Below are positions 1 through 64,000 of a DNA stretch of 64,000 nucleotides, piece after piece (the first letter of the stretch is position 1; each line of letters starts with the position of its first letter). Under the pieces are notes generated by a model. It did not search any database and was not told the origin of the DNA. It was given only the letters and a program-made list of their open reading frames with translations. A program made the translations under genes and the position numbers. The stretch spans positions 15,632,268-15,696,267 of the forward strand of contig CM039462.1 in NCBI GenBank assembly GCA_022414725.1, in the 5' to 3' direction. Source of the DNA: Microglena sp. YARC. Lineage: Eukaryota; Chlorophyta; Chlorophyceae; Chlamydomonadales; Chlamydomonadaceae.

Positions 1-755
1 AGAGGTGTTCGAGAAGGAGCAAAAGGGGGCAACGGAAGAGAGTTAGTTACGAGACCATTGGCTGACATGTCAGGCTTCATCTCTGGTCAGACAGGTCGGC
101 AGTCGGACGCAACAGACGGACAAATGGGTAACCCTGAGGGCTCCTGCCCCTTTGAAGAGGGGGCTCCACCAAAAAGTCCGCCTGACCAGTCCCCGTTGGC
201 AGCTGATGGCACCCTGCCCACTAGGATAGCAACACCCAACCTTACTAAGGGTGGTCAAGGCTAACCTCCCCACCCTAATCCACACGGGAGGGAACAACAT
301 GCATTGCTCCTACGCCTCCTTGTGGACCACAGCATCCCCGCACACCTTCCACATGCTAGCCACCCCTGGTGGCAGCAGGCATCAGTCCCCTTCGGTGGGC
401 AGTTGGATACAAATTCATAAGGCTAGGTGGATCCGATTATGGAACAAGAATCTAGCCTGTATACAGAGAAATCCATATGGTAGTAGCCCCCGCCCACCCT
501 TGCCAGATACCTGCCCTATTTATCACACATGCCAAGATGGTGCTAAGCACATGCTAGCTGGCTGCAAAGACCCAACCTTAACTGGAATGCATATAAATCA
601 GCATAACCTCGCAGTGAAATTAACAGAAAGCAGGGGCCAATGGGGATCAAGGATGGAAACTCATGTATGTGGACGCAGGCAAATTTGAGGACCTCCCCAT
701 GGGGGTCCAGAGGAATAGGCCGCCCTCGTGGCTTAACCCCCCTAACATGGCCATG
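1..755 (+). pseudogene. LINE 3' fragment, RLE-coding region (part 1)
   Basis: Degraded C-terminal region of the same LINE family as the copies at 6483 and 29122. Around 510-590 it reads CPIYHTCQDGAKHMLAGC, which lines up with CPICHTCEDGAGHILAGC in the copy at 40099. That is the zinc-knuckle-like CCHC motif of a restriction-like endonuclease (here the second Cys is Tyr). A degenerate QHN follows in place of RHD, then a DAGKFEDLP segment matching DAGKEEDLP. The upstream stretch (about 150-480) matches the RNase H to RLE linker. The reading frame is broken and it is interrupted at 755 by two MITEs. Homology is seen directly; the RLE identity is inferred from motif order. Confidence 0.6.
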
Positions 756-763
756 CTCACCAG

Positions 764-964
764 CACTGTTTCTTTTTTGGGCTACGCGTAGCAGCTTCTA
801 GGCAGCTCCCTTTCCCTGTCCTTGAGCCAAACCTGAAGCTAGCTAGTGCGCCTGAAAGCTGATGTGACAAGCATTCCAATACAGCTTCAAGCATTGGTTT
901 TACCCAGTGGCTGGCTATTGGAGCTAGTGGAAAGCTGGCATAAGTAGCCAAAAATGAATCAGTG
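764..964. mobile_element. MITE, ~201 bp, 8-bp TSD
   Basis: The left end CACTGTTTCTTTTTTGG and the right end (ending CAGTG) are imperfect terminal inverted repeats. They are followed inward by the family's AGCAGCTTCTAGGCAGCTCC motif and its decayed inverse. The flanks 756-763 and 965-972 are both CTCACCAG. An 8-9 bp duplication with long TIRs suggests a Mutator-like non-autonomous element (inference). No coding capacity. It sits inside a LINE fragment. Confidence 0.7.
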
Positions 965-987
965 CTCACCAGGGTCAAACTCAGACC

Positions 988-1189
988 ATCGTTTTTCTTT
1001 TCAACTATGAGCCGCAGCTTCTAGGCAGCTCCCCTGCCTCCCTATCCAGCAAAACCTAACGCAGTCTACTGCACCTGGACACTGCTGTCATCAGTCATTT
1101 ACACTTGTTGAAATGTCGGCGAAGAGCCCAGTTGATGAGTCAGGGAGCTGCCTAGAAGCTGCTGCTCGAAGCTGAAAAGAAAAACACTG
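988..1189. mobile_element. MITE, ~202 bp, 9-bp TSD
   Basis: Same family as the element at 764. The left end ATCGTTTTTCTTTTC and the right end GAAAAGAAAAACACTG are inverted repeats, continuing inward to CAGCTTCTAGGCAGCTCCC at 1013-1031 and its reverse complement near 1143-1162. The flanks 979-987 and 1190-1198 are both ACTCAGACC, a 9-bp target-site duplication typical of Mutator-like elements. It lies 15 bp from the TSD of the neighbouring copy. Confidence 0.75.
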
Positions 1190-1198
1190 ACTCAGACC

Positions 1199-1570
1199 GT
1201 ACCTCCTCTGTGTCAACGGACCACGGTATCAACACACATGCTCCACTCCCCACCTCCTGCCCCCCCCACTCACATGCGTGAGGGTCGGCTAGTCTCTGAC
1301 CACCAACCACTCATTGAATGTGTGATAATAAGGGAATCAGCACAAGACCCTCTCGCAGGCTCTCACAAGCTCAGGGATAACAGAGTGAATTTTCTCAGAT
1401 ATTACTTTGGGTCCACAGAGGCCATACCCATCAACACACTTCCTAACCTCACAAAGTACCTAGCGGATCTCCAGAGTAGCTGCCCTCAAGCTCTGCACCA
1501 AACTTCACACCCACGCCACTGTCTCCTTCCGGTCCATTGTCGCGTGCAGCCGGCGTATGGACCAGGCCCC
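1199..1570 (+). pseudogene. LINE 3' fragment, RLE C-terminal part (part 2)
   Basis: Continues the LINE fragment after the two MITEs. From 1225 it aligns with 48570 onward (shared CAACACACATGCTCCA, then a C-rich stretch, then a region corresponding to VEVGYCSDTN). Further on, YYFGSTEAIPINTLPNLT matches the VGTTGTIPTSF region after the RLE motif in the copy at 40550. It ends in a C-rich run with no recognisable tail. Confidence 0.55.
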
Positions 1571-1596
1571 AAATCTCCCCCTGGGGGCTGAAGGCC

Positions 1597-1607
1597 CCCC
1601 CCCCCCC

Positions 1608-1680
<73 letters not shown>
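1597..1680. repeat. Long poly(C) tract
   Basis: About 84 nearly uninterrupted C residues with one A near 1609. This is exceptionally long for a mononucleotide C run. Proline- or glycine-rich open frames across it are artefacts. It directly follows the LINE fragment. Confidence 0.95.
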
Positions 1681-2383
1681 TACACCACCACCTACCACCA
1701 CCACCTGTATTGGTCTTAGTTGGCGCCCTGGTGAAAGCAAATGGGCTGGTCCCCTCATCCCCACGCCTGGTAATAAGGCTTTCTATTTATTTTACACACT
1801 AACACACGACCACCCACCCGCCCACTCAAACCACAGCAGGCACCTCCCTACCTCCCTACACACACACACAGAGTTGGCAAAATGCAGTTTTGGAGCACAG
1901 TGTGCGGCGACACTTACAACTATTATGTTACCCTGCATGCACAGATAAGGTTGGGTGATATCAAATCGGGTCTTATCAGATTAGGCGTAACGTTGGCCTG
2001 GCTGCAACGTCAGTGCGCACGTGAGGAGAGCGCGAAGAGGGTTGATGCTTGATTGCGTCCATGGCTCAAACGGACTTTATTCCCACATTCTTGAGATTGA
2101 ATGCATAAGGTTAAGTCTAGTCAGCTCGCGAAAATAAATTTGTTTTGTTTGGGGGGGGCGTGGGAGGGCGCCTGTCGAAGCTGCGTACACATTTGCGATT
2201 TGACATTAGAACCAAGCTGAACCTAGTCAAGACTCGAAAAGGAAATGCACTGTAGTCCGCAGTTCCTCTCACCAAAAGACACACCGCCAACAGATCCAGG
2301 GCAGGGCAGTCGCCCGGCTGCCGGCTGTCGGTCTTGCGGAACGACCCATGAGCTTGAGCCCTGAACCCCACTCCGAATACGGT
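1681..2383. other. Intergenic region upstream of LHC gene
   Basis: No coding region recognised. It contains a short CA run near 1859-1870 and otherwise mixed sequence, presumably including the promoter of the downstream LHC gene. Confidence 0.5.
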
Positions 2384-2391
2384 TTTTTATA
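2384..2391 (+). promoter_or_regulatory. Possible TATA-like element of LHC gene
   Basis: TTTTATAG lies about 70 nt upstream of the LHC start codon, a plausible TATA position for a short 5' leader. This rests on sequence and position only. Confidence 0.3.
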
Positions 2392-2457
2392 GCTTGTCCA
2401 TGCTCCTTCATTACCTTTACAGTCCCCACCCCTGTTCAAACCCAACCCACCAGCCAG

Positions 2458-3190
2458 ATGTCTGCCGCTCTCATGCAGTCCGCTACCCGCAGGAGCGTGA
2501 TCGCCTCCGCCAAGAAGACCGCCAAGGTCGTCAAGTCTTCCGACTCTCTGTGGTACGGCCCCGACAGGCCTCAGTACCTGGGCCCCTTCTCTGGTAGAGC
2601 AGCCTTTAACGCCGCAGTATGCGCAAAGCGTTAGCCATCCTATTCGGTAAAAGCACCCCACCAGCTCAAGCACCCCCCGCGTTCCCATCAGTCGATGTAG
2701 ATTACGGACACCGACACCGATAGAGTAACCTAAAGCCTGAACGTCGCATGTGAAATCTGATCCCGATTCTGAACACCTGAACTGCTACAACCATGCTTCG
2801 GGCATCATAGATGCAGGCGGATGATTGGGGATCTAACCAGGTGGTCCTGTGGGGTGAGCTGGGGTGGGTTTTATTCCCCACACAACCTGTCTTCCTTGTT
2901 CCTGGACGCTCTCCCGTTCCCGACTATGCGATTTGTGCACCCAAACATCCGAAAATATCGTCCGTTGGGGTGCGGGTGCCCTACCCAGAGGGTCAGTTGC
3001 CTATCCAAGTCGTTATTTGTTCTCGGCTCCTTTCACTGATGACTCGGCATGTACCGAGGCATACGTATATTCCTCGTAGTTCCGTACCTAGATACCCCGA
3101 ATGATTCCCTAAGCACTCTCTGGCCAGGCAGTATTATGACTCTCCCGCCACCCTGCCCCACCTACCCTGCCTACCCACCTACCTTTCATC

Positions 3191-3221
<31 letters not shown>

Positions 3222-4571
3222 ACACCACACACACACACACACACAAACCATCAGTATGCCTACGACCACGAAAAAAAAACAACCTTTTCCTGACTGATCG
3301 CGCACAGCCCTAACAAGCGATTCCTAACACAGCCTAACAAGCGATCTGTTGCATGGTTGTAACTGTACCAAAGCTAGTCTACAGCAAACTAATGATGATG
3401 ATCTCCCTGAAAGCCCAAGCTGGTTGTGACTTAACCTAACTAGTCTACGTTGACCACAGCCTTACAAGCGATTTCTTAATGTATCTGTTGCAGGTGACAC
3501 CCCTGGCTACCTGACTGGCGAGTTCCCCGGAGATTACGGATGGGTGAGTCTGAGCAATCCCTTCCCTTAATCTACCTCAGGCTATTCCGGGTTGTTTCAG
3601 GCAATTTCGTGCTATTTCAGGCTATTTTGTTCCCTGTCTAGAGAGATCTCCATAATTTACGGAAGGGTGCATCTGAGCACCCTAGTTCCTTCCTCTAGCC
3701 CATCCCACACCCATCTGCCAGTCCTTGTCCAAAAGCATAGTCAAAGTGCTTCCCACCAACATCAGCCCCTGGCGGTGGTGGTTCGGGTGGTTTTTCAGGT
3801 GTGGCAGTATGTATGTTGAGGTTGTGTGTCCGTGGCTGTTGCGAGAGGGAGGGGAGCTTTGAAGGTAACACATCTACCTGTCAGTCCTTGTTTAAAAGCA
3901 TAGTCTTGAGAGTGTTTCAAAGCACGTAGATCCTCTCGTCCCTATCCCTGAACCTTGACCAAGAAGCTTGCCCTACCTCGAACCGATCACATGCTGGAGC
4001 TTAACATCATTTTAAATCAATAAATAGCACGCCTGATTATGAGGTGGAGGTTGAGCAGGCCAGCCCGTTTGCTTGCACTGGGGCAAACCACCTAACCATC
4101 ATTGTGATATGTTGCAATTGTTAATTTGCCTGCCACAAGCAGCAAACATGTTCTTGACTGCACTGGTAACATGGAGTATCCACATGGCATCTGCATACAT
4201 GTCTGATTCATACACCACAACAGCTTCCATACACCACATGGCATGGCATCCAGATGCACATCCGCACGACATCCGATTTGTACACCACAACAGCTTATAT
4301 ATCCACACAGCAGCCAATTTGTGCACCACAACAGCTTCTAGACATCCACACGACATCCGATTTTGTACACCACAGCATCTTAAACTTATATCGCTTCACC
4401 ATCTCCAGCTGCATCAACACAGCTCCATCTCACTTTGCAGGAGTACATACTCACACAGTACATAATCACACGCCCAGTACGTAGTCACACACACACCCCT
4501 GCAGTACATCCCGTAATCACGTGCGCTGCAGTACATCCCGTAATCACACGCCCGTAATCACAGTGCACAGT

Positions 4572-4611
<40 letters not shown>

Positions 4612-6103
4612 ACCCCACCACACACACACACGCACACGCACATACACCCTACCTCCTGTGTCTCGGGACACCGCCGGCGTCTCTGCCAACCCCTCCCCTC
4701 TCCTCTCCTCTTCTCTTCAAGTCCCCCCCCCCACCCCACCCTGCACACTTTGCCCATCCTCATATCAATCCTGTCTTACCTCAACTTCTCAGGACACCGC
4801 TGGCTTCTCCGCTGACCCCGAGACTTTCTCCAGGTACAGGACCACTGAGGTCATCCACGCCCGCTGGGCTATGTTGGGTGCCCTGGGATGCGTCGTCCCC
4901 GAGCTGCTCAAGGACTCCTTCCCCATTGCGGAGCCAGTTTGGTTCAAGGCTGGATCCCAGATCTTTTGCCGAGGGTGGCCTTGACTACCTCGGTGAGCCC
5001 CCCCCCCCACCCCCACCCCCACCCCCGGATCCTGTGTAGTCTCTCTCCTCGTCCCTCCTCCCTTACTCCCTCTTCTCCCCCCCTTCCTCCTTCCCCCCCC
5101 TTCCTCCCTCCCTCCCTCCTCCCCTCCCTCTCCCCCTCCCTCTCCCCCTCCCTCCCTCCCTCAACAAATTAAGTGCATCTGCTTGTTACCTTTTATCCCC
5201 CATCCTGGCACATAGTTTTTGCGCCCTCCCGCCTGCCCGGTACATTTGATGGATTGTTTAAAAATAATGTAGGAAAAGCCCCCTAATTTAAAAAAATGAA
5301 GGTGACTCCAATTGTGGCTCAATTCAGCATGGGTGTGGGCAGGGATAGGGATTGGGACAGCCTGGGTTGAGGGACGAGGCACCATGGCCAATCAGATCTT
5401 ACTGATGTTTCTGATTATCACTTGATTGATGCTCTTACAGGCCATGACATGCGTTCATGATGTTAATGAGTACCCCTTGACTGTCAAGCAGGCACATTCG
5501 GAGTCTAATAGGGCACCAGGAAAAATGTAATTACCACCACCACCACCATCATTATCCCAACACCATCACCATCTAAACACCTGTGTGTAGTAACCTCTGT
5601 CACCGTAATTGGCTCCACACAAGTGCAATTGTTTCAGGGTTTCGCTGTAGGATTCCCCCTGAACAACCCTGGCTCTTGTCCCGCAGCACAAGAAGAAAAG
5701 CACAAGAAAAAAATTGACTCCTGTCTCCCCTTCTCCCCCCTCAGGAAACGAGAGCCTGATCCATGCCCAGAGCATCCTCGCCATCCTGGCCTTCCAGGTT
5801 GTCGTCATGTCCCAGGCTGAGTCTTTCCGTAATGCCGGTGAGGCCCCCGGTGTTGAGGGACTTGACTCCCTGTACCCCGGAGGACCCTTCGACCCCCTGT
5901 CCCTGGCTGACGACCCCGAGACCTTCGCTGAGCTGAAGATCAAGGAGATCAAGAACGGTCGCTTGGCTATGTTCTCCATGTTCGGATTCTACGTCCAGGC
6001 CATTGTCACCGGAAAGGGACCCCTGGAGAACCTGTCCGAGCACTTGGCCGACCCCGGCGTCAACAACGCCTTTGCCTCCGCCACCAAGTTCACCCCCCTG
6101 TAA
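2458..6103 (+). CDS. LHCB: Light-harvesting chlorophyll a/b-binding protein (LHCII type), 4 exons
   Basis: Chloroplast thylakoid antenna protein that binds chlorophylls a and b and carotenoids and delivers excitation energy, mainly to photosystem II. Exons: 2458-2593, 3494-3543, 4793-4992, 5745-6103, all with GT/AG introns. The product is about 247 aa, a normal LHCII length. A basic Ser/Ala-rich N-terminal transit-like segment is followed by [15 protein letters not shown] and [14 protein letters not shown]. Helix B carries [14 protein letters not shown], helix [15 protein letters not shown], and helix [16 protein letters not shown] (chlorophyll-ligand Glu/His/Asn and Arg residues). The C-terminus is ASATKFTPL. 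One extra T in a T run near 4963-4966 (ATCTTTTGCC) shifts the frame and makes a premature TGA at 4982-4984; without it the frame runs on exactly. This is either a sequencing error or a real null allele. Codons strongly prefer C or G at position 3. Introns 1 and 2 carry decayed copies of the adjacent splice junctions. Confidence 0.95.
3190..3245. repeat. Poly(C) plus (CA)n in LHC intron 1
   Basis: A run of about 17 C residues passes into (CA)n dinucleotides. It is intronic and non-coding. Confidence 0.9.
3303..3350 (+). repeat. Decayed copies of LHC intron 1 acceptor region
   Basis: Two stretches, TAACAAGCGATTCCTAACA and CCTAACAAGCGATCTGTTGC, resemble the sequence just before the true exon 2 acceptor (CCTTACAAGCGATTTCTTAA then CTGTTGCAG at 3465-3493). 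They look like partial tandem copies of the 3' splice-site region left inside the intron. Confidence 0.5.
3640..3694 (+). repeat. Decayed copy of LHC exon 2 donor junction
   Basis: TTTACGGAAGGGTGCATCTG, continuing AGCACCCTAG, aligns with the true exon 2 end plus donor ATTACGGATGGGTGAGTCTG, continuing AGCAATCCC, at 3533-3561. The copy lies about 125 bp downstream in intron 2 and its donor is mutated (GTGCAT for GTGAGT). Confidence 0.55.
4200..4380. repeat. Imperfect ~50-bp tandem repeats in LHC intron 2
   Basis: The block CACCACAACAGCTT recurs near 4213, 4283 and 4325 together with CCACACGACATCCGATTT-like blocks. Intronic, degenerate, no coding function seen. Confidence 0.6.
4573..4637. repeat. 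Poly(C) tract plus CA repeats in LHC intron 2
   Basis: About 38 C residues, then CACCCCACCA and (CA)n. Same type of C-rich tract as at 1597 and 51724. Confidence 0.9.
4651..4695 (+). pseudogene. Partial copy of LHC exon 3 start within intron 2
   Basis: TCTCGGGACACCGCCGGCGT, continuing CTCTGCCAACCCC, aligns with the true acceptor plus exon start TCTCAGGACACCGCTGGCTT, continuing CTCCGCTGACCCC, at 4787. It reads DTAGVSANP against DTAGFSADP. The acceptor AG is mutated to GG, so it should not be used. The copy is separated from the real exon by a pyrimidine-rich stretch. Confidence 0.75.
5041..5163. repeat. Pyrimidine-rich CTCCC repeat, LHC intron 3
   Basis: An almost pure C/T tract of CCCTCC-type units in the third LHC intron. 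Confidence 0.85.
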
Positions 6104-6167
6104 ATTGGATTGGAGATACTTGTTTTTTCAGCCATCTCTATAGACAGTTGGAAGACTTGTCCCCCCC

Positions 6168-6172
6168 TGTAA
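6168..6172 (+). promoter_or_regulatory. Candidate TGTAA poly(A) signal
   Basis: TGTAA lies 65 nt after the LHC stop codon. TGTAA is the common polyadenylation signal of many chlorophyte algae. A second TGTAA occurs near 6235. The rest of 6104-6482 shows no gene. Confidence 0.35.
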
Positions 6173-8224
6173 ATAGTGCAAAACTTGAACCTGCGCCTCG
6201 TGGGGTGCCTCGTGTTGGTTACATGGCTCCAGCCTGTAAGGCTTGCCGTCTTTGGCTGTAGCATACTCAACTAAAATCTATTCTTACCGGAGACAGCCGT
6301 TACTAATCTGGTCTGATAACCTTCACTGGGTAGCTTCTTCCAGGCTGTCGGTACAAAATGCTGGTTTCTCCTGCAATGTGTGTTTGGACAATTCTTCCTT
6401 TTGCTGTAACGTTTGATAGCACGCGCAAGCTCTGATTCCAAACCCCTAAGCGACGGTTTCCTGCAAAATACTTTCAGGCGTTCGGTTCTCGATGGTGATA
6501 GGAGACAGATGCTGGACTCGGGCTCTGGCTGCATGGTTTATTACAATGCACCCAGACAGGTCTATGGCTCGAGCCCTTGCAAGGTTCCCAAATCCCAAAC
6601 CTGCCTTGGAAGAGATAGAAGACTTCCCTCCGTGCAGTCATGCGCTAGTCCAAGCTCAAGCGCGGTAGCAGAGAGCGCGAACAAAAACCCTGGTACTCCT
6701 GGTAGTAGCCATTCTCCAGTATGTACCATGCATGCGGACGGGAAAGTTCCTCTTGAGGCTAACCCCAGGGGCTGGCTCTAGAAGCTGCTGTTCGTTGCTG
6801 AAAAGAACAACTATGGCCAACAGCCCAACGCATACCCAGCAATGGACCATCACAAATCTGCGCTTGAGAAACGTTAACTTTTGAACGACATGGGAATTGG
6901 ACACTGTCAGTCAAATAGTCAATCGCAAGGTAAGGGCTCGTGCATTTCATTTGTATTGTTGGAAGACCCCCGTCGGATGTATGGACCACAAATAAAGTGC
7001 GGTACAAAGTACGATAAGACCAGGCAAAAAATGTGTAATTATAGCACAAAATCGGACATTTGATGCTTTTTGTCACGATATGAAGGCTTTGTGAGTACAT
7101 TTAAGCATTCGTAATAACTAGAAGGCGGTGTCACACCAGTCCGGCTTCTGAAAGTCTGGATGCTAGGGACTACACCATTCGAATTTCCCATGTAACCTTC
7201 TCGCTACTCATTCTCCTTCTTAGCATTCGCGTAGCGCATTCGCATCCTCCTGCGACTGCGCTACCGAATGATACCACCTGCTCTCTGTTTCGTGCAGTTT
7301 TTGGTCAACTCTCCCGAAACTGCAACCAAACAGGAGCTCATGCTTCCGCAGAGGCGATGCTGCTATCGAAGTGGCTGTCTTCAACATCTGACGCGAGTCG
7401 CAGCAATCGCTGTGATCGCAGGGTGATGTGCGGTTATTTTGGTCGGCTGCACCCTCTGGGCAGTCGGAAGTATGAATTTCCGGACAGAATGCGCCTCTCC
7501 TGGACTTCCCAACAGGGGGGGATGCAAAGCGCGTATCCCTGGTGCATTCTTGATGGTCGCTGCCAGGAGCGAAGGCTCCATGCAATCGAGAAACCTACTA
7601 ACGAACACTTTCCCCCTCCATGCAGGTACCCAGGACAGCTACCTGCTTTTTCGAACGCGGACCTTCCCACCGAGCGTCACATTACCCTTCTGAACGCGGA
7701 CCCGCAGACCGATCGTCATAAACGACTCCTGGCAACTACCACAAATAGTAAGGCCTCATCACTCGAACAGCTCAAGCGCGACACAACTTGCCCAATCATG
7801 TACAAAATTAGCCCCCGTGCCGCACAAGAATTGCATAAGCAAGGAGAGTCGAAACAAGAAAAGCCGAAGCAGGGTAAGATCCATACTAGCGGCTCTGCGA
7901 ATATAGAAACACCGCCTTGCTACCAATTCCAACCTAACGCGACCATGCGATCAGGGCAATGCAGCGAACTCAGATCACCAACCTGCCGCCAGGACCCACA
8001 TGAGACGATTTCTCAACCATGCAACTATGCGACCAGGTGACCATGCCAACACCCAAAATCTAGATCACCAACTTGCTGTCAATACCCACCTGAAGAGACC
8101 ATGCCACCTTGCAATCATACCATCGTACGACCCTTCACACACAGCATGCCCCCACCAAAAAGTCATCATCATAATAAACACCAAGTCTCTCCTCGCAAAG
8201 GAGCACAAGCCTCTCTCCAAAAGA

Positions 8225-8510
8225 GCACAAGTCTTCCTCCAAAGAAGCAACAAGCCTCATTACAAACGAGCACAAGTCCTTCCTACAAAGAAGCAACAAG
8301 CCTCATTACAAACGAGTACAAGTCTTCCTACAAAGAAGCAACAAGCCTCATTACAAACGAGCACAAGTCTTCCTACAAAGAAGCAACAAGCCTCATTACA
8401 AACGAGCACAAGTCTTCCTACAAAGAAGCAACAAGCCTCATTACAAACGAGCACAAGTCTTCCTACAAAGAAGCAACAAGCCTCATTACAAACGAGCAAG
8501 TCTTCCTACA
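8225..8510 (+). repeat. 45-bp tandem repeat inside LINE copy A
   Basis: About six units of CACAAGTCTTCCTACAAAGA, continuing AGCAACAAGCCTCATTACAAACGAG. The 45-bp length keeps every frame open, giving a 15-residue peptide repeat (TSTSLPTKKQQASLQ in one frame, KSSYKEATSLITNEH in another). It matches the array at 30859 in copy B. Which frame, if any, is translated cannot be told. Confidence 0.85.
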
Positions 8511-9419
8511 AAGGAGCAACAAGCCTTCCTCCAAAGAAGCACAAAATCTTCCCCCAAAGAAGTAACAAGCCTTCCCACAAAGAAGCTAAAGCCCCTCTCC
8601 CCAAAAGCATCCAATAGAGTAGGCACCCTGGCCCAATATGTACACCATGTGCAACCTAGGTGTGATCAGAGGATGGCCCAAAGACACTCCTGGGTAAATC
8701 CATACCTGAGCATGTGCCCTCATGGTGATACCATTTCTAGTATTTTTTCGGTGGTGGCTCACTCCCTATGCCTCAGACGCATGGGCCCAGGGGCTCATAC
8801 TATGGAACATTATAATAGCGGGATGGGCATTAATCACCACATGCATCTACCTGACCCTGCCAGACTGCCCCCCCCTACCCTAAACAGAGCTACTAGACGT
8901 AGACAGGGAAGAGGCAGCAAGGCTTTTATCTTTAAGGCACGGAGATGCTCATGTAAGAAGACGTGGTCCCCTGCCGCCCCCTGCCTCATCATCGGAACCT
9001 CCATGCTATTATATTACCTCCCGGTAACCACCTGCTTGCATTACCTCATGACTCCCCAGGTCATCACCAGCCTCATACACCTCACCATCCTCACTCCTAT
9101 CCTCAGCCTAATTACACCTCAACCCGCTTGCCTGCCCCTCACCCCACCTGTAGAGGAAGGGGTCAGACCTCGCCCCCACTCCATACCCCTACCCCCGCCC
9201 ACCCCCTCATACTGGGAACCTCAAGTATTCGACCTCTGCCAGGCCCACTCAATGAATAGCCAACTTGGGGGTCCCCAGGCCACCAACAGCCTCCCCCACC
9301 CAGCCATCCCCACCAGCCTAAACACATCCAGATCCAACTGCCCACCCCCCCACCCCACGTGTAGAGGAGGAGACCAACCCCCTCTCCCCCTCCCTCTTCT
9401 CCCCTCCCAACCCCACCTC

Positions 9420-10640
9420 CCATACTGGGAACCCCAAGCATATAATTTTCTGCCAGTCCCACGCCATAAATACCTACCTAGGAGGTCCGTACATAGAACC
9501 CCTAGCTATCCTCGCATACGCTGATCACCTCCACACCAGCCGCCGTAGAATTAGGGACGAGCACTACACAACTGGACACGGCCAGGGGCAACTTCTCAGT
9601 CCCCCTGCTTAGCTCCTTCCTGCATCTACACCACCCCCATTGTGGGCATCCTCACCCCGTTGTATAACCCCCCTTACACCCCTGCTCAGCTTCCCCTTCC
9701 TAACCATGGACACCGAGAGACATACCCCAAGGGCATCATGCCGGGCAGCACAAAAGGAACAGATATTAGAGCGCCTCCACCCCCACCAGGCATGCATACT
9801 CAACTTCAGCACGGTATTTGGCCATGCAGCCACAATCAAACACTTCCAGGGTGAGTGGTACTTGATAGACTCTCTCAAACACCAACCCCATTCTTCCTGA
9901 ACACCCCTCGTAAATGGGCGAGCTCCAGGGCCACACCTATACACTACAACCAGGACAACCCAATGAAGCATGGCTAGATCACAACCCCATCAACCCTATG
10001 GAGGAGGACCTCCGGAGGACCCCATGGAGGAGGACCAAGCCACCACCCCCACCCCCGCCGTACAAACAACCCAGACCACCCACCGCACCAATCTCCCATA
10101 TTGGGAACCCCAAATCGACTCCAACTGCCAAATACACTCCATCAACATTTACCTGGGGTACAAAGCTCTTGATCTTGACGAAATCCTAGACTTTTCTGTA
10201 AAATTAGACACTCATGTGCGCAACTATACGTGCCAACAATGGACCCTAGAAGGGCACTATGACAGTCTCACTGGTAACTATTCTAGCAATCTTATTAATT
10301 TCTACCTTTCTTCCAACAAAATCTCACCTTGGCCTCCTTACTAAGCACACAAACCCAAGATACCATTCCCCACCATATTTGCCCCACACAGAAATCGCAG
10401 GGACTTCACTGACCTACTCTGAAGGTATCATGCTGGGCAGCTCACAGATGCAGATCCTACAACGCATCCCTACCAACTGCTCTTGCTTCCTCCTACATTA
10501 TCACTCTGGATATGGACATGCTAAGGCCATTAAGCAACTGGACGGTGAGTGGTGGGATATGAACTCTGAAGGCCCCTATCCCCTGAAGCCTCCTGACTGG
10601 CAACATCTTCAAGGGCACATTTACACCCTTACAGACACAT
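9420..10640 (+). pseudogene. LINE ORF1-like region with two protease-like domains (copy A)
   Basis: Two tandem homologous domains, each starting with a YWEPQ motif. Domain 1 (about 9420-9940): YWEPQ, then CQSHAINTYLGG when read with copy B, later GHAATIKHFQGEWYLIDSL. Domain 2 (about 10098-10640): YWEPQ, CQIHSINIYLGYKALDLDE, later GYGHAKAIKQLDGEWWDMNS. A third partial start, YWEPQVFDLCQAHSMNSQLG, lies at 9210-9270. A Cys-x-x-His-Ser/Ala-Ile-Asn start and a later Gly-His plus Trp-Tyr-x-x-Asp resemble papain-fold cysteine peptidases of the Josephin/OTU kind. That assignment is inferred from pattern only. Frames are interrupted by homopolymer indels. Confidence 0.55.
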
Positions 10641-11249
10641 CTGGACTACCCTGCCCTCAACTTTTCCAGCCTGAAATTTACTATGAACCAAACAACCCAA
10701 CTCAAAACTATCATTATAGACCTACCTACCACTCTTACTCACAATGCTACCGACTCCTCAGACCAGATAGTTCTTACAGACCAGATGGATCTTACAGACT
10801 CCTCACAACTTCAACAACTTCTCTCAGACCTTCCACACCCTACAGATCACATTCACCCTGCAGATCCTACAGAGCCCCCAGCTCCTACAGAAACTGTAGA
10901 CCTTGTCTCTGATGATGAGGAGCCTCCCAAATCTAAGAAACCTAAAAGAACCTCTACCCGTTGCAACCCCACTTCCCTCCACTCAAACTCTACACATAAA
11001 TCACCGACCACCAAAAACACACCCAGGGATACAACTCAACCTCCCAAGACTAACCTTCCTATCCCTACTAGACCTGCCATACCGACAGCAACAAGATGCG
11101 CCAGAGCAGGATCTTTGGAGCAGAACCTCCTACCAAGAAACCTACTCCCCCCAGACTCACCACAAAAACCCTTCCAACGAAAAGAATTAAAATAACCCAC
11201 ACTACCTCATATCCTGTTCAACAGCAGCAAACTGCACTCTATCTCACTA

Positions 11250-11960
11250 ACATTATCACTTCCAACTGCAGAGGCATCTTCTCATCCTGGGAAACACTCT
11301 ACGACCATATTCGAACTAATGAGCCAGACATTGCTATTCTCACCGAAACAAAACTCACCTCTAACAACACAGGTATAATTAATATGATCAAACAAGACCT
11401 ATCTGACTACCACTTTCATCACAGCAGCAAAACCATTAAGCAAGCTACCAATGCAGACAACATTGTAACCCGCTCAGCTGGAGTTATCACACTTATAAAA
11501 AAGACTCTTACTACACATCCAATTAAACATGAAGTCCCCACTGACATAGCTGGTCATCTCACTCATCAAACTATTAACAACACTACCCCACATTTTAGGC
11601 GTCTACATGCCCTGCAATGACCCTGCCAAAAGAGCCCGAATTTATGAACACATTCACTACATTATATCCCAAAACCCCTCTCATCACTATATTGCAGGGG
11701 GAGACTGGAATGCAGCCTACTACCTTACTGATAGAAGCAACACAATCAAGCACCTGGAGGACCAGCCCCACTATCAACACCTTAATAAATATCCAATTCA
11801 CATTCAAACCGTCACCACGTCCCCACACTTACTCAGACAACACTTCCTACAGTAGCAGGATAGATGACATCATTCTCATCAACCCCCCAACTGCAACCAC
11901 GGTGACAGAAACTGCACACCAAATGGGAGACACACTGGACCACTTGACCCTGGAACAACA
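11250..11960 (+). pseudogene. LINE APE-type endonuclease domain (copy A)
   Basis: Exonuclease-endonuclease-phosphatase fold nuclease that would nick target DNA for target-primed reverse transcription. Motifs in order: SNCRGIFSSWETL, DIAILTETKL (catalytic Glu), GVYMPCNDP (frame read from copy B), GGDWNAAY (Asp and Asn), SRIDDIIL, and DHLTLEQH (terminal Asp-His). The frame breaks near 11600 and 11850 at small indels; copy B supplies the continuous reading in part. Confidence 0.8.
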
Positions 11961-12581
11961 CATTACCTCCTCTCTCTTTCCCCCTCCTAACCTTGACATA
12001 CCACCTCACAATCCAACACCTCAACTGCAGCTTCCTCTCAAGCAACAAGACATGGCCAAAGCTAAAGAAGCCATCTCTAATCAATTTCTCCATCAATTCC
12101 AGCACAGCCACATTAACATAGATAAAGCCTGGACTATAGCACAAACTTTACTGGGAGAAGATAAAACATCTGCACACATTCAATCTATTAGACAAGAACT
12201 CAAAGCCACCATACCAGAAGACCTTAACAGCATGACAAATCATCTCATGGTCACTCTTCACCAAGCTCTCTCCATCATGACTGACACCTGCCCTACCAAG
12301 CCTAGTACACCAGGCACCTTCCTGCCAAGACAAAACTGCCAAAACCTACAGAAGACTTAACTACCATATTAAACACATTAAAGCACTCCGAACAGCTTCC
12401 AACCACCTTGACCAACAACAATACATGGAACTTAGAAGCACACCTCACACGGCAGGCACATACTCACCTACCACTAAAATTAAAATACAACAGCACTTTC
12501 AAAATTTACTCCTCTCTGACTATTGTCTCTCCTTAACTGCTGATATTAAACAAAGTATTACAGAATTACGTCACATGGAGG

Positions 12582-13874
12582 TTGCACTCAAAGAGGAGAG
12601 AGCAACCGCCTCCATTAAGAAATTCCGACGCCGCCTCAGTACACAAGCACGACAAAACTCACAGGTATATTTTCTCTCCTGAAAATCACACACACACACC
12701 CACTGCTCTACTGGACGCATCCACACACACACTCAGCACTAGCACCCAGGGTCTCCTGGAAGTTATGACTAAACATATGGGAAAACTCATGTCACCTCCC
12801 ACTCCACCCATCTCAGATGACTATACACGACACGCCACCCCCCCTCCATGGGAAATACACACAGACAAATACCACTTGGAAACTCCAGCCAACTCCATAC
12901 AAAACACTGCCTCTCCCTACACCTTTCTCTCCTCCTCAACCACCTATGCTGACTGTATTAGGAAACTCTCTACCAACAAAGCCACTGGCCCAGACGGCAT
13001 ACCTAATGAATTACTTATGTGCCTCCCACAGGAAATGCACCTCATCATACACAAACTCATGCAGCTAGTATGGATCCTGGAGAAACACCAGACTGCTGGA
13101 AAACCTCACACACAGTCATGCTCTACAAAAAAATCAGATCCTTGCTTACCTCAAAACTACAGGCCAATAGGCCTTAACAATGCTGTAGCCAAACTCTGGA
13201 CCTCCCTTGTTACTAACACTATTACTACCTACTCTGAAACCAACCACATTCTTAGCGTCTGCCAAGAAGGTTTCAGAAAAGACAAAAGTACCTATAGACA
13301 ACTCTTGAACCTACTCCACAACATTGAGGACGCTGCCCTCTTCCACCAGGACCTCTATGCTGCCTACTTCGACTTTAGCTCTGCTTTTAACATGATTGAT
13401 CACCAAAAACTTCTCTGCATCATGCACAGCTTGGGTTACACCCACGACACTATAGACACTATTAAAGGAATCTACACAAACTCTACTACACATATTCTCC
13501 TTAACAATACACCTGGCTCCCCCATCCCCATCACTAGGGGCACCATCCAGGGGGATACTCTCTCCCCCCTACTCTTCATTATCTTTCTAGAACCCCTACA
13601 CAGATGGCTCCGTTCTGGGGGACGAGGATACAGAGCAGCATCCCTACCCTCCAAAACAGCAGATGAACACCACACCAGCAGCTTGGGGTATGCTGACGAC
13701 ACTGCTGTCCTAACCGGCAGCTCAGAGGACCTTCGCATCCAATGTGGTAAAGTTCAAACTTTTAGCATCTGGTCGGGCATTCCTCTTAACGCACTAAATG
13801 TGTGGTCAGTGGCATACTCCACAAATCACACCCCTCTCAACCTACTCACAACAACACTCTCAAACAAAGGCTAG
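12582..13874 (+). pseudogene. LINE reverse transcriptase domain (copy A)
   Basis: A 430-codon open stretch containing a complete RT core: KATGPDGIPNEL, NYRPIGLNNAVAKLW, QEGFRKDKSTYRQL, motif A AAYFDFSSAFNMID, motif B TRGTIQGDTLSPLLF, motif C LGYADDTAVL. It is non-LTR type by the GTIQGD and YADD context. It would copy element RNA at the nicked target. The first Met is not a real start, because the domain continues from the APE region after frameshifts. It runs on into 14.0-15.3 kb. Confidence 0.9.
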
Positions 13875-15324
13875 ATAAAATTCCACTAGGAAACTCCTAT
13901 GCTACCTACCAGCCGCCTGACCAAGCCTACAAATACTTGGGGGTTCACATCTCACTTACCTTAAATTGGAAAAACTCAACTCCACTCTACTATTGAAACC
14001 ATTCACAATAAAAGGGCTGAGTATCCTCACCAAAGCTAAAAACAGGGCAACCCCCACCCAATGCTTACGAATAATTTCACAATGTGTCAGAGCAGCTATT
14101 AAATACCCCATGATAGTAGCTCCCTTCTCACTAACCGACATTCACGTCATTTGACAGAGCAGTATTAAAAAACAGTTAAACTCTGTTGCTCCCTTCCCAG
14201 ATCTTTTCCGACAAGAGCACTCCACCTCCCTAAAACAGAGGCAGGACTAGGGGTGCCCTCCCTACTCACTGAATACACCCAGATTACTGCAACAGCCCTC
14301 ATCCAGTCCATGAACGACCAAGGTCACCTGGGAATCCTCACTAGAGCTCTCCTTAATAAATCAACTTCCACCATGACCACTCTAGATCCTCTCTCTCTAT
14401 CCCGCAAGCAACTTAAGTACATGTCCCTAGCCCGCCAGCTGGAAATTATTAAAAAATCTGACATAACAATTTCTTGGAATGACACAGAACTTCTTGACAA
14501 ACTTAACATACACTCTCTTCCTCTCCCTCCACAGGCAATCCCTGTATCACTCATGACTCCATTCCATGACCTGGCCATCTATTCATACCATGACCTGGTC
14601 ACCCCATGGGAACTCACCTTGTCAGCACTACAGATCTCTCTCTTATCACCTTACACAAAGTTACTAAACACCACAAACGGTCCCTGAACCGCCTCACCGC
14701 TCACCTCTCCTCCCTCCAAACTGTCGCCTCCCCAATACACTCTGACCCACTTCCCCTCTCACACCTACAACTTGCGCCCGGTTACGCAATTGCGCAGAAC
14801 ACAACCGATAACGTTAAATCTCCTGCTTCTATTGAACCCTCCACCCCACCCACCAGCGTTACCAACCTCACGCCACTGTTACTGACGCAGACTACGAGGC
14901 GGATTCCATTGGGGACCTGGAAGGAAACCAATGGTGGGGCGTGGCCCACGCAGACCGAAGGCAGTCACGCGCACCAAGCATGGGGCTGCCCCAGCAGTGA
15001 TGCCACCTGGGCAGCACGCCACTACTTGTGCAAATCCTGGATCCGTCACTCCTCCACCTCTAAATTTTACCGTGCATATAGAATAACTCCCACCTCACAC
15101 CCTGACAGGATCCGCGAGGCCATGACATCCCCCGACAGCAGCGCACCTGCACCACCGGCGCGCCTGCTCCACCTTACCTACGGATCCCAATACAAAGCCC
15201 TGCACATCACGAGCTGGCGGGGCAAGCGCTCCTACAACGACGACAAACGAGTCACTTCCACTGTTGTCCACGTTCAATGGGCCCCAACCATCATGCACAA
15301 CGAACATATCAACTCCTACACACA

Positions 15325-15616
15325 CATGAATAGCGGTGCTCTCGCTTGTTTTATGTCTTGGTGACTCCTTGTGTACTCCCTTAGAACTATCGGTCCTGAC
15401 AGTACTATGTCAGCTTCCTGTTGACTGCGTCATCGGTTCTTCTGACACGCGCTGTCTAGCCTGTACCCTGATCAGGTTCCAGGCTACCGCCCCCTTTCCT
15501 CCACTGGTGCCCCTTAATGGGTCTCCTGTGCTTGTAACTTATTCTCGTCTCCGCATTTATAGATTGGCGTGCTGCACACACAAAGTCCACTCTCCGGAGT
15601 GTTATCCAAGCTGATA
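15325..15616 (+). repeat. 5' LTR (slightly truncated)
   Basis: Matches 19209-19500. It ends AAGCTGATA, and the intact LTR would begin TATCAGC, a 7-bp terminal inverted repeat with GCTGATA. The first six bases are missing and replaced by LINE sequence at a shared CATG. Confidence 0.85.
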
Positions 15617-15629
15617 GGTTATACGGCCC
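15617..15629 (+). promoter_or_regulatory. Candidate primer-binding site
   Basis: GGTTATACGGCCC directly follows the 5' LTR. The related LTR at 46743 is followed by GGTTATGAGCCC, the complement of the initiator tRNA-Met anticodon region (GGGCUCAUAACC). Such an internal half-tRNA primer is known for Drosophila copia. This copy is a weaker match. Confidence 0.4.
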
Positions 15630-16849
15630 TTCATTTACTACCACTGCTTTGCGATGCAACTTCCGCGAGGACCTCCCGCCATTTTGAGAAACTCCATGAC
15701 ATGGATGGTCTTTCCTGGACGCGCGGGATGCGCAGTATCATTATCAGCGATGGCTGCGACCAATCCTTCCAACGGAGGCACGGCTCCTCTTGATGATTGG
15801 CTAGACGTTTGTGCACCAGCTGCCTCTGCTAGCGGTCATGAGAGTCCTTCCGCCATCGTGGAAGTAACCCCCCCCCCGGTCATTCCTCCATCTTCTCTTC
15901 CTTTTCCTCCCCTGCCGTCTGTCGCCTCCTCCCGTCTGTAGTAGATGACTTTGACGTGCAGACTCAAGTCGGCGACTAGCCTGGACATCGGTGGAAATAC
16001 CCCGTCTTCGTCTGCTCGCGTCCTTGTCGTCGCTGACCTTTCTCCGGTGTTTGAGGCTCTGCCTGCATACCGGAGGTTGCCAAGCCGACCAAGCTCCCTG
16101 CTGATGTCTACGTCGTCTTTGCCCCCTTTGCTCTGCCCAGCCGACGGTCGGCTACTGGCATGAGCTTGCGCTCTAGTGGCTCTGTGCTACCTTCTGGAGA
16201 ATTTTTTCGATCAAGCTGGCGGATCGCCGGCACTGCCGTAGGGTTCGCCAGAGGAGGACGACCTACGCGTCTGGACCTGGAGATTCTGGAGGTGGTAGGA
16301 GGCAGGGGGGTATGGTCAGCACCACTACGGGTGCTGCTCCCTCTACCCCCCAACCGGGTGAGTCGAGCGATAGAGGGGGGGACTTGGGATTGACTGATCA
16401 TCGACGACGCGGGATATTAGGACCTTTACATGCCTCGGCTCTGCTCTTCGCATCCTAGCGATAAATGTTCGAATTCTGCCCTTGCGATTTGCGATTTTCT
16501 GCCATTGGTGCGATTTTCTGCACCAGGTGTGACTTGCTGCACTGTCATTCTCGTCTCCTTTTTCCCATACCTCAAATCTCGACTTCGACCTAACGCTTCC
16601 CCACCTTCTGTGATCCCAGGTCTCGCAGCGCCGGACTTGGCCCATGCTACAGGCCGCAGTGGGCGCCGTCCTGGCCCTAGTCCAGCGGCCGTGGAGGATC
16701 TTTGGCATGATATCTTGGTGGATATTTTTCTCTCTTAGGCTCCTTGTGACCCCTGGGTGCGTTCCGTGGTTCGTCAGAGGTGACTACTTTGTCTTCCCGT
16801 GCCCCTGGTTCCCCCCTTAGGTGTATGCCTAAGCTACGTGAGTTTGGGT

Positions 16850-17215
16850 TCAAGTGTTTGAGTTTTGATAGAGCTTAGGAATTTTTAGTTAAGTGGTATA
16901 GAGGCATGGTTGATCTCGATTAGTTGGGGCATGCATGAGTTGTTGATGATGACACTGCTCAGCATGGTGCTAGTGTGTTATCTTTGCAATCGCGTGTTCA
17001 TCTAGGGAGACAAGACTCCTTCGGAGCTTTTCTTTGGGGTTGCACCTGATGTGTCGTTGTTGCGTTTGTTTGGTTGCCCTTGCTATGTAATCTTAGTATT
17101 GGGCAGTCACGCAACAAGCTAGTTAGAAAGGCATTATTTGGTAGACTGGTTGGGTATTCCCTGGTGAGTAAGGGTTATTACATTTGGGTTTCCAATGTTG
17201 CGCCAGTTAGTAGTG
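16850..17215 (+). pseudogene. Copia-type integrase remnant
   Basis: Reading across frameshifts: DRA-EFLVKWYRGM, then DDTAQHGASVLSLQSR (compare the TPQQNGVAER block), then TPSELFFGVAPDVSLLRLFG, and RNKLVRKALFGRLVGYSLVS continuing KGYYIW. The last two match the well-known copia integrase C-terminal pattern (TPxELWxGxKPxxxxLRVFG; KLxxKxxxCxFxGYSxxxKGYR). At least one frameshift and two stops are present, so it is not functional as read. Confidence 0.7.
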
Positions 17216-19149
17216 AGTAGTGATGTACTCTCTATCTCCAGTTCAGTTCTAAACTGTCTTTCTGGGTTCTCCCTTTAGTATGGGTCCCCGTGCCCGCTTG
17301 CATCCCTCCTGTCATCAAACGGTGATATGTTATGTGTTACCGGTAATTCCCTACGCCCTTTAACAACCCCAATTGTTGTTGGCTGGCCTGGCTGGATGTA
17401 TCATTGTTGCATTCTAGACCAGGGCCTGATCTTGCTGTATTGTGTGTGAAGTTTTAGGGCGGGGGGGAGTTGGATATCCAACTATGATCTTAGCCGAATC
17501 TCAGGGGGTCGCCAGGCCCTCCTCTGTGCCACGTTTTAGCGGTGAAGCTTTAGGATTTAGACAGCCTTCGATCATAGTGGTACCTGGATCAGGTCCATTG
17601 CCTTATAGTCACTGTGATGACGTAGCCGTTGCCGATAGCGCAAGTGATGATCTTGAACACTGGTCTAGTTTGATACTGCGTATGGCTGGGGTGTTACAGT
17701 CAACCCAGGATTCATTGTTTTAGTGCTGCTGGTTCTCATACGTAGGTTAACATGGCCCTATGTGTGAGTGCCTATTCCTCAGCACCTCCTAGACTGACTT
17801 ATAGGGTAGTCTAGATTGGTGGAGCGTTACGACGCTTTGTTTAGGCAGCTTCCTTTCAGCTGTCCTTCTTGGTTTTGGTGGAAGGTGGTACTTAATTCAG
17901 ACCACCGTTATAGCGTCTTGATGGTTTCTGACTCTTAGTTCCATAGGCAGATGGTTCGTTCGGTGGAGCTCATCATAGATTAGCTATTTCTTTTTACTCC
18001 ACACTGTTTTTAGATCACCAGCCCCTCATGTGATTGGAACTTTTTGTGGAGTGTAGTAGTTGTTTCCCTTCGGATTTTACTGTGAATTGGTGGGCTGGGT
18101 AATCTTGCAGTTGTACTTGCAGATGTACCGCCGCTCACCTCTTTCTTGTTTTCCGAGTGTATTTCAAGCGCCCTTTCAGTCCATCCTTTGCAGTGAATTC
18201 TTTGAAGTCCTTTTTATGCGTTTACTATTTTTCAGGTGGACAATAGGTTTTATGTACTATGGTTGTACATCTACCCTTCTAGTGTTCATTGAACTGTGTT
18301 TCCTTTGTTGGTTACAAGTTTCTTGAAAATTTTAACTTCGCATCCTTTGGATTTTTTCAGTTACTGCAGGTTTGGTTTGCTTGTGGTTAGGCGCTTGGTG
18401 TGTCTTGAGTGCATGAGTTCTTTGCGGTGCGATACCCACCTCTTAGAATGTTTTTCGTTAGTGCCGTAGCTGGGGATTTATGATAATTAACTTTCATAAA
18501 TCTTCTTACTTCCATCTTTGAGTGAGAAACCAGTTCATCATGGTTTTTTCATCCCAACCTAGTCATGAATTCTATGCTAAGAATAGTTTTTAAGGTAGTG
18601 GATTTTTCCATCGACTTTTTTTTTTCCATCGTAGTCTTTAGTGTCCTCTTGTCTGCATCCTTTAGGCTTTGATTCTCTCGTGTGCTGCTCTCACACGATA
18701 TTTCAATCCGTCTCTTTGGTTATCATTGATTGGCGTTAGGTTCCTATTCCCGGATCGGGTTTTCTATACCGTTGTTCCCCAACTTTGATATACGATTTTT
18801 TCAGTCTTCTCTTTAGGTTAAGTTCTCGGTTCTTTCAGTCACCGTTGTTCCCCTTCCTTTGGTATTGGGATTGATTTCTGTGTGGCCTCCCTGTGATTTT
18901 CTGGTTTGGTGCCTATTATTCTGGATGAATAGTATTTTTGCGCTTACCATGGATGGTTACATTTCCATTTTGGTCTCAGCTCAGCTCGGTATGACCCAAG
19001 TTTTTTGCTGCTACATTTTCGGAGTACTACAGTGGTTTTTGGTTCATCCTTTCTCATCCTTTTATTTTAGACAAGGCTTTCTTCTGGTTTCCTGTTTTTT
19101 CAGCCGATCCTTAATAATTTTTTATCTGTTACATATAGTTCTATGTCCC

Positions 19150-19202
19150 CAGTGCCATAGGTGGAGTACTAGTATTGTATGTCACCTGCGTCATAGGTGG
19201 AG
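19150..19202 (+). promoter_or_regulatory. Candidate polypurine tract, duplicated
   Basis: CATAGGTGGAGTA occurs twice (about 19155 and 19193), the second directly before the 3' LTR start TATCAGC. The position fits a plus-strand primer tract. The LTR at 46743 is preceded by a similar GAAGGGAG. Confidence 0.4.
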
Positions 19203-19500
19203 TATCAGCATGAATAGCGGTGCTCTCGCTTGTTTTGTGTCTTGGTGACTCCTTGTGTACTCCCTTAGAACTATTGGTCCTGACAGTACTATGTCAGCTT
19301 CCTATTGACTGCGTCATCGGTTCTTCTGACACGCGCTGTCTAGCCTGTACCCTGATCAGGTTCCAGGCTACCGCCCCCTTTCCTCCACTGGTGCCCCTTA
19401 ATGGGTCTCCTGTGCTTGTAACTTATTCTCGTCTCCGCATTTATAGATTGGCGTGCTGCACACACAAAGTCCACTCTCCGGAGTGTTATCCAAGCTGATA
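19203..19500 (+). repeat. 3' LTR
   Basis: 298 bp, bounded by TATCAGC and GCTGATA. It is about 99% identical to the 5' LTR, implying a fairly recent insertion despite the broken interior. Confidence 0.85.
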
Positions 19501-19931
19501 CCTGGCAAATGCGCTCTGTAGCACTTCCTCGCGATTCAAACGCTGATTTCAGCGTTTATTCCGCTTCTTGCCGCTGCTGGTTGCCTCAGGATGATCAGTC
19601 CATAATTGCGTGGCAGGGACGGTGCCCTGCTGCTGCGAATCCATTTAGGTGAAACTGTGCTATCGATGATGAGTGTCCGAGAAAGAAAGAAAGGATGCGG
19701 GACTCCAAAGCAGCGTGATTTTTAAGAGGCGCGCGCCAACTTCGGGACGTCACCAGATCTAATTCAACAACCGAATTTAACCGCCCCTTAACTTTCTTTA
19801 ACGGCGGGGGGGGGGGGGGGGGGGGGGGCGCCGTTGCACTAACCGGGGCGGTTGGTCTTTAACCGGATCTCAACTTTTTGTGTTTCCGACCAAACACCGG
19901 TTAGCGCCAAAAAAACGAATTTAACCGCCGC
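19501..19931. other. Non-coding spacer with poly(G) run
   Basis: No gene recognised. It contains 23 consecutive G at 19806-19828, and several AACCGG/TTAACCGCC-like motifs around it. Confidence 0.5.
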
Positions 19932-19934
19932 TTA

Positions 19935-21729
19935 GGGGTAGGTCACACTGCTCTTGCTTTTGGTCGATTTAGCTTTTGCTTTTGGTCCGATTTTGGCCCG
20001 ATTTTGGTGGGGACCAAAAGCGACCAAAAGCGGACCAAAAGCTAAATCGAAAGCAAAATCTGGTCTACCCCTTAGGGGTAGGTTACACTGCTTTTGGTCC
20101 GGCCGATTTTGGTCCGATTTTGGTCCGATTTTGGTCCGATTTTGGTCGATTTTGCCTATCACCAAAATCTTAGTGGTCACACTACAACATTGACCAGAAT
20201 CGATTTTGGTCAGGACCAAAATCGGACCAAAAGCAAAAGCTAAATCGAGCAAAAGCAAAATCAGGGGGGGGGGGGTATTGGCCTCGATTTTGCTTTTGGT
20301 CCGGATTTTTTTCTGGAACTTTACATTGTTTTCTGTTGTTATCTTTTCCGTATCTTCGTTGTTTCACTCATACCATTTCTTATCCAATTCTTAATTATTG
20401 TTGCTTCTAGTCTTCAAATTTTTCAAAGGGTGTGGCACAGTCGCAAGCTGATTTTGTGTTGATATATGGCCCAAATAGCTGCAAATGAGAAGGAACATGT
20501 TACATTAATTGTATAAAAAATACGAAATCATCCAACTCTCTCTCGCTATTGGGGATGTCTCTTCAGCTTATTGGGCTTGCACATGATCATTAGGCGTGTG
20601 CTGTCAAGCAACTGCCTACTCAGCTTTTTCAACGCTTTTTCTTTCAGCACTTCTTGTCACGGTTGGGCAAGTCTGTCAGCCTATTTGGCTTACCCCTGGA
20701 CTGTCACACACTGACCTAGACATGTCATAGGCTGACCCCTGGACTGGCACTGATTAACCTAGAAACCGTGGCCTGGGCAGCCTAGGTTTCTAGGTAAGTT
20801 TCTAGGTCAGAACGAGGATGGTGCCTGCTACCCCTCAAATCCGAGTGGGCCATGAAAAAGTTTCCCAACTGTGCGTGTGTGTAGGTTACGGGCTCAACCC
20901 CGAGCACCCTCTCCATGTAGGAAGCTAGCAAGTTCCTCTTGTGACCAGATGCACCCATGGTACCAGGTTCCCAATTGACTGTGTTGATATCAAAGGAACA
21001 ACAGGTTCCATCTGCATGTCTTGAGGATAAGGATGCCTGCACTCCAAGAAGTTGTGCAAGGCACAGCAATACAGCATATCTGCATATCCGAGAAACCTTG
21101 ATCGCAGTGACAGGGTCTCGAAGACGTGTACTGTACAGTAGCCTAAATCGACCCTTCAGTCTACCGAATGCACACTCAACAACCCGCCTTGTTCTAATCA
21201 AAGCATAGTTGAAGTTGAACTGGGCAGGTGTAGGGTTGCCCACCTCCTAACACTTCATGACGTGCTCTGTCAACTTAAAGGCACCATCGCCAACAAAATA
21301 CGGCATTGCTTCCACCCCATCAATATGTCGAGGCTGTGAGCCTTGGGGCATGGCCAAGTACTCCTGGATTCTCAGGCCTAGACCACTCATATTAAAGCAA
21401 GCAGCATCCCCTGCTTTTTTGACAGCGCACATTTTTTGAAGGCATCGGCACTTTGGGGGCTGTCAAAAAATTGTCATCAGTTCAAAAACATTACAGCTTT
21501 TAGACTTGAAAACAATCAGTTATACTACTGTATTTAAGTACCTGACCAAAAGCAAAATCGAAAGCAAAATCGGATCAATAAATTGTCTCAAAGACCAGAT
21601 TTTGCTTTCGATTTAGCTTTTGGTCCGCTTTTGGTCGCTTTTGGTCCCCACCAAAATCGGGCCATAACCAAAATCGGACCAAAAGCAAAAGCTAAATCGA
21701 CCAAAAGCAAGAGCAGTGTGACCTACCCC
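19935..21729 (-). mobile_element. PIF/Harbinger DNA transposon with ~140-bp TIRs
   Basis: The left end GGGGTAGGTCACACTG and right end CAGTGTGACCTACCCC are inverted and extend as a nearly perfect ~135-140-bp TIR (19935-20073 and 21590-21729) rich in TTTTGGTCCGATTTTGG-type blocks. The flanks are TTA at 19932-19934 and 21730-21732, the 3-bp duplication characteristic of PIF/Harbinger. A second internal end (CTACCCC-TTA-GGGGTAGGTTACACTG, about 20070-20096) suggests a related element nested at the left side. It carries a defective transposase on the minus strand. A diverged second copy lies at 46222-48450. Confidence 0.85.
20782..21432 (-). pseudogene. PIF/Harbinger (DDE_Tnp_4) transposase, partial
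   Basis: Minus-strand frame reading IQEYLAMPQG, then YFVGDGAFKLTEHVMKC, one in-frame TAG, EVGNPTPAQFNFNYALIRTR, then RVVECAFGRLKGRFRLL. The GDGAF (second Asp) and FN-x(n)-RR-x-VE-x-AFGRLK-x-RF (Glu) blocks are hallmarks of PIF/Harbinger transposases. The N-terminal part with the first catalytic Asp is missing and there is one nonsense codon, so it is inactive. The C-terminal ~80 residues are also found at 47560-47735. Confidence 0.85.
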
Positions 21730-21780
21730 TTAACCGGACCCTTAACTGGTTGGAAACAAGCTGTTAGTGTCAATCCTGGG

Positions 21781-21879
21781 TTTTTTTTTTTTTTTTTTTA
21801 GTGGTGTCCTTAATCTCACGTCCCTAGAGTATTTATATTTCTTGGATGTAACAATTTCAATTTCAATTTTTTTTTTTTT
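21781..21879 (+). mobile_element. 5'-truncated LINE 3' end with (CAATTT)n tail
   Basis: TGGTGTCCTTAATCTCACGT, continuing to GGATGTAACAATTTCAATTT, matches the 3' end of LINE copy B at 40934-41000 (TGGTGTCCTTAACTTCACGT ... GGATGTAACAAAATCAATTT). It is preceded by a 19-T run and followed by a T run that is the reverse-strand poly(A) tail of the next element. Confidence 0.65.
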
Positions 21880-23166
21880 AGTTGTGAAAGGACTTTCACC
21901 CCAGGAGGTGGGTCTCCCGACACAAACCAGCGACACGGAGGATTCAGTTCGAATGGTGGTGCCACTCCTACAATATGCAAAGTAGGCGCACTTAGGGTTG
22001 GTGAGAGATACCAACCCACGACCAAACGAACATTCACCACTACCCCTGTTGACCACGGCAGACAAGCTCCCTGCCATGGTCGTTAGAGGCGGAATCAAGG
22101 AGACATAACTAGAGAACCACCACGAGGGCAGAAATCCGACAGTACTTCCCTACAAGGTTTGCTTAGGGCCAGGACGCCAAAATACTGAGGAATCGAACCT
22201 CACCACCCCCTTCCTACTCTCACAAGTAGGGTCGATACAGCAAGGGTACTGTAGATCACAAGGGATGTAGAACACACCACATTTGTAACTCAGCCTGCGT
22301 GTCCTGCGATCTTACGCCGCCCCCTAACCGCTAAGGTAAACCTCGGCAAGCCAGGAAAAGAGCAATCTCCAGTGGAACTATGGTCTGGGCGATTTTCGCG
22401 CCCAGACCGGTCTATTTGGGCGAATTTCACGCCCAGACCAGGTGGTTGTGTGTGATGTGGTGGGGGAGTGAGGGGTGTGTTGTGAAGATATGGGTGGGTG
22501 GTAAGTTGTAAGAACGTGTGGTGATGGGGGGAGAGTGTGTGGTTATGTGTGATGTGGTGGGGGAGTGAGTGTGGGTTAGGTGGTGAAGAGGGAAGGTGTG
22601 AGTGTGTGTGTTTGGAGGGGATTTACTGGCCCAGACCGGACTAGGCGACTCGCACGCCCTGGCCAGGGTTGTGGTGGTGGGGTGGGGGTGAGGGGTGTGA
22701 TGTGAAGGTTGGTGGTGGTTTGTAGTAAGAACGTGTTGTGATAGGGGGGTGAGTGAGTGGTTATGGGCGGTGTGGTGGGGGAGTGAGATTGTGGGGATGG
22801 TGGTCAAGAGGTGTGTGTGTGTGGGGGGGAGGTGGGAGGAGGGGGAGTGTTTGGCAGTGTGAGGTTGAAGGGGTGTGATAAAGGGGGACAGTGTGTGTAG
22901 GTGGAGCGTTAGGCTGTGGGCAAGGAATGAGGGTGGAGAAAAGAAGAAGTTGAAAAGAAACTTGGACCACAGGAGGAAGCATACCTAAGCATACCTGAGA
23001 AAGTCTGAAACAGGAGGTGTCTGGAAAAGGAGGTGAATGTGAAGAGCAGAGGAATCAACGGGAGCGAGGTACGAGCTCCACGGCAATCACGTCTTTAGGC
23101 GTGATTGCGGAAATTTCGCATTTCCTGAGTAGGTTGTGGGGGGATTGATGAGTAAATAATTGTGTA
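21867..23166 (-). mobile_element. Poly(A)-tailed retroposon, copy 1 (minus strand)
   Basis: Nearly identical to segments of 23957-25942. On the minus strand it ends in CCTTTCACAACT plus poly(A) (the T run at 21867-21879), indicating retroposition. Internally, on the minus strand, GAGGTTCGATTCCTCA near 22192-22207 resembles a Pol III B box and TTAGCGGTTAGGGGG near 22325-22340 weakly resembles an A box. The 22440-22980 part is G/T-rich low-complexity DNA with internal duplication. No protein recognised. Confidence 0.55.
22380..22441. repeat. Double hairpin of TGGTCTGGGCG units
   Basis: GGTCTGGGCG-ATTTTCG-CGCCCAGACC forms a perfect 10-bp stem, followed by a second imperfect stem ending CGCCCAGACCA. 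The same pair occurs at 25151-25210 with one change in the first stem. A variant lies at 22628-22670. Confidence 0.8.
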
Positions 23167-23694
23167 GACTGACAGCGCCGCGGTACAGTGATGAGGGGAC
23201 CAGGCCAGGTCCACTGCGTTCCATCGTTCACTGCGAGGGGTGTGGAGTAAGGAGTTGCGATAAATGAGGGAGATAAGGTCTGGTGGCCGGCGTTTAATGA
23301 GCCTGAAACCCTGTACAGACTGACAGCGCCGCGGTACAGTGATGAGGGGTCCAGGCCAGGTCCACTGCGTTCCATCGTTCACTGCGAGGGGTGTGGAGTA
23401 AGGAGTTGCGATAACTGAGGGAGATAAGGTCTGGTGGCCGGCGTTTAATGAGCCTGAAACCCAGTACAGACTGACAGCGCCGCGGTACAGTGATGAGGGG
23501 TCCAGGCCAGGTCCACTGCGTTCCAGCGTTCACTGCGAGGGGTGTGGAGAAAGGAGTTGCGATAACTGAGGGAGATAAGGTCTGGTGGCCGGCGTTTAAT
23601 GAGCCTGAAACCCAGTACAGACTGACAGCGCCGCGGTACAGTGATGAGGGGTCCAGGCCAGGTCCACTGCGTTCCAGCGTTCACTGCGGGTTGA
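23167..23694. repeat. 151-bp tandem repeat, ~3.5 copies
   Basis: Units starting GACTGACAGCGCCGCGGTAC begin at 23167, 23318, 23469 and 23620, exactly 151 bp apart and almost identical. The array starts at the edge of the retroposon copy. Short ORFs here are repeat artefacts. Confidence 0.9.
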
Positions 23695-23956
23695 GGGAAG
23701 TTAATGAAGGATGCCTACGGTGATAAAAATTGATCTGCCAGCCTTGATATAGCCCTACGTACTGCAGTACGGTTACTTTTTTACCTCGGAAAAGTGACAT
23801 TCCCAAGCCGGTTTCAAAACAGTCTGCAAATCAATATGCAAAATCTGTGTTGCTACTTCGGCACTTCGCACTCATTGCTCTCGTCTCGAATGTCTCTTAA
23901 CCCGAAGCCCACGCCATTTTCAATCTCCATCTGCGCAACGGATGTCTCAGCCTTAA
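23695..23956. other. Spacer, no gene seen
   Basis: Mixed sequence between the 151-bp array and the next retroposon tail. Nothing recognised. Confidence 0.4.
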
Positions 23957-25942
23957 AATTTTTTTTTTTTTTTTTAGTTGTGAAAGGATTTTCACCCCAG
24001 GAGGTGGGTCTCCCGACACAAACCAGCGACACGGAGGATTCAGTTCGAATGGTGGTGCCACTCCTACAATATGCAAAGTAGGCGCACTTATATGGCGCCT
24101 ACTTTTTTTTATGCCTACTCGTGCCTACTAGTAGCAGTCCCGTAGTCCCGCACGCGCCGCTGTGGTTTCGTGGTTTTGATGGTGGAGGGGTCAGACCTGG
24201 ACGGTTTCTTAGCTTCATATTTTGCCGAATGGCTTATTTCTCTGTTGTCGCAAGTCAACCCTCAATTCGAGATGAAAATGTAGCCGAAGGACATGAAGAA
24301 GCTATCAGCGCAAGCTGGGGCGAAGCAGGTGAGCACTACCTAACCTTCTTTCAGCACCTTTCGGCACCTCCAACTTTCTCAAATCCGATCTTTTTCGGCT
24401 TCCGCATCTTTGGCGCAGCTTCTTGAGCTTCGCAACCTCCTTCAATTCGTTGCGGGGCGTGCGGTATGCACCTGGCGACTTTTCACTCCTCTGGCCGACC
24501 TCAATTTCGACAGCCTTTTTCTCACTCTTTCCTCCATACGTTTCTGTGTTCTTGTGCTCGTCTTAAAGCGCTCAAGGAAACGCATCTGCCTATACCTTTT
24601 CTTTGGGTCGAGGCTCGGTTTTTGCAAAAACGCCAGGTCAACACCTTTCCCTCAGCCTTATATCCTGTGGCCTTCTTTCAGCTCCTTTCAGCACCTTTCC
24701 CTCTGCCCTTATGGGGGAGCAGTAGGCCCGTTCAGCTCATGGTTCGATGTTTTTTTGTGGGTATGTGGATTTTGAGAGATACCAACCCACGACCAAACGA
24801 ACATTCACCACTACCCCTGTTGACCACGGCAGACAAGCTCCCTGCCATGGTCGTTAGAGGCGGAATCAAGGAGACATAACTAGAGAACCACCCGAGGGCA
24901 GAAATCCGACAGTACTTCCCTACAAGGTTTGCTTAGGGCCAGGACGCCAAAATACTGAGGAATCGAACCTCACCACCCCCTTCCTACTCTCGCAAGTAGG
25001 GTCGATACAGCAAGGGTACTGTAGATCACAAGGGATGTAGAACACACCACATTTGTAACTCAGCCTGCGTGTCCTGCGATCTAACGCCGCCCCCTAACCG
25101 CTAAGGTAAACCTCGGCAAGCCAGGAAAAGAGCAATCTCCAGTGGAACTATGGTCTGGGCGATTTTCGCGCCCAAACCGGTCTATTTGGGCGAATTTCAC
25201 GCCCAGACCAGGTGGTTGTGTGTGATGTGGTGGGGGAGTGAGGGGTGTGTTGTGAAGGTATGGGTGGGTGGTAAGTTGTAAGAACGTGTGGTGATGGGGG
25301 GAGAGTGTGTGGTTATGTGTGATGTGGTGGGGGAGTGAGTGTGGTTTAGGTGGTGAAGAGGGAAGGTGTGAGTGTGTGTGTTTGGAGGGGATTTACTGGC
25401 CCAGACCGGTCTAGGCGACTCGCACGCCCTGGCCAGGGTTGTGGTGGTGGGGTGGGGGTGAGGGGTGCAATGTGAAGGTTGGTGGTGGTTTGTAGAAAGA
25501 ACGTGCTGTGATAGGGGGGTGAGTGTGGGGTTATGGGCGGTGTGGTGGGGGAGTGAGATTGTGGGTATGGTGGTAAAAAGGTGTGTGTGTGTGGGGGGGG
25601 AGGGGGGGGGAGTGTTTGGCTGTGTGAGGTTGAAGAGGAGTGATAGAGGGGGAAAGTGTGTGTAGGTGGAGCGTTAGGCTGTGGGCAAGGAATAAGGGAG
25701 GAGAAATGAAGAAGTTGAAAAGAAACTTTGACCACAGGAGGAAGCATACCTAAGCATACCTTAGAAGGTCTAAATAGGAGGTGCCGGGAAAAGGGGGTGA
25801 AGGAGTAGGGCAGAAAAATCAATTCAACGGGAGCGAGGTACGAGCTCCACGGCAATCACGTCTTTAGGCGTGATTGCGGAAATTTCGCAAATCCTGAAGA
25901 GGGTGTGGGGGGATTGATGTGCGAATAATTGTGTAGACTGTC
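23957..25942 (-). mobile_element. Poly(A)-tailed retroposon, copy 2, with 0.7-kb insert
   Basis: A T run at 23957-23975 (poly(A) on the minus strand), then the same sequence as copy 1. It is interrupted after 24088 by about 0.7 kb not present in copy 1, resuming at GAGAGATACC (24774). Homology ends near TTGTGTAGACTG (25942), the same point as in copy 1. Confidence 0.55.
24089..24773 (+). other. Insert in retroposon copy 2, possible captured exon
   Basis: Contains one exon-like frame from ATG at 24230 (MAYFSVVASQPSIRDENV, continuing to SWGEAG) ending at a good donor GTGAGC near 24329. The following sequence has repeated CTTTCAGCACCTTT blocks. I do not recognise the protein. It could be a captured gene fragment or chance. 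Confidence 0.25.
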
Positions 25943-26238
25943 AGAACTACGAAATTGGGATATTTCCAGCTCGCTCCTTCCTATCGTCTTGAATTTCCAA
26001 GCATTCCTTGCCCTTCTCGTCTTATCATCTAGAGCATCATGCAAAACCATGTAACACTCCAATCAAATGCAAATCCCTTACAGTCAGGTTTGTCCCTCTT
26101 TTCCAACTACATTTTAAACACAGAGACCTCCTGGCGGCTTATTATTATAATTGTATCATTAAATAAGCACTATAGCACGAACTCAGTGCTCCCATATGTA
26201 AAACGATTGTTTGGGGTTCAGTTCATCAATGCTATTCT

Positions 26239-26312
26239 TTTAAGCCCTTCATGTCACGGTTGTGCAAGTCCCTTAGCCTATTTGGCCTACCCCTGGACTG
26301 TAACATACACTC
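26239..26312. mobile_element. Harbinger-family fragment
   Basis: CTTCATGTCACGGTTGTGCA followed by GCCTATTTGGCCTACCCCTG matches the interior of the Harbinger element at 20650-20700. Confidence 0.55.
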
Positions 26313-26363
26313 TAACAGTGGTTTGTGTACCTGTACTAATTACAGGTACACAAACCACTGTTA
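26313..26363. repeat. Perfect 23-bp hairpin
   Basis: The arm TAACAGTGGTTTGTGTACCT+GTA (26313-26335) and its exact reverse complement (26341-26363) are separated by CTAAT. It directly follows a Harbinger-like fragment. Role unknown. Confidence 0.9.
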
Positions 26364-26458
26364 AACTAGTGTAAACACAGTGCTAACCCATGGAGGGTCG
26401 ATCGCGAAGCACTTTTCCAGTAATACTTTGGGCGGTCTTCGGCCTGCCTTCAGCACTT

Positions 26459-26535
26459 TTTTAGATGTGAAAAGATTTAACCCCAGGAGGCAGGTCTCCG
26501 AACTCAAACCAGCGACACCGAGACATTCTTTATAT
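26459..26535 (-). mobile_element. Fragment of poly(A)-tailed retroposon 3' end
   Basis: TTTTTTAGATGTGAAAAGAT followed by CCCCAGGAGGCAGGTCTCCG aligns with the tail-proximal parts at 21880 and 23970. This is a diverged third copy of the 3' end. Confidence 0.55.
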
Positions 26536-26569
26536 TGAAAGGGTGCATTATGGGTGGGTGAGTGCGCAT

Positions 26570-26766
26570 AGCTTTTCATTTCAGGAACGAGCAGCAGCTT
26601 CAAAGCAGCTCCCCTGGCTTGCTACCCAGCTAATCCTATTGCAACTTAGTGCAACTGGAGACTGACGTATTTAGCTTTCCAGCACTCATGAATTCTTGGG
26701 TCTTAGCCCAGTGGCTGGCTCATGAAGCTGCCCAGAAGCTGCTTCTTGTAGCCGAAAAGAAAAGCT
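26570..26766. mobile_element. MITE of the CAGCTTCTAGGCAGCTCC family, diverged
   Basis: Left AGCTTTTCATTTCAGGAACG then AGCAGCAGCTTCAAAGCAGC; right GCAGCCCAGAAGCTGCTTCT-like inverse then GAAAAGAAAAGCT. Length about 197 bp, like the copies at 764 and 988. The TSD is not clear. Confidence 0.55.
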
Positions 26767-26947
26767 AAGGGGTGTGAGCCACAGAGATGCAGAAAAGGGT
26801 GCCGAGGACCCCATATTTTTTCACTTTCCCCCACTTTTTCAACGGTTTCGGGGCCTACGACCAAATCGGAAACGATTAACAGCTTGCGCCTCCCCAAATA
26901 CGTTTTGATGGCCCCCCGCCGAGGACCCCCAACATTTGCAGTGTTGC

Positions 26948-27037
26948 TTATGCAGGCAACTTCCATCCCTCAAAGTCTTGTTGGCAGTTGATGTCAAACA
27001 ACTTGGTGGGCACTTTCTGGTAGAAGGCAACAGCAGC
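26948..27037 (-). CDS. Probable terminal exon of an unrecognised gene (minus strand)
   Basis: On the minus strand, an acceptor TTCACTCTATGCAG is followed by a 90-nt frame, AAVAFYQKVPTKLFDINCQQ then DFEGWKLPA, ending in TAA at 26948-26950. I do not recognise the family. The case for a real exon is the clean acceptor, phase 0, and the fact that four further copies of acceptor plus the first ~12 codons lie upstream (on this strand) with conservative changes. Upstream exons were not identified. Confidence 0.4.
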   Translation of the reverse strand, partial: AAVAFYQKVPTKLFDINCQQDFEGWKLPA

Positions 27038-27179
27038 CTGCATAGAGTGAACGGGTGAAAACGATGGTGACAGATTTTATGAGGTCCATAAATACACATT
27101 TTGATATTATAATAAGATAAATGATTCTAACTTCAATTATGGATGTTAATTGACTCTATATTTTATATTTACATTGGCA

Positions 27180-27870
27180 ATGTACAATTTGGTGGGCACT
27201 TTCTGGTAGAAGGCAACAGCAGCCTGCAGAGAGTGAACGGGGAAACATGATGGTGAAAGATGTTTAGGGTTTAGGGTTTAGGAGGGTTCTGGGAGTTCTG
27301 GGAGGTCCATAAATACACATTTTGATATCATTTAAGATTATTTATTTATTTGAAGTATGGATTTGTTTTGGGGACCTGATTTTATCGACCCTCATTTTAA
27401 ATGTATATTGGCTATGCCAAACAATTGTTGGGTACGTGCTGGAAGAAGGCAACAGCAGAAGGCAGAGAGTGATCGGGGTAAGACGATCCTTCCAGATTTT
27501 ATGAGGTCCAGAAACATCAATTTTAAATTATTACAGGATAATTGATTCCAACTTAAATTATGGATTGTTTCTCGACTCTAGATTTTACATTTATATTGGT
27601 GCTGCACAATTTGGCGGGCACTTGCTGGTAGAAGGCAACAGTAGGCTGCAAAGAGTGAACGGGGTAAGACGATTCTTTAATATTTCATGAGGTCCACAAC
27701 ATCAATTTGGGTATTATTACAAGAAAATTATTATAACTTCAATTATGGATTGTTTATCGACTCAAGATTTTACATCTATATTGGCAAAACATTTATATGT
27801 ACAATTTGGCGGGTGCTAGGTGGTAGAAGGCAACAACAGGCTGCAAAGAGTGCAAGGGGTAAGATGATCC
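27180..27870 (-). repeat. Tandem copies (~190 bp) of the acceptor and exon start
   Basis: Four copies, at about 27185-27245, 27415-27480, 27605-27665 and 27805-27865, each reading on the minus strand CACTCT(T/C)TGC(AG) then (A/P)(A/T/V)VAFYQ-VPAKL-like codons. AT-rich intronic sequence separates them (ATTATGGATTGTT..., TTTACATTTATATTGG). Two copies keep the CAG acceptor with PTVAFYQQVPAKL and PVVAFYHLAPAKL. Confidence 0.6.
27265..27284. repeat. Interstitial TTTAGGG repeats
   Basis: TTTAGGGTTTAGGGTTTAGG, almost three units of the Arabidopsis-type telomere repeat, lies between two exon-start copies. Confidence 0.8.
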
Positions 27871-27944
27871 TCATGATGTTCATAAGCCCCCCATTGACTC
27901 CGACAAGCCGCGGGCACGTTTGGAAAGCCAGGAGGGAAGCAGTA

Positions 27945-28495
27945 AAAATGTAATCATCATCATCCTCATCATCACCACCACCACTATAATCATCACCACC
28001 ACCACCATCACCATACTCATCACCACCATAAATCACCACCACCACCACCACCACCACCATAATCATCACCACCACCATAATCATCACCACCACCACCACC
28101 ACCATAATAATCATCACTACCACCACCACAATCATCATCACCACCACCACCACCACAATCATCCACCACCACCACCATCACCATACTCATAACCACCACC
28201 ACCACCACTATCATAAATTCATAATCATCACCAATACCACAACTACAATCATCATCATCACCACCACCACCACCACAATCATCCACCACCACCACCATCA
28301 CCATACTCATAACCACCACCACCACCACTATCATAAATTCATAATCATCACCAATACCACAACTACAATCATCATCATCACCACCACCACAATCATCCAC
28401 CACCACCACCACCACCATAATCATCACCACCACCACCACCACCATAATCACCACCCACACCACCATAATCATCATCACCATCATCAATGATCTAA
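27945..28495. repeat. CAC/CAT trinucleotide-rich satellite
   Basis: About 550 bp of CACCAC and CATCAT units, including a ~120-bp block present twice (about 28140-28260 and 28260-28380). His/Gly/Val-rich open frames are artefacts. Confidence 0.9.
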
Positions 28496-29121
28496 GGCCA
28501 TATGTTAAAAAGGGTATGTGCAAGATGTTGGGAGGCATAGTAGCGACATGATTGTATGTTGGTATGAGTAATAAACATGGATAGACATATAAATGTAAAT
28601 GTAAACATGGATATACATACAAATATAACTATACGTGTAACCTTGATATAAATATACATTAACAGCTAGATATTGGTGTCTCACCTGTTGGATGCGGCGA
28701 TCGAAATACCACTGTAAATACCAATGTAATTATAAATGAAAGCCGCATTTCCCACACAGTAGTGGGAGAAATGGAGTATTCAGACGCTCGACGCAGGATT
28801 CCGCAGGACGCCTTCATATTTCAAATATCCGTATACCCCCGGGCAAAACCAGGAGTAATCACCGCCAGTGTTTCTAGCAGTACTGTCCTGCCCGGTATTT
28901 AATCAAGTGCACAGTCACCAGGGGCACTAAAATTTTGGTGCCCCAAGCTGCCTAAGCCTTGATCTTTACCAGCTTTTCGAGTTCGAATACCATGCGCGCG
29001 CATGGAAACCGGCGGCAGGAAGCCTGCTCCCTCCAAGAACGCCAAGAAGCCGACCCAAGCCTCAAGAGTCCAAGCCGGGTGACTCCCTCCCCTCCAGATC
29101 TGTGACATCTGGATCCAAGCG
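28496..29121. other. Spacer upstream of LINE copy B
   Basis: AT-rich GTAAATGTAAACATGGATA-like repeats to about 28670, then mixed sequence. No gene recognised. It is not shared with the flank of LINE copy A. Confidence 0.4.
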
Positions 29122-30858
29122 CGGTTCTCGATGGTGATAGGAGACAGATGCTGGACTCGGGCTCTGGCTGCATGGTTTATTACAATGCACCCAGACAGGT
29201 CTGTGGCTCGAGCCCTTGCAAGGTTCCCAAATCCCAAACCTGCCTTGGAAGAGATAGAGGACTTCCCTCCGTGCAGTCATGCGCTAGTCCAAGCTCAAAC
29301 GCGGTAGCAGAGAGCGCGAACAAAAACCCTGGTACTCCTGGTAGTAGCCATTCTCCAGTATGTACCATGCATGCGGACGGGAAAGTTCCTCTTGAGGCTA
29401 ACCCCAGGGGCTGGCTCTAGAAGCTGCTGCTCGTTGCTGAAAAGAACAACTATGGCCAACAGCCCAACGCATACCCAGCAATGGACCATCACAAATCTGC
29501 GCTTGAGAAACGTTAACTTTTGAACGACATGGGAATTGGACACTGTCAGTCAAATAGTCAATCGCAAGGTAAGGGCTCGTGCATTTCATTTGTATTGTTG
29601 GAAGACCCCCGTCGGATGTATGGACCACAAATAAAGTGCGGTACAAAGTACGATAAGACCAGGCAAAAAATGTGTAATTATAGCACAAAATCGGACATTT
29701 GATGCTTTTTGTCACGATATGAAGGCTTTGTGAGTACATTTAAGCATTCGTAATAACTAGAAGGCGGTGTCACACCAGTCCGGCTTCTGAAAGTCTGGAT
29801 GCTAGGGACTACACCATTCGAATTTCCCATGTTACCTTCTCGCTACTCATTCTCCTTCTTAGCATTCGCGTAGCGCATTCGCATCCTCCTGCGTCTGCGC
29901 TACCGAATGATACCACCTGCTCTCTGTTTCGTGCAGTTTTGGTCAACTCTCCCCGAAACTGCAACCAAACAGGAGCTCATGCTTCCGCAGAGGCGATGCT
30001 GCTATCGAAGTGGCTGTCTTCAACATCTGACGCGAGTCGCAGCAATCGCTGTGATCGCAGGGTGATGTGCGGTTATTTTGGTCGGCTGCACCTCTGGGCA
30101 GTCGGAAGTATGAATTTCCGGACAGAATGCGCCTCTCCCTGGACTTCCCAACAGGGGGATGCAAAGCGCGTATCCCTGGTGCATTCTTGATGGTCGCTGC
30201 CAGGAGCGAAGGCTCCATGCAATCGAGAAAGCCTACTAACGAACACTTTCCCCCTCCATGCAGGTACCCAGGACAGCTACCTGCTTTTTCGAACGCGGAC
30301 CTTCCCACCGAGCGTCACATTACCCTTCTGAACGCGGACCCGCACACCGATCGTCATAAACGACTCCTGGCAACTACCACAAATACTAAGGCCTCATCAC
30401 TCGAACAGCTCAAGCGCGACACAACTTGCCCAATCATGTACAAAATTAGCCCCCGGCCGCACAAGAGTTGCATAAGCAAGGAGAGTCGAAACAAGAAAAG
30501 CCGAAGCAGGGTAAGATCCATACTAGCGGCTCTGCGAATATAGAACACCGCCTTGCTACCAATTCCAACCTAACGCGACCATGCGATCAGGGCAATGCAG
30601 CGAACTCAGATCACCAACCTGCCGCCAGGACCCACATGAGACGATTTCCCAACCATGCAACCATGCGACCAGGTGACCATGCCAACACCCAAAATCTAGA
30701 TCACCAACTTGCTGTCAATACCCACCTGAAGAGACCATGCCACCTTGCAATCATACCATCGTACGACCCTTCACACACAGCATGCCCCCACCAAAAAGTC
30801 ATCATCATAATAAACACCAAGTCTCCTCCCAAAGGAGCACAAGCCTCTCTCCAAAAGA

Positions 30859-31155
30859 GCACAAGTCTTCCTACAAAGAAGCAACAAGCCTCATTACAAA
30901 CGAGCACAAGTCTTCCTACAAAGAAGCAACAAGCCTCATTACAAACGAGCACAAGTCTTCCTACAAAGAAGCAACAAGCCTCATTACAAACGAGCACAAG
31001 TCTTCCTACAAAGAAGCAACAAGCCTCATTACAAACGAGCACAAGTCTTCCTACAAAGAAAGCAACAAGCCTCATTACAAACGAGCACAAGTCTTCCTAC
31101 AAAGAAGCAACAAGCCTCATTACAAACGAGCACAAGTCTTCCTACAAAGGAGCAA
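30859..31155 (+). repeat. 45-bp tandem repeat inside LINE copy B
   Basis: Six to seven units equivalent to the array at 8225. One unit carries an extra A (AAAGAAAGCAAC), shifting the frame. Confidence 0.85.
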
Positions 31156-32044
31156 CAAGCCTTCCTCCAAAGAAGCACAAATCTTCCCCCAAAGAAGTAA
31201 CAAGCCTTCCCACAAAGAAGCTAAAGCCCCTCTCCCCAAAAGCATCCAGTAGAGTAGGCACCCTGGCCCAATATGTACACCATGTGCAACCTAGTGTGAT
31301 CAGAGGATGGCCCAAAGACACTCCTGGGTAAATCCATACCTGAGCATGTGCCCTCATGGTGATACCATTTCTAGTATTTTTCGGTGGTGGCCTCACTCCC
31401 TATGCCTCAGACGCATGGGCCCAGGGCTCATACTATGGAACATTATAATAGCGGGATGGGCATTAATCACCACATGCATCTACCTGACCCTGCCAGACTG
31501 CCCCCCCCCTACCCTAAACAGAGCTACTAGACGTAGACAGGGAAGAGGCAGCAAGGCTTTTATCTATAAGGCACGGAGATGCTCATGTAAGAAAGACGTG
31601 GTCCCCTGCCGCCCCCTGCCTCATTCATCGGAACCTCCATGCTATTATATTACCTCCCGGTAACCACCTGCTTGCATTACCTCATGACTCCCCAGGTCAT
31701 CACCAGCCTCATACACCTCACCATCCTCACTAGCCTAATTACACCTCAACCCGCTTGCCTGCCCCCCTCACCCCACCTGTAGAGGAAGGGGTCAGACCTC
31801 GCCCCCACTCCATACCCCCCTACCCCCGCCCCACCCCTCATACTGGAACCTCAAGTATTCGACCTCTGCCAGGCCCCACTCAATGAATAGCCAACTTGGG
31901 GGTCCCCAGGCCACCAACAGCCTCCCCACCCAGCCATCCCCACCAGCCTAAACACATCCAGATCCAACTGCCCACCCCCCCACCCCACGTGTAGAGGAGG
32001 AGACCAACCCCCTCTCCCCCTCCCTCCTTCTCCCCTCCCAACCC

Positions 32045-33270
32045 CACCCTCCCATACTGGAACCCCAAGCATATAATTTCTGCCCAGTCCCACGCCATTA
32101 AATACCTTACCTAGGAGGTCCGTACATAGAACCCCTAGCTATCCTCGCATACGCTGATCACCTCCACACCAGCCGCCGTAGAATTAGGGACGAGCACTAC
32201 ACAACTGGACACGGCCAGGGCAACTTCTCAGTCCCCCTGCTTAGCTCCTTCCTGCATCTACACCACCCCATTGTGGGCATCCTCACCCCGTTGTATAACC
32301 CCCCTTACACCCCTGCTCAGCTTCCCCTTCCTAACCATGGACACCGAGAGACATACCCCAAGGCATCATGCCGGGCAGCACAAAGGAACAGATATTAGAG
32401 CGCCTCACCCCCACCAGGCATGCATACTCAAACTCAGCACGGTATTTGGCCATGCAGCCACAATCAAACACTTCCAGGGTGAGTGGTACTTGATAGACTC
32501 TCTCAAACACCAACCCATTCTCCTGAACACCCCTCGTAAGATGGGCGAGCATCCAGGGCCACAACCTATACACTACAAACCAGGACAACCCAATGAAGCA
32601 ATGGCTAGATCACAACCCCATCAACCCTATGGAGGAGGACCTCCCCGGAGGACCCCATGGAGGAGGACCAAGCCACCACCCCCACCCCCGCCGTACAAAA
32701 CAACCCCAGACCACCCACCGCACCAATCTCCCATTGGGAACCCCAAATCGACTTCCAACTGCCTATCACTCCATCAACATTTACCTGGGGTACAAAAGCT
32801 CTTGATCTTGACGAAATCCTAGACTTTTCTGTAAAATTAGACACTCATGTGCGCAACTATACGTGCCAACAATGGACCCTAGAAGGGCACTATGACAGTC
32901 TCACTGGTAACTATTCTAGCAATCTTATTAATTTCTACCTTTCTTCCAACAAATCTCACCTTGGCCTCCTTACTAAGCACACAAACCCAAGATACATTCC
33001 CCACCATATTTGCCCCCACACAGAAATCGCAGGGACTTCACTGACCTACTCTGAAGGTATCATGCTGGGCAGCTCACAGATGCAGATCCTACAAACGCAT
33101 CCCTACCAACTGCTCTTGCTTCCTCCTACATTATCACTCTGGATATGGACATGCTAAGGCCATTTAAGCAACTGGACGGTGAGTGGTGGATATGAACTCT
33201 GAAGCCCCTATCCCCTGAAGCCTCCTGACTGGGCAACATCTTCAAGGCACATTTACACCCTTACAGACAC
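32045..33270 (+). pseudogene. LINE ORF1-like region with two protease-like domains (copy B)
   Basis: Counterpart of 9420-10640. Domain 1 with CHAIN-like Cys-His start followed by YLGGPYIEPLAILAYADHL, then GQGNFSVPLLSSFLHLHHP in an open frame, MPGSTKEQILERLTPT, and the GHAATIKHFQGEWYLIDSL block. Domain 2 with INIYLGYKALDLDEILDFSV and GYGHAKAIK...GEWW. Comparing A and B lets most indels be assigned to one copy or the other. Protease function is inferred. Confidence 0.55.
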
Positions 33271-33750
33271 ATCTGGACTACCCTGCCCTCAACTTTTCCA
33301 GCCTGAAAATTTACTATGAACCAAACAACCCAACTCAAACTATCATTATAGACCTACCTACCCACTCTTACTCACAATGCTACCGACTCCTCAGACCAGA
33401 TAGTTCTTACAGACCAGATGGATCTTACAGACTCCTCACAACTTCAACAACTTCTCTCAGACCTTCCACACCCTACAGATCACATTCACCCTGCAGATCC
33501 TACAGAGCCCCCAGCTCCTACAGAAACTGTAGACCTTGTCTCTGATGATGAGGAGCCTCCCAAATCTAAGAAACCTAAAAAGAACCTCTACCCGTTGCAA
33601 CCCTACTTCCCTCCACTCAAACTCTACACATAAATCACCGACCACCAAAAACACACCCAGGGATACAACTCAAACCTCCCAAGACTAACCTTCCTATCCC
33701 TACTAGACCTGCCATACCCGACAGCAACAAGATGCGCCAGAGCAGGATCT

Positions 33751-34590
33751 TTGGAGCAGAACCTCCTACCAAGAAAACCTACTCCCCCCAGACTCACCAC
33801 AAAAACCCTTCCAACGAAAAGAATTAAAATAACCCACACTACCTCATATCCTGTTCAACAGCAGCAAACTGCACTCTATCTCAACACTAACATTATCACT
33901 TCCAACTGCAGAGGCATCTTCTCATCCTGGGAAACACTCTACGACCATATTCGAACTAATGAGCCAGACATTGCTATTCTCACCGAAACAAAACTCACCT
34001 CTAACAACACAGGTATAATTAATATGATCAAACAAGACCTATCTGACTACCACTTTCATCACAGCAGCAAAACCATTAAGCAAGCTACCAATGCAGACAA
34101 ACATTGTAACCCGCTCAGCTGGAGTTATCACACTTATAAAAAAAGACTCTTACTACACATCCAATTAAAACATGAAGTCCCCACTGACATAGCTGGTCAT
34201 CTCACTCATCAAACTATTAACAACACTACCCACATTTTAGGCGTCTACATGCCCTGCAATGACCCTGCCAAAAGAGCCCGAATTTATGAACACATTCACT
34301 ACATTATATCCCAAAACCCCTCTCATCACTATATTGCAGGGGAGCACTGGAATGCAGCCTACTACCTTACTGATAGAAGCAACACAATCAAGCACCTGGA
34401 GGACCAGCCCCACTATCAACACCTTAATAAATATCCAATTCACATTCAACCGTCACCACGTCCCCACACTTACTCAGACAACACTTCTACAGTAGCAGGA
34501 TAGATGACATCATTCTCATCAACCCCCAACTGCAACCACGGTGACAGAAAACTGCACACCAAATGGGAGATACACTGGACCACTTGACCC
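33751..34590 (+). pseudogene. LINE APE-type endonuclease domain (copy B)
   Basis: A 250-codon open stretch (33751-34503) holds SNCRGIFSSWETLYDHIRTN, DIAILTETKL, THILGVYMPCNDPAKRARIY and then AGEHWNAAY, where copy A has GGDWNAAY, so the catalytic Asp is lost here. The frame breaks before the SRIDD and DHLTLE motifs. It is therefore probably inactive unless the difference is a sequence error. Confidence 0.8.
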
Positions 34591-35515
34591 TGGAACAACA
34601 CATTACCTCCTCTCTCTTTCCCCTCCTAACCTTGACATACCACCTCACAATCCAACACCTCAACTGCAGCTTCCTCTCAAGCAACAAGACATGGCCAAAG
34701 CTAAAGAAGCCATCTCTAATCAATTTTCTCCATCCAATTCCAGCACAGCCACATTAACATAGATAAAGCCTGGACTATAACACAAAACTTTACTGGGAGA
34801 AGATAAAACATCTGCACACATTCAATCTATTAGACAAGAACTCAAAGCCACCATACCAGAAGACCTTAACAGCATGACAAATCATCTCATGGTCACTCTT
34901 CACCAAGCTCTCTCCATCATGACTGACACCTGCCCTACCAAGCCTAGTACACCAGGCACCTTCCTGCCAAGACAAACTGCCAAAACCTACAGAAGACTTA
35001 ACTACCATATTAAACACATTAAAGCACTCCGAACAGCTTCCAACCACCTTGACCAACAACAATACATGGAACTTAGAAGCACACCTCACACGGCAGGCAC
35101 ATACTCACCTACCACTAAAATTAAAATACAACAGCACTTTCAAAATTTACTCCTCTCTGACTATTGTCTCTCCTTAACTGCTGATATTAAATAAAGTATT
35201 ACAGAATTACGTCACATGGAGGTTGCACTCAAAGAGGAGAGAGCAACCGCCTCCATTAAGAAATTACCGACGTCGCCTCAGTACACAAGCACGACAAACT
35301 CACAGGTATATTTTCTCTCCTGAAAATCACACACACACACCCACTGCTCTACTGGACGCATCCACACACACACTCAGCACTAGCACCCAGGGTCTCCTGG
35401 AAGTTATGACTAAACATATGGGAAAACTCATGTCACCTCCCACTCCACCCATCTCAGATGACTATACACGACACGCCACCCCCCTCCATGGGAAATACAC
35501 ACAGACAAATACCAC

Positions 35516-36470
35516 TTGGAAACTCCAGCCAACTCCATACAAAACACTGCCTCTCCCTACACCTTTCTCTCCTCCTCAACCACCTATGCTGACTGTATTA
35601 GGAAACTCTCTACCAACAAAGCCACTGGCCCAGACGGCATACCTAATGAATTACTTATGTGCCTCCCACAGGAAATGCACCTCATCATACACAAACTCAT
35701 GCAGCTAGTATGGATCCTGGGAGAAACACCAGACTGCTGGAAAACCTCACACACAGTCATGCTCTACAAAAAAATCAGATCCTTGCTTACCTCAAAACTA
35801 CAGGCCAATAGGCCTTAACAATTGCTGTAGCCAAACTCTGGACCTCCCTTGTTACTAACACTATTACTACCTACTCTGAAACCAACCACATTCTTAGCGC
35901 CTGCCAAGAAGGTTTCAGAAAAGACAAAAGTACCTATAGACAACTCTTGAACCTACTCCACAACATTGAGGACGCTGCCCTCTTCCACCAGGACCTCTAT
36001 GCTGCCTACTTCGACTTTAGCTCTGCTTTTAACATGATTGATCACCAAAAACTTCTCTGCATCATGCACAGCTTGGGTTACACCCACGACACTATAGACA
36101 CTATTAAAGGAATCTACACAAACTCTACTACACATATTCTCCTTAACAATACACCTGGCTCCCCCATCCCCATCACTAGGGGCACCATCCAGGGGATACT
36201 CTCTCCCCCCTACTCTTCATTATCTTTCTAGAACCCCTACACAAATGGCTCCGTTCTGGGGACGAGGATACAGAGCAGCATCCCTACCCTCCAAAACAGC
36301 AGATGAACACCACACCAGCAGCTTGGGGTATGCTGACGACACTGCTGTCCTAACCGGCAGCTCAGAGGACCTTCGCATCCAATGTGGTAAAGTTCAAAAC
36401 TTTTAGCATCTGGTCGGGCATTCCTCTTAACGCCACCAAATGTGTGGTCAGTGGCATACTCCACAAATCA
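35516..36470 (+). pseudogene. LINE reverse transcriptase domain (copy B)
   Basis: Same RT core as 12582-13874: LSTNKATGPDGIPNEL, LYAAYFDFSSAFNMIDHQKL, TRGTIQG (frame lost by one missing G), then LGYADDTAVLTGS in another frame. At least three frameshifts relative to copy A. Copy B reads ILGETPDCWK where copy A is frameshifted, so the intact sequence can be followed by comparing the two. Confidence 0.85.
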
Positions 36471-38902
36471 CACCCCTCTCAACCTACTCACAACAACACT
36501 CTCAAACAAAGGCTAGATAAAAATTCCACTAGAAACTCCTATGCTACCTACCAGCCGCCTGACGCAAGCCTACAAATACTTGGGGGTTCAACATCTCACT
36601 TACCTTAAATTGGAAAACTCAACTCCACTCTACTATTGAAACCATTCACAATAAAGGGCTGAGTATCCTCACCAAAGCTAAAAACAGGGCAACCCCCACC
36701 CAATGCTTACGAATAATTTCACAATGTGTCAGAGCAGCTATTAAATACCCCATGATAGTAGCTCCCTTCTCACTAACCGACATTCACGTCATTGACAGAG
36801 CAGTATTAAAAACAGTTAAACTCTGTTGCTCCCTTCCCAGATCTTTTCCGACAAGAGCACTCCACCTCCCTAAAACAGAGGCAGGACTAGGGGTGCCCTC
36901 CCTACTCACTGAATACACCCAGATTACTGCAACAGCCCTCACCCAGTCCATGAACGACCAAGGTCACCTGGGAATCCTCACTAGAGCTTCTCCTTAATAA
37001 ATCAACTTCCACCATGACCACTCTAGATCCTCTCTCTCTATCCCGCAAGCAACTTAAGTATATGTCCCTAGCCCGCCAGCTGGAAATTATTAAAAAATCT
37101 GACATTACAATTTCTTGGAATGACACAGAACTTCTTGACAAACTTAACATACACTCTCTTCCTCTCCCTTCACAGGCAATCCCTGTATCACTCATGACTC
37201 CATTCCATGACCTGGCCATCTATTCATACCATGACCTGGTCACCCCATGGGAACTCACCTTGTCAGCACTACATCTCTCTCTCTTATCACCTTACACAAA
37301 GTTACTAAACACCACAAAACGGTCCCTGAACCGCCTCACCGCTCACCTCTCCTCCCTCCAAACTGTCGCCTCCCCAATACACTCTGACCCACTTCCCCCT
37401 CTCACACCGACAACTTGCGCCCGGTTACGCAATTGCGCAGAACACAACCGATAACGTTAAATCTCCTGCTTCTATTGAACCCTCCACCCCACCCACCCAG
37501 CGTTTACCAACCTCACGCCACTGTTACTGACGCAGACTACGAGGCGGATTCCATTGGGGACCTGGAAGGAAACCAATGGTGGGCGTGGCCCACGCAGACC
37601 GAAGGCAGTCACGCGCACCAAGCATGGGGCTGCCCCAGCAGTGATGCCACCTGGGCAGCACGCCACTACTTGTGCAAATCCTGGATCCGTCACTCCTCCA
37701 CCTCTAAATTTACCGTGCATATAGAATAGCTCCCACCTCACACCCTGACAGGATCCGCGAGGCCATGACATCCCCCGACAGCAGCGCACCTGCACCACCG
37801 GCGCGCCTGCTCCACCTTACCTACGGATCCCAATACAAAGCCCTGCACATCACGAGCTGGCGGGGCAAGCGCTCCTACAACGACGACAAATAGTCACTTC
37901 CACTGTTGTCCACGTTCAATGGGCCCCAACCATCATGCACAACGAACATATCAACTCCTACACACACATGGGATACAGCATCCACCACAGCACATCTCTT
38001 ACCTCCACTACCTCCACCATACATTGGAAAACCCAATCTCACAATGCGTCTCACCTTGTTGAACTTTTGGGACAACCAGCATACGACCAATTAACCCACA
38101 CTTTTAAAACTACTCCCCCATTAACCACACACCTCAACCCTAGGAAGGACACCCACCTTACTAACCTTCAACAACAAGGCCAATGGGCCACCTCCCTAGG
38201 ATTTAATGCTGACAACCACAACCTTGTTCACAAACTTCTGAAAATTGACACACACGACAGGCACCCAGACTGGGACATTCAACCACCCTCAGCCTACATT
38301 ATACAAAACAGGCATCCTCACCACTCTGGATGACCAATCCACACACACACACACCAACGTTTCATATCTTTATAACCCCACTGGTCACTGTCTTGGGCAC
38401 ATTCCCAACGACAGACTAACCTCTCTCAAACAAAACTATGACCACTTCAAAAATCACCACCCTACCAAATGGAACCAACTGACCCAAGGAGGAACATACC
38501 ACACTGACTTAGCTGCCCTCTTCACCAGATACAGAGCTGCTCCTGCTGCTACCAACACTCTTTCTCCTTTTCTCTACCAAGCAGCAGCTGCTCTGGGCAT
38601 TACTCACCATCGTACTTCTAACCCCTTAGCTACGACCAAAGCCTCACCAGCTTCTCTTCTACCAGCCCTGCTGATCAGCTCTTTGGCTCCAACCAAGACC
38701 CCTTTCTTACCATCTGACTGGGGGCTCACTGGTGGGACATTCCTAACTCCACGACACAAGCACACCAAGCTCTAAGGTGGGCCCTAGCCAGTGCTGACCA
38801 TGCTGAAAATACTCTCAGCCCTACCTGCACCCTGATGCTCCTCCCTGACGACCTTGCTGCCCCTTACAAAAACCCTCCTCCACCACTCCTGGATTCACTA
38901 TA

Positions 38903-39823
38903 TTGACTCCAGACCGCAGTCTGAATTTTATACTACCTCTGAAATTTGGCTTGGCAGCAAATCTCACACTCCACCCTCCACCCACAAAACTACACCTCAT
39001 CCTTATATGCAACCCCCACAGCCAAGATACCTATTTTCCTAAACTCCCAGATTTTATTGACCAATGGACATATTACATGCAAAGCCTCTCCTCATCCTGG
39101 GAGCCCTCTACTATCACTCCACCTCCCACTCTTACCTTCTCTGACATTGTCATTACTTACCCCCGGAAACTCAAATCTCTTGCCAAAAATCCTTGGCAAA
39201 CTCCACTCCACCGACACCCTCCTCCCTCTCTTCTTACCACTACTCACCCTTGTCTTCACCTAGCTACCCCCTCCTCAGGCCTCCAGGTCTACACAGATGG
39301 TAGCCTAATAAAAGGTAAACCAGGGCACCCTAGTAAAATAGGTGCTGCAGTATATGTCCCGGCTGCAGGACAAAGCTACACCATCAACCCTGGGGGAATA
39401 GGGGCCACCAAAACTAACAACAGGGCAGAACTGGTAGCCATCCACCAAGCCCTTCTCAACATTGACTACGACAAATCCCTTACACTCCATACAGACAGCC
39501 TCTGCTCTCTTCAACTTATTAAAAAAATGATTCATGACCCTACCACAACAACCCGTTCCATTCATACTGAACTTCTGCAATCAATTCAAAAACACCTCAT
39601 TCAACGCATCCTGCATGGCTCACACACCACTCTTTGTAAAGTCCGTTCCCACACAGGTATCCTTGGAAATGACAGGGCAGACATTCTGGCACGCAAGGCA
39701 GCTGAGCACCCTGCCTCCACCAATTTTACTGACAACACTGGGGAAATCCCCCGCCACAATGTCTACTGGCCCACAGTTCAACCTCCTCGCACACCCATGG
39801 GAGATATTCCCCACGCATCCTAG
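38903..39823 (+). CDS. LINE RNase H domain (copy B)
   Basis: An open 306-codon stretch carrying a ribonuclease HI fold: YTDGSLIKGKPG (first Asp), NNRAELVAIHQAL (Glu), LTLHTDSLCSLQLIKKM (second Asp), VRSHTGILGNDRADILARKA (His and last Asp). All four acidic catalytic positions are present. It would remove the RNA strand of the RNA-DNA hybrid. It is the downstream part of the LINE polyprotein; the Met is not a real start. The part upstream (37.9-38.9 kb) is a linker with no motif I recognise. Confidence 0.85.
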   Translation: MTPDRSLNFILPLKFGLAANLTLHPPPTKLHLILICNPHSQDTYFPKLPDFIDQWTYYMQSLSSSWEPSTITPPPTLTFSDIVITYPRKLKSLAKNPWQTPLHRHPPPSLLTTTHPCLHLATPSSGLQVYTDGSLIKGKPGHPSKIGAAVYVPAAGQSYTINPGGIGATKTNNRAELVAIHQALLNIDYDKSLTLHTDSLCSLQLIKKMIHDPTTTTRSIHTELLQSIQKHLIQRILHGSHTTLCKVRSHTGILGNDRADILARKAAEHPASTNFTDNTGEIPRHNVYWPTVQPPRTPMGDIPHAS

Positions 39824-40098
39824 CACCTAACCTTACACAAGGTATCACCTCTAACCTGCCCACTAGCTGCCACCTTGGCCAACACCCTCTTAAAGGGATT
39901 TATGCAACCACCTGGGCTGATAACACTCCCCACCAACTTCCTCATGCAAGTAACAAATTTTGGACCTCAACCCTTATCCAACATAAAACTAAATTCCACA
40001 CCCTTAAAGCCCGCTGGGGTAGACTGTGGAACCGTAAACTTGCATTCCGCTGGAAACTCCCTTATATTACAACCACTCACCCACCCACGAACTCCCTA

Positions 40099-40650
40099 TG
40101 CCCCATTTGCCACACCTGTGAGGACGGAGCGGGCCACATCCTGGCGGGCTGCACACACCGGACTTTCAAGGGGCTCTATATCAAGAGACATGACGCCGCA
40201 GTGCGACTCATCCACAAGGCCATTTGCACCGGAGCCCTGGGATCCCGCAGAATGATCATGGACGCTGGCAAGGAAGAGGACCTCCCCAGGGGGGTCCTGG
40301 GCAAACGTCTCCCTGACTGGTTACGCCCCTCCACTATTACTGTAGCGGACTGGAAGAGAATGAGACCTGATCTTGCCGTCCTACCTGACATAGACTCTCC
40401 TACCTGTATGTCTGATAAAGAACTCTGGTTCTTGAGCTTGGATACTGCTCTGATACCAACCATGCTACTAAGTTTATCACTAAACACGCCCAGCATGTTG
40501 AATTAGTAAATGGCCTTAGATCGGCTGGATACCTCGTTCACTATGAAGTTATCACCGTTGGAACAACTGGTACTATTCCAACCTCTTTTTTGACTTCTAT
40601 GACCACTCTTGGACTTCAGAGATCATGTGCCCTCAAACTGGCGGACACAG
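40099..40650 (+). pseudogene. LINE restriction-like endonuclease domain (copy B)
   Basis: CPICHTCEDGAGHILAGC (C-x2-C-x7-H-x4-C), then YIKRHDAAVRLIHKAI (RHD), KRMRPDLAVLP (R-x-PD form), and after a 1-nt shift VLELGYCSDTNHATKFITK (Glu with downstream Lys), VELVNGLRSAGYLVHYEVIT and VGTTGTIPTSF. The order CCHC, RHD, R-PD, then Glu matches the RLE of early-branching non-LTR elements, a PD-(D/E)xK nuclease. It coexists with the APE domain in the same element. Related fragments lie at 1-1570 and 48535-48720. Confidence 0.7.
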
Positions 40651-41006
40651 TCCACTCCCACACCATCACTAGCTTTCAGAGTATTTTACAGTGCAGACGT
40701 TTTATGGAAGCACACCCCGGGTCGATACCCGGGGACTAGCACACAGACCGTCCCCCCTCTCAGGTTTTTTCTTGCCAGCTGCATTGTGTCGGTGCTTCCC
40801 AACCGGGGTGAAAAACCCCCGTATTAAGCTGCACTGGCATGATGTGGCTACGGTGCCTGCCCGTCAGGCATCGGTGGTAATTCTTTTTACTGAGATGGCC
40901 CTACGGTGACTATAGCTAGCTCCGGCTTATGCTATGGTGTCCTTAACTTCACGTCCAGTGAGTAACGGTTCTACACGGATGTAACAAAATCAATTTCAAT
41001 TTCAAT

Positions 41007-41400
41007 TACCACCCTGGTAAACCTGCGGAGCTTCGACCAACGCAGCTCTGGGCTCCGACCAGCGCAGCTAGCTATGACCTTCGAGCTAAGTGCTCTGAGC
41101 TTCTACCTTCGCGTTACGAGTGTCAAGCTTAGAGATTAGAGCTTTCAGCTTGGAGCATGGAGCTTGGAGCATGGAGCTTCGGTCTTCGATCTTGGAGCAT
41201 AGAACTTCGAGCTTGGAGCTTAGAGCTTGGAGCATCGCCAAAGCTACGATCCCAGTAGAGATTAGATATTAGAGCTTTCAGCTTGGAGATTGAGGCTTGG
41301 AACTTCGAGCTTAGAGCTTGGGACTTCGAGCCTAGAGCTTGGAACTTTGAGCATGGAGCTTGGAATTTCGAGCTTGGAGCTTTCAGCTTCGTCTGAACTT
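41007..41400. repeat. GAGCTTGGA low-complexity tract
   Basis: Irregular repeats of GAGCTTGGAGC / GAACTTCGAGC motifs, densest at 41130-41390, at the start of the partial first unit of the macro-tandem array. Leu-Glu-Leu-Gly repeat frames are artefacts. Confidence 0.75.
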
Positions 41401-44400
41401 GCGACCCTATGCTCCCAAAGCAAATGCGCTACCAAACTGCGTTACATCCCGTTTCATGGCTACAAAACGCACACAGCACGCGGCCAACCCAATGCCTACC
41501 GACTCACGGTAGAGGAATCCCATGGGAGGCTTCCTAGGCAGCCTGCCACACACACACCCGACGCCCCCGCCCCCCAAAGACCAAAAGCCAGCTCATCGAG
41601 GCCGCCCCGTCCAGAGTGCAGGAGGTCTCTGGTCCCGTCCAGCCCAGACCTGAACGACACATGTATGCCAGCCCAACCATGCAATTCCTTGTCAAAAATC
41701 TCAAAAATCAAGTGGACCTCTGATTGGACTCATTTTTTCTGCATCAATTTCTTACAACTATAGCCAACCTCCAGGTATGCTTTGCACAACATTGTAGGCA
41801 CGTTCAGCACTGCTTAAAAAGCAACAACTCTGCAAAAAGTCCTTCTTCATTACTTGTAACCAACAATGCTTCAACATATATACTGACCGCCCTTATTCGG
41901 TAGCTAATAATTAGCTTATCAAAACAAAACCAAAACCTTGTGGGCGGTCAATATAGTTACCGTCCTCAATGTAAGAGAGACTTAATTACCGCCCTCAATG
42001 TAAGAGAGACTTAAGAGGTACACCGAGTCACTCAAACTCAAAAATTGTCAAATTGTCAAGAGGGGGCCGACCAACTAGTGTCACGTGAGTGTAACAAAAA
42101 CGAGTAACCGGGTGCGGAGTCTTGGGGAACCTAAAGGGTTCGCGTAGAAAGAACCGTCCTTCACAAGCCAACTGTCCATGCAACATGCAACATTCGCGTT
42201 TCCGTCCGACCCTGAGCCCATCGCCTGCAAACTCCCATCGCGGCTGGACCTGCTACTTGCGCGCAACGTGCAAATTGCGCAAATGCTAACTTCGAACGAA
42301 CGCAATTGAATTGAACTGGTGCTATTCCAACCTCTGAATCTGCCAATCTTGCTATTAATAGCATGCCTCAGTACTGATCATTCGTTCTGCAGACCTGCGA
42401 AGCTTCAAAATTAATTACTATCAGCCCAAGTGGGTAACACCACCCTGCGAACCTGTGGAGTCTGGACCAGCGCAGCTTTGAGCTACGTGCTCTGACCTAG
42501 GGGCCCATCGCCTGCAACCTGCTGGACGTGCTACTTGCGAACGTGTAAATTGAGCATATGCTGACCTTCGAACTGCGGAATTGATAATTGGTGCACTTCC
42601 GACCCCCGTCTCAGCCAAAGTGACTTGCTATTTATAGCTACCTAAGTACCAATCGTTCCTTCTGCGGAGCTACGAAGCTACACAAGTAAGGACTAACTCG
42701 CCACCCAAGAAGGTGACCCTACCCTGAGAAGCTGCAGGCGGAGCTTCGACCAACGCAGCTTTCAGATTCGTGCTTCGACCTAGGGGGCAGCGGCGTTGCA
42801 CAATGGTAGCCACTTATCTCCATTCTCCATGGCCAGGCGCAACTCTAGGCCCAGCCATTCCAAATTATGGGCAGAGAGGCTATTGAGACCCTATGCTCAG
42901 CCACGGTATTCTCCCAAAGCACATGCCACATGCGCTCCCAAACTGCGCTAATTTCGTGTCATACCCACACAACGCATAACCACCCGGCCAGCCCGGGCCA
43001 GCCCAATGCATGCCGACCCACGCTACAGGCATCCACCCCGACACACCCGACCACCCCCTCGCGTCGGGTCAGGCCCAGACCGGAACGGCTCATACTGCCC
43101 AGCCCACACATGCAACACCTTCTCAAAATCCCCTAAAATTAAGCTGCAGAGCTTCGACCAACGCAGCTTTCAGATTCGTGCTTCGACCTAGGGGGCAGCG
43201 GCGTTGCACAATGGTAGCCACTTATCTCCATTCTCCATGGCCAGGCGCAACTCTAGGCCCAGCCATTCCAAATCATGGGCAGAGCGGCTATTGAGACCCT
43301 ATGCTCACCTATTCTCCCAAAGCACATGCCACATGCGCTCTCAAACTGCGCTACATTCGTGTCATACCCACACAACGCATAACCACCCGGCCAGCCCAAT
43401 GCATGCCGACCCACGCTACAGGCATCCACCCCGACACACGCGACCACAGCCCCGCGTCGGGTGCAGCCCAGACCTGAACGGCTCATACTGCCCAGCCCAC
43501 ACGTGCAACACCTTGTCAAAAATCCCTAAAATTAACCCGACCTCTGATTGGTCTCATTTTTTCTGCATTAAATTCTTACAACTAGAGCCAACCTTCATGT
43601 ATGCTTTGCATGACAGTAGAGGCACGTTCAATACTGCTTAAAAATAGCAACCCTGCAAAATGTCCCTTTTTTTGTTTGTTTGTTACTTTGTAAGCAACAA
43701 GGCTACAACATAAGTACATAACTGACCGCCCGTACATAAACTTATAATTCCAAAAACCCAACAGCTCAGGGGGCGGTCAATATAGTTACCGCCCTCAATG
43801 TAGGAGAGACTCAAGAGTTTCACCGAGTCACACAAAATCAAAAAATTGTCAAAAAGGGGGCCGACCAAATAGCGTCACGTGAGTGTAACAAAAACGAGTA
43901 ACCGGGTGCGGAGTCATGGGGAACCTAAAGGGTTCGCGTAGAAAGAACCGTCCTTCACAGGCCAACTGTCCATGCAACATGCAACATTTGTGGTGGATAA
44001 CGATCCTCCCACTGAGTTGCCACGCGGTGGTGACGACTTTCCGACAGATGACGAACGACTTCTGTAGGCAGTTGAAACCGAGCGAATCGACCCACTGATC
44101 AGTGTCTGATCAGCTACTCGGGAATACCTAAAACGAGGGTTCCATTAGGGTCTAGACGCGCTGGAAGCGGGAAGGGAGTCTTAAGCCGTGCTTCTGACTC
44201 TTAGGGCCGTCTTAACTCCTGAGATCATTTCTTAGGCTTCCAGTTACAAGACACTCCGTGTTACAAGGTATTCATATACCACAACATTCGCGTTTCCGTC
44301 CGACCCTGAGCCATCGCCTGCAAACTCCCATCGCGGCTGGACCTGCTACTTGCGCGCAACGTGCAAATTGCGCAAATGCTAACTTCGAACGAACGCAATT

Positions 44401-45484
44401 GAATTGAACTGGTGCTCTTCCAACCTCTGAATCTGCCAATCTTGCTACTAATAGCATGCCTCAGTACTGATCATTCGTTCTGCAGACCTGCGAAGCTTCA
44501 AAATTAATTACGGATCAGCCCAAGTGGGTAACACCACCCTGCGAACCTGTGGAGTTTGGACCAGCGCAGCTTTGAGCTACGTGCTCTGACCTAGGGGCCC
44601 ATCGCCTGCAACCTGCTGGACGTGCTACTTGCGAACGTGTAAATTGAGCATATGCTGACCTTCGAACTGCGGAATTGATAACTGGTGCACTTCCGACCCC
44701 CGTCTCAGCCAAAGTGACTTGCTATTTATAGCTACCTAAGTACCAATCGTTCCTTCTGCGGAGCTGCGAAGCTACACAAGTAAGAACTAACTCGCTACCC
44801 TAGAAGGTGACACCACCCTGAGAAGCTGCTGAGCTTCGACCAACGCAGCTTTCTGATTCGTGCTTCGACCTAGGGGGCAGCGGCGTTGCACAATGGTAGC
44901 CACTTATCTCCATTCTCCATGGCCAGGCGCAACTCTAGGCCCAGCCATTCCAAATCATGGGCAGAGCGGCTATTGAGACCCTATGCTCACCCACGGTGTT
45001 CTCCCAAAGCATATGCCACATGCGCTCCCAAACTGCGCTACTTTCGTGTCATACCCACACAACGCATAACCACCCGGCCAGCCCGGGCCAGCCCAATGCA
45101 TGCCGACCCACGCCACAGGCATCCACCCCGACACACCCGACCACCCCCTCGCGTCGGGTCAGGCCCAGACCGGAACGGCTCATACTGCCCAGCCCACACA
45201 TGCAACACCTTCTCAAAATCCCCTAAAATTAACCCGACCTCTGATTGGTCTCATTTTTTCTGCATCAAATTATTACAACTAAAGCCAACCTTCATGTATG
45301 CTCTGCATAACAGTAGAGGCACGTTCAATACTGCTTTAAACGGCAACACTGCAAAATGTCCCTTATTTGTTTGTTTGTTACTTTGTTGTTACTTTGAAAG
45401 CAACAAGGCTACAACATAAGTACATAACTGACCGCCCGTACATTAGCTTAGAATTTCAAAAACCAACAGCACAGGGGGCGGTCA
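41401..45484. repeat. Macro-tandem array of ~1.7-1.8-kb units
   Basis: The block TGACCGCCC...GGGCGGTCAATATAGTT recurs at 41885, 43722 and 45427, so units are about 1837 and 1705 bp. Shared parts include GTCACGTGAGTGTAACAAAA, AGAAAGAACCGTCCTTCACA, TGCGCAAATGCTAACTTCGA, and a sub-block (GCTTCGACCAACGCAGCTTT ... ATGGTAGCCACTTATCTCCA) present at 42740, 43145 and 44825. No protein recognised. LINE copy B ends inside the first unit. Confidence 0.75.
43989..44283. mobile_element. Small TG...CA insertion (solo-LTR-like)
   Basis: About 295 bp present in only one unit of the macro-tandem array. It begins TGTGGTGGATAACG and ends TATACCACA, flanked by ACATT on both sides (43984-43988 and 44284-44288). 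The empty site is visible near 42188 (GCAACATTCGCG). TG/CA termini, a TGTGGT/ACCACA inverted repeat and a 5-bp TSD fit a solo LTR (inference). Confidence 0.55.
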
Positions 45485-45597
45485 ATATAGTTGACTGACG
45501 TTGGTCTGTCCTTAACGGCAGACCTATGCAACGATAACTCTGGAAATGGTCGAGAGACGGTTGCCGAAAGAGGTTGGTGGTTAGAATGCCTGTACAA

Positions 45598-46105
45598 ATA
45601 GTAGGGTGCCCGGGCGGGTCACCTGGAGGTCGGCCCTGGGGCTCGTGCATCGTACTGGGAGAGGCAGGCAATAAGGTTGCAGTAACGGGGGCGATTAGCT
45701 ATTGACCCTATTGTATGCATTCAGTTATGGGCTGTGCAGGGTCGGAATACACGGGTAACGATGATGGGTGCTGAGTTGGGATGCCACTTATGAAGGGCCG
45801 TTGTGCGTGAGGGAAAGAAAGTAATGAACGGCGATGGGTAGAAGGAGTAGAGGGCGCCTAGAGTCAACCGGGTCCCGGGTACGGAGGGAGGGTACGCGGT
45901 ACGAGCGTACCTGAAGAAAAGCAGGGAAGTTTGGTAAAGTCGTTATACATTGCATTACAGGCGAACTTTCGACCGGTGGTCTCGGCAGGTTTCGCCATGT
46001 TGAACCTATGTATTGGTGGTTTCGGCAGTGGTTTCGACGAATCCCGGCGATTTCGACATTTCAACAACCGTATTGTGCTTTCGATGCATATATGTCTGGC
46101 TGCCT
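45598..46105. mobile_element. Dispersed ~500-bp repeat, copy 1
   Basis: Matches 52391-52854: AATAGTAGGGTGCCCGGGCG, CCTGGAGGTCGGCCCT, ATGATGGGTGCTGA, AGGGAAAGAAAGTAA, GGGTCCCGGGTACG, GCTGCCTTCGGGCCGACCA. GGTCGGCCC near one end and GGGCCGACC at the other are inverted. Family unknown. Confidence 0.6.
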
Positions 46106-46742
46106 TCGGGCCGACCAAAGGAAGGTATTCCGCCCAGAAATCGTCGAAAAGAGGTTGGGATTTCCGTACATGCGGTTAAATCGGGGATGAAAATCATGTT
46201 ACAGAATCCAGAAAGCAATATCTGGTCTACGAGACAATTTTTGATCCGATTTTGCTTTCGATTTTGCTTTAGATCTCAACCAAGATGAAGGTGTAAAACT
46301 GTTTGTTTTCAAGTCTGAAAGCTGTAATACTTTTGTACTGAAGACAATTGTTTACAGCCCCCAAAGCACAGATGCCTTACAAAACTGCACGCTATCAAAA
46401 AAGAACACTTGCCTTTGAAAATCTGCGCGTGCAGCTGCGCACCAGTTTTTTTAATTGGTGCGCTTTTTTGGTTGCGGGAGCTGCATGACCTGCTGGGAGC
46501 TGGAGGGAGCTGAGAGCTGGGTACTTCCATTGACCAAATTGGCCAGCGCTTTAGCGCACTTGAACACACAAAAACTGCGCTTTCTAGGGCAAAAAGCGCA
46601 AAATTGCTTGCTGCGCCCACAGGGTGTTGCAAAAGACTGCGCGAAACGCGCAGTGGGGCTCAAAAAGGCAGTGCGCCAGCGCGCAAAAGCGCGCGCTTGG
46701 AAGTATCCTGGCTGGGAGCAGGGAGCTGCCTGGAGAAGGGAG

Positions 46743-47050
46743 TATCAGCATCTGGTGTGTTACACCCGCTGTTTATGCCTTGCTGACTTCTTTTGTGTGT
46801 CCTTAGAACGATCTCTGATGGACAGTAACAGCTCTTCTGTCGTACTGTGTCAGCTGCCATGACACAGTGACAGCTTCCTTGTCCACTATTGACCAGCGCT
46901 GTATAGCCAGGGTCTAGACCCTGCTGTCTTTAACCCTGGTACCGCCGCTGGTGTTTTTCCACCTGTCTGTAAGTTACCTCATTATGTTTGGGATATCTGT
47001 GTGCTGCCGCTGCTGTTCGTCCCTTCACTCCTGAAGTGTTTAAGCTGATA
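46743..47050 (+). repeat. Copia-like LTR (308 bp)
   Basis: Starts TATCAGCATCTGG and ends TTTAAGCTGATA, the same TATCAGC/GCTGATA boundaries as the LTR at 19203. It shares blocks such as TTAGAACGAT, TATAGCC and the TGTCAGCT region. It is preceded by a purine run, GAAGGGAG. No second LTR was found in this window. Confidence 0.65.
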
Positions 47051-47062
47051 GGTTATGAGCCC
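47051..47062 (+). promoter_or_regulatory. Primer-binding site, half-tRNA (initiator Met) type
   Basis: GGTTATGAGCCC directly follows the LTR end. Its complement GGGCTCATAACC is the anticodon-stem/loop sequence of plant-type initiator tRNA-Met. Drosophila copia has the equivalent site GGTTATGGGCCC, primed by a tRNA-iMet fragment. Confidence 0.6.
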
Positions 47063-47903
47063 ATCACGCTGACCACTGCGCATGGAGCTGGTAGTAGGAA
47101 GACTGGATAGTGGAAACAGTACAGATGTGGGAAACTCTGTTACAATCTTACACGACCAAGTCGTCAATGATAAAACAATTCAAGTTGCTTGCTGCTAGAG
47201 GGATGTAGCCAAGTCTAATTTGGGAATAATGTAACAATTCGCTTGCTGGGAACATCTAATGAAGTACCAAGTGGAAATAATGTACCAATTTAAATTAAAC
47301 CTCATAAGTCTTGCTACCTAGGAAACACAACGATGTTCCTGAAGCCATGTTACCAAGTGACATTTTCTCTCGTGGGTACCGCACTAGTAATGTGCCAACA
47401 ACTTGCAACACAAAAATCAGCTATCTAGCTAGGGGGGGGTTGGCTCATGTTTGGCATGAATGGACCACGCATGGGGTACGTCTGGGGGTCCGCCTGTGTG
47501 GCACCACCCATCATCCCAGCAGCATGTGATTGCCCTCCTTCCATGGCAAATTCACTAGTTGGAAAGGAGGGCAGCGGAGTGGACAATTGGGCACCTGGTA
47601 CCATGGGTGCATCTGGTCACAAGAGGAACCTGCTATCTTCCTACATGGAGAGGGTGCTCGGGGTTGAGCAAGTAAACTGTACATATGCACAGTTGGGAAA
47701 CCTTTTTCATCGCCCACTCGGATTTGAGGGATAGCAGGCCCCTTTCTCTTTCTGACCTAGAAACCTGGGCTGCCCAGGCCCAGTTTTCTAGGTCTGTCTG
47801 TTACAGTGCAGGGGTCAGCCTGTGACAGGTCTGTGTCAGTCTGTGACAGTCCAGGGGGAAGCCAAATAGGCTAAAGAGACTTACCGGTACCCAACCGTGG
47901 CAA

Positions 47904-47965
47904 ATTTCAAATTCAAATTCAAATTCAAATTCAAATTCAAATTCAATTTCAATTTCAATTTCAAT
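47904..47965 (+). mobile_element. Tail-only LINE insertion with 15-bp TSD
   Basis: A 62-bp block of AAATTC/AATTTC repeats is flanked on both sides by ACCCAACCGTGGCAA (47889-47903 and 47966-47980). The empty site is visible in Harbinger copy 1 (reverse complement of 20653-20670: CCCAACCGTGACAAGAAG). The tail type matches the LINE 3' ends at 21850 and 40980. It is best explained as target-primed reverse transcription aborted in the tail. Confidence 0.8.
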
Positions 47966-48534
47966 ACCCAACCGTGGCAAGAAGGGCCCCAAAGAAAAGG
48001 CATTGAAAAGGCTTTGCTCAGTAGGCAGTTGCTTGAAAGCACACCCCTATTGATCATTTGCAAGCCCAATAGGCTGAAGAGACTTCCCCAATAGCGAGAG
48101 AGAGTTAGATGATTTATGTAACACGTTCCTTCTCAATTGCAGTTATTTGGGCGACATCTCAACACCATACCAGCTTGCGACTGTGCCCCATTCGCTGAAA
48201 AAATGGAAGACTAGAAGCAAACACAATTAAGAATTCGTTAGGAAAAGATGTGAGTGAAAAACGACAATACGGAGAAGATAATAGCAAAAAACAATACGGT
48301 AGAAAGCGGGTAGAAAGTTCCAGAAAAAAATCCGGACCAAAAGCTAATCCCCCCCCCCCCCACACACACACAGTCCACACACCCACACACCCTATTGCAT
48401 TTAGTCCGATTTAGCTCTTGCTTTTGGTCCGATTTGAGTCCTGAGTTCCTGACCACTTAGATCAGGGTGAAAAGTTAAATCAACCGAAATCGGGCCTAAA
48501 TCGGCCCAAAATCACCTCATCACCTGGTGACCTG

Positions 48535-48720
48535 GGACAGACTCAGACTCGACCTCCCCTTAACCCCGGATCAACACACATGCTCCAACCCCACCTCATG
48601 TCCCCCCCCCATCTACATTGTGGAAGTCGGCTACTGCTCTGACACCAACCAGTCCGTTAAATATGAGGAAAAATGGAATCAGCACAAGACCTTATCACAG
48701 GCTGACAGATCAGGGGCGCC
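48535..48720 (+). pseudogene. LINE RLE fragment
   Basis: Reads IVEVGYCSDTNQSVKYEEKW, then NQHKTLSQA, corresponding to VLELGYCSDTNHATKFITKH in LINE copy B, preceded by CAACACACATGCTCCAACCC shared with 1228. Only the last RLE segment remains. It lies about 360 bp upstream of the CLASP start codon. Confidence 0.6.
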
Positions 48721-49080
48721 TTGGCTGTCTAGGCCCAATAAACCCGTTCGATTTTTTGAATTTGGTCGAGGTGGCAAGCCATGGACAGCCGGCTGGTCTG
48801 CGCAGCTTTCATTTCGCTTATCATCACTTGATAGGACGAATCGCTTCGACCTCTCTCCAACCTGTCCCCACTGTCAGTCTTCCTCCTTACTTTCAACGGA
48901 CTGCACTGCATTGGCTTCCCCTAGCTGCGCATTTGTCATATCGAGCGCTTTCTTTTCAGAACTAGGTCGGCCTGCCTGGCGAAAGCTGCCTGATCAGCCC
49001 TTTTTGGTTGCACCAGATATCTCTCAAAGGCTGCAGCATCAGTTGCAATTAATTTTACGCAGACGATTACCAACAACACC

Positions 49081-51722
49081 ATGACTGCGAACATGGATTG
49101 GGAGCTCATCAAGTCGGAGCTTTCGGCGACCACGAAGCAGAAGTTACATGGTCTAGAGTCCCTCGCGGTGCGCTGCTATTTATTATCCTTGAACAGCTGT
49201 CCACCTTCCGCTCCCGTCGCATTGCATTACTCTCGTAATGTGACAGCGCTGAATGGCGAAATCTCGCACTGTTCAAACCTGCATTATCGTTAAGTCCCCC
49301 TTGACCCCGTTACGTTGGGAAACCAGGATAATGCAAGCATCATCATCATTATCATCATCACCACGTATTGCATCCTCGCCTGCAGGCTATTTGCGATAAG
49401 GAGCCTCTACATATCGACCTGACATTGGAGTTCGTCGACCTCGTGCCTGCCCTTCTGCAAGACAACAACTATAAGGTGGGCTAGGCGTCCATTGCACTGC
49501 GTTGTCATAGACAGGCCACCATTCACCCAAGACAACCCTCCGCCACAGTATCTAGGATGAGAAGGGCTGTGGGGGGAAGGAGGGCTGTGGGGTGGGTGTG
49601 GGGGTTGGGGGGCCAGAAGACCCCCTGACCCCCCCCAAAGAATACCCCACCTTGGATAACAGGGTATGTGGGGTGTGTGGAGTCAGGTGTGTATGGGGGT
49701 GTCTTTCTATCATTCTCCAATTGACGTTCATGGAGTAATTTACCAACAGCAATTATAAGGACGAGTGCTCAAGGATGTGTCAGCTCAACAAACCACTCGG
49801 GAAATTGCACGTAAATTTGTTTACATAGCTCCAGCCAGCAATTCGGCCTTCATTGCATGGCGACGCATGGTATTGGCTCTGCCCCCTGACCCCCCCTGGG
49901 TCCGCGCTTTACCATGCGCTCCGCCATGCGATGGCTAAGCAACAATCCTGAAATCAGGCTTGAGTAGCCCGAGTAGCTACTCAATCTGGCCTACATAAAT
50001 TCCAGCCCGTGAATATACAAGCATGCAAAAACTATCATCTATGTGTGACAAGACAACACCGTCAGATGAGTAGGGATGCCAGTATGGTACTGGTCCCCAA
50101 GATTTCAGGCAAAATATTCTATGACATCGCACGATGCATTGTACAATGTACTGATATATTGTACAATATGATATATCATATGATATCGTTAATACATCGT
50201 ACAATATATGTATGCAGTAATGTACTTGAAAAAGTAATGATAACGCCTGTTGGGGCGTGGTATTCAGGGAGCCTCGTCTGACGGTGGTAGAGAACAGGCT
50301 GCTACTTTCTTAGACAAAGCTACCATGGCGGTTAACGGCAACATGATGTACCAGACAACCCTAATTTAAAGACAGAGACACTAATGCCTTTTGTTTGCGC
50401 CAACTAGATACTATGCCAAGCTTGGTAGCAGTAGCTTTATAGAAATTGTTGGTAAGGCGCATTTGGTTACCCACATTGACAGCACATGGAGCATATTCTG
50501 CTGGTAGCACAGGCCAACAATATTCCAGCCTGTAAATATGCAAACATGCACATAATGATTCATGTATGACATAAAACATGGCCACACGGAACATATTCTG
50601 CTGGTAGCACAGGCCAACAATATTCCAGCCTGTAAATATGCAAACATGCACATAATGATTCATGTATGACATGAAACATGGCCACACGGAACATATTCTG
50701 CAGGCAGCACAGGCCAACAATATTCCAGCCTGTAAATATGCAAGCATGCACATAATATGATTTATGTATGACATATAACTAGGGAACGGCAATAAGATAT
50801 TGTATGATATCTTGTCATCACATGATTCTGGCAGTCTGACGAGGCTAAAGCTACCATTTATATAACAATATCATATGATGCAGTTTGTGTGATATCATAT
50901 GATATCATACTCGCCTTTGGTCGACATCATACGATATGCCGGTCCCTACATACAACGAGGCCACCTGGCACATGTCCTGCAGGTAGCACAGGTATCCTTA
51001 TTAGTGTAATTGTACATGTCCTGCAGGTAGCACAGGTATCCTTATCAGTGTAATTGTACATGTCCTGCAGGTAGCACAGGTATCCTTATTAGTGTAATTG
51101 AACATGTCCTGCAGGTAGCACAGGTATCCTTATTAGTGTAATTGTACATGTCCTGCAGGTAGCACAGGTATCCTTATTAGTGTAATTGTACATGTCCTGC
51201 AGGTAGCACAGGTATCCTTATTAGTGTAATTGTACATGTCCTGCAGGTAGCACAGGTATCCTTATTAGTGTAATTATACATGTCCTGCAGGTAGCACAGG
51301 TATCCTTATTAGTGTAATTGTACATGTCCTGCAGGTAGCACAGGTATCCTTATTAGTGTAATTGTACATGTCCTGCAGGTAGCACAGGTATCCTTATTAG
51401 TGTAATTGTACATGTCCTGCAGGTAGCACAGGCCACGCTTCAGCTACTGTCAGCCATCATCACACGAGAGGGGGAAGGCGTGAGAGCATATACAAGCTCT
51501 ATCTTGCCCATGGTGGTAAGTTAGTCATATTTCTAAGAAGGACCCCCCCCCCCCCCCCCCATCTTCAGAAAAGCCACAAAATTTATCAAATGCAAGTTAA
51601 TTAATAAAAAAAAAACGGCTACACTTCAGCTATTATCAGCCATCATCACACAAGAGGGAGAAGGTGTGAGAGCATAGACAAGCTCTATCTTGCCCATGGT
51701 GGTAAGTCAAATTTCTAAGAAG

Positions 51723-51760
<38 letters not shown>

Positions 51761-52225
51761 ACACCCCTTATCTTCAAATAGAGTCACAAAAATAATATCT
51801 AATGCAAGTTAATTAATTAACAACAGCTACACTTCAGCTACTATCAGCCATCATCACACAAGAGGGAGAAGGCGTGAGAGCATAGACAAGCTCTATCTTG
51901 CCCATGGTGGTAAGTGACATTTCTAAGAAGACCCCCCCCCCTCCCCCCCCCCCCTCATTTTCAGAAAAGTCACAAAATTTATATTAAATGCAAGTTAATT
52001 AATAAAAAAACGGCTACACTTCAGCTACTATCAGCCATCAGAGCATAGACAAGCTCTATCTTGCCCATGGTGGTAAGTGACATTTCTAAGAAGAATCCCC
52101 CCCCCCCCGCACACACACCATCTGCCCCCCCCCCACACCCCACCCATCACACACCCCCACCACACACACTCACATCCACCCACCCACCCATCCACCCACA
52201 CAATCTGCTCCACCCACCCACCCAC

Positions 52226-52263
<38 letters not shown>

Positions 52264-55200
52264 ATCTGCCCCCCCCCCCATTTTTGAAGTGACATAAGTT
52301 ATAACATAAACAAATTCATTAATTAATAACGGCTATGCTTCAGCTACTATCAGCCATTATCACATGAGAGAAAGAAGGCATAAGAGCATAAATAGTAGGG
52401 TGCCCTGGTGGGTCCCCTGGAGGTCGGCCCTAGGGCATGGCGTCGTACTGGGAGAGTCGGGTTATAAGGTTGTAGTAACGGGGGCAGTTAACTATTGTAT
52501 GCATTCAGCTCTGGCTATGAAGGGTCGGAAAAGACGGGTAGCAATGATGGGTGCTAATTTGGGATGCTATTTATGAAGGAACGTTGTGCGTGAGGGAAAG
52601 ACAGCAATTAACGGCGATGCGCATAAGGTGTAGATGCCGCTTCGTGAGTTGAGTCCACTGGGTCCCGGGTACGTAGTACCCGAAGAGAAGCAGGGAAGTT
52701 CGGTAAGGTCGGGGTCGTAAGGTCGTCCCTTATACATTTGGCATTACAGATGAAATTTTGTCTGGTGGGTTCGGCAGTGGTTTTGCCACTTCGACACTTC
52801 GAACAAACGTATTGTGGTGTCGATGCATAGGTCTGGCTGCCTTCGGGCCGACCAACAAGCTCTATCGTGCACATGGGCAGAAGTAAAAAAAACTAGTTTT
52901 TAAATAATAAGTCACAAAAGAAATGACAAATGTAAATTGATGAATTTAAAACGGCCACGCTTCAGCTTCTATCGGCCATCATCACACGCGAATAGGTTGT
53001 AAGAAAAAGGTAGTGATAACGCCTGGTGGGGCGTGGTGTTAAGGGAGCCCGTCGTACGCAGGTGGGGAGCGGTCTCCTACCTCAACTGGACAAGCTACCA
53101 TCGCGGTTGATGACGACCTGCAACGCCAAGAGCGACCGAAGGGGGAGTCGAACCCCCGACTCTTCATTCTTTAGCGATCTGGTCTACCACTAGACCATTG
53201 TATAGGTTGTAAGAGCATATACAAGCTCTATTGTGCCCATGGTTGTAGCTCAGGTGGAGCGGCTTGCTGCCAACCAGTGCGACAACAGGCATATAATGTT
53301 GTTCCAAGTATGCATGGTGCCATCCCCATTATACAAAAATTACTTAGCGGTGGTCTCGATAGCATTCTTTGATATCCCTCAGGTGGATTGGCTTGCTGAT
53401 GCACGGCAACAGGTGCGATAAAAGGCTTGTGATGTTATTCTAAGTATGCATGGGGCCATTTCTCCATCAGTTACAAAGCATACAGCATCGATCTCAACAT
53501 CACTGTTGAATTTCCCGATAGGTGTAGAGCTCAGTGTTTTTAATTTCAGATTTCTGTAGTCCAGGTTGAGTAGCTACTTGGGCTACTCAACCCTGAGTTC
53601 AGGATATTTGCGTAGCCATCGCATGGCGGAGCGCGAAGCGCGGAGCCTGGGGGGGTCGGGGGGCAGCGCGTCCCGATATCGGGGGGTCCGGGGGATGTAG
53701 CATTCTACGGAATGGCGACGGAATGGCGACGCGTCGTCGAAAAATAAAACACTGGTAGAGCTTGCTGCCAACAAGTGAGACAAGAGGCTTGTGACATGCT
53801 GGCGTGCGGCTAAGTATGCTGGGAGCCATTCCCCATCATTAAGACAACATATAGCATTGGTCTAAATAGTTGTATTGTTTGATTTCCCCCAGGAGGAGAG
53901 ACTTGCTGATGCGACAAGAGGCTTGTGACGTGCTGACGTGCGGCTAAGTATGCTGGGAGCCACCCCCCCTAATTTTGACAATATATAGCATTAGTCTCAA
54001 TAGCATCCTTTGTTTCCCCTCAGGTGGGGAGACTTGCTGATGCACGCCAGCAAGTGCGACAAGAGGCTTGTGACGTGCTGCTAAGTATGCTGGAAGCCAT
54101 AACTCCATCGTTTGTGCTTGAGAAGATGAGCCGCTTTTGGTCCCACCGGCATTGGAAGGTGCGCACACTAGAAACAAGCTGGTGGTGGTGTGGGATTGTG
54201 TCCAGGGGCACGTGGGTGGTGGTGATGGTGGTGGACGTCATACAGTTGAGAAGATGAGCCGCTTTTGGTCCCACTGGCATTGGAAGGTGCGCACACTACT
54301 TCGGTTGGGTTTTGGGTGTGGTTGGTGGTTGGGTGTGGTTCGTTGGTGATTGTGTGGGGTTGGGGGTGATGGGGTGGTGGTGGTGGCGACGATGGAGCCA
54401 GCAGACATGCCAAAGGGTGGTGTGGTTGTTGGTGATGGGTTGTGAACAGTACTTATGACTAGTTTTTCTTTTTAGCTGCAAGCAGCAGCTTCTAGGCAGC
54501 TCCACCAGCTCTCTCTTCATCCAAACCTTAAGCAACACAGTGCACCTGGAAACATCGTGCACACTGTATCTGATACTTGCCTGCCTTGGGAGAGGCATCG
54601 ATCTATATAGAGATAGATCTATATAGATCTATATTGGCGAAGCTGGATTTTTGAAAATCGGCATAGGGCACCTTACAAAAATCAAAATCTGGTTTTACAA
54701 TTATGGCATAGGGCACCATATCATATCGCAGGCGCTTCGACTAGATTTTCCGGTGTCTATCTGATGTAACTGCATATGTTGTAGATATACACAATATATC
54801 TATTTGCTATATATCTATATCTTATTATATAAAGTAGCGCGAGGGTTTAGTGCGTGGTTTCAGGGCATTGGTTTCTTTGGTTTCGGATCTCGATTTTCCG
54901 AGACCTGTCGCAGACGTGGCCACGGGGGTCCTCCCGTCGGTACGACGGGCTGAGATGCTAGTAGATCTATATTTTTGGGCAATATGGATCTATTTCCGCC
55001 CCCTAGGTACTTGCTCGGCCCATACGAAGTTTGCTCATTAGAAATACGGCAGACGTCATCTCGGCTTCATTCAAGTCTTAGGGGGTCTACCCTAACAGGT
55101 CTACCATGGGTGGTACTAGCAAGTGGCCGGTACTTGGATGCATGGAGTTGGAGTTTTTGAACTGGGAAACATTTTGATGCATGAAAGTTTTTCAGTCATC

Positions 55201-55292
55201 GGTTCCTAGAACTCATTTTGGGGAACTACGATATCTACACGAGAACTACATGGGCGGTACTGGCAAGTGGCCGGTACTTGGATGCAAAAAGG

Positions 55293-55334
<42 letters not shown>

Positions 55335-58300
55335 CCCGCCCCCCCCCCACACACTCTAATACTAGGTGGTTGCTCCCCCTACAGGTTGTTATTCTTCGCA
55401 AAAAAAGTCAAGGACGCGTTTTTTAGTCATGGGTTCCTAGAGCTCATTTTGGGGAACTATGATATCTACATGAGAACATGCCACTGTGGTAGAGCAACTT
55501 GCACCTCACACCTTACAAGTAGCACCTCACCTCACACCACCACCAGCATCATCACCGCGGTCATCACCACCACCACCACCACCATCATCACCATCACTCA
55601 GGCTGCCGATGAGCCCCCCAGTTGGTGCAACACAAAACCTAGAACATGCCCAGGTAGGGCGTTTCGTAGACAAAATGACCCCCTTCCGATCAATTCGGGT
55701 CAATTTATTTTCTTTCTTGAAAATATTTTGAAGATTAGGTAAACCATATTCCCGGAGCTGGTCCCGATTTGAGAAGGTCACTTTTGTCTACGAAACGCCC
55801 TACTAGGTGGGTATGGTGGGGGTTGGTGAGTATGGTGGTATGGTGGTGGTGGTGGGTATGGTGGGGGTTGGTGAGTATGGTGGTGGGTATGGTGGTGGTT
55901 GGTGAGTATGGTGGTGTGGTGGTGGTCCTGGGTATGGTGGGGGCTAGCCTAGGGTATTTTGGGGTACTGTACTAGATATCGCGCAATATTTGTGTTTAAG
56001 CTGGTGGAGGTTGATGAGTATGGTGGGTATGGTGGTGGGTATGGTGGTATGGTGGTGGGTATGGTGGTATGGTGGTGGGTATGGGGGAATGGTGGCGGGT
56101 ATGGTGGTGGGGGTGGGTATGGTGGGGGTGGGCAGTAGGATGTTCACGTACCTGGACGTGCTCAAACTAAACAGCATGATATGATATTCTTGGGTGCTGC
56201 ACAACCTACTCACATATCAAGCAGTGGTATTCATTAGGGTATCCCCTTTCAGTGATATACATTGGTCTAGTGGTAGACTAAATCACTTTCAGAATGAAGA
56301 GTCGGGAGTTCGACTCCCCCTTCGGTCGCTCTTGGCGTTGCAGGTCGCCGTCAACCGCGATGGTAGCTTGTCCAGTTGAGGTAGGAGACCGCTCCCCACC
56401 CGCGTACGACGGGCTCCCTTAACACCACGCCCCACCAGGCGTTATCATAACCTTTTTTCATGTGGACCGTACAGCACATTGCACATTTTTGGTGTGTGTG
56501 CTGTAGTAGGATATCGACACACCTGGACGTGGTCAAACTAAACACTTTTTCAATGCAACTACTGGTTTCAGGTATTCTAAGATTTTCTGCCGTACAAAAC
56601 ATTGCACACAATTTTGAGTGTATGCTGTAGTAGGACATTGCCACACCTGGGCGTTGCCAAATTAAGCACTTTTTCAATGTGACTTCGGGTTCCAGGTATT
56701 CTAGGATATTCTGGGGTACCGTGCGAAACATTGCACAATAGTTATGTGTTGTCCGTAGTTGGACATTAACACACATGGGCGTTGTCGAACTAAGCGCTCT
56801 TTTCAATGCGACTGCAGGAAATGCTTCAACATGGAATCCTTTAGACCATTGCCAAGGCGGTGTCAAACTGACACTTTTTCAATGCAACTGCAGGTTTGAC
56901 ATGGAATCCTACTGACCATTGCACACTATTTGTGTGTGTTAAGTAGCAGGACATTGACGTGCCAAGGCGGTGTCAATCTGACACTTTTTCAATGCAACTG
57001 CAGCTTCGACATGGAATCCTACTGACCATTGCACACTATTTGTGTGTGTTATGTAGCAGGACATTGACGTGCCAGGGCGTTGTCAAACTAAGCGCTTTTA
57101 TCAATGCCCCTGCAGGTTCGACATGGAATCCTACAGACCGTTGCAGAGGCAGTGTCAAGAGGAACACCCGGGCTGCTATCTAACAAGGACCAAAACAGCT
57201 ACCTCATCACCCAAGTGATTAATTTGGTTGAAGATCCCAACGAGTGAGTGCTTGTGCTAGTGCTTGTACGTACTCGTCTATACGCCTGTAATGGTCTGCA
57301 ACCTTCCAAAGGCCAAAACAACTACCACATCAAACAAGTGGTTAATTTGGTTGAAGATCCCAACCAGTGAGTGCTTGTGCATGTACTTGCATGCGGATGT
57401 CCATGTGTATGTAATGGTCTGCTAGCTTCCAAAGGCCAAAACAACTACCTCATCACATTATTGGTAAATTTGGTTGAAGACCGCAACGAGTGAGTGCTTG
57501 TGCTAGTGCTTGTACGTACTCGTCTATACGCCTGTAAGGGTCTGCAAGCTTCCAAGGGCCAAAACAACTACCTCGTCACAGAAGTGGTTAATGTGGTTGA
57601 AGATCCCAACCAGTGAGTGCTTGCTGAATATTTATAAGCTATTTCTCGTCCCATACCTGTGCGAGTCTTATACCTACACCTATACCTATACCTATACCTA
57701 TTCCTATACCTATACCTATACCTTTATCTATAACCCCCCCACCCGCCCCCCACCCCCACACCTATCCACCCTCTAACCCCACATCACCCACCCTACCCCA
57801 ACCCCACCCTTATCCACCCCTCAACCCCACCCGCCCCACCCCACACCCGACCCCTATCCAACCCCAACCCCACTCCTATCCACCCCCAACCCCACCTACC
57901 CGCCCTCACCCCCCTACCCCCCCCCCCCCTGCCCCCTGCCCCCCCTACCCTCAGGACTGTGCGTGATGCTTCCCTGGACTGCTTTCAGGAGATGAAACAT
58001 GGCTTTGGGTGAAGCCCTAGTTGAGGACCTGCGTCACCAAGCCCCCCCCCCCACCCTATCCGCCCTCTGCCCTCTGCCCCCCTCCCCCTCAGGACTGTGC
58101 GTGATGCATCCCTGGACTGCCTTCAAGAGATGTACATTGCATTAGGTGAAGCCCTAGTTGAGGACCTGCGCCACCAAGCCATCCGCCCCACCCCACCCCC
58201 ACCCCTATCCACCCCTCAACCCCACCCCCAACCTCCCCGGCCCCCTGCCCCCCTCTCCTCAGGACTGTGCGTGATGCTTCCCTGGATTGCCTTCAAGAGA

Positions 58301-58570
58301 TGTACATGGTTTTGGGTGAAGCCCTAGTTGAGGACCTGCGCCACCAAGCCATCCGCCCAGCCTCCATGAAGGAAGTCATCATGCGGCTGGATGAGCATAG
58401 CCCGACAAACATGGACTTGCCTGATGTGAAATCTGGGACCGGAAGTACGCCTACTTCGAGAAAGACCACCAAGGACAACGTGGCCACGCCACATTCCCAT
58501 GCACAGGACTGTGATGTTGCGCTATACGATGTGGACCAAACCGCGAAGAGGGCTGTCGCAGCTAAGCGTG
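49081..58570 (+). CDS. CLASP: CLASP, N-terminal TOG domain (6 exons, continues beyond)
   Basis: CLIP-associated protein that binds microtubule plus ends and tubulin through HEAT-repeat TOG domains and promotes microtubule rescue. Exons: 49081-49167, 49386-49475, 51423-51515, 54024-54158, 57116-57243, 58263-about 58570, all GT/AG and in phase, giving about 281 aa. Helical repeats in order: MDWELIKSELSATTKQKLHG; LTLEFVDLVPALLQDNNYK; VAQATLQLLSAIITREGEGV; ILPMV-VGRLADARQQVRQEA; VLEKMSRFWSHRHWK-VRHG; SYLITQVINLVEDPN; TVRDASLDCLQEMYMVLGEA then LVEDLRHQ. These follow the CLASP TOG1 pattern (LLxDxNxRV; VERLxDxKxxVRxxA; W-x-VRE; VRExAxxCIEEMY-x-G). A linker follows (KSGTGSTPTSRKTTKDN). The start ATG is in good context (AACACCATGA). 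The end of exon 6 at donor GTCAGT is tentative. Introns are filled with tandem copies of the splice junctions, listed separately. Confidence 0.85.
49860..49980 (+). repeat. Dispersed inverted repeat, copy 1
   Basis: TGCGCTCCGCCATGCGATGG then CTAAGCAACAATCCTGAA and GTAGCTACTCAA are the reverse complement of 53575-53650. It lies in CLASP intron 2; the partner lies in intron 3. Confidence 0.6.
50231..50335 (-). mobile_element. SINE, 3' fragment (diverged)
   Basis: ATGATAACGCCTGTTGGGGC followed by GGGAGCCTCGTCTGACGG and AAGCTACCATGGCGGTTAAC aligns with the 3' part of the SINE at 53004-53201 (minus strand). The tRNA-like head is absent. Confidence 0.6.
50483..50780 (+). repeat. 100-bp tandem repeat carrying exon 3 acceptor-like sites
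   Basis: Three units at exact 100-bp spacing (GGTAGCACAGGCC at 50503 and 50603, GGCAGCACAGGCC at 50703), each with TATTCTGC(T/A)GG(T/C)AGCACAGGCC. The true CLASP exon 3 acceptor and start is CCTGCAGGTAGCACAGGCC at 51416-51434. These look like earlier copies of that junction. Confidence 0.7.
50780..50948. mobile_element. MITE with TAGGGA(A)CGGCAATA ends
   Basis: Starts TAGGGAACGGCAATA and ends TATGCCGGTCCCTA, imperfect inverted termini. The interior is rich in ATATCATATGATATCAT palindromes and CTCGCCTTTGGTCGACATCA. Same family as 59224-59404. Confidence 0.65.
50971..51422 (+). repeat. 44-bp minisatellite of decoy exon 3 acceptors
   Basis: Ten units at exact 44-bp spacing (50971, 51015 ... 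51367), the eleventh start (51411) leading straight into functional exon 3. Each unit contains TGTCCTGCAGGTAGCACAGG, that is the acceptor AG plus the first nine exon bases (GTAGCACAG), then TATCCTTATTAGTGTAATTG. Units are almost identical, so the expansion is recent. Confidence 0.9.
51516..52310 (+). repeat. Tandem ~200-bp copies of CLASP exon 3 with donor and poly(C)
   Basis: After functional exon 3 (51423-51515) three copies follow at 51616-51700, 51823-51909 and 52010-52072 (internally deleted). Each begins GGCTACACTTCAGCTA, keeps CTTGCCCATGGTGGTAAGT, and is followed by a poly(C) tract (51543-51560; 51724-51760; 51931-51955; about 52098 onward) and an AAT-rich spacer. Each has lost the acceptor and first codons, and TAT to TAG (GCATAGACA) gives a stop. 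They are pseudo-exons. Confidence 0.8.
52330..52879 (+). pseudogene. CLASP exon 3 copy 5, split by an insertion
   Basis: GGCTATGCTTCAGCTACTAT continuing to AAGAGCATA (52390), then resuming ACAAGCTCTATCGTGCACAT at 52855. About 464 bp of foreign repeat interrupts the copy. It is non-functional. Confidence 0.7.
52391..52854. mobile_element. Dispersed ~460-bp repeat, copy 2, inside pseudo-exon
   Basis: Homologous to 45598-46105. It begins AATAGTAGGGTGCCCTGG and ends CTTCGGGCCGACCA. Because both flanks are exon 3 sequence, the insertion borders are well defined. No clear TSD or coding region. Confidence 0.65.
52950..53246 (+). pseudogene. CLASP exon 3 copy 6, split by a SINE
   Basis: GGCCACGCTTCAGCTTCTAT continuing to CACACGCG before the SINE, resuming AGAGCATATACAAGCTCTAT after it. 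It retains TAT (no TAG stop) and the 5' GGCCACG of the functional exon, so it is closer to exon 3 than copies 2-4. Confidence 0.7.
53004..53201 (-). mobile_element. tRNA-derived SINE with 12-bp TSD
   Basis: On the minus strand: A-box-like TGGTCTAGTGGTAGACC, B box GGGTTCGACTCCCCC in a perfect T-arm, then a body (CGGTCGCTCTTGGCGTTGCA ... ACCACGCCCCACCAGGCGTT) and a T-rich end. ATAGGTTGTAAG flanks it at 52992-53003 and 53202-53213. It is inserted in a pseudo-exon. The D-arm and T-arm are tRNA-like, but the acceptor and anticodon stems are not, so it is not a working tRNA gene. Confidence 0.8.
53254..53975 (+). repeat. Tandem copies of CLASP exon 4 acceptor and start
   Basis: Copies at 53254 (GTGGAGCGGCTTGCTGCC), 53383 (GTGGATTGGCTTGCTGATGC), about 53754 (TAGAGCTTGCTGCCAACAAG) and 53894 (GAGGAGAGACTTGCTGATGC), each preceded by a CAG or AG in a pyrimidine context where intact. 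They run to about AGTATGC(A/T)GG-GCCAT, then diverge. Functional exon 4 follows at 54024. The copies carry small indels and stops. Confidence 0.75.
53575..53745 (-). repeat. Dispersed inverted repeat, copy 2
   Basis: Reverse complement of 49860-49980 (CCATCGCATGGCGGAGCGC). Adds a GC-rich part with GGGGGGTCGGGGGGC. In CLASP intron 3. Confidence 0.6.
54244..54296 (+). repeat. Copy of CLASP exon 4 end with donor
   Basis: GAGAAGATGAGCCGCTTTTG then GTCCCACTGGCATTGGAAGG and TGCGCACAC repeats 54118-54170 with one change. It lies about 75 bp after the functional exon, the donor-side arrangement. Confidence 0.9.
54463..54590. mobile_element. MITE fragment (CAGCTTCTAGGCAGCTCC family)
   Basis: GTTTTTCTTTTTAGCTGCAA then GCAGCAGCTTCTAGGCAGCT matches the left half of the elements at 764 and 988. 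The right end is not evident. Confidence 0.5.
55080..55480. repeat. Tandem duplication with poly(C), CLASP intron 4
   Basis: GCAAGTGGCCGGTACTTGGA occurs at about 55119 and 55265, and GGTTCCTAGA(A/G)CTCATTTTG at about 55200 and 55431. A C-rich run of about 50 occupies 55287-55347. Confidence 0.75.
55655..55802. mobile_element. MITE, TA target, 26-bp TIRs
   Basis: The left GGGCGTTTCGTAGACAAAAT and the right end (reverse complement GGGCGTTTCGTAGACAAAAG) are near-perfect TIRs, flanked by TA on both sides. About 144 bp. TA duplication suggests a Tc1/mariner-type non-autonomous element (inference). Confidence 0.75.
55803..56140. repeat. GGTGGGTATGGTGGT simple repeats, CLASP intron 4
   Basis: Irregular GGT/GGTAT repeats in two blocks, similar in base composition to the large array at 59605. 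Confidence 0.8.
56261..56458 (+). mobile_element. tRNA-derived SINE, + copy
   Basis: TGGTCTAGTGGTAGAC, GAGTTCGACTCCCCCTTCGG, the same body as the copy at 53004 and the same ending GGCGTTATCATAACCTTTTT. No clear TSD. The B box is slightly altered (GAGTTCGACTCC). Confidence 0.75.
56470..57115 (+). repeat. ~110-bp tandem copies of CLASP exon 5 acceptor and start
   Basis: Repeating AACTGACACTTTTTCAATGC, AACTGCAG, then (T)TCGACATGGAATCCTACTGA and CATTGCACACTATTTGTGTG. Acceptor AGs end at about 56817, 56893 and 57003 before the functional one at 57115. Older, more diverged units run back to about 56470. The copies have TACTGACC where exon 5 reads TACAGACC, giving a stop after six codons. Confidence 0.85.
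57300..57620 (+). repeat. ~120-bp tandem copies of CLASP exon 5 end and donor
   Basis: After functional exon 5 (donor at 57244), three copies of CCAAAACAACTACC...GTTGAAGATCCCAACCA+GTGAGTGCTTG occur at 57306-57373, 57433-57500 and 57550-57618. Each ends in an intact GTGAGT donor. The flanking spacer repeats TGTACGTACTCGTCTATACG. Confidence 0.85.
57660..57735. repeat. (TATACC)n microsatellite
   Basis: About 12 TATACC-type hexamers, followed by a C-rich pyrimidine tract (57735-57952) in CLASP intron 5. Confidence 0.9.
57955..58180 (+). repeat. Two tandem copies of CLASP exon 6 start with acceptor
   Basis: CCTCAGGACTGTGCGTGATG starts copies at 57955 and 58093 before the functional exon at 58263. 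Both run to CACCAAGCC (about 88 bp), including CCCTAGTTGAGGACCTGCG. The first has an extra A (GATGAAACATGG) that shifts frame; the second stays open. C-rich intron (CCCCTACCC) precedes each. Confidence 0.85.
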
Positions 58571-59115
58571 GTCAGTTCGGTGGGGGTGGGGTGGAGGGTG
58601 TTGGGGTTGGGACAGCTTCTCTAACATGGTCAGTTGGGTGGGGTGGGTTTGGTGGTCGTTTGGGTTTGGTGGTCGTTTGGGTTGGGTTGTCAGTTGGGTT
58701 GGGTTGGGTGGGTGGGTCAGTTAGGTGGGGTGGGGTGTGTTGGGGTTGGGACAGCTTATCTAATATGTTCAGTTGGATTGGTTTAGGTGGGTTTTATTTG
58801 TGTGGGTCTGTTTGGGAGTACAAACTGGCCACTTGGGTTTTACTTCTTTGTTTGGGAGGGAAATGTGGTCCATTTATTTAGGTTGGATTTGTTTTAATTT
58901 GGGCCATTGGGCAAGCATGAGCAGCTTTGTTTTACTTTTGGGCCATTGGGCAAATATGAGCAGCTTTGTTTTAATTTGGGCCATTGGGCAAGCATGAGCA
59001 GCTTTGTTTTACTTTTGGGCCATTGGGCAAACGTGATCAGCTTTGTTTTACTTATGGCCAGTAGGCGGACATGATCAGCTTTTAATTTGGGCCAATGGGC
59101 AAACATGGTCAGTTT
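58571..59115. repeat. GT-rich and GGGCCATTGGGCAA repeats after CLASP exon 6
   Basis: GGTCAGTTGGGTGGGG-like units (58570-58770) resemble the presumed exon 6 donor GGTCAGTTCGGTGGGG repeated. Then a ~39-bp unit GGGCCATTGGGCAAGCATGA+GCAGCTTTGTTTTACTTTT recurs at about 58901-59110. Confidence 0.75.
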
Positions 59116-59223
59116 TTCTGGCGGCTCTGTGTTTTGTTTTGCTGTTAATCCATCATGCATGCCTGTGGCTATGCCTGTAACTCATCATGCATGCCTGTAG
59201 CTATGCCTGCCAACACACCTACA

Positions 59224-59404
59224 TAGGGATCGGCAATATGATATCATGTCATCATCATATGATATAATATGATGCCGGCGGTCTGACTAGGTAACTTTGG
59301 CCTGGGGCACCATATCATATGATATTAAATCATATGGTTTTTGTATGCTATCATATGATATCATGCTCGTCTTTGGTCAACATCATATGATTTGCCGTCC
59401 CCTA
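59224..59404. mobile_element. MITE with TAGGGATCGGCAATA ends, copy 2
   Basis: Starts TAGGGATCGGCAATATGATA and ends TTTGCCGTCCCCTA; the interior has ATATCATATGATATTAA and CTCGTCTTTGGTCAACATCA like 50780-50948. Confidence 0.65.
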
Positions 59405-59604
59405 CACCTACCTGGGCTTTTTCTTTCAAATCTGAAAGTTTTTTTTCTAGCTTTATGGATTTTTGCTTCCTCCAGGGACAGCGTTAAGTGCTTTATATAG
59501 TTTTTATATCCTTTCATAGCTCTTTAGGGCCATTTAGGTGTGTGTGGAGGGAACTTGTGTTATCATTACCATGACCAGAAACGGTGACACCGGTGACTGG
59601 TACC

Positions 59605-62600
59605 GGTGGTGACATGGTGTGGTGGTGTGGTGGACCATGGTGGTGGTGGTATTGGGTGGTGGGCATGGTGGTGGTGGTCTTTTGTGGTGGTGACCATGGT
59701 GGTGGTGGTATGGTGGTGGTGGTGTGGCCATGGTGGTGGTGGTGTGGTGGTGACCATGGTGGTGGTGGTGGTGGTGGTGGGTGGTGGTGGTATTGGTGCA
59801 TGGTGGTGGTGGTCTTTTGTGTGGTGACCATGGTGGTGGTGGATTGGTGTGGTGGGCATGGTGGTGGTGGTCTTTGTGTGGTGGTGACCATGGTGGTGGT
59901 GGTATTGGTGGTGGTGGGCATGGTGGTGGTGTTTTGTGTGGGTGACCATGGTGGTGGGTGGGTATTGGGTGGTGTGGGCATGTGGTGGTGGTGGGTCTTT
60001 TGTGGTGGTGACCATGGTGGTGGTGGGTATGGTGGTGGTGGCATGGTGGGTGGTGGTGTGGTGTGACCATGGTGGTGGTGGGTATTGGTGGTGGTGGGCA
60101 TGGTGGTGGTGGTCTTTTGTGGTGGTGACCATGGTGGTGGTGGGTATTGGTGGTGGTGGGCATGGTGGTGGTGGTCTTTTGTGGTGGTGACCATGGTGGT
60201 GGTGGGTATTGGTGGTGGTGGGTGGTGGTGACATGGTGGTGGTGGTCTTTTGTGGGTGGTGGTGACCATGGTGGTGGTGGGTATTGGTGGTGGTGGGCAT
60301 GGTGGTGGTGGTCTTTTGTGGTGGTGACCATGGTGGTGGTGGGTATTGGTGGTGGTGGGCATGGTGGTGGTGGTCTTTTGTGGTGGTGACCATGGTGGTG
60401 GTGGGTATTGGTGGTGGTGGTGCATGGTGGTGGTGGTGGTGTCTTTGTGGTGGTGACCATGGTGGTGGTGGTATTGGTGGTGGTGGGCATGGTGGTGGTG
60501 GTCTTTTGTGGTGGTGACCATGGTGGTGGTGGGTATGGTGGTGGTGGTGGTGGTGGTGGTGGTCTTTTGTGGTGGTGACCATGGTGGTGGTGGGTATTGG
60601 TGGTGGTGGGCATGGTGGTGGTGGTCTTTTGTGGTGGTGACCATGGTGGTGGTGGGTATTGGTGGTGGTGGGCATGGTGGTGGTGGTCCTTTTGTGGTGG
60701 TGACCATGGTGGTGGTGGGTATTGGTGGTGGTGGGCATGGTGGTGGTGGTCTTTTGTGGTGGTGACGCATGGTGGTGGTGGGTATTGGTGGTGGTGGGCA
60801 TGGTGGTGGTGGTCTTTTGTGGTGACCATGTGGTGGTGGTGGTATTGGTGGTGGTGGGCTCACCATGGTGGTGGGTGGGTGGTGGGCATGGTGGTGGTTT
60901 TGGTGTGGTGACCAGTGTGGTGGTGGGTATGGTGGTGGGCATGGTGGTGGTGTCTTCTTGTGGGTGGTGACCATTGGTGGTGGTATTGGTATGGTGGTGG
61001 TGGTCTTTTGTGGTGGTGAGGTCGCATGGTGGTGGTGGGTATTGGTGGTGGATGGGTGGTGGTTCTTTGTGGTGGTGATGGTGGTGGTGTCTTTTGTGGT
61101 GGTGACATGGTGGTGGTGGGTATTGGTGGTGGTGGGCATGGTGGTGGTGGTCTTTTGTGGTGGTGACCATGGTGGTGGTGGGTATTGGTGGTGGTGGGCA
61201 TGGTGGTGGTGCGTCTTTTGTGGTGGTGACTCTATCGGTGGTGGTGGGTATGGTGGTGTGGTCGGGGTGGCAGTGGTGGTGACCATGTGGTGGTGGGTGG
61301 TGTGGTGAGGGTATTGGTGGTGGTGGTGGCTGGTGGGGCTGGTCTTTTGTGGTGGTGAACATGGTGGTGGTGGGTATTGGTGGTGGGCATGGTGGTGGTG
61401 GGTGGTGGTCTTTTGTGGTGACCGCATGGTGCACCATAGGGTGGTGGTGGGGGGGTCTTTTGTGGTGGTGATTGGTGGTGGTGGTGGCATGGTGGGTGGT
61501 GGGTTTTTGGGTGGTGGTGGCATGGTGGTTGGTGGTTTTGTGAGTGGTGACCATGGTGGGTGGTGGGTTATTGTGGTGGTGGGCATTGGTGGTGGTGGTG
61601 TCTTTTGTGGTGGTGACCATGGTGGTGAGTGGGTATTGGTGGTGGTTAGAGAGCCATGGGTGGTGGGCATGGTGGTGGTGGGCATGTGGTGCGTGGATTG
61701 AACATGTGGTGGTGGTGGTGGCAGGTGGTGGTGGTTCTTTTTGTGGTGGTGACCATTGGTGGTGGGTGGGTATTGGTGGTGGTGGGGTACATGGTGGTGG
61801 TGGTCTTTCTGTGGTGGTGACCATGGTGGTGGTGGGGTATTGGGGTTCTGGGCATAGGGTGGGTGGTCTCTTTTTTGTGGTGGTGACCATGGTGGTGGTG
61901 GGTATTGGTGGTGGTGGGCATGGTGGTGGTGGTCTTTTGTGGTGGTGACCATGGGGTGGTGGTGGTTATTGGTGGTAGGTGGCGGGTGGTGGTGGTGGGT
62001 GTGGTCTTTTGTGGTGGGTGGGACCATGGTGGTGGGGTATTGGTGGTGGGACATGGCGGTATGGTGGCGTGGTGAAGCTGGTGGTGGTATGGTCTTAGTG
62101 GTTGGGGGGTCCTGGTGGTGGTCAGAGCATTTGGCATGGGTGGTGATGTGACATGGTGGTGGGTGGTATGGGGTGGTGGTGTGGTGTCGGTTTGTGGGGT
62201 GACATGGTGGGTGTGGGTATTGGTGGTGGTCGGGCACTTTTGGGGTGGTGGTCTTTGTGTTGGTGGTGGGTACTTGGTGGTGTGGGTATTTGGTGGTGGT
62301 ATTGGGGTGTGGGCAGTGGTGGGCATGGTGGTGGTGGTGGTGGGTATTGGTGGAAGGTGGCCTGGTGTTGGTCTTGTGGTGGTGACACAGGTGGTGGTGG
62401 TGACTGGTGGGCATTGGTGGTGGTTGTGCATGGTGGTGGTCTTTTTGTGGTGGTGGTACCATCTGGTGGTGGTGGTATTGGTGGTGGGCGATTGGTGCGA
62501 AGTGGTGGTGACGGTGGTGTGGTTAGGCATGGGTGGATGGTGGTGGTGGGAGTAGTATTCTTTGGTGGTAGTGATCGACATAGGTGGGCCCACTGTGGCG

Positions 62601-63995
62601 GTGTGGCCATGGTCGGTCTTTTGGTGGTGACATATGGTGGTGGGTGGTCTCGGTGGTGGGGCATGGTCGGTGGTGGTTTTTGTGGTGGTGACTATGATGG
62701 GTGGTGGTGGGTATTGGTGGTGGTTGGCCATGCTGGTGGTGGGGCATGGGGCTCGGTGGGGTGGTGACATAGGTGGTGGTGCAGGTGGGCGATGGTGGTG
62801 CTTTTGTGGTGGTGACCAATGTGGGTGGTGGGCAAGTGGTGGTGGTCTTTTGTGTGACCATGGTTGTGGTCGGGTATTGGTTGGTGGGATGGGGCATGGT
62901 GTGGTAGGGAGGTGGTGGGCTTGTTTTGTGGACCATGGTGGTGGCCGGACCATAGGGGTCGGTGTGATGCTTGTGGTGGTGGGCACCATGGTGGTGGTGG
63001 GTCTCCTGTGTGGGGTCAGGAGGGTGGTGGTCTGTTGTGGTTCGGTTGCCCTATGTGTGTGGGGGATGACATCTGGGTTTGGGCAATGGTGGTGCTTTTG
63101 TGGGTGGTTGGGGTTTTATTGTGGTGTGACCCTCGGTTTTGGTGGTGGTGGTGACTTCATCGGTGGAGATGGGTGGTGGTCGTCGGTTGGTGGTGGGCAT
63201 GCTTTTGTGTAGGTATTGGTGGTGGTTGGTGGGTTGGTGTTTTTTGTTTGGTATGGTAGTGGTTGGTGGTGGTGGTCTTTTGTGGTGGTGGTGCGTCTTG
63301 TTTGCTGGGTAGGCATGGTTGGTGTGGTGTCTGATTGGTTGGGCATGGTGTGTCTTTGGGTGGTGACCATGGTGGTGGTGGGTAATGGTGGTGGTGGATG
63401 GTGGTGGTGTCTTTTGTGGTTGGAGGTGGAATGGTGGTCTTTTGTGTGGTGACATGGGTGGTGGTATGTGGGTGGTGGGGTCTTGTCTTTTTGGTTTTGG
63501 TATGTGGTGTGGTCTTTGTGGTATGGTGTGGTGGGGGTGGTCATGAGGTCTTTTGTGGTGGTGACCATGGTGGTGGTATTGGTATGGTGGTGGGGGCATG
63601 CGTGGTTGGTGTCTTTGTCCTTTTGTGTGGTGACATTGGTGGTGGTGGTGGGGGCATGGTGGGTGGTCTTTTGTTGTGGTGGTGGGTATTGGTCTTTGTG
63701 GTGTGAATGGTGGGTTTTGTGGTGGTGACCATACGGTGGTGGTGGGTGTGGTGGGTATTGGTGGTGGTGGGCATGGTGTGGTGGTCTTTTTGTGGTGGTG
63801 AGCATGGTGGTGGTGGGTATTGGTGGTGTGGGCATGGTGGTGGTGGTCTTTTGTGGTGGTGACCATGGTGGTGGTGGGTGCGTGTGGTGGCATGGTGGCG
63901 GTGGTCTTTTGTGGTGGTGACCATCGGGGTGGTGGGTATATGGTGGTGGTGGGCAGGGTGGTGGTGGGATTGGGTGGTGAAATATATGTGTACAT
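59605..63995. repeat. 4.4-kb G-rich minisatellite, 62-bp unit
   Basis: Unit about GGTGGTGGTCTTTTGTGGTG+GTGACCATGGTGGTGGTGGG+TATTGGTGGTGGTGGGCATGGT (62 bp), some 70 imperfect copies, most regular at 60070-61240 and degenerate toward both ends, reaching the window end. Strongly strand-asymmetric (G/T on +). It has almost no stop codons, so very long His/Pro/Thr-rich ORFs appear on the minus strand (one of 982 codons), but these are repeat artefacts. It probably lies in a CLASP intron or beyond the gene. Confidence 0.95.
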
Positions 63996-64000
63996 GGTGG

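Follow-up and report, generated by a model that had tools for sequence, protein, structure and literature searches.

Intron growth is usually attributed to transposons. Internal gene duplications, which arise within a gene and take in introns or their borders, were reportedly described by Gao and Lynch (2009), and the locus analysed here appears to share this character, its duplications lying within one gene and taking in introns and borders. In the potato RdRp gene, one tandem duplication crossing a boundary produced a new intron, according to the part of the article available to us (Ma, Lan and Niu 2016, PMC4974935). The same part of that article gives intron gain by tandem duplication of AGGT exon segments, with Rogers (1989), vertebrate ATP2A1 (Hellsten 2011) and fission yeast as its examples. 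In Mesostigma viride, introns were lengthened by repetitive elements, as stated in the available sections of a further article (PMC6947507). Here we analyse a CLASP gene of the green alga Microglena sp. YARC whose introns carry many copies of the gene's own splice junctions, and which represents, in serial form, the boundary-crossing duplication already known. As in potato RdRp, tandem duplication runs over an intron-exon border and copied splice signals lie inside intron sequence; the potato case, as far as that part of the article describes it, was a single event yielding a new intron, whereas in CLASP many events lengthened existing ones. As in AGGT intron gain, splice sites are supplied by local duplication, but the unit there is exonic (again in the available part of PMC4974935), whereas the CLASP unit comprises both intron and exon and the intron existed beforehand. 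The purely exonic unit of the Rogers scheme was not found in CLASP: its units consist either of a pyrimidine tract with the head of an exon, or of the tail of an exon with the head of an intron. A literature search, covering mostly open-access articles by title and start of abstract, returned no report on introns serially tiled by their own junctions.

The window, by which we mean the whole 64,000-nucleotide stretch analysed, comes from a genome assembly of 568,105,699 bases (~568 Mb) in 2390 contigs and holds the start of the CLASP gene, namely its first six exons, and one LHCB gene, both on the + strand. Joined in frame, the six CLASP exons encode 280 amino acids with a TOG domain, which is related to CLASP TOG domains (best PDB match 6mq5, a CLASP TOG, E 2.5e-21, followed by 4g3a and 5nr4; domain match PF21041, E 2.5e-16). 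Exon 1 (49081..49167) has an open frame and a GT donor and joins to the TOG-domain protein. It is followed by intron 1 (49168..49385, 218 bp), in which no junction copies were found, and by exon 2 (49386..49475), for which no copy of either the acceptor or the donor border was found. Exons 3 (51423..51515), 4 (54024..54158) and 5 (57116..57243) are supported by the six-exon join and the TOG match, and exon 6 (58263..58570) by the six-exon join. The EukProt model P0001 agrees in all exons but for two details: its exon 2 ends at an earlier donor, so that 11 residues are missing, and its end is three residues longer. Its name resembles GeneMark output, and it was hence not counted as RNA evidence. 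The junction copies described below sit inside existing introns of the six-exon model, and these introns are common to the (predicted) EukProt model. Downstream of exon 6 lies a very long TGG-rich array (59600-64000), and the following 10 kb (locus L009) are mostly of low complexity when scored in windows. CLASP exons following exon 6 were not found in the TGG-rich stretch, in L009 or among the open reading frames of the loci L010 and L011, inspected by eye.

Each CLASP junction was scored by aligning a window of 35+35 bp with the adjacent intron and expressing the result as a z value relative to 100 dinucleotide shuffles. Junction-spanning copies were detected in the adjacent intron at 7 of the 11 splice borders (z 17-32): the acceptors of exons 3, 4, 5 and 6 (z 18, 20, 23 and 17, respectively) and the donors of exons 3, 4 and 5 (z 25, 19 and 32). 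All seven alignments cross the junction itself, so that at these borders CLASP shows direct repeats over an intron-exon border of the type described by Ma et al. (2016). No reliable copy was obtained for donor 1, acceptor 2, donor 2 and donor 6 (z -0.3, -0.2, -0.2 and 2.1); the candidate at the exon 6 donor, which the copy scan had given as spanning, matched only a GGTTGGG-rich stretch and was rejected as low complexity. The copies have a polarity: acceptor matches lie upstream and donor matches downstream, the largest wrong-side z being 7 (exon 3 acceptor). Reverse-complement scores stay close to the shuffle level, with a maximum of about 2.6 standard deviations (donor 5).

The copies, all on the + strand, are distributed over introns 2 to 5. 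Upstream of exon 3, three 100-bp units (50483..50782) carry a decayed version of its acceptor, two of them reading CTGCTG followed across the junction by GTAGCACAGG and the third CTGCAG followed by GCAGCACAGG. Closer to the exon, a 44-bp unit repeated 10.5 times (50970..51432; TRF and self-BLAST) reproduces the exon 3 acceptor as CTGCAG followed by GTAGCACAGG; the last unit fuses with the real exon and the AG is intact in the 10 upstream units. These units are near-identical (98-100% by self-BLAST), and their number could be affected by assembly. The 44-bp unit can also be read as CTGCAG, GTAGCACAG, GTATCC, that is, as a possible 9-nt in-frame microexon (VAQ) extending from acceptor to donor, present ten times. 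Downstream of exon 3, three donor-side copies (51617..52098) begin at about the tenth exon base, retain GTAAGT and have an in-exon TAG in common. Two older copies (52287..53253) are each split by an inserted element, one by a dispersed repeat (52390-52855, resembling 45596-46118) and the other by a SINE-like element (53004-53204), and the six alignments on this side amount to five copies, two of them split; exon 3 copies start without the first 9 nt of the exon. Two exon 4 acceptor copies follow at 53254..53475, the first of which adjoins the last exon 3 copy with a gap of about 9 nt (GTAGCTCAG, within 53205-53254). With this spacing almost no original core of intron 3 remains, which could result from deletion or from an ancestral intron that was very short. 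Another two acceptor copies of exon 4 (53745..54023), one lacking the AG, adjoin the real exon, and a young copy of the exon 4 donor (54246..54300) was recovered by junction score, scan and alignment. Exon 5 is preceded by six acceptor copies (56135..57115) in units of about 110-124 bp, of which the first is weak (62% identity); this stretch also contains a SINE-like element (56256-56457). Three donor copies (57293..57640) in a 123-bp unit follow the exon. The tree of the four exon 5 donor sequences joins copy 2 to the real site and pairs the other two copies, 1 and 3, with each other (support 0.95); this topology suggests that the real junction was included in a duplication for a second time. 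Two exon 6 acceptor copies (57895..58182) occupy units of 138 and 170 bp.

These data sustain much of what the earlier note had described and correct part of it. Acceptor-side copies are indeed found upstream of exons 3, 4, 5 and 6. Of the donor-side or whole-exon copies that it had placed after exons 3, 4 and 5, the donor-side ones are present, whereas whole-exon copies are not: none of the seven families contains a complete exon with both splice sites, and each crosses one border. Its estimate that nearly every border is affected was too high, the count being 7 of 11, and the copies are not junction-centred, for the exonic part of the unit varies from about 0.23 (in the 44-bp unit) to about 0.68. 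They are ordered in the geometric sense, acceptor copies lying upstream and donor copies downstream, whereas identity drops only loosely with distance. The many decoy splice sites that it had pointed out do exist: of the 25 acceptor copies, 19 still have their AG, and of the 9 donor copies, 8 still have their GT. This retention, together with the in-frame VAQ segment between AG and GT in every 44-bp unit, would be expected if the copies were under selection as splicing regulators or alternative exons. Without the ten young 44-bp units, however, AG is kept in only 9 of 15 copies, which we estimate to be about neutral at roughly 80% identity. Moreover, three exon 3 copies have a stop in common, one exon 6 copy bears a frameshift, and the copies lack one of the two splice sites, so that a function of this kind is very improbable.

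We next consider what fills the introns, on the basis of families, tiling masks and unit lengths drawn by hand from self-BLAST, a search for dispersed repeats that compared the gene with the remainder of the window, and a copy scan, the duplication breakpoints being blurred by decay. In this hand-drawn tiling, junction copies account for 3938 of the 8431 bp of introns 2-5 (47%) and are the largest single class, with shares of 45, 58, 28 and 75% in introns 2, 3, 4 and 5, respectively. The rest is made of dispersed elements (1721 bp, 20%), simple repeats (890 bp), intron-only duplications (242 bp) and unassigned sequence (1640 bp), the last representing only 3% of introns 3 and 5, and 28% and 33% of introns 2 and 4. 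CLASP introns thus contain dispersed elements, as do those of M. viride, but differ in that their largest class consists of junction copies, a comparison made with the available sections of that article (PMC6947507). The SINE-like element at 53004-53204 (- strand) is inverted relative to that at 56256-56457 (+ strand) and 93.6% identical to it, and a third, partial copy (77%) lies at 50224-50345. Its head looks tRNA-derived by eye; ARAGORN reported no tRNA, and Rfam gave no match at gathering thresholds. The copy at 53004-53204 has a direct repeat of 13 bp on either side (52992-53004 and 53202-53214), which is what an insertion would produce. A foldback-like element occurs in intron 2 (49876-50000) and, in the opposite orientation and 85% identical, in intron 3 (53550-53669). 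Elsewhere in the window, two long segments that are related to each other and lie about 22.6 kb apart (7105-16000 and 29744-40500) contain reverse-transcriptase-like frames, and we take them to be probably two LINE copies.

A false duplication of short stretches during assembly is scarcely credible as the source of this pattern. Indel errors are plausible in this assembly, as the LHCB gene of the window illustrates with an apparent frame break in exon 3 near 4965. The copies, however, differ from the real site by 9-39% (61% to 91% identity in the aligned families), dispersed elements have inserted into them, one with its 13-bp flanking repeat, and the same pattern recurs at several unlinked loci.

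The frequency with which the repeats cross a border would depend on the length of the introns in which they arose. If nine complex units were placed at random with introns of today's sizes, about one crossing would be expected; seven of the nine complex families were observed to cross a junction (binomial P about 4e-6, or 0.0016 with nine simple-sequence arrays counted as misses), a count in which copies of conserved exons remain detectable for longer than purely intronic copies. Taken at face value, this excess favours a process in which junctions are duplicated preferentially, for example by way of RNA-DNA hybrids formed during transcription, breaks linked to the spliceosome or repair templated by RNA, as does the count over both genes of the window (9 of 17 junctions at z>6 vs 11.6%, P 4e-5). 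We simulated tandem duplication without any junction preference, with units of 44-186 bp, nine founding families and 600 runs per intron length, rejecting exon-only and multi-border events. At least seven of the nine families crossed a border in 97% of the runs with starting introns of 100 bp, in 84% at 150 bp, 45% at 218 bp, 11% at 300 bp and 0.2% at 500 bp (P 0.0017), and in not a single run (600 per length) from 1000 bp upwards. Since the simulation reproduces the pattern from short introns without preference, short ancestral introns would suffice to account for it; under this model, it is short ancestral introns that the CLASP pattern needs, not a preference for junctions. Two further observations speak against preferential duplication of borders: the position of the junction within the unit varies, and purely intronic repeat families are present (55061-55477 and 58888-59116).

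We then compared junctions with their surroundings. Of 2924 window-sides in ten 10-kb loci taken arbitrarily, 20.5% have a local copy at z>10, with individual loci ranging from 0 to 59%; the corresponding figures are 7.6% for the window outside both genes and 32.8% for CLASP's own window-sides. Repeat coverage of junctions was not used as the main statistic because the copies themselves raise the background inside CLASP to this last value. The 7 of 11 duplicated CLASP junctions have a P of 0.0023 against 20.5% and of 0.035 against CLASP's own 32.8%; against the 8.3% of the remaining window P is 6.6e-6, for a locus that was picked for its repeats. Low-complexity windows were excluded from the backgrounds (98 of 1289 in the LHC set described below, elsewhere those at or over the cut). 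CLASP is therefore denser in junction copies than background.

The LHC family served as a further sample. The genome contains 118 LHC matches, about 21 of which were listed by eye, non-exhaustively; 15 loci (ten, then five) were chosen in which the coding matches are spaced by about 500 bp or more, with repeats disregarded, and their borders were predicted from protein alignment and splice consensus. The background, 12.4% at z>15 and 17.2% at z>10, was taken from 1765 window-sides more than 100 bp off any junction in the first ten loci and applied to all 15. In the first ten loci 34 junctions were scored, and 6 of them have an own-side copy at z>15 (P 0.24 vs 12.4%; the first acceptor of L038, which has no scorable flank, is absent from the 34); in the next five the figure is 2 of 20. 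The total of 8 of 54 gives a P of 0.35, and at z>10 the total of 10 of 54 (6 of 34 and 4 of 20) gives a P of 0.45 vs 17.2%; the duplication rate of these predicted LHC junctions is hence close to that of their local background. At least one same-type copy at z>15 occurs in 6 of the 15 loci; the copies of L029, L033, L034 (first acceptor) and L036 were displayed in sequence. Wrong-side z values do not exceed 5.5 in the first ten loci and reach 7.9 and 9.0 in L049, whose first predicted exons are doubtful; its junctions (z 14 and 11, under the z>15 cut) were retained among the 20. Seven further LHC paralogues, fetched for the intron comparison below, have a copy at 1 of 16 scored junctions (in L040). 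Junctions are thus not duplicated more often than other windows in the LHC loci, CLASP alone being above background, and we consider a mechanism directed at borders unlikely.

Within the window, the LHCB gene (exons 2459-2593, 3494-3543, 4793-4992 and 5745-6103) has a donor-side copy of exon 2 at 3633..3701 (z 11 to 17) and a weaker acceptor-side copy of exon 3 at 4648..4693 (z 4.7 to 6.8; BLAST E 0.056), both on the + strand; taken alone, its 2 of 6 junctions are not significant (P 0.15). The apparent break in exon 3, at about 4965, amounts to one base and may represent an assembly error or a pseudogene; the EukProt entry P0099, apparently the same gene, likewise departs from the family in exon 3. 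The LHCB intron 2, which contains the clear donor copy and the weak acceptor copy, is 1249 bp long, whereas the corresponding intron of the paralogue L039 (identity 95% in the last exon) is 377 bp long, with no copy at four junctions. Similarly, an intron of L029 measures 1285 bp and contains acceptor copies directly upstream of the real acceptor, whereas that of its relative L046 measures 313 bp and has none. In both pairs the copies are thus found only in the longer intron, which is consistent with growth by duplication. We infer the ancestral intron length, for which these two comparisons of present-day paralogues are the direct support. Copies do not simply follow intron length: L034 has a copy in an intron of only about 360 bp, whereas L031, L032, L035 and L037 have introns of more than 1 kb without copies at the tested borders. 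The related genes L033 and L034 both carry acceptor copies upstream of the same exon, in differing arrangements, and these copies may be older than the duplication of the genes themselves. A microhomology noticed at the unit ends in L029 was rejected, the upstream word belonging to an older, shorter copy, and a similar one at CLASP exon 6 could not be pinned down in the C-rich flank.

The paralogues also bear on whether the introns were gained rather than lengthened, whole introns having arisen by tandem duplication of AG/GT exon segments, as in the Rogers scheme, or of one border, as in potato RdRp. Intron 3, with exon 3 and exon 4 copies only about 9 nt apart and almost no unique core, is what such an origin would leave. 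The gap is equally explicable by deletion, however, the copies contain pyrimidine tracts and intron flanks, so that the introns predate them, and the two compared paralogues have shorter introns at the same positions, not absent ones. A gain of whole introns is accordingly quite improbable.

The reading that we favour, with a probability of about two in three, is ordinary short direct duplication across single borders in a gene whose introns were initially short (up to about 220 bp). Replication slippage and break repair are the usual candidates for such duplications. Short direct duplications (44-208 bp), which would be common genome-wide, would repeatedly have crossed single exon-intron borders, with slippage or repair as the mutational step. 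After each event the intact exon would still have been spliced, as only it has the full length, an acceptor and a donor; the extra half-exon and half-intron would have become intron, which would thereby have grown by one unit while the protein remained unchanged. Where a duplication lay within an exon or comprised an entire one, it would have altered the protein and been lost. As long as introns did not exceed about 220 bp, the majority of duplications that were tolerated would have to cross a border, and no attraction to splice sites would be needed. A duplication crossing an acceptor would leave the intact exon as the last copy and one crossing a donor would leave it first; the order and polarity of the copies would follow from this geometry of tandem duplication and from selection for one intact exon, without any ordering process. 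Later on, copies would have been amplified, would have decayed and would have been interrupted by dispersed elements. The decoys would be ignored through exon definition, no copy pairing both splice sites around an exon-sized segment.

This growth model is based on the copies, their polarity, the sampled background, the simulation and the two paralogue pairs. With regard to the earlier note, the observation itself is confirmed and the interpretation partly supported: intron expansion through local duplication across exon-intron borders holds, as does the rejection of exon shuffling, whereas the idea of a process acting on the boundaries as such finds no echo in the LHC junctions. The alternative that it had named, that repeats do not prefer junctions, is where the LHC data point, in a sample of 15 loci that all belong to a single gene family and whose junctions are predicted. 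We propose more tentatively, as a possible extension in which we have limited confidence, that serial border duplication is the main non-transposon source of long introns genome-wide, introns consisting of the ends of their own exons, and that the spliceosome routinely passes many intact decoys, only the real exon pairing an acceptor with a donor.

Most of two CLASP introns and large parts of two others can be traced to the gene's own borders. As the same kind of event is found in other genes and differs between paralogues, one route of intron growth that does not involve transposons becomes directly countable. The copies also constitute a naturally occurring collection of recently duplicated acceptors and donors, nearly identical in sequence to the real sites, which bears on how splice sites are chosen beyond the site itself.
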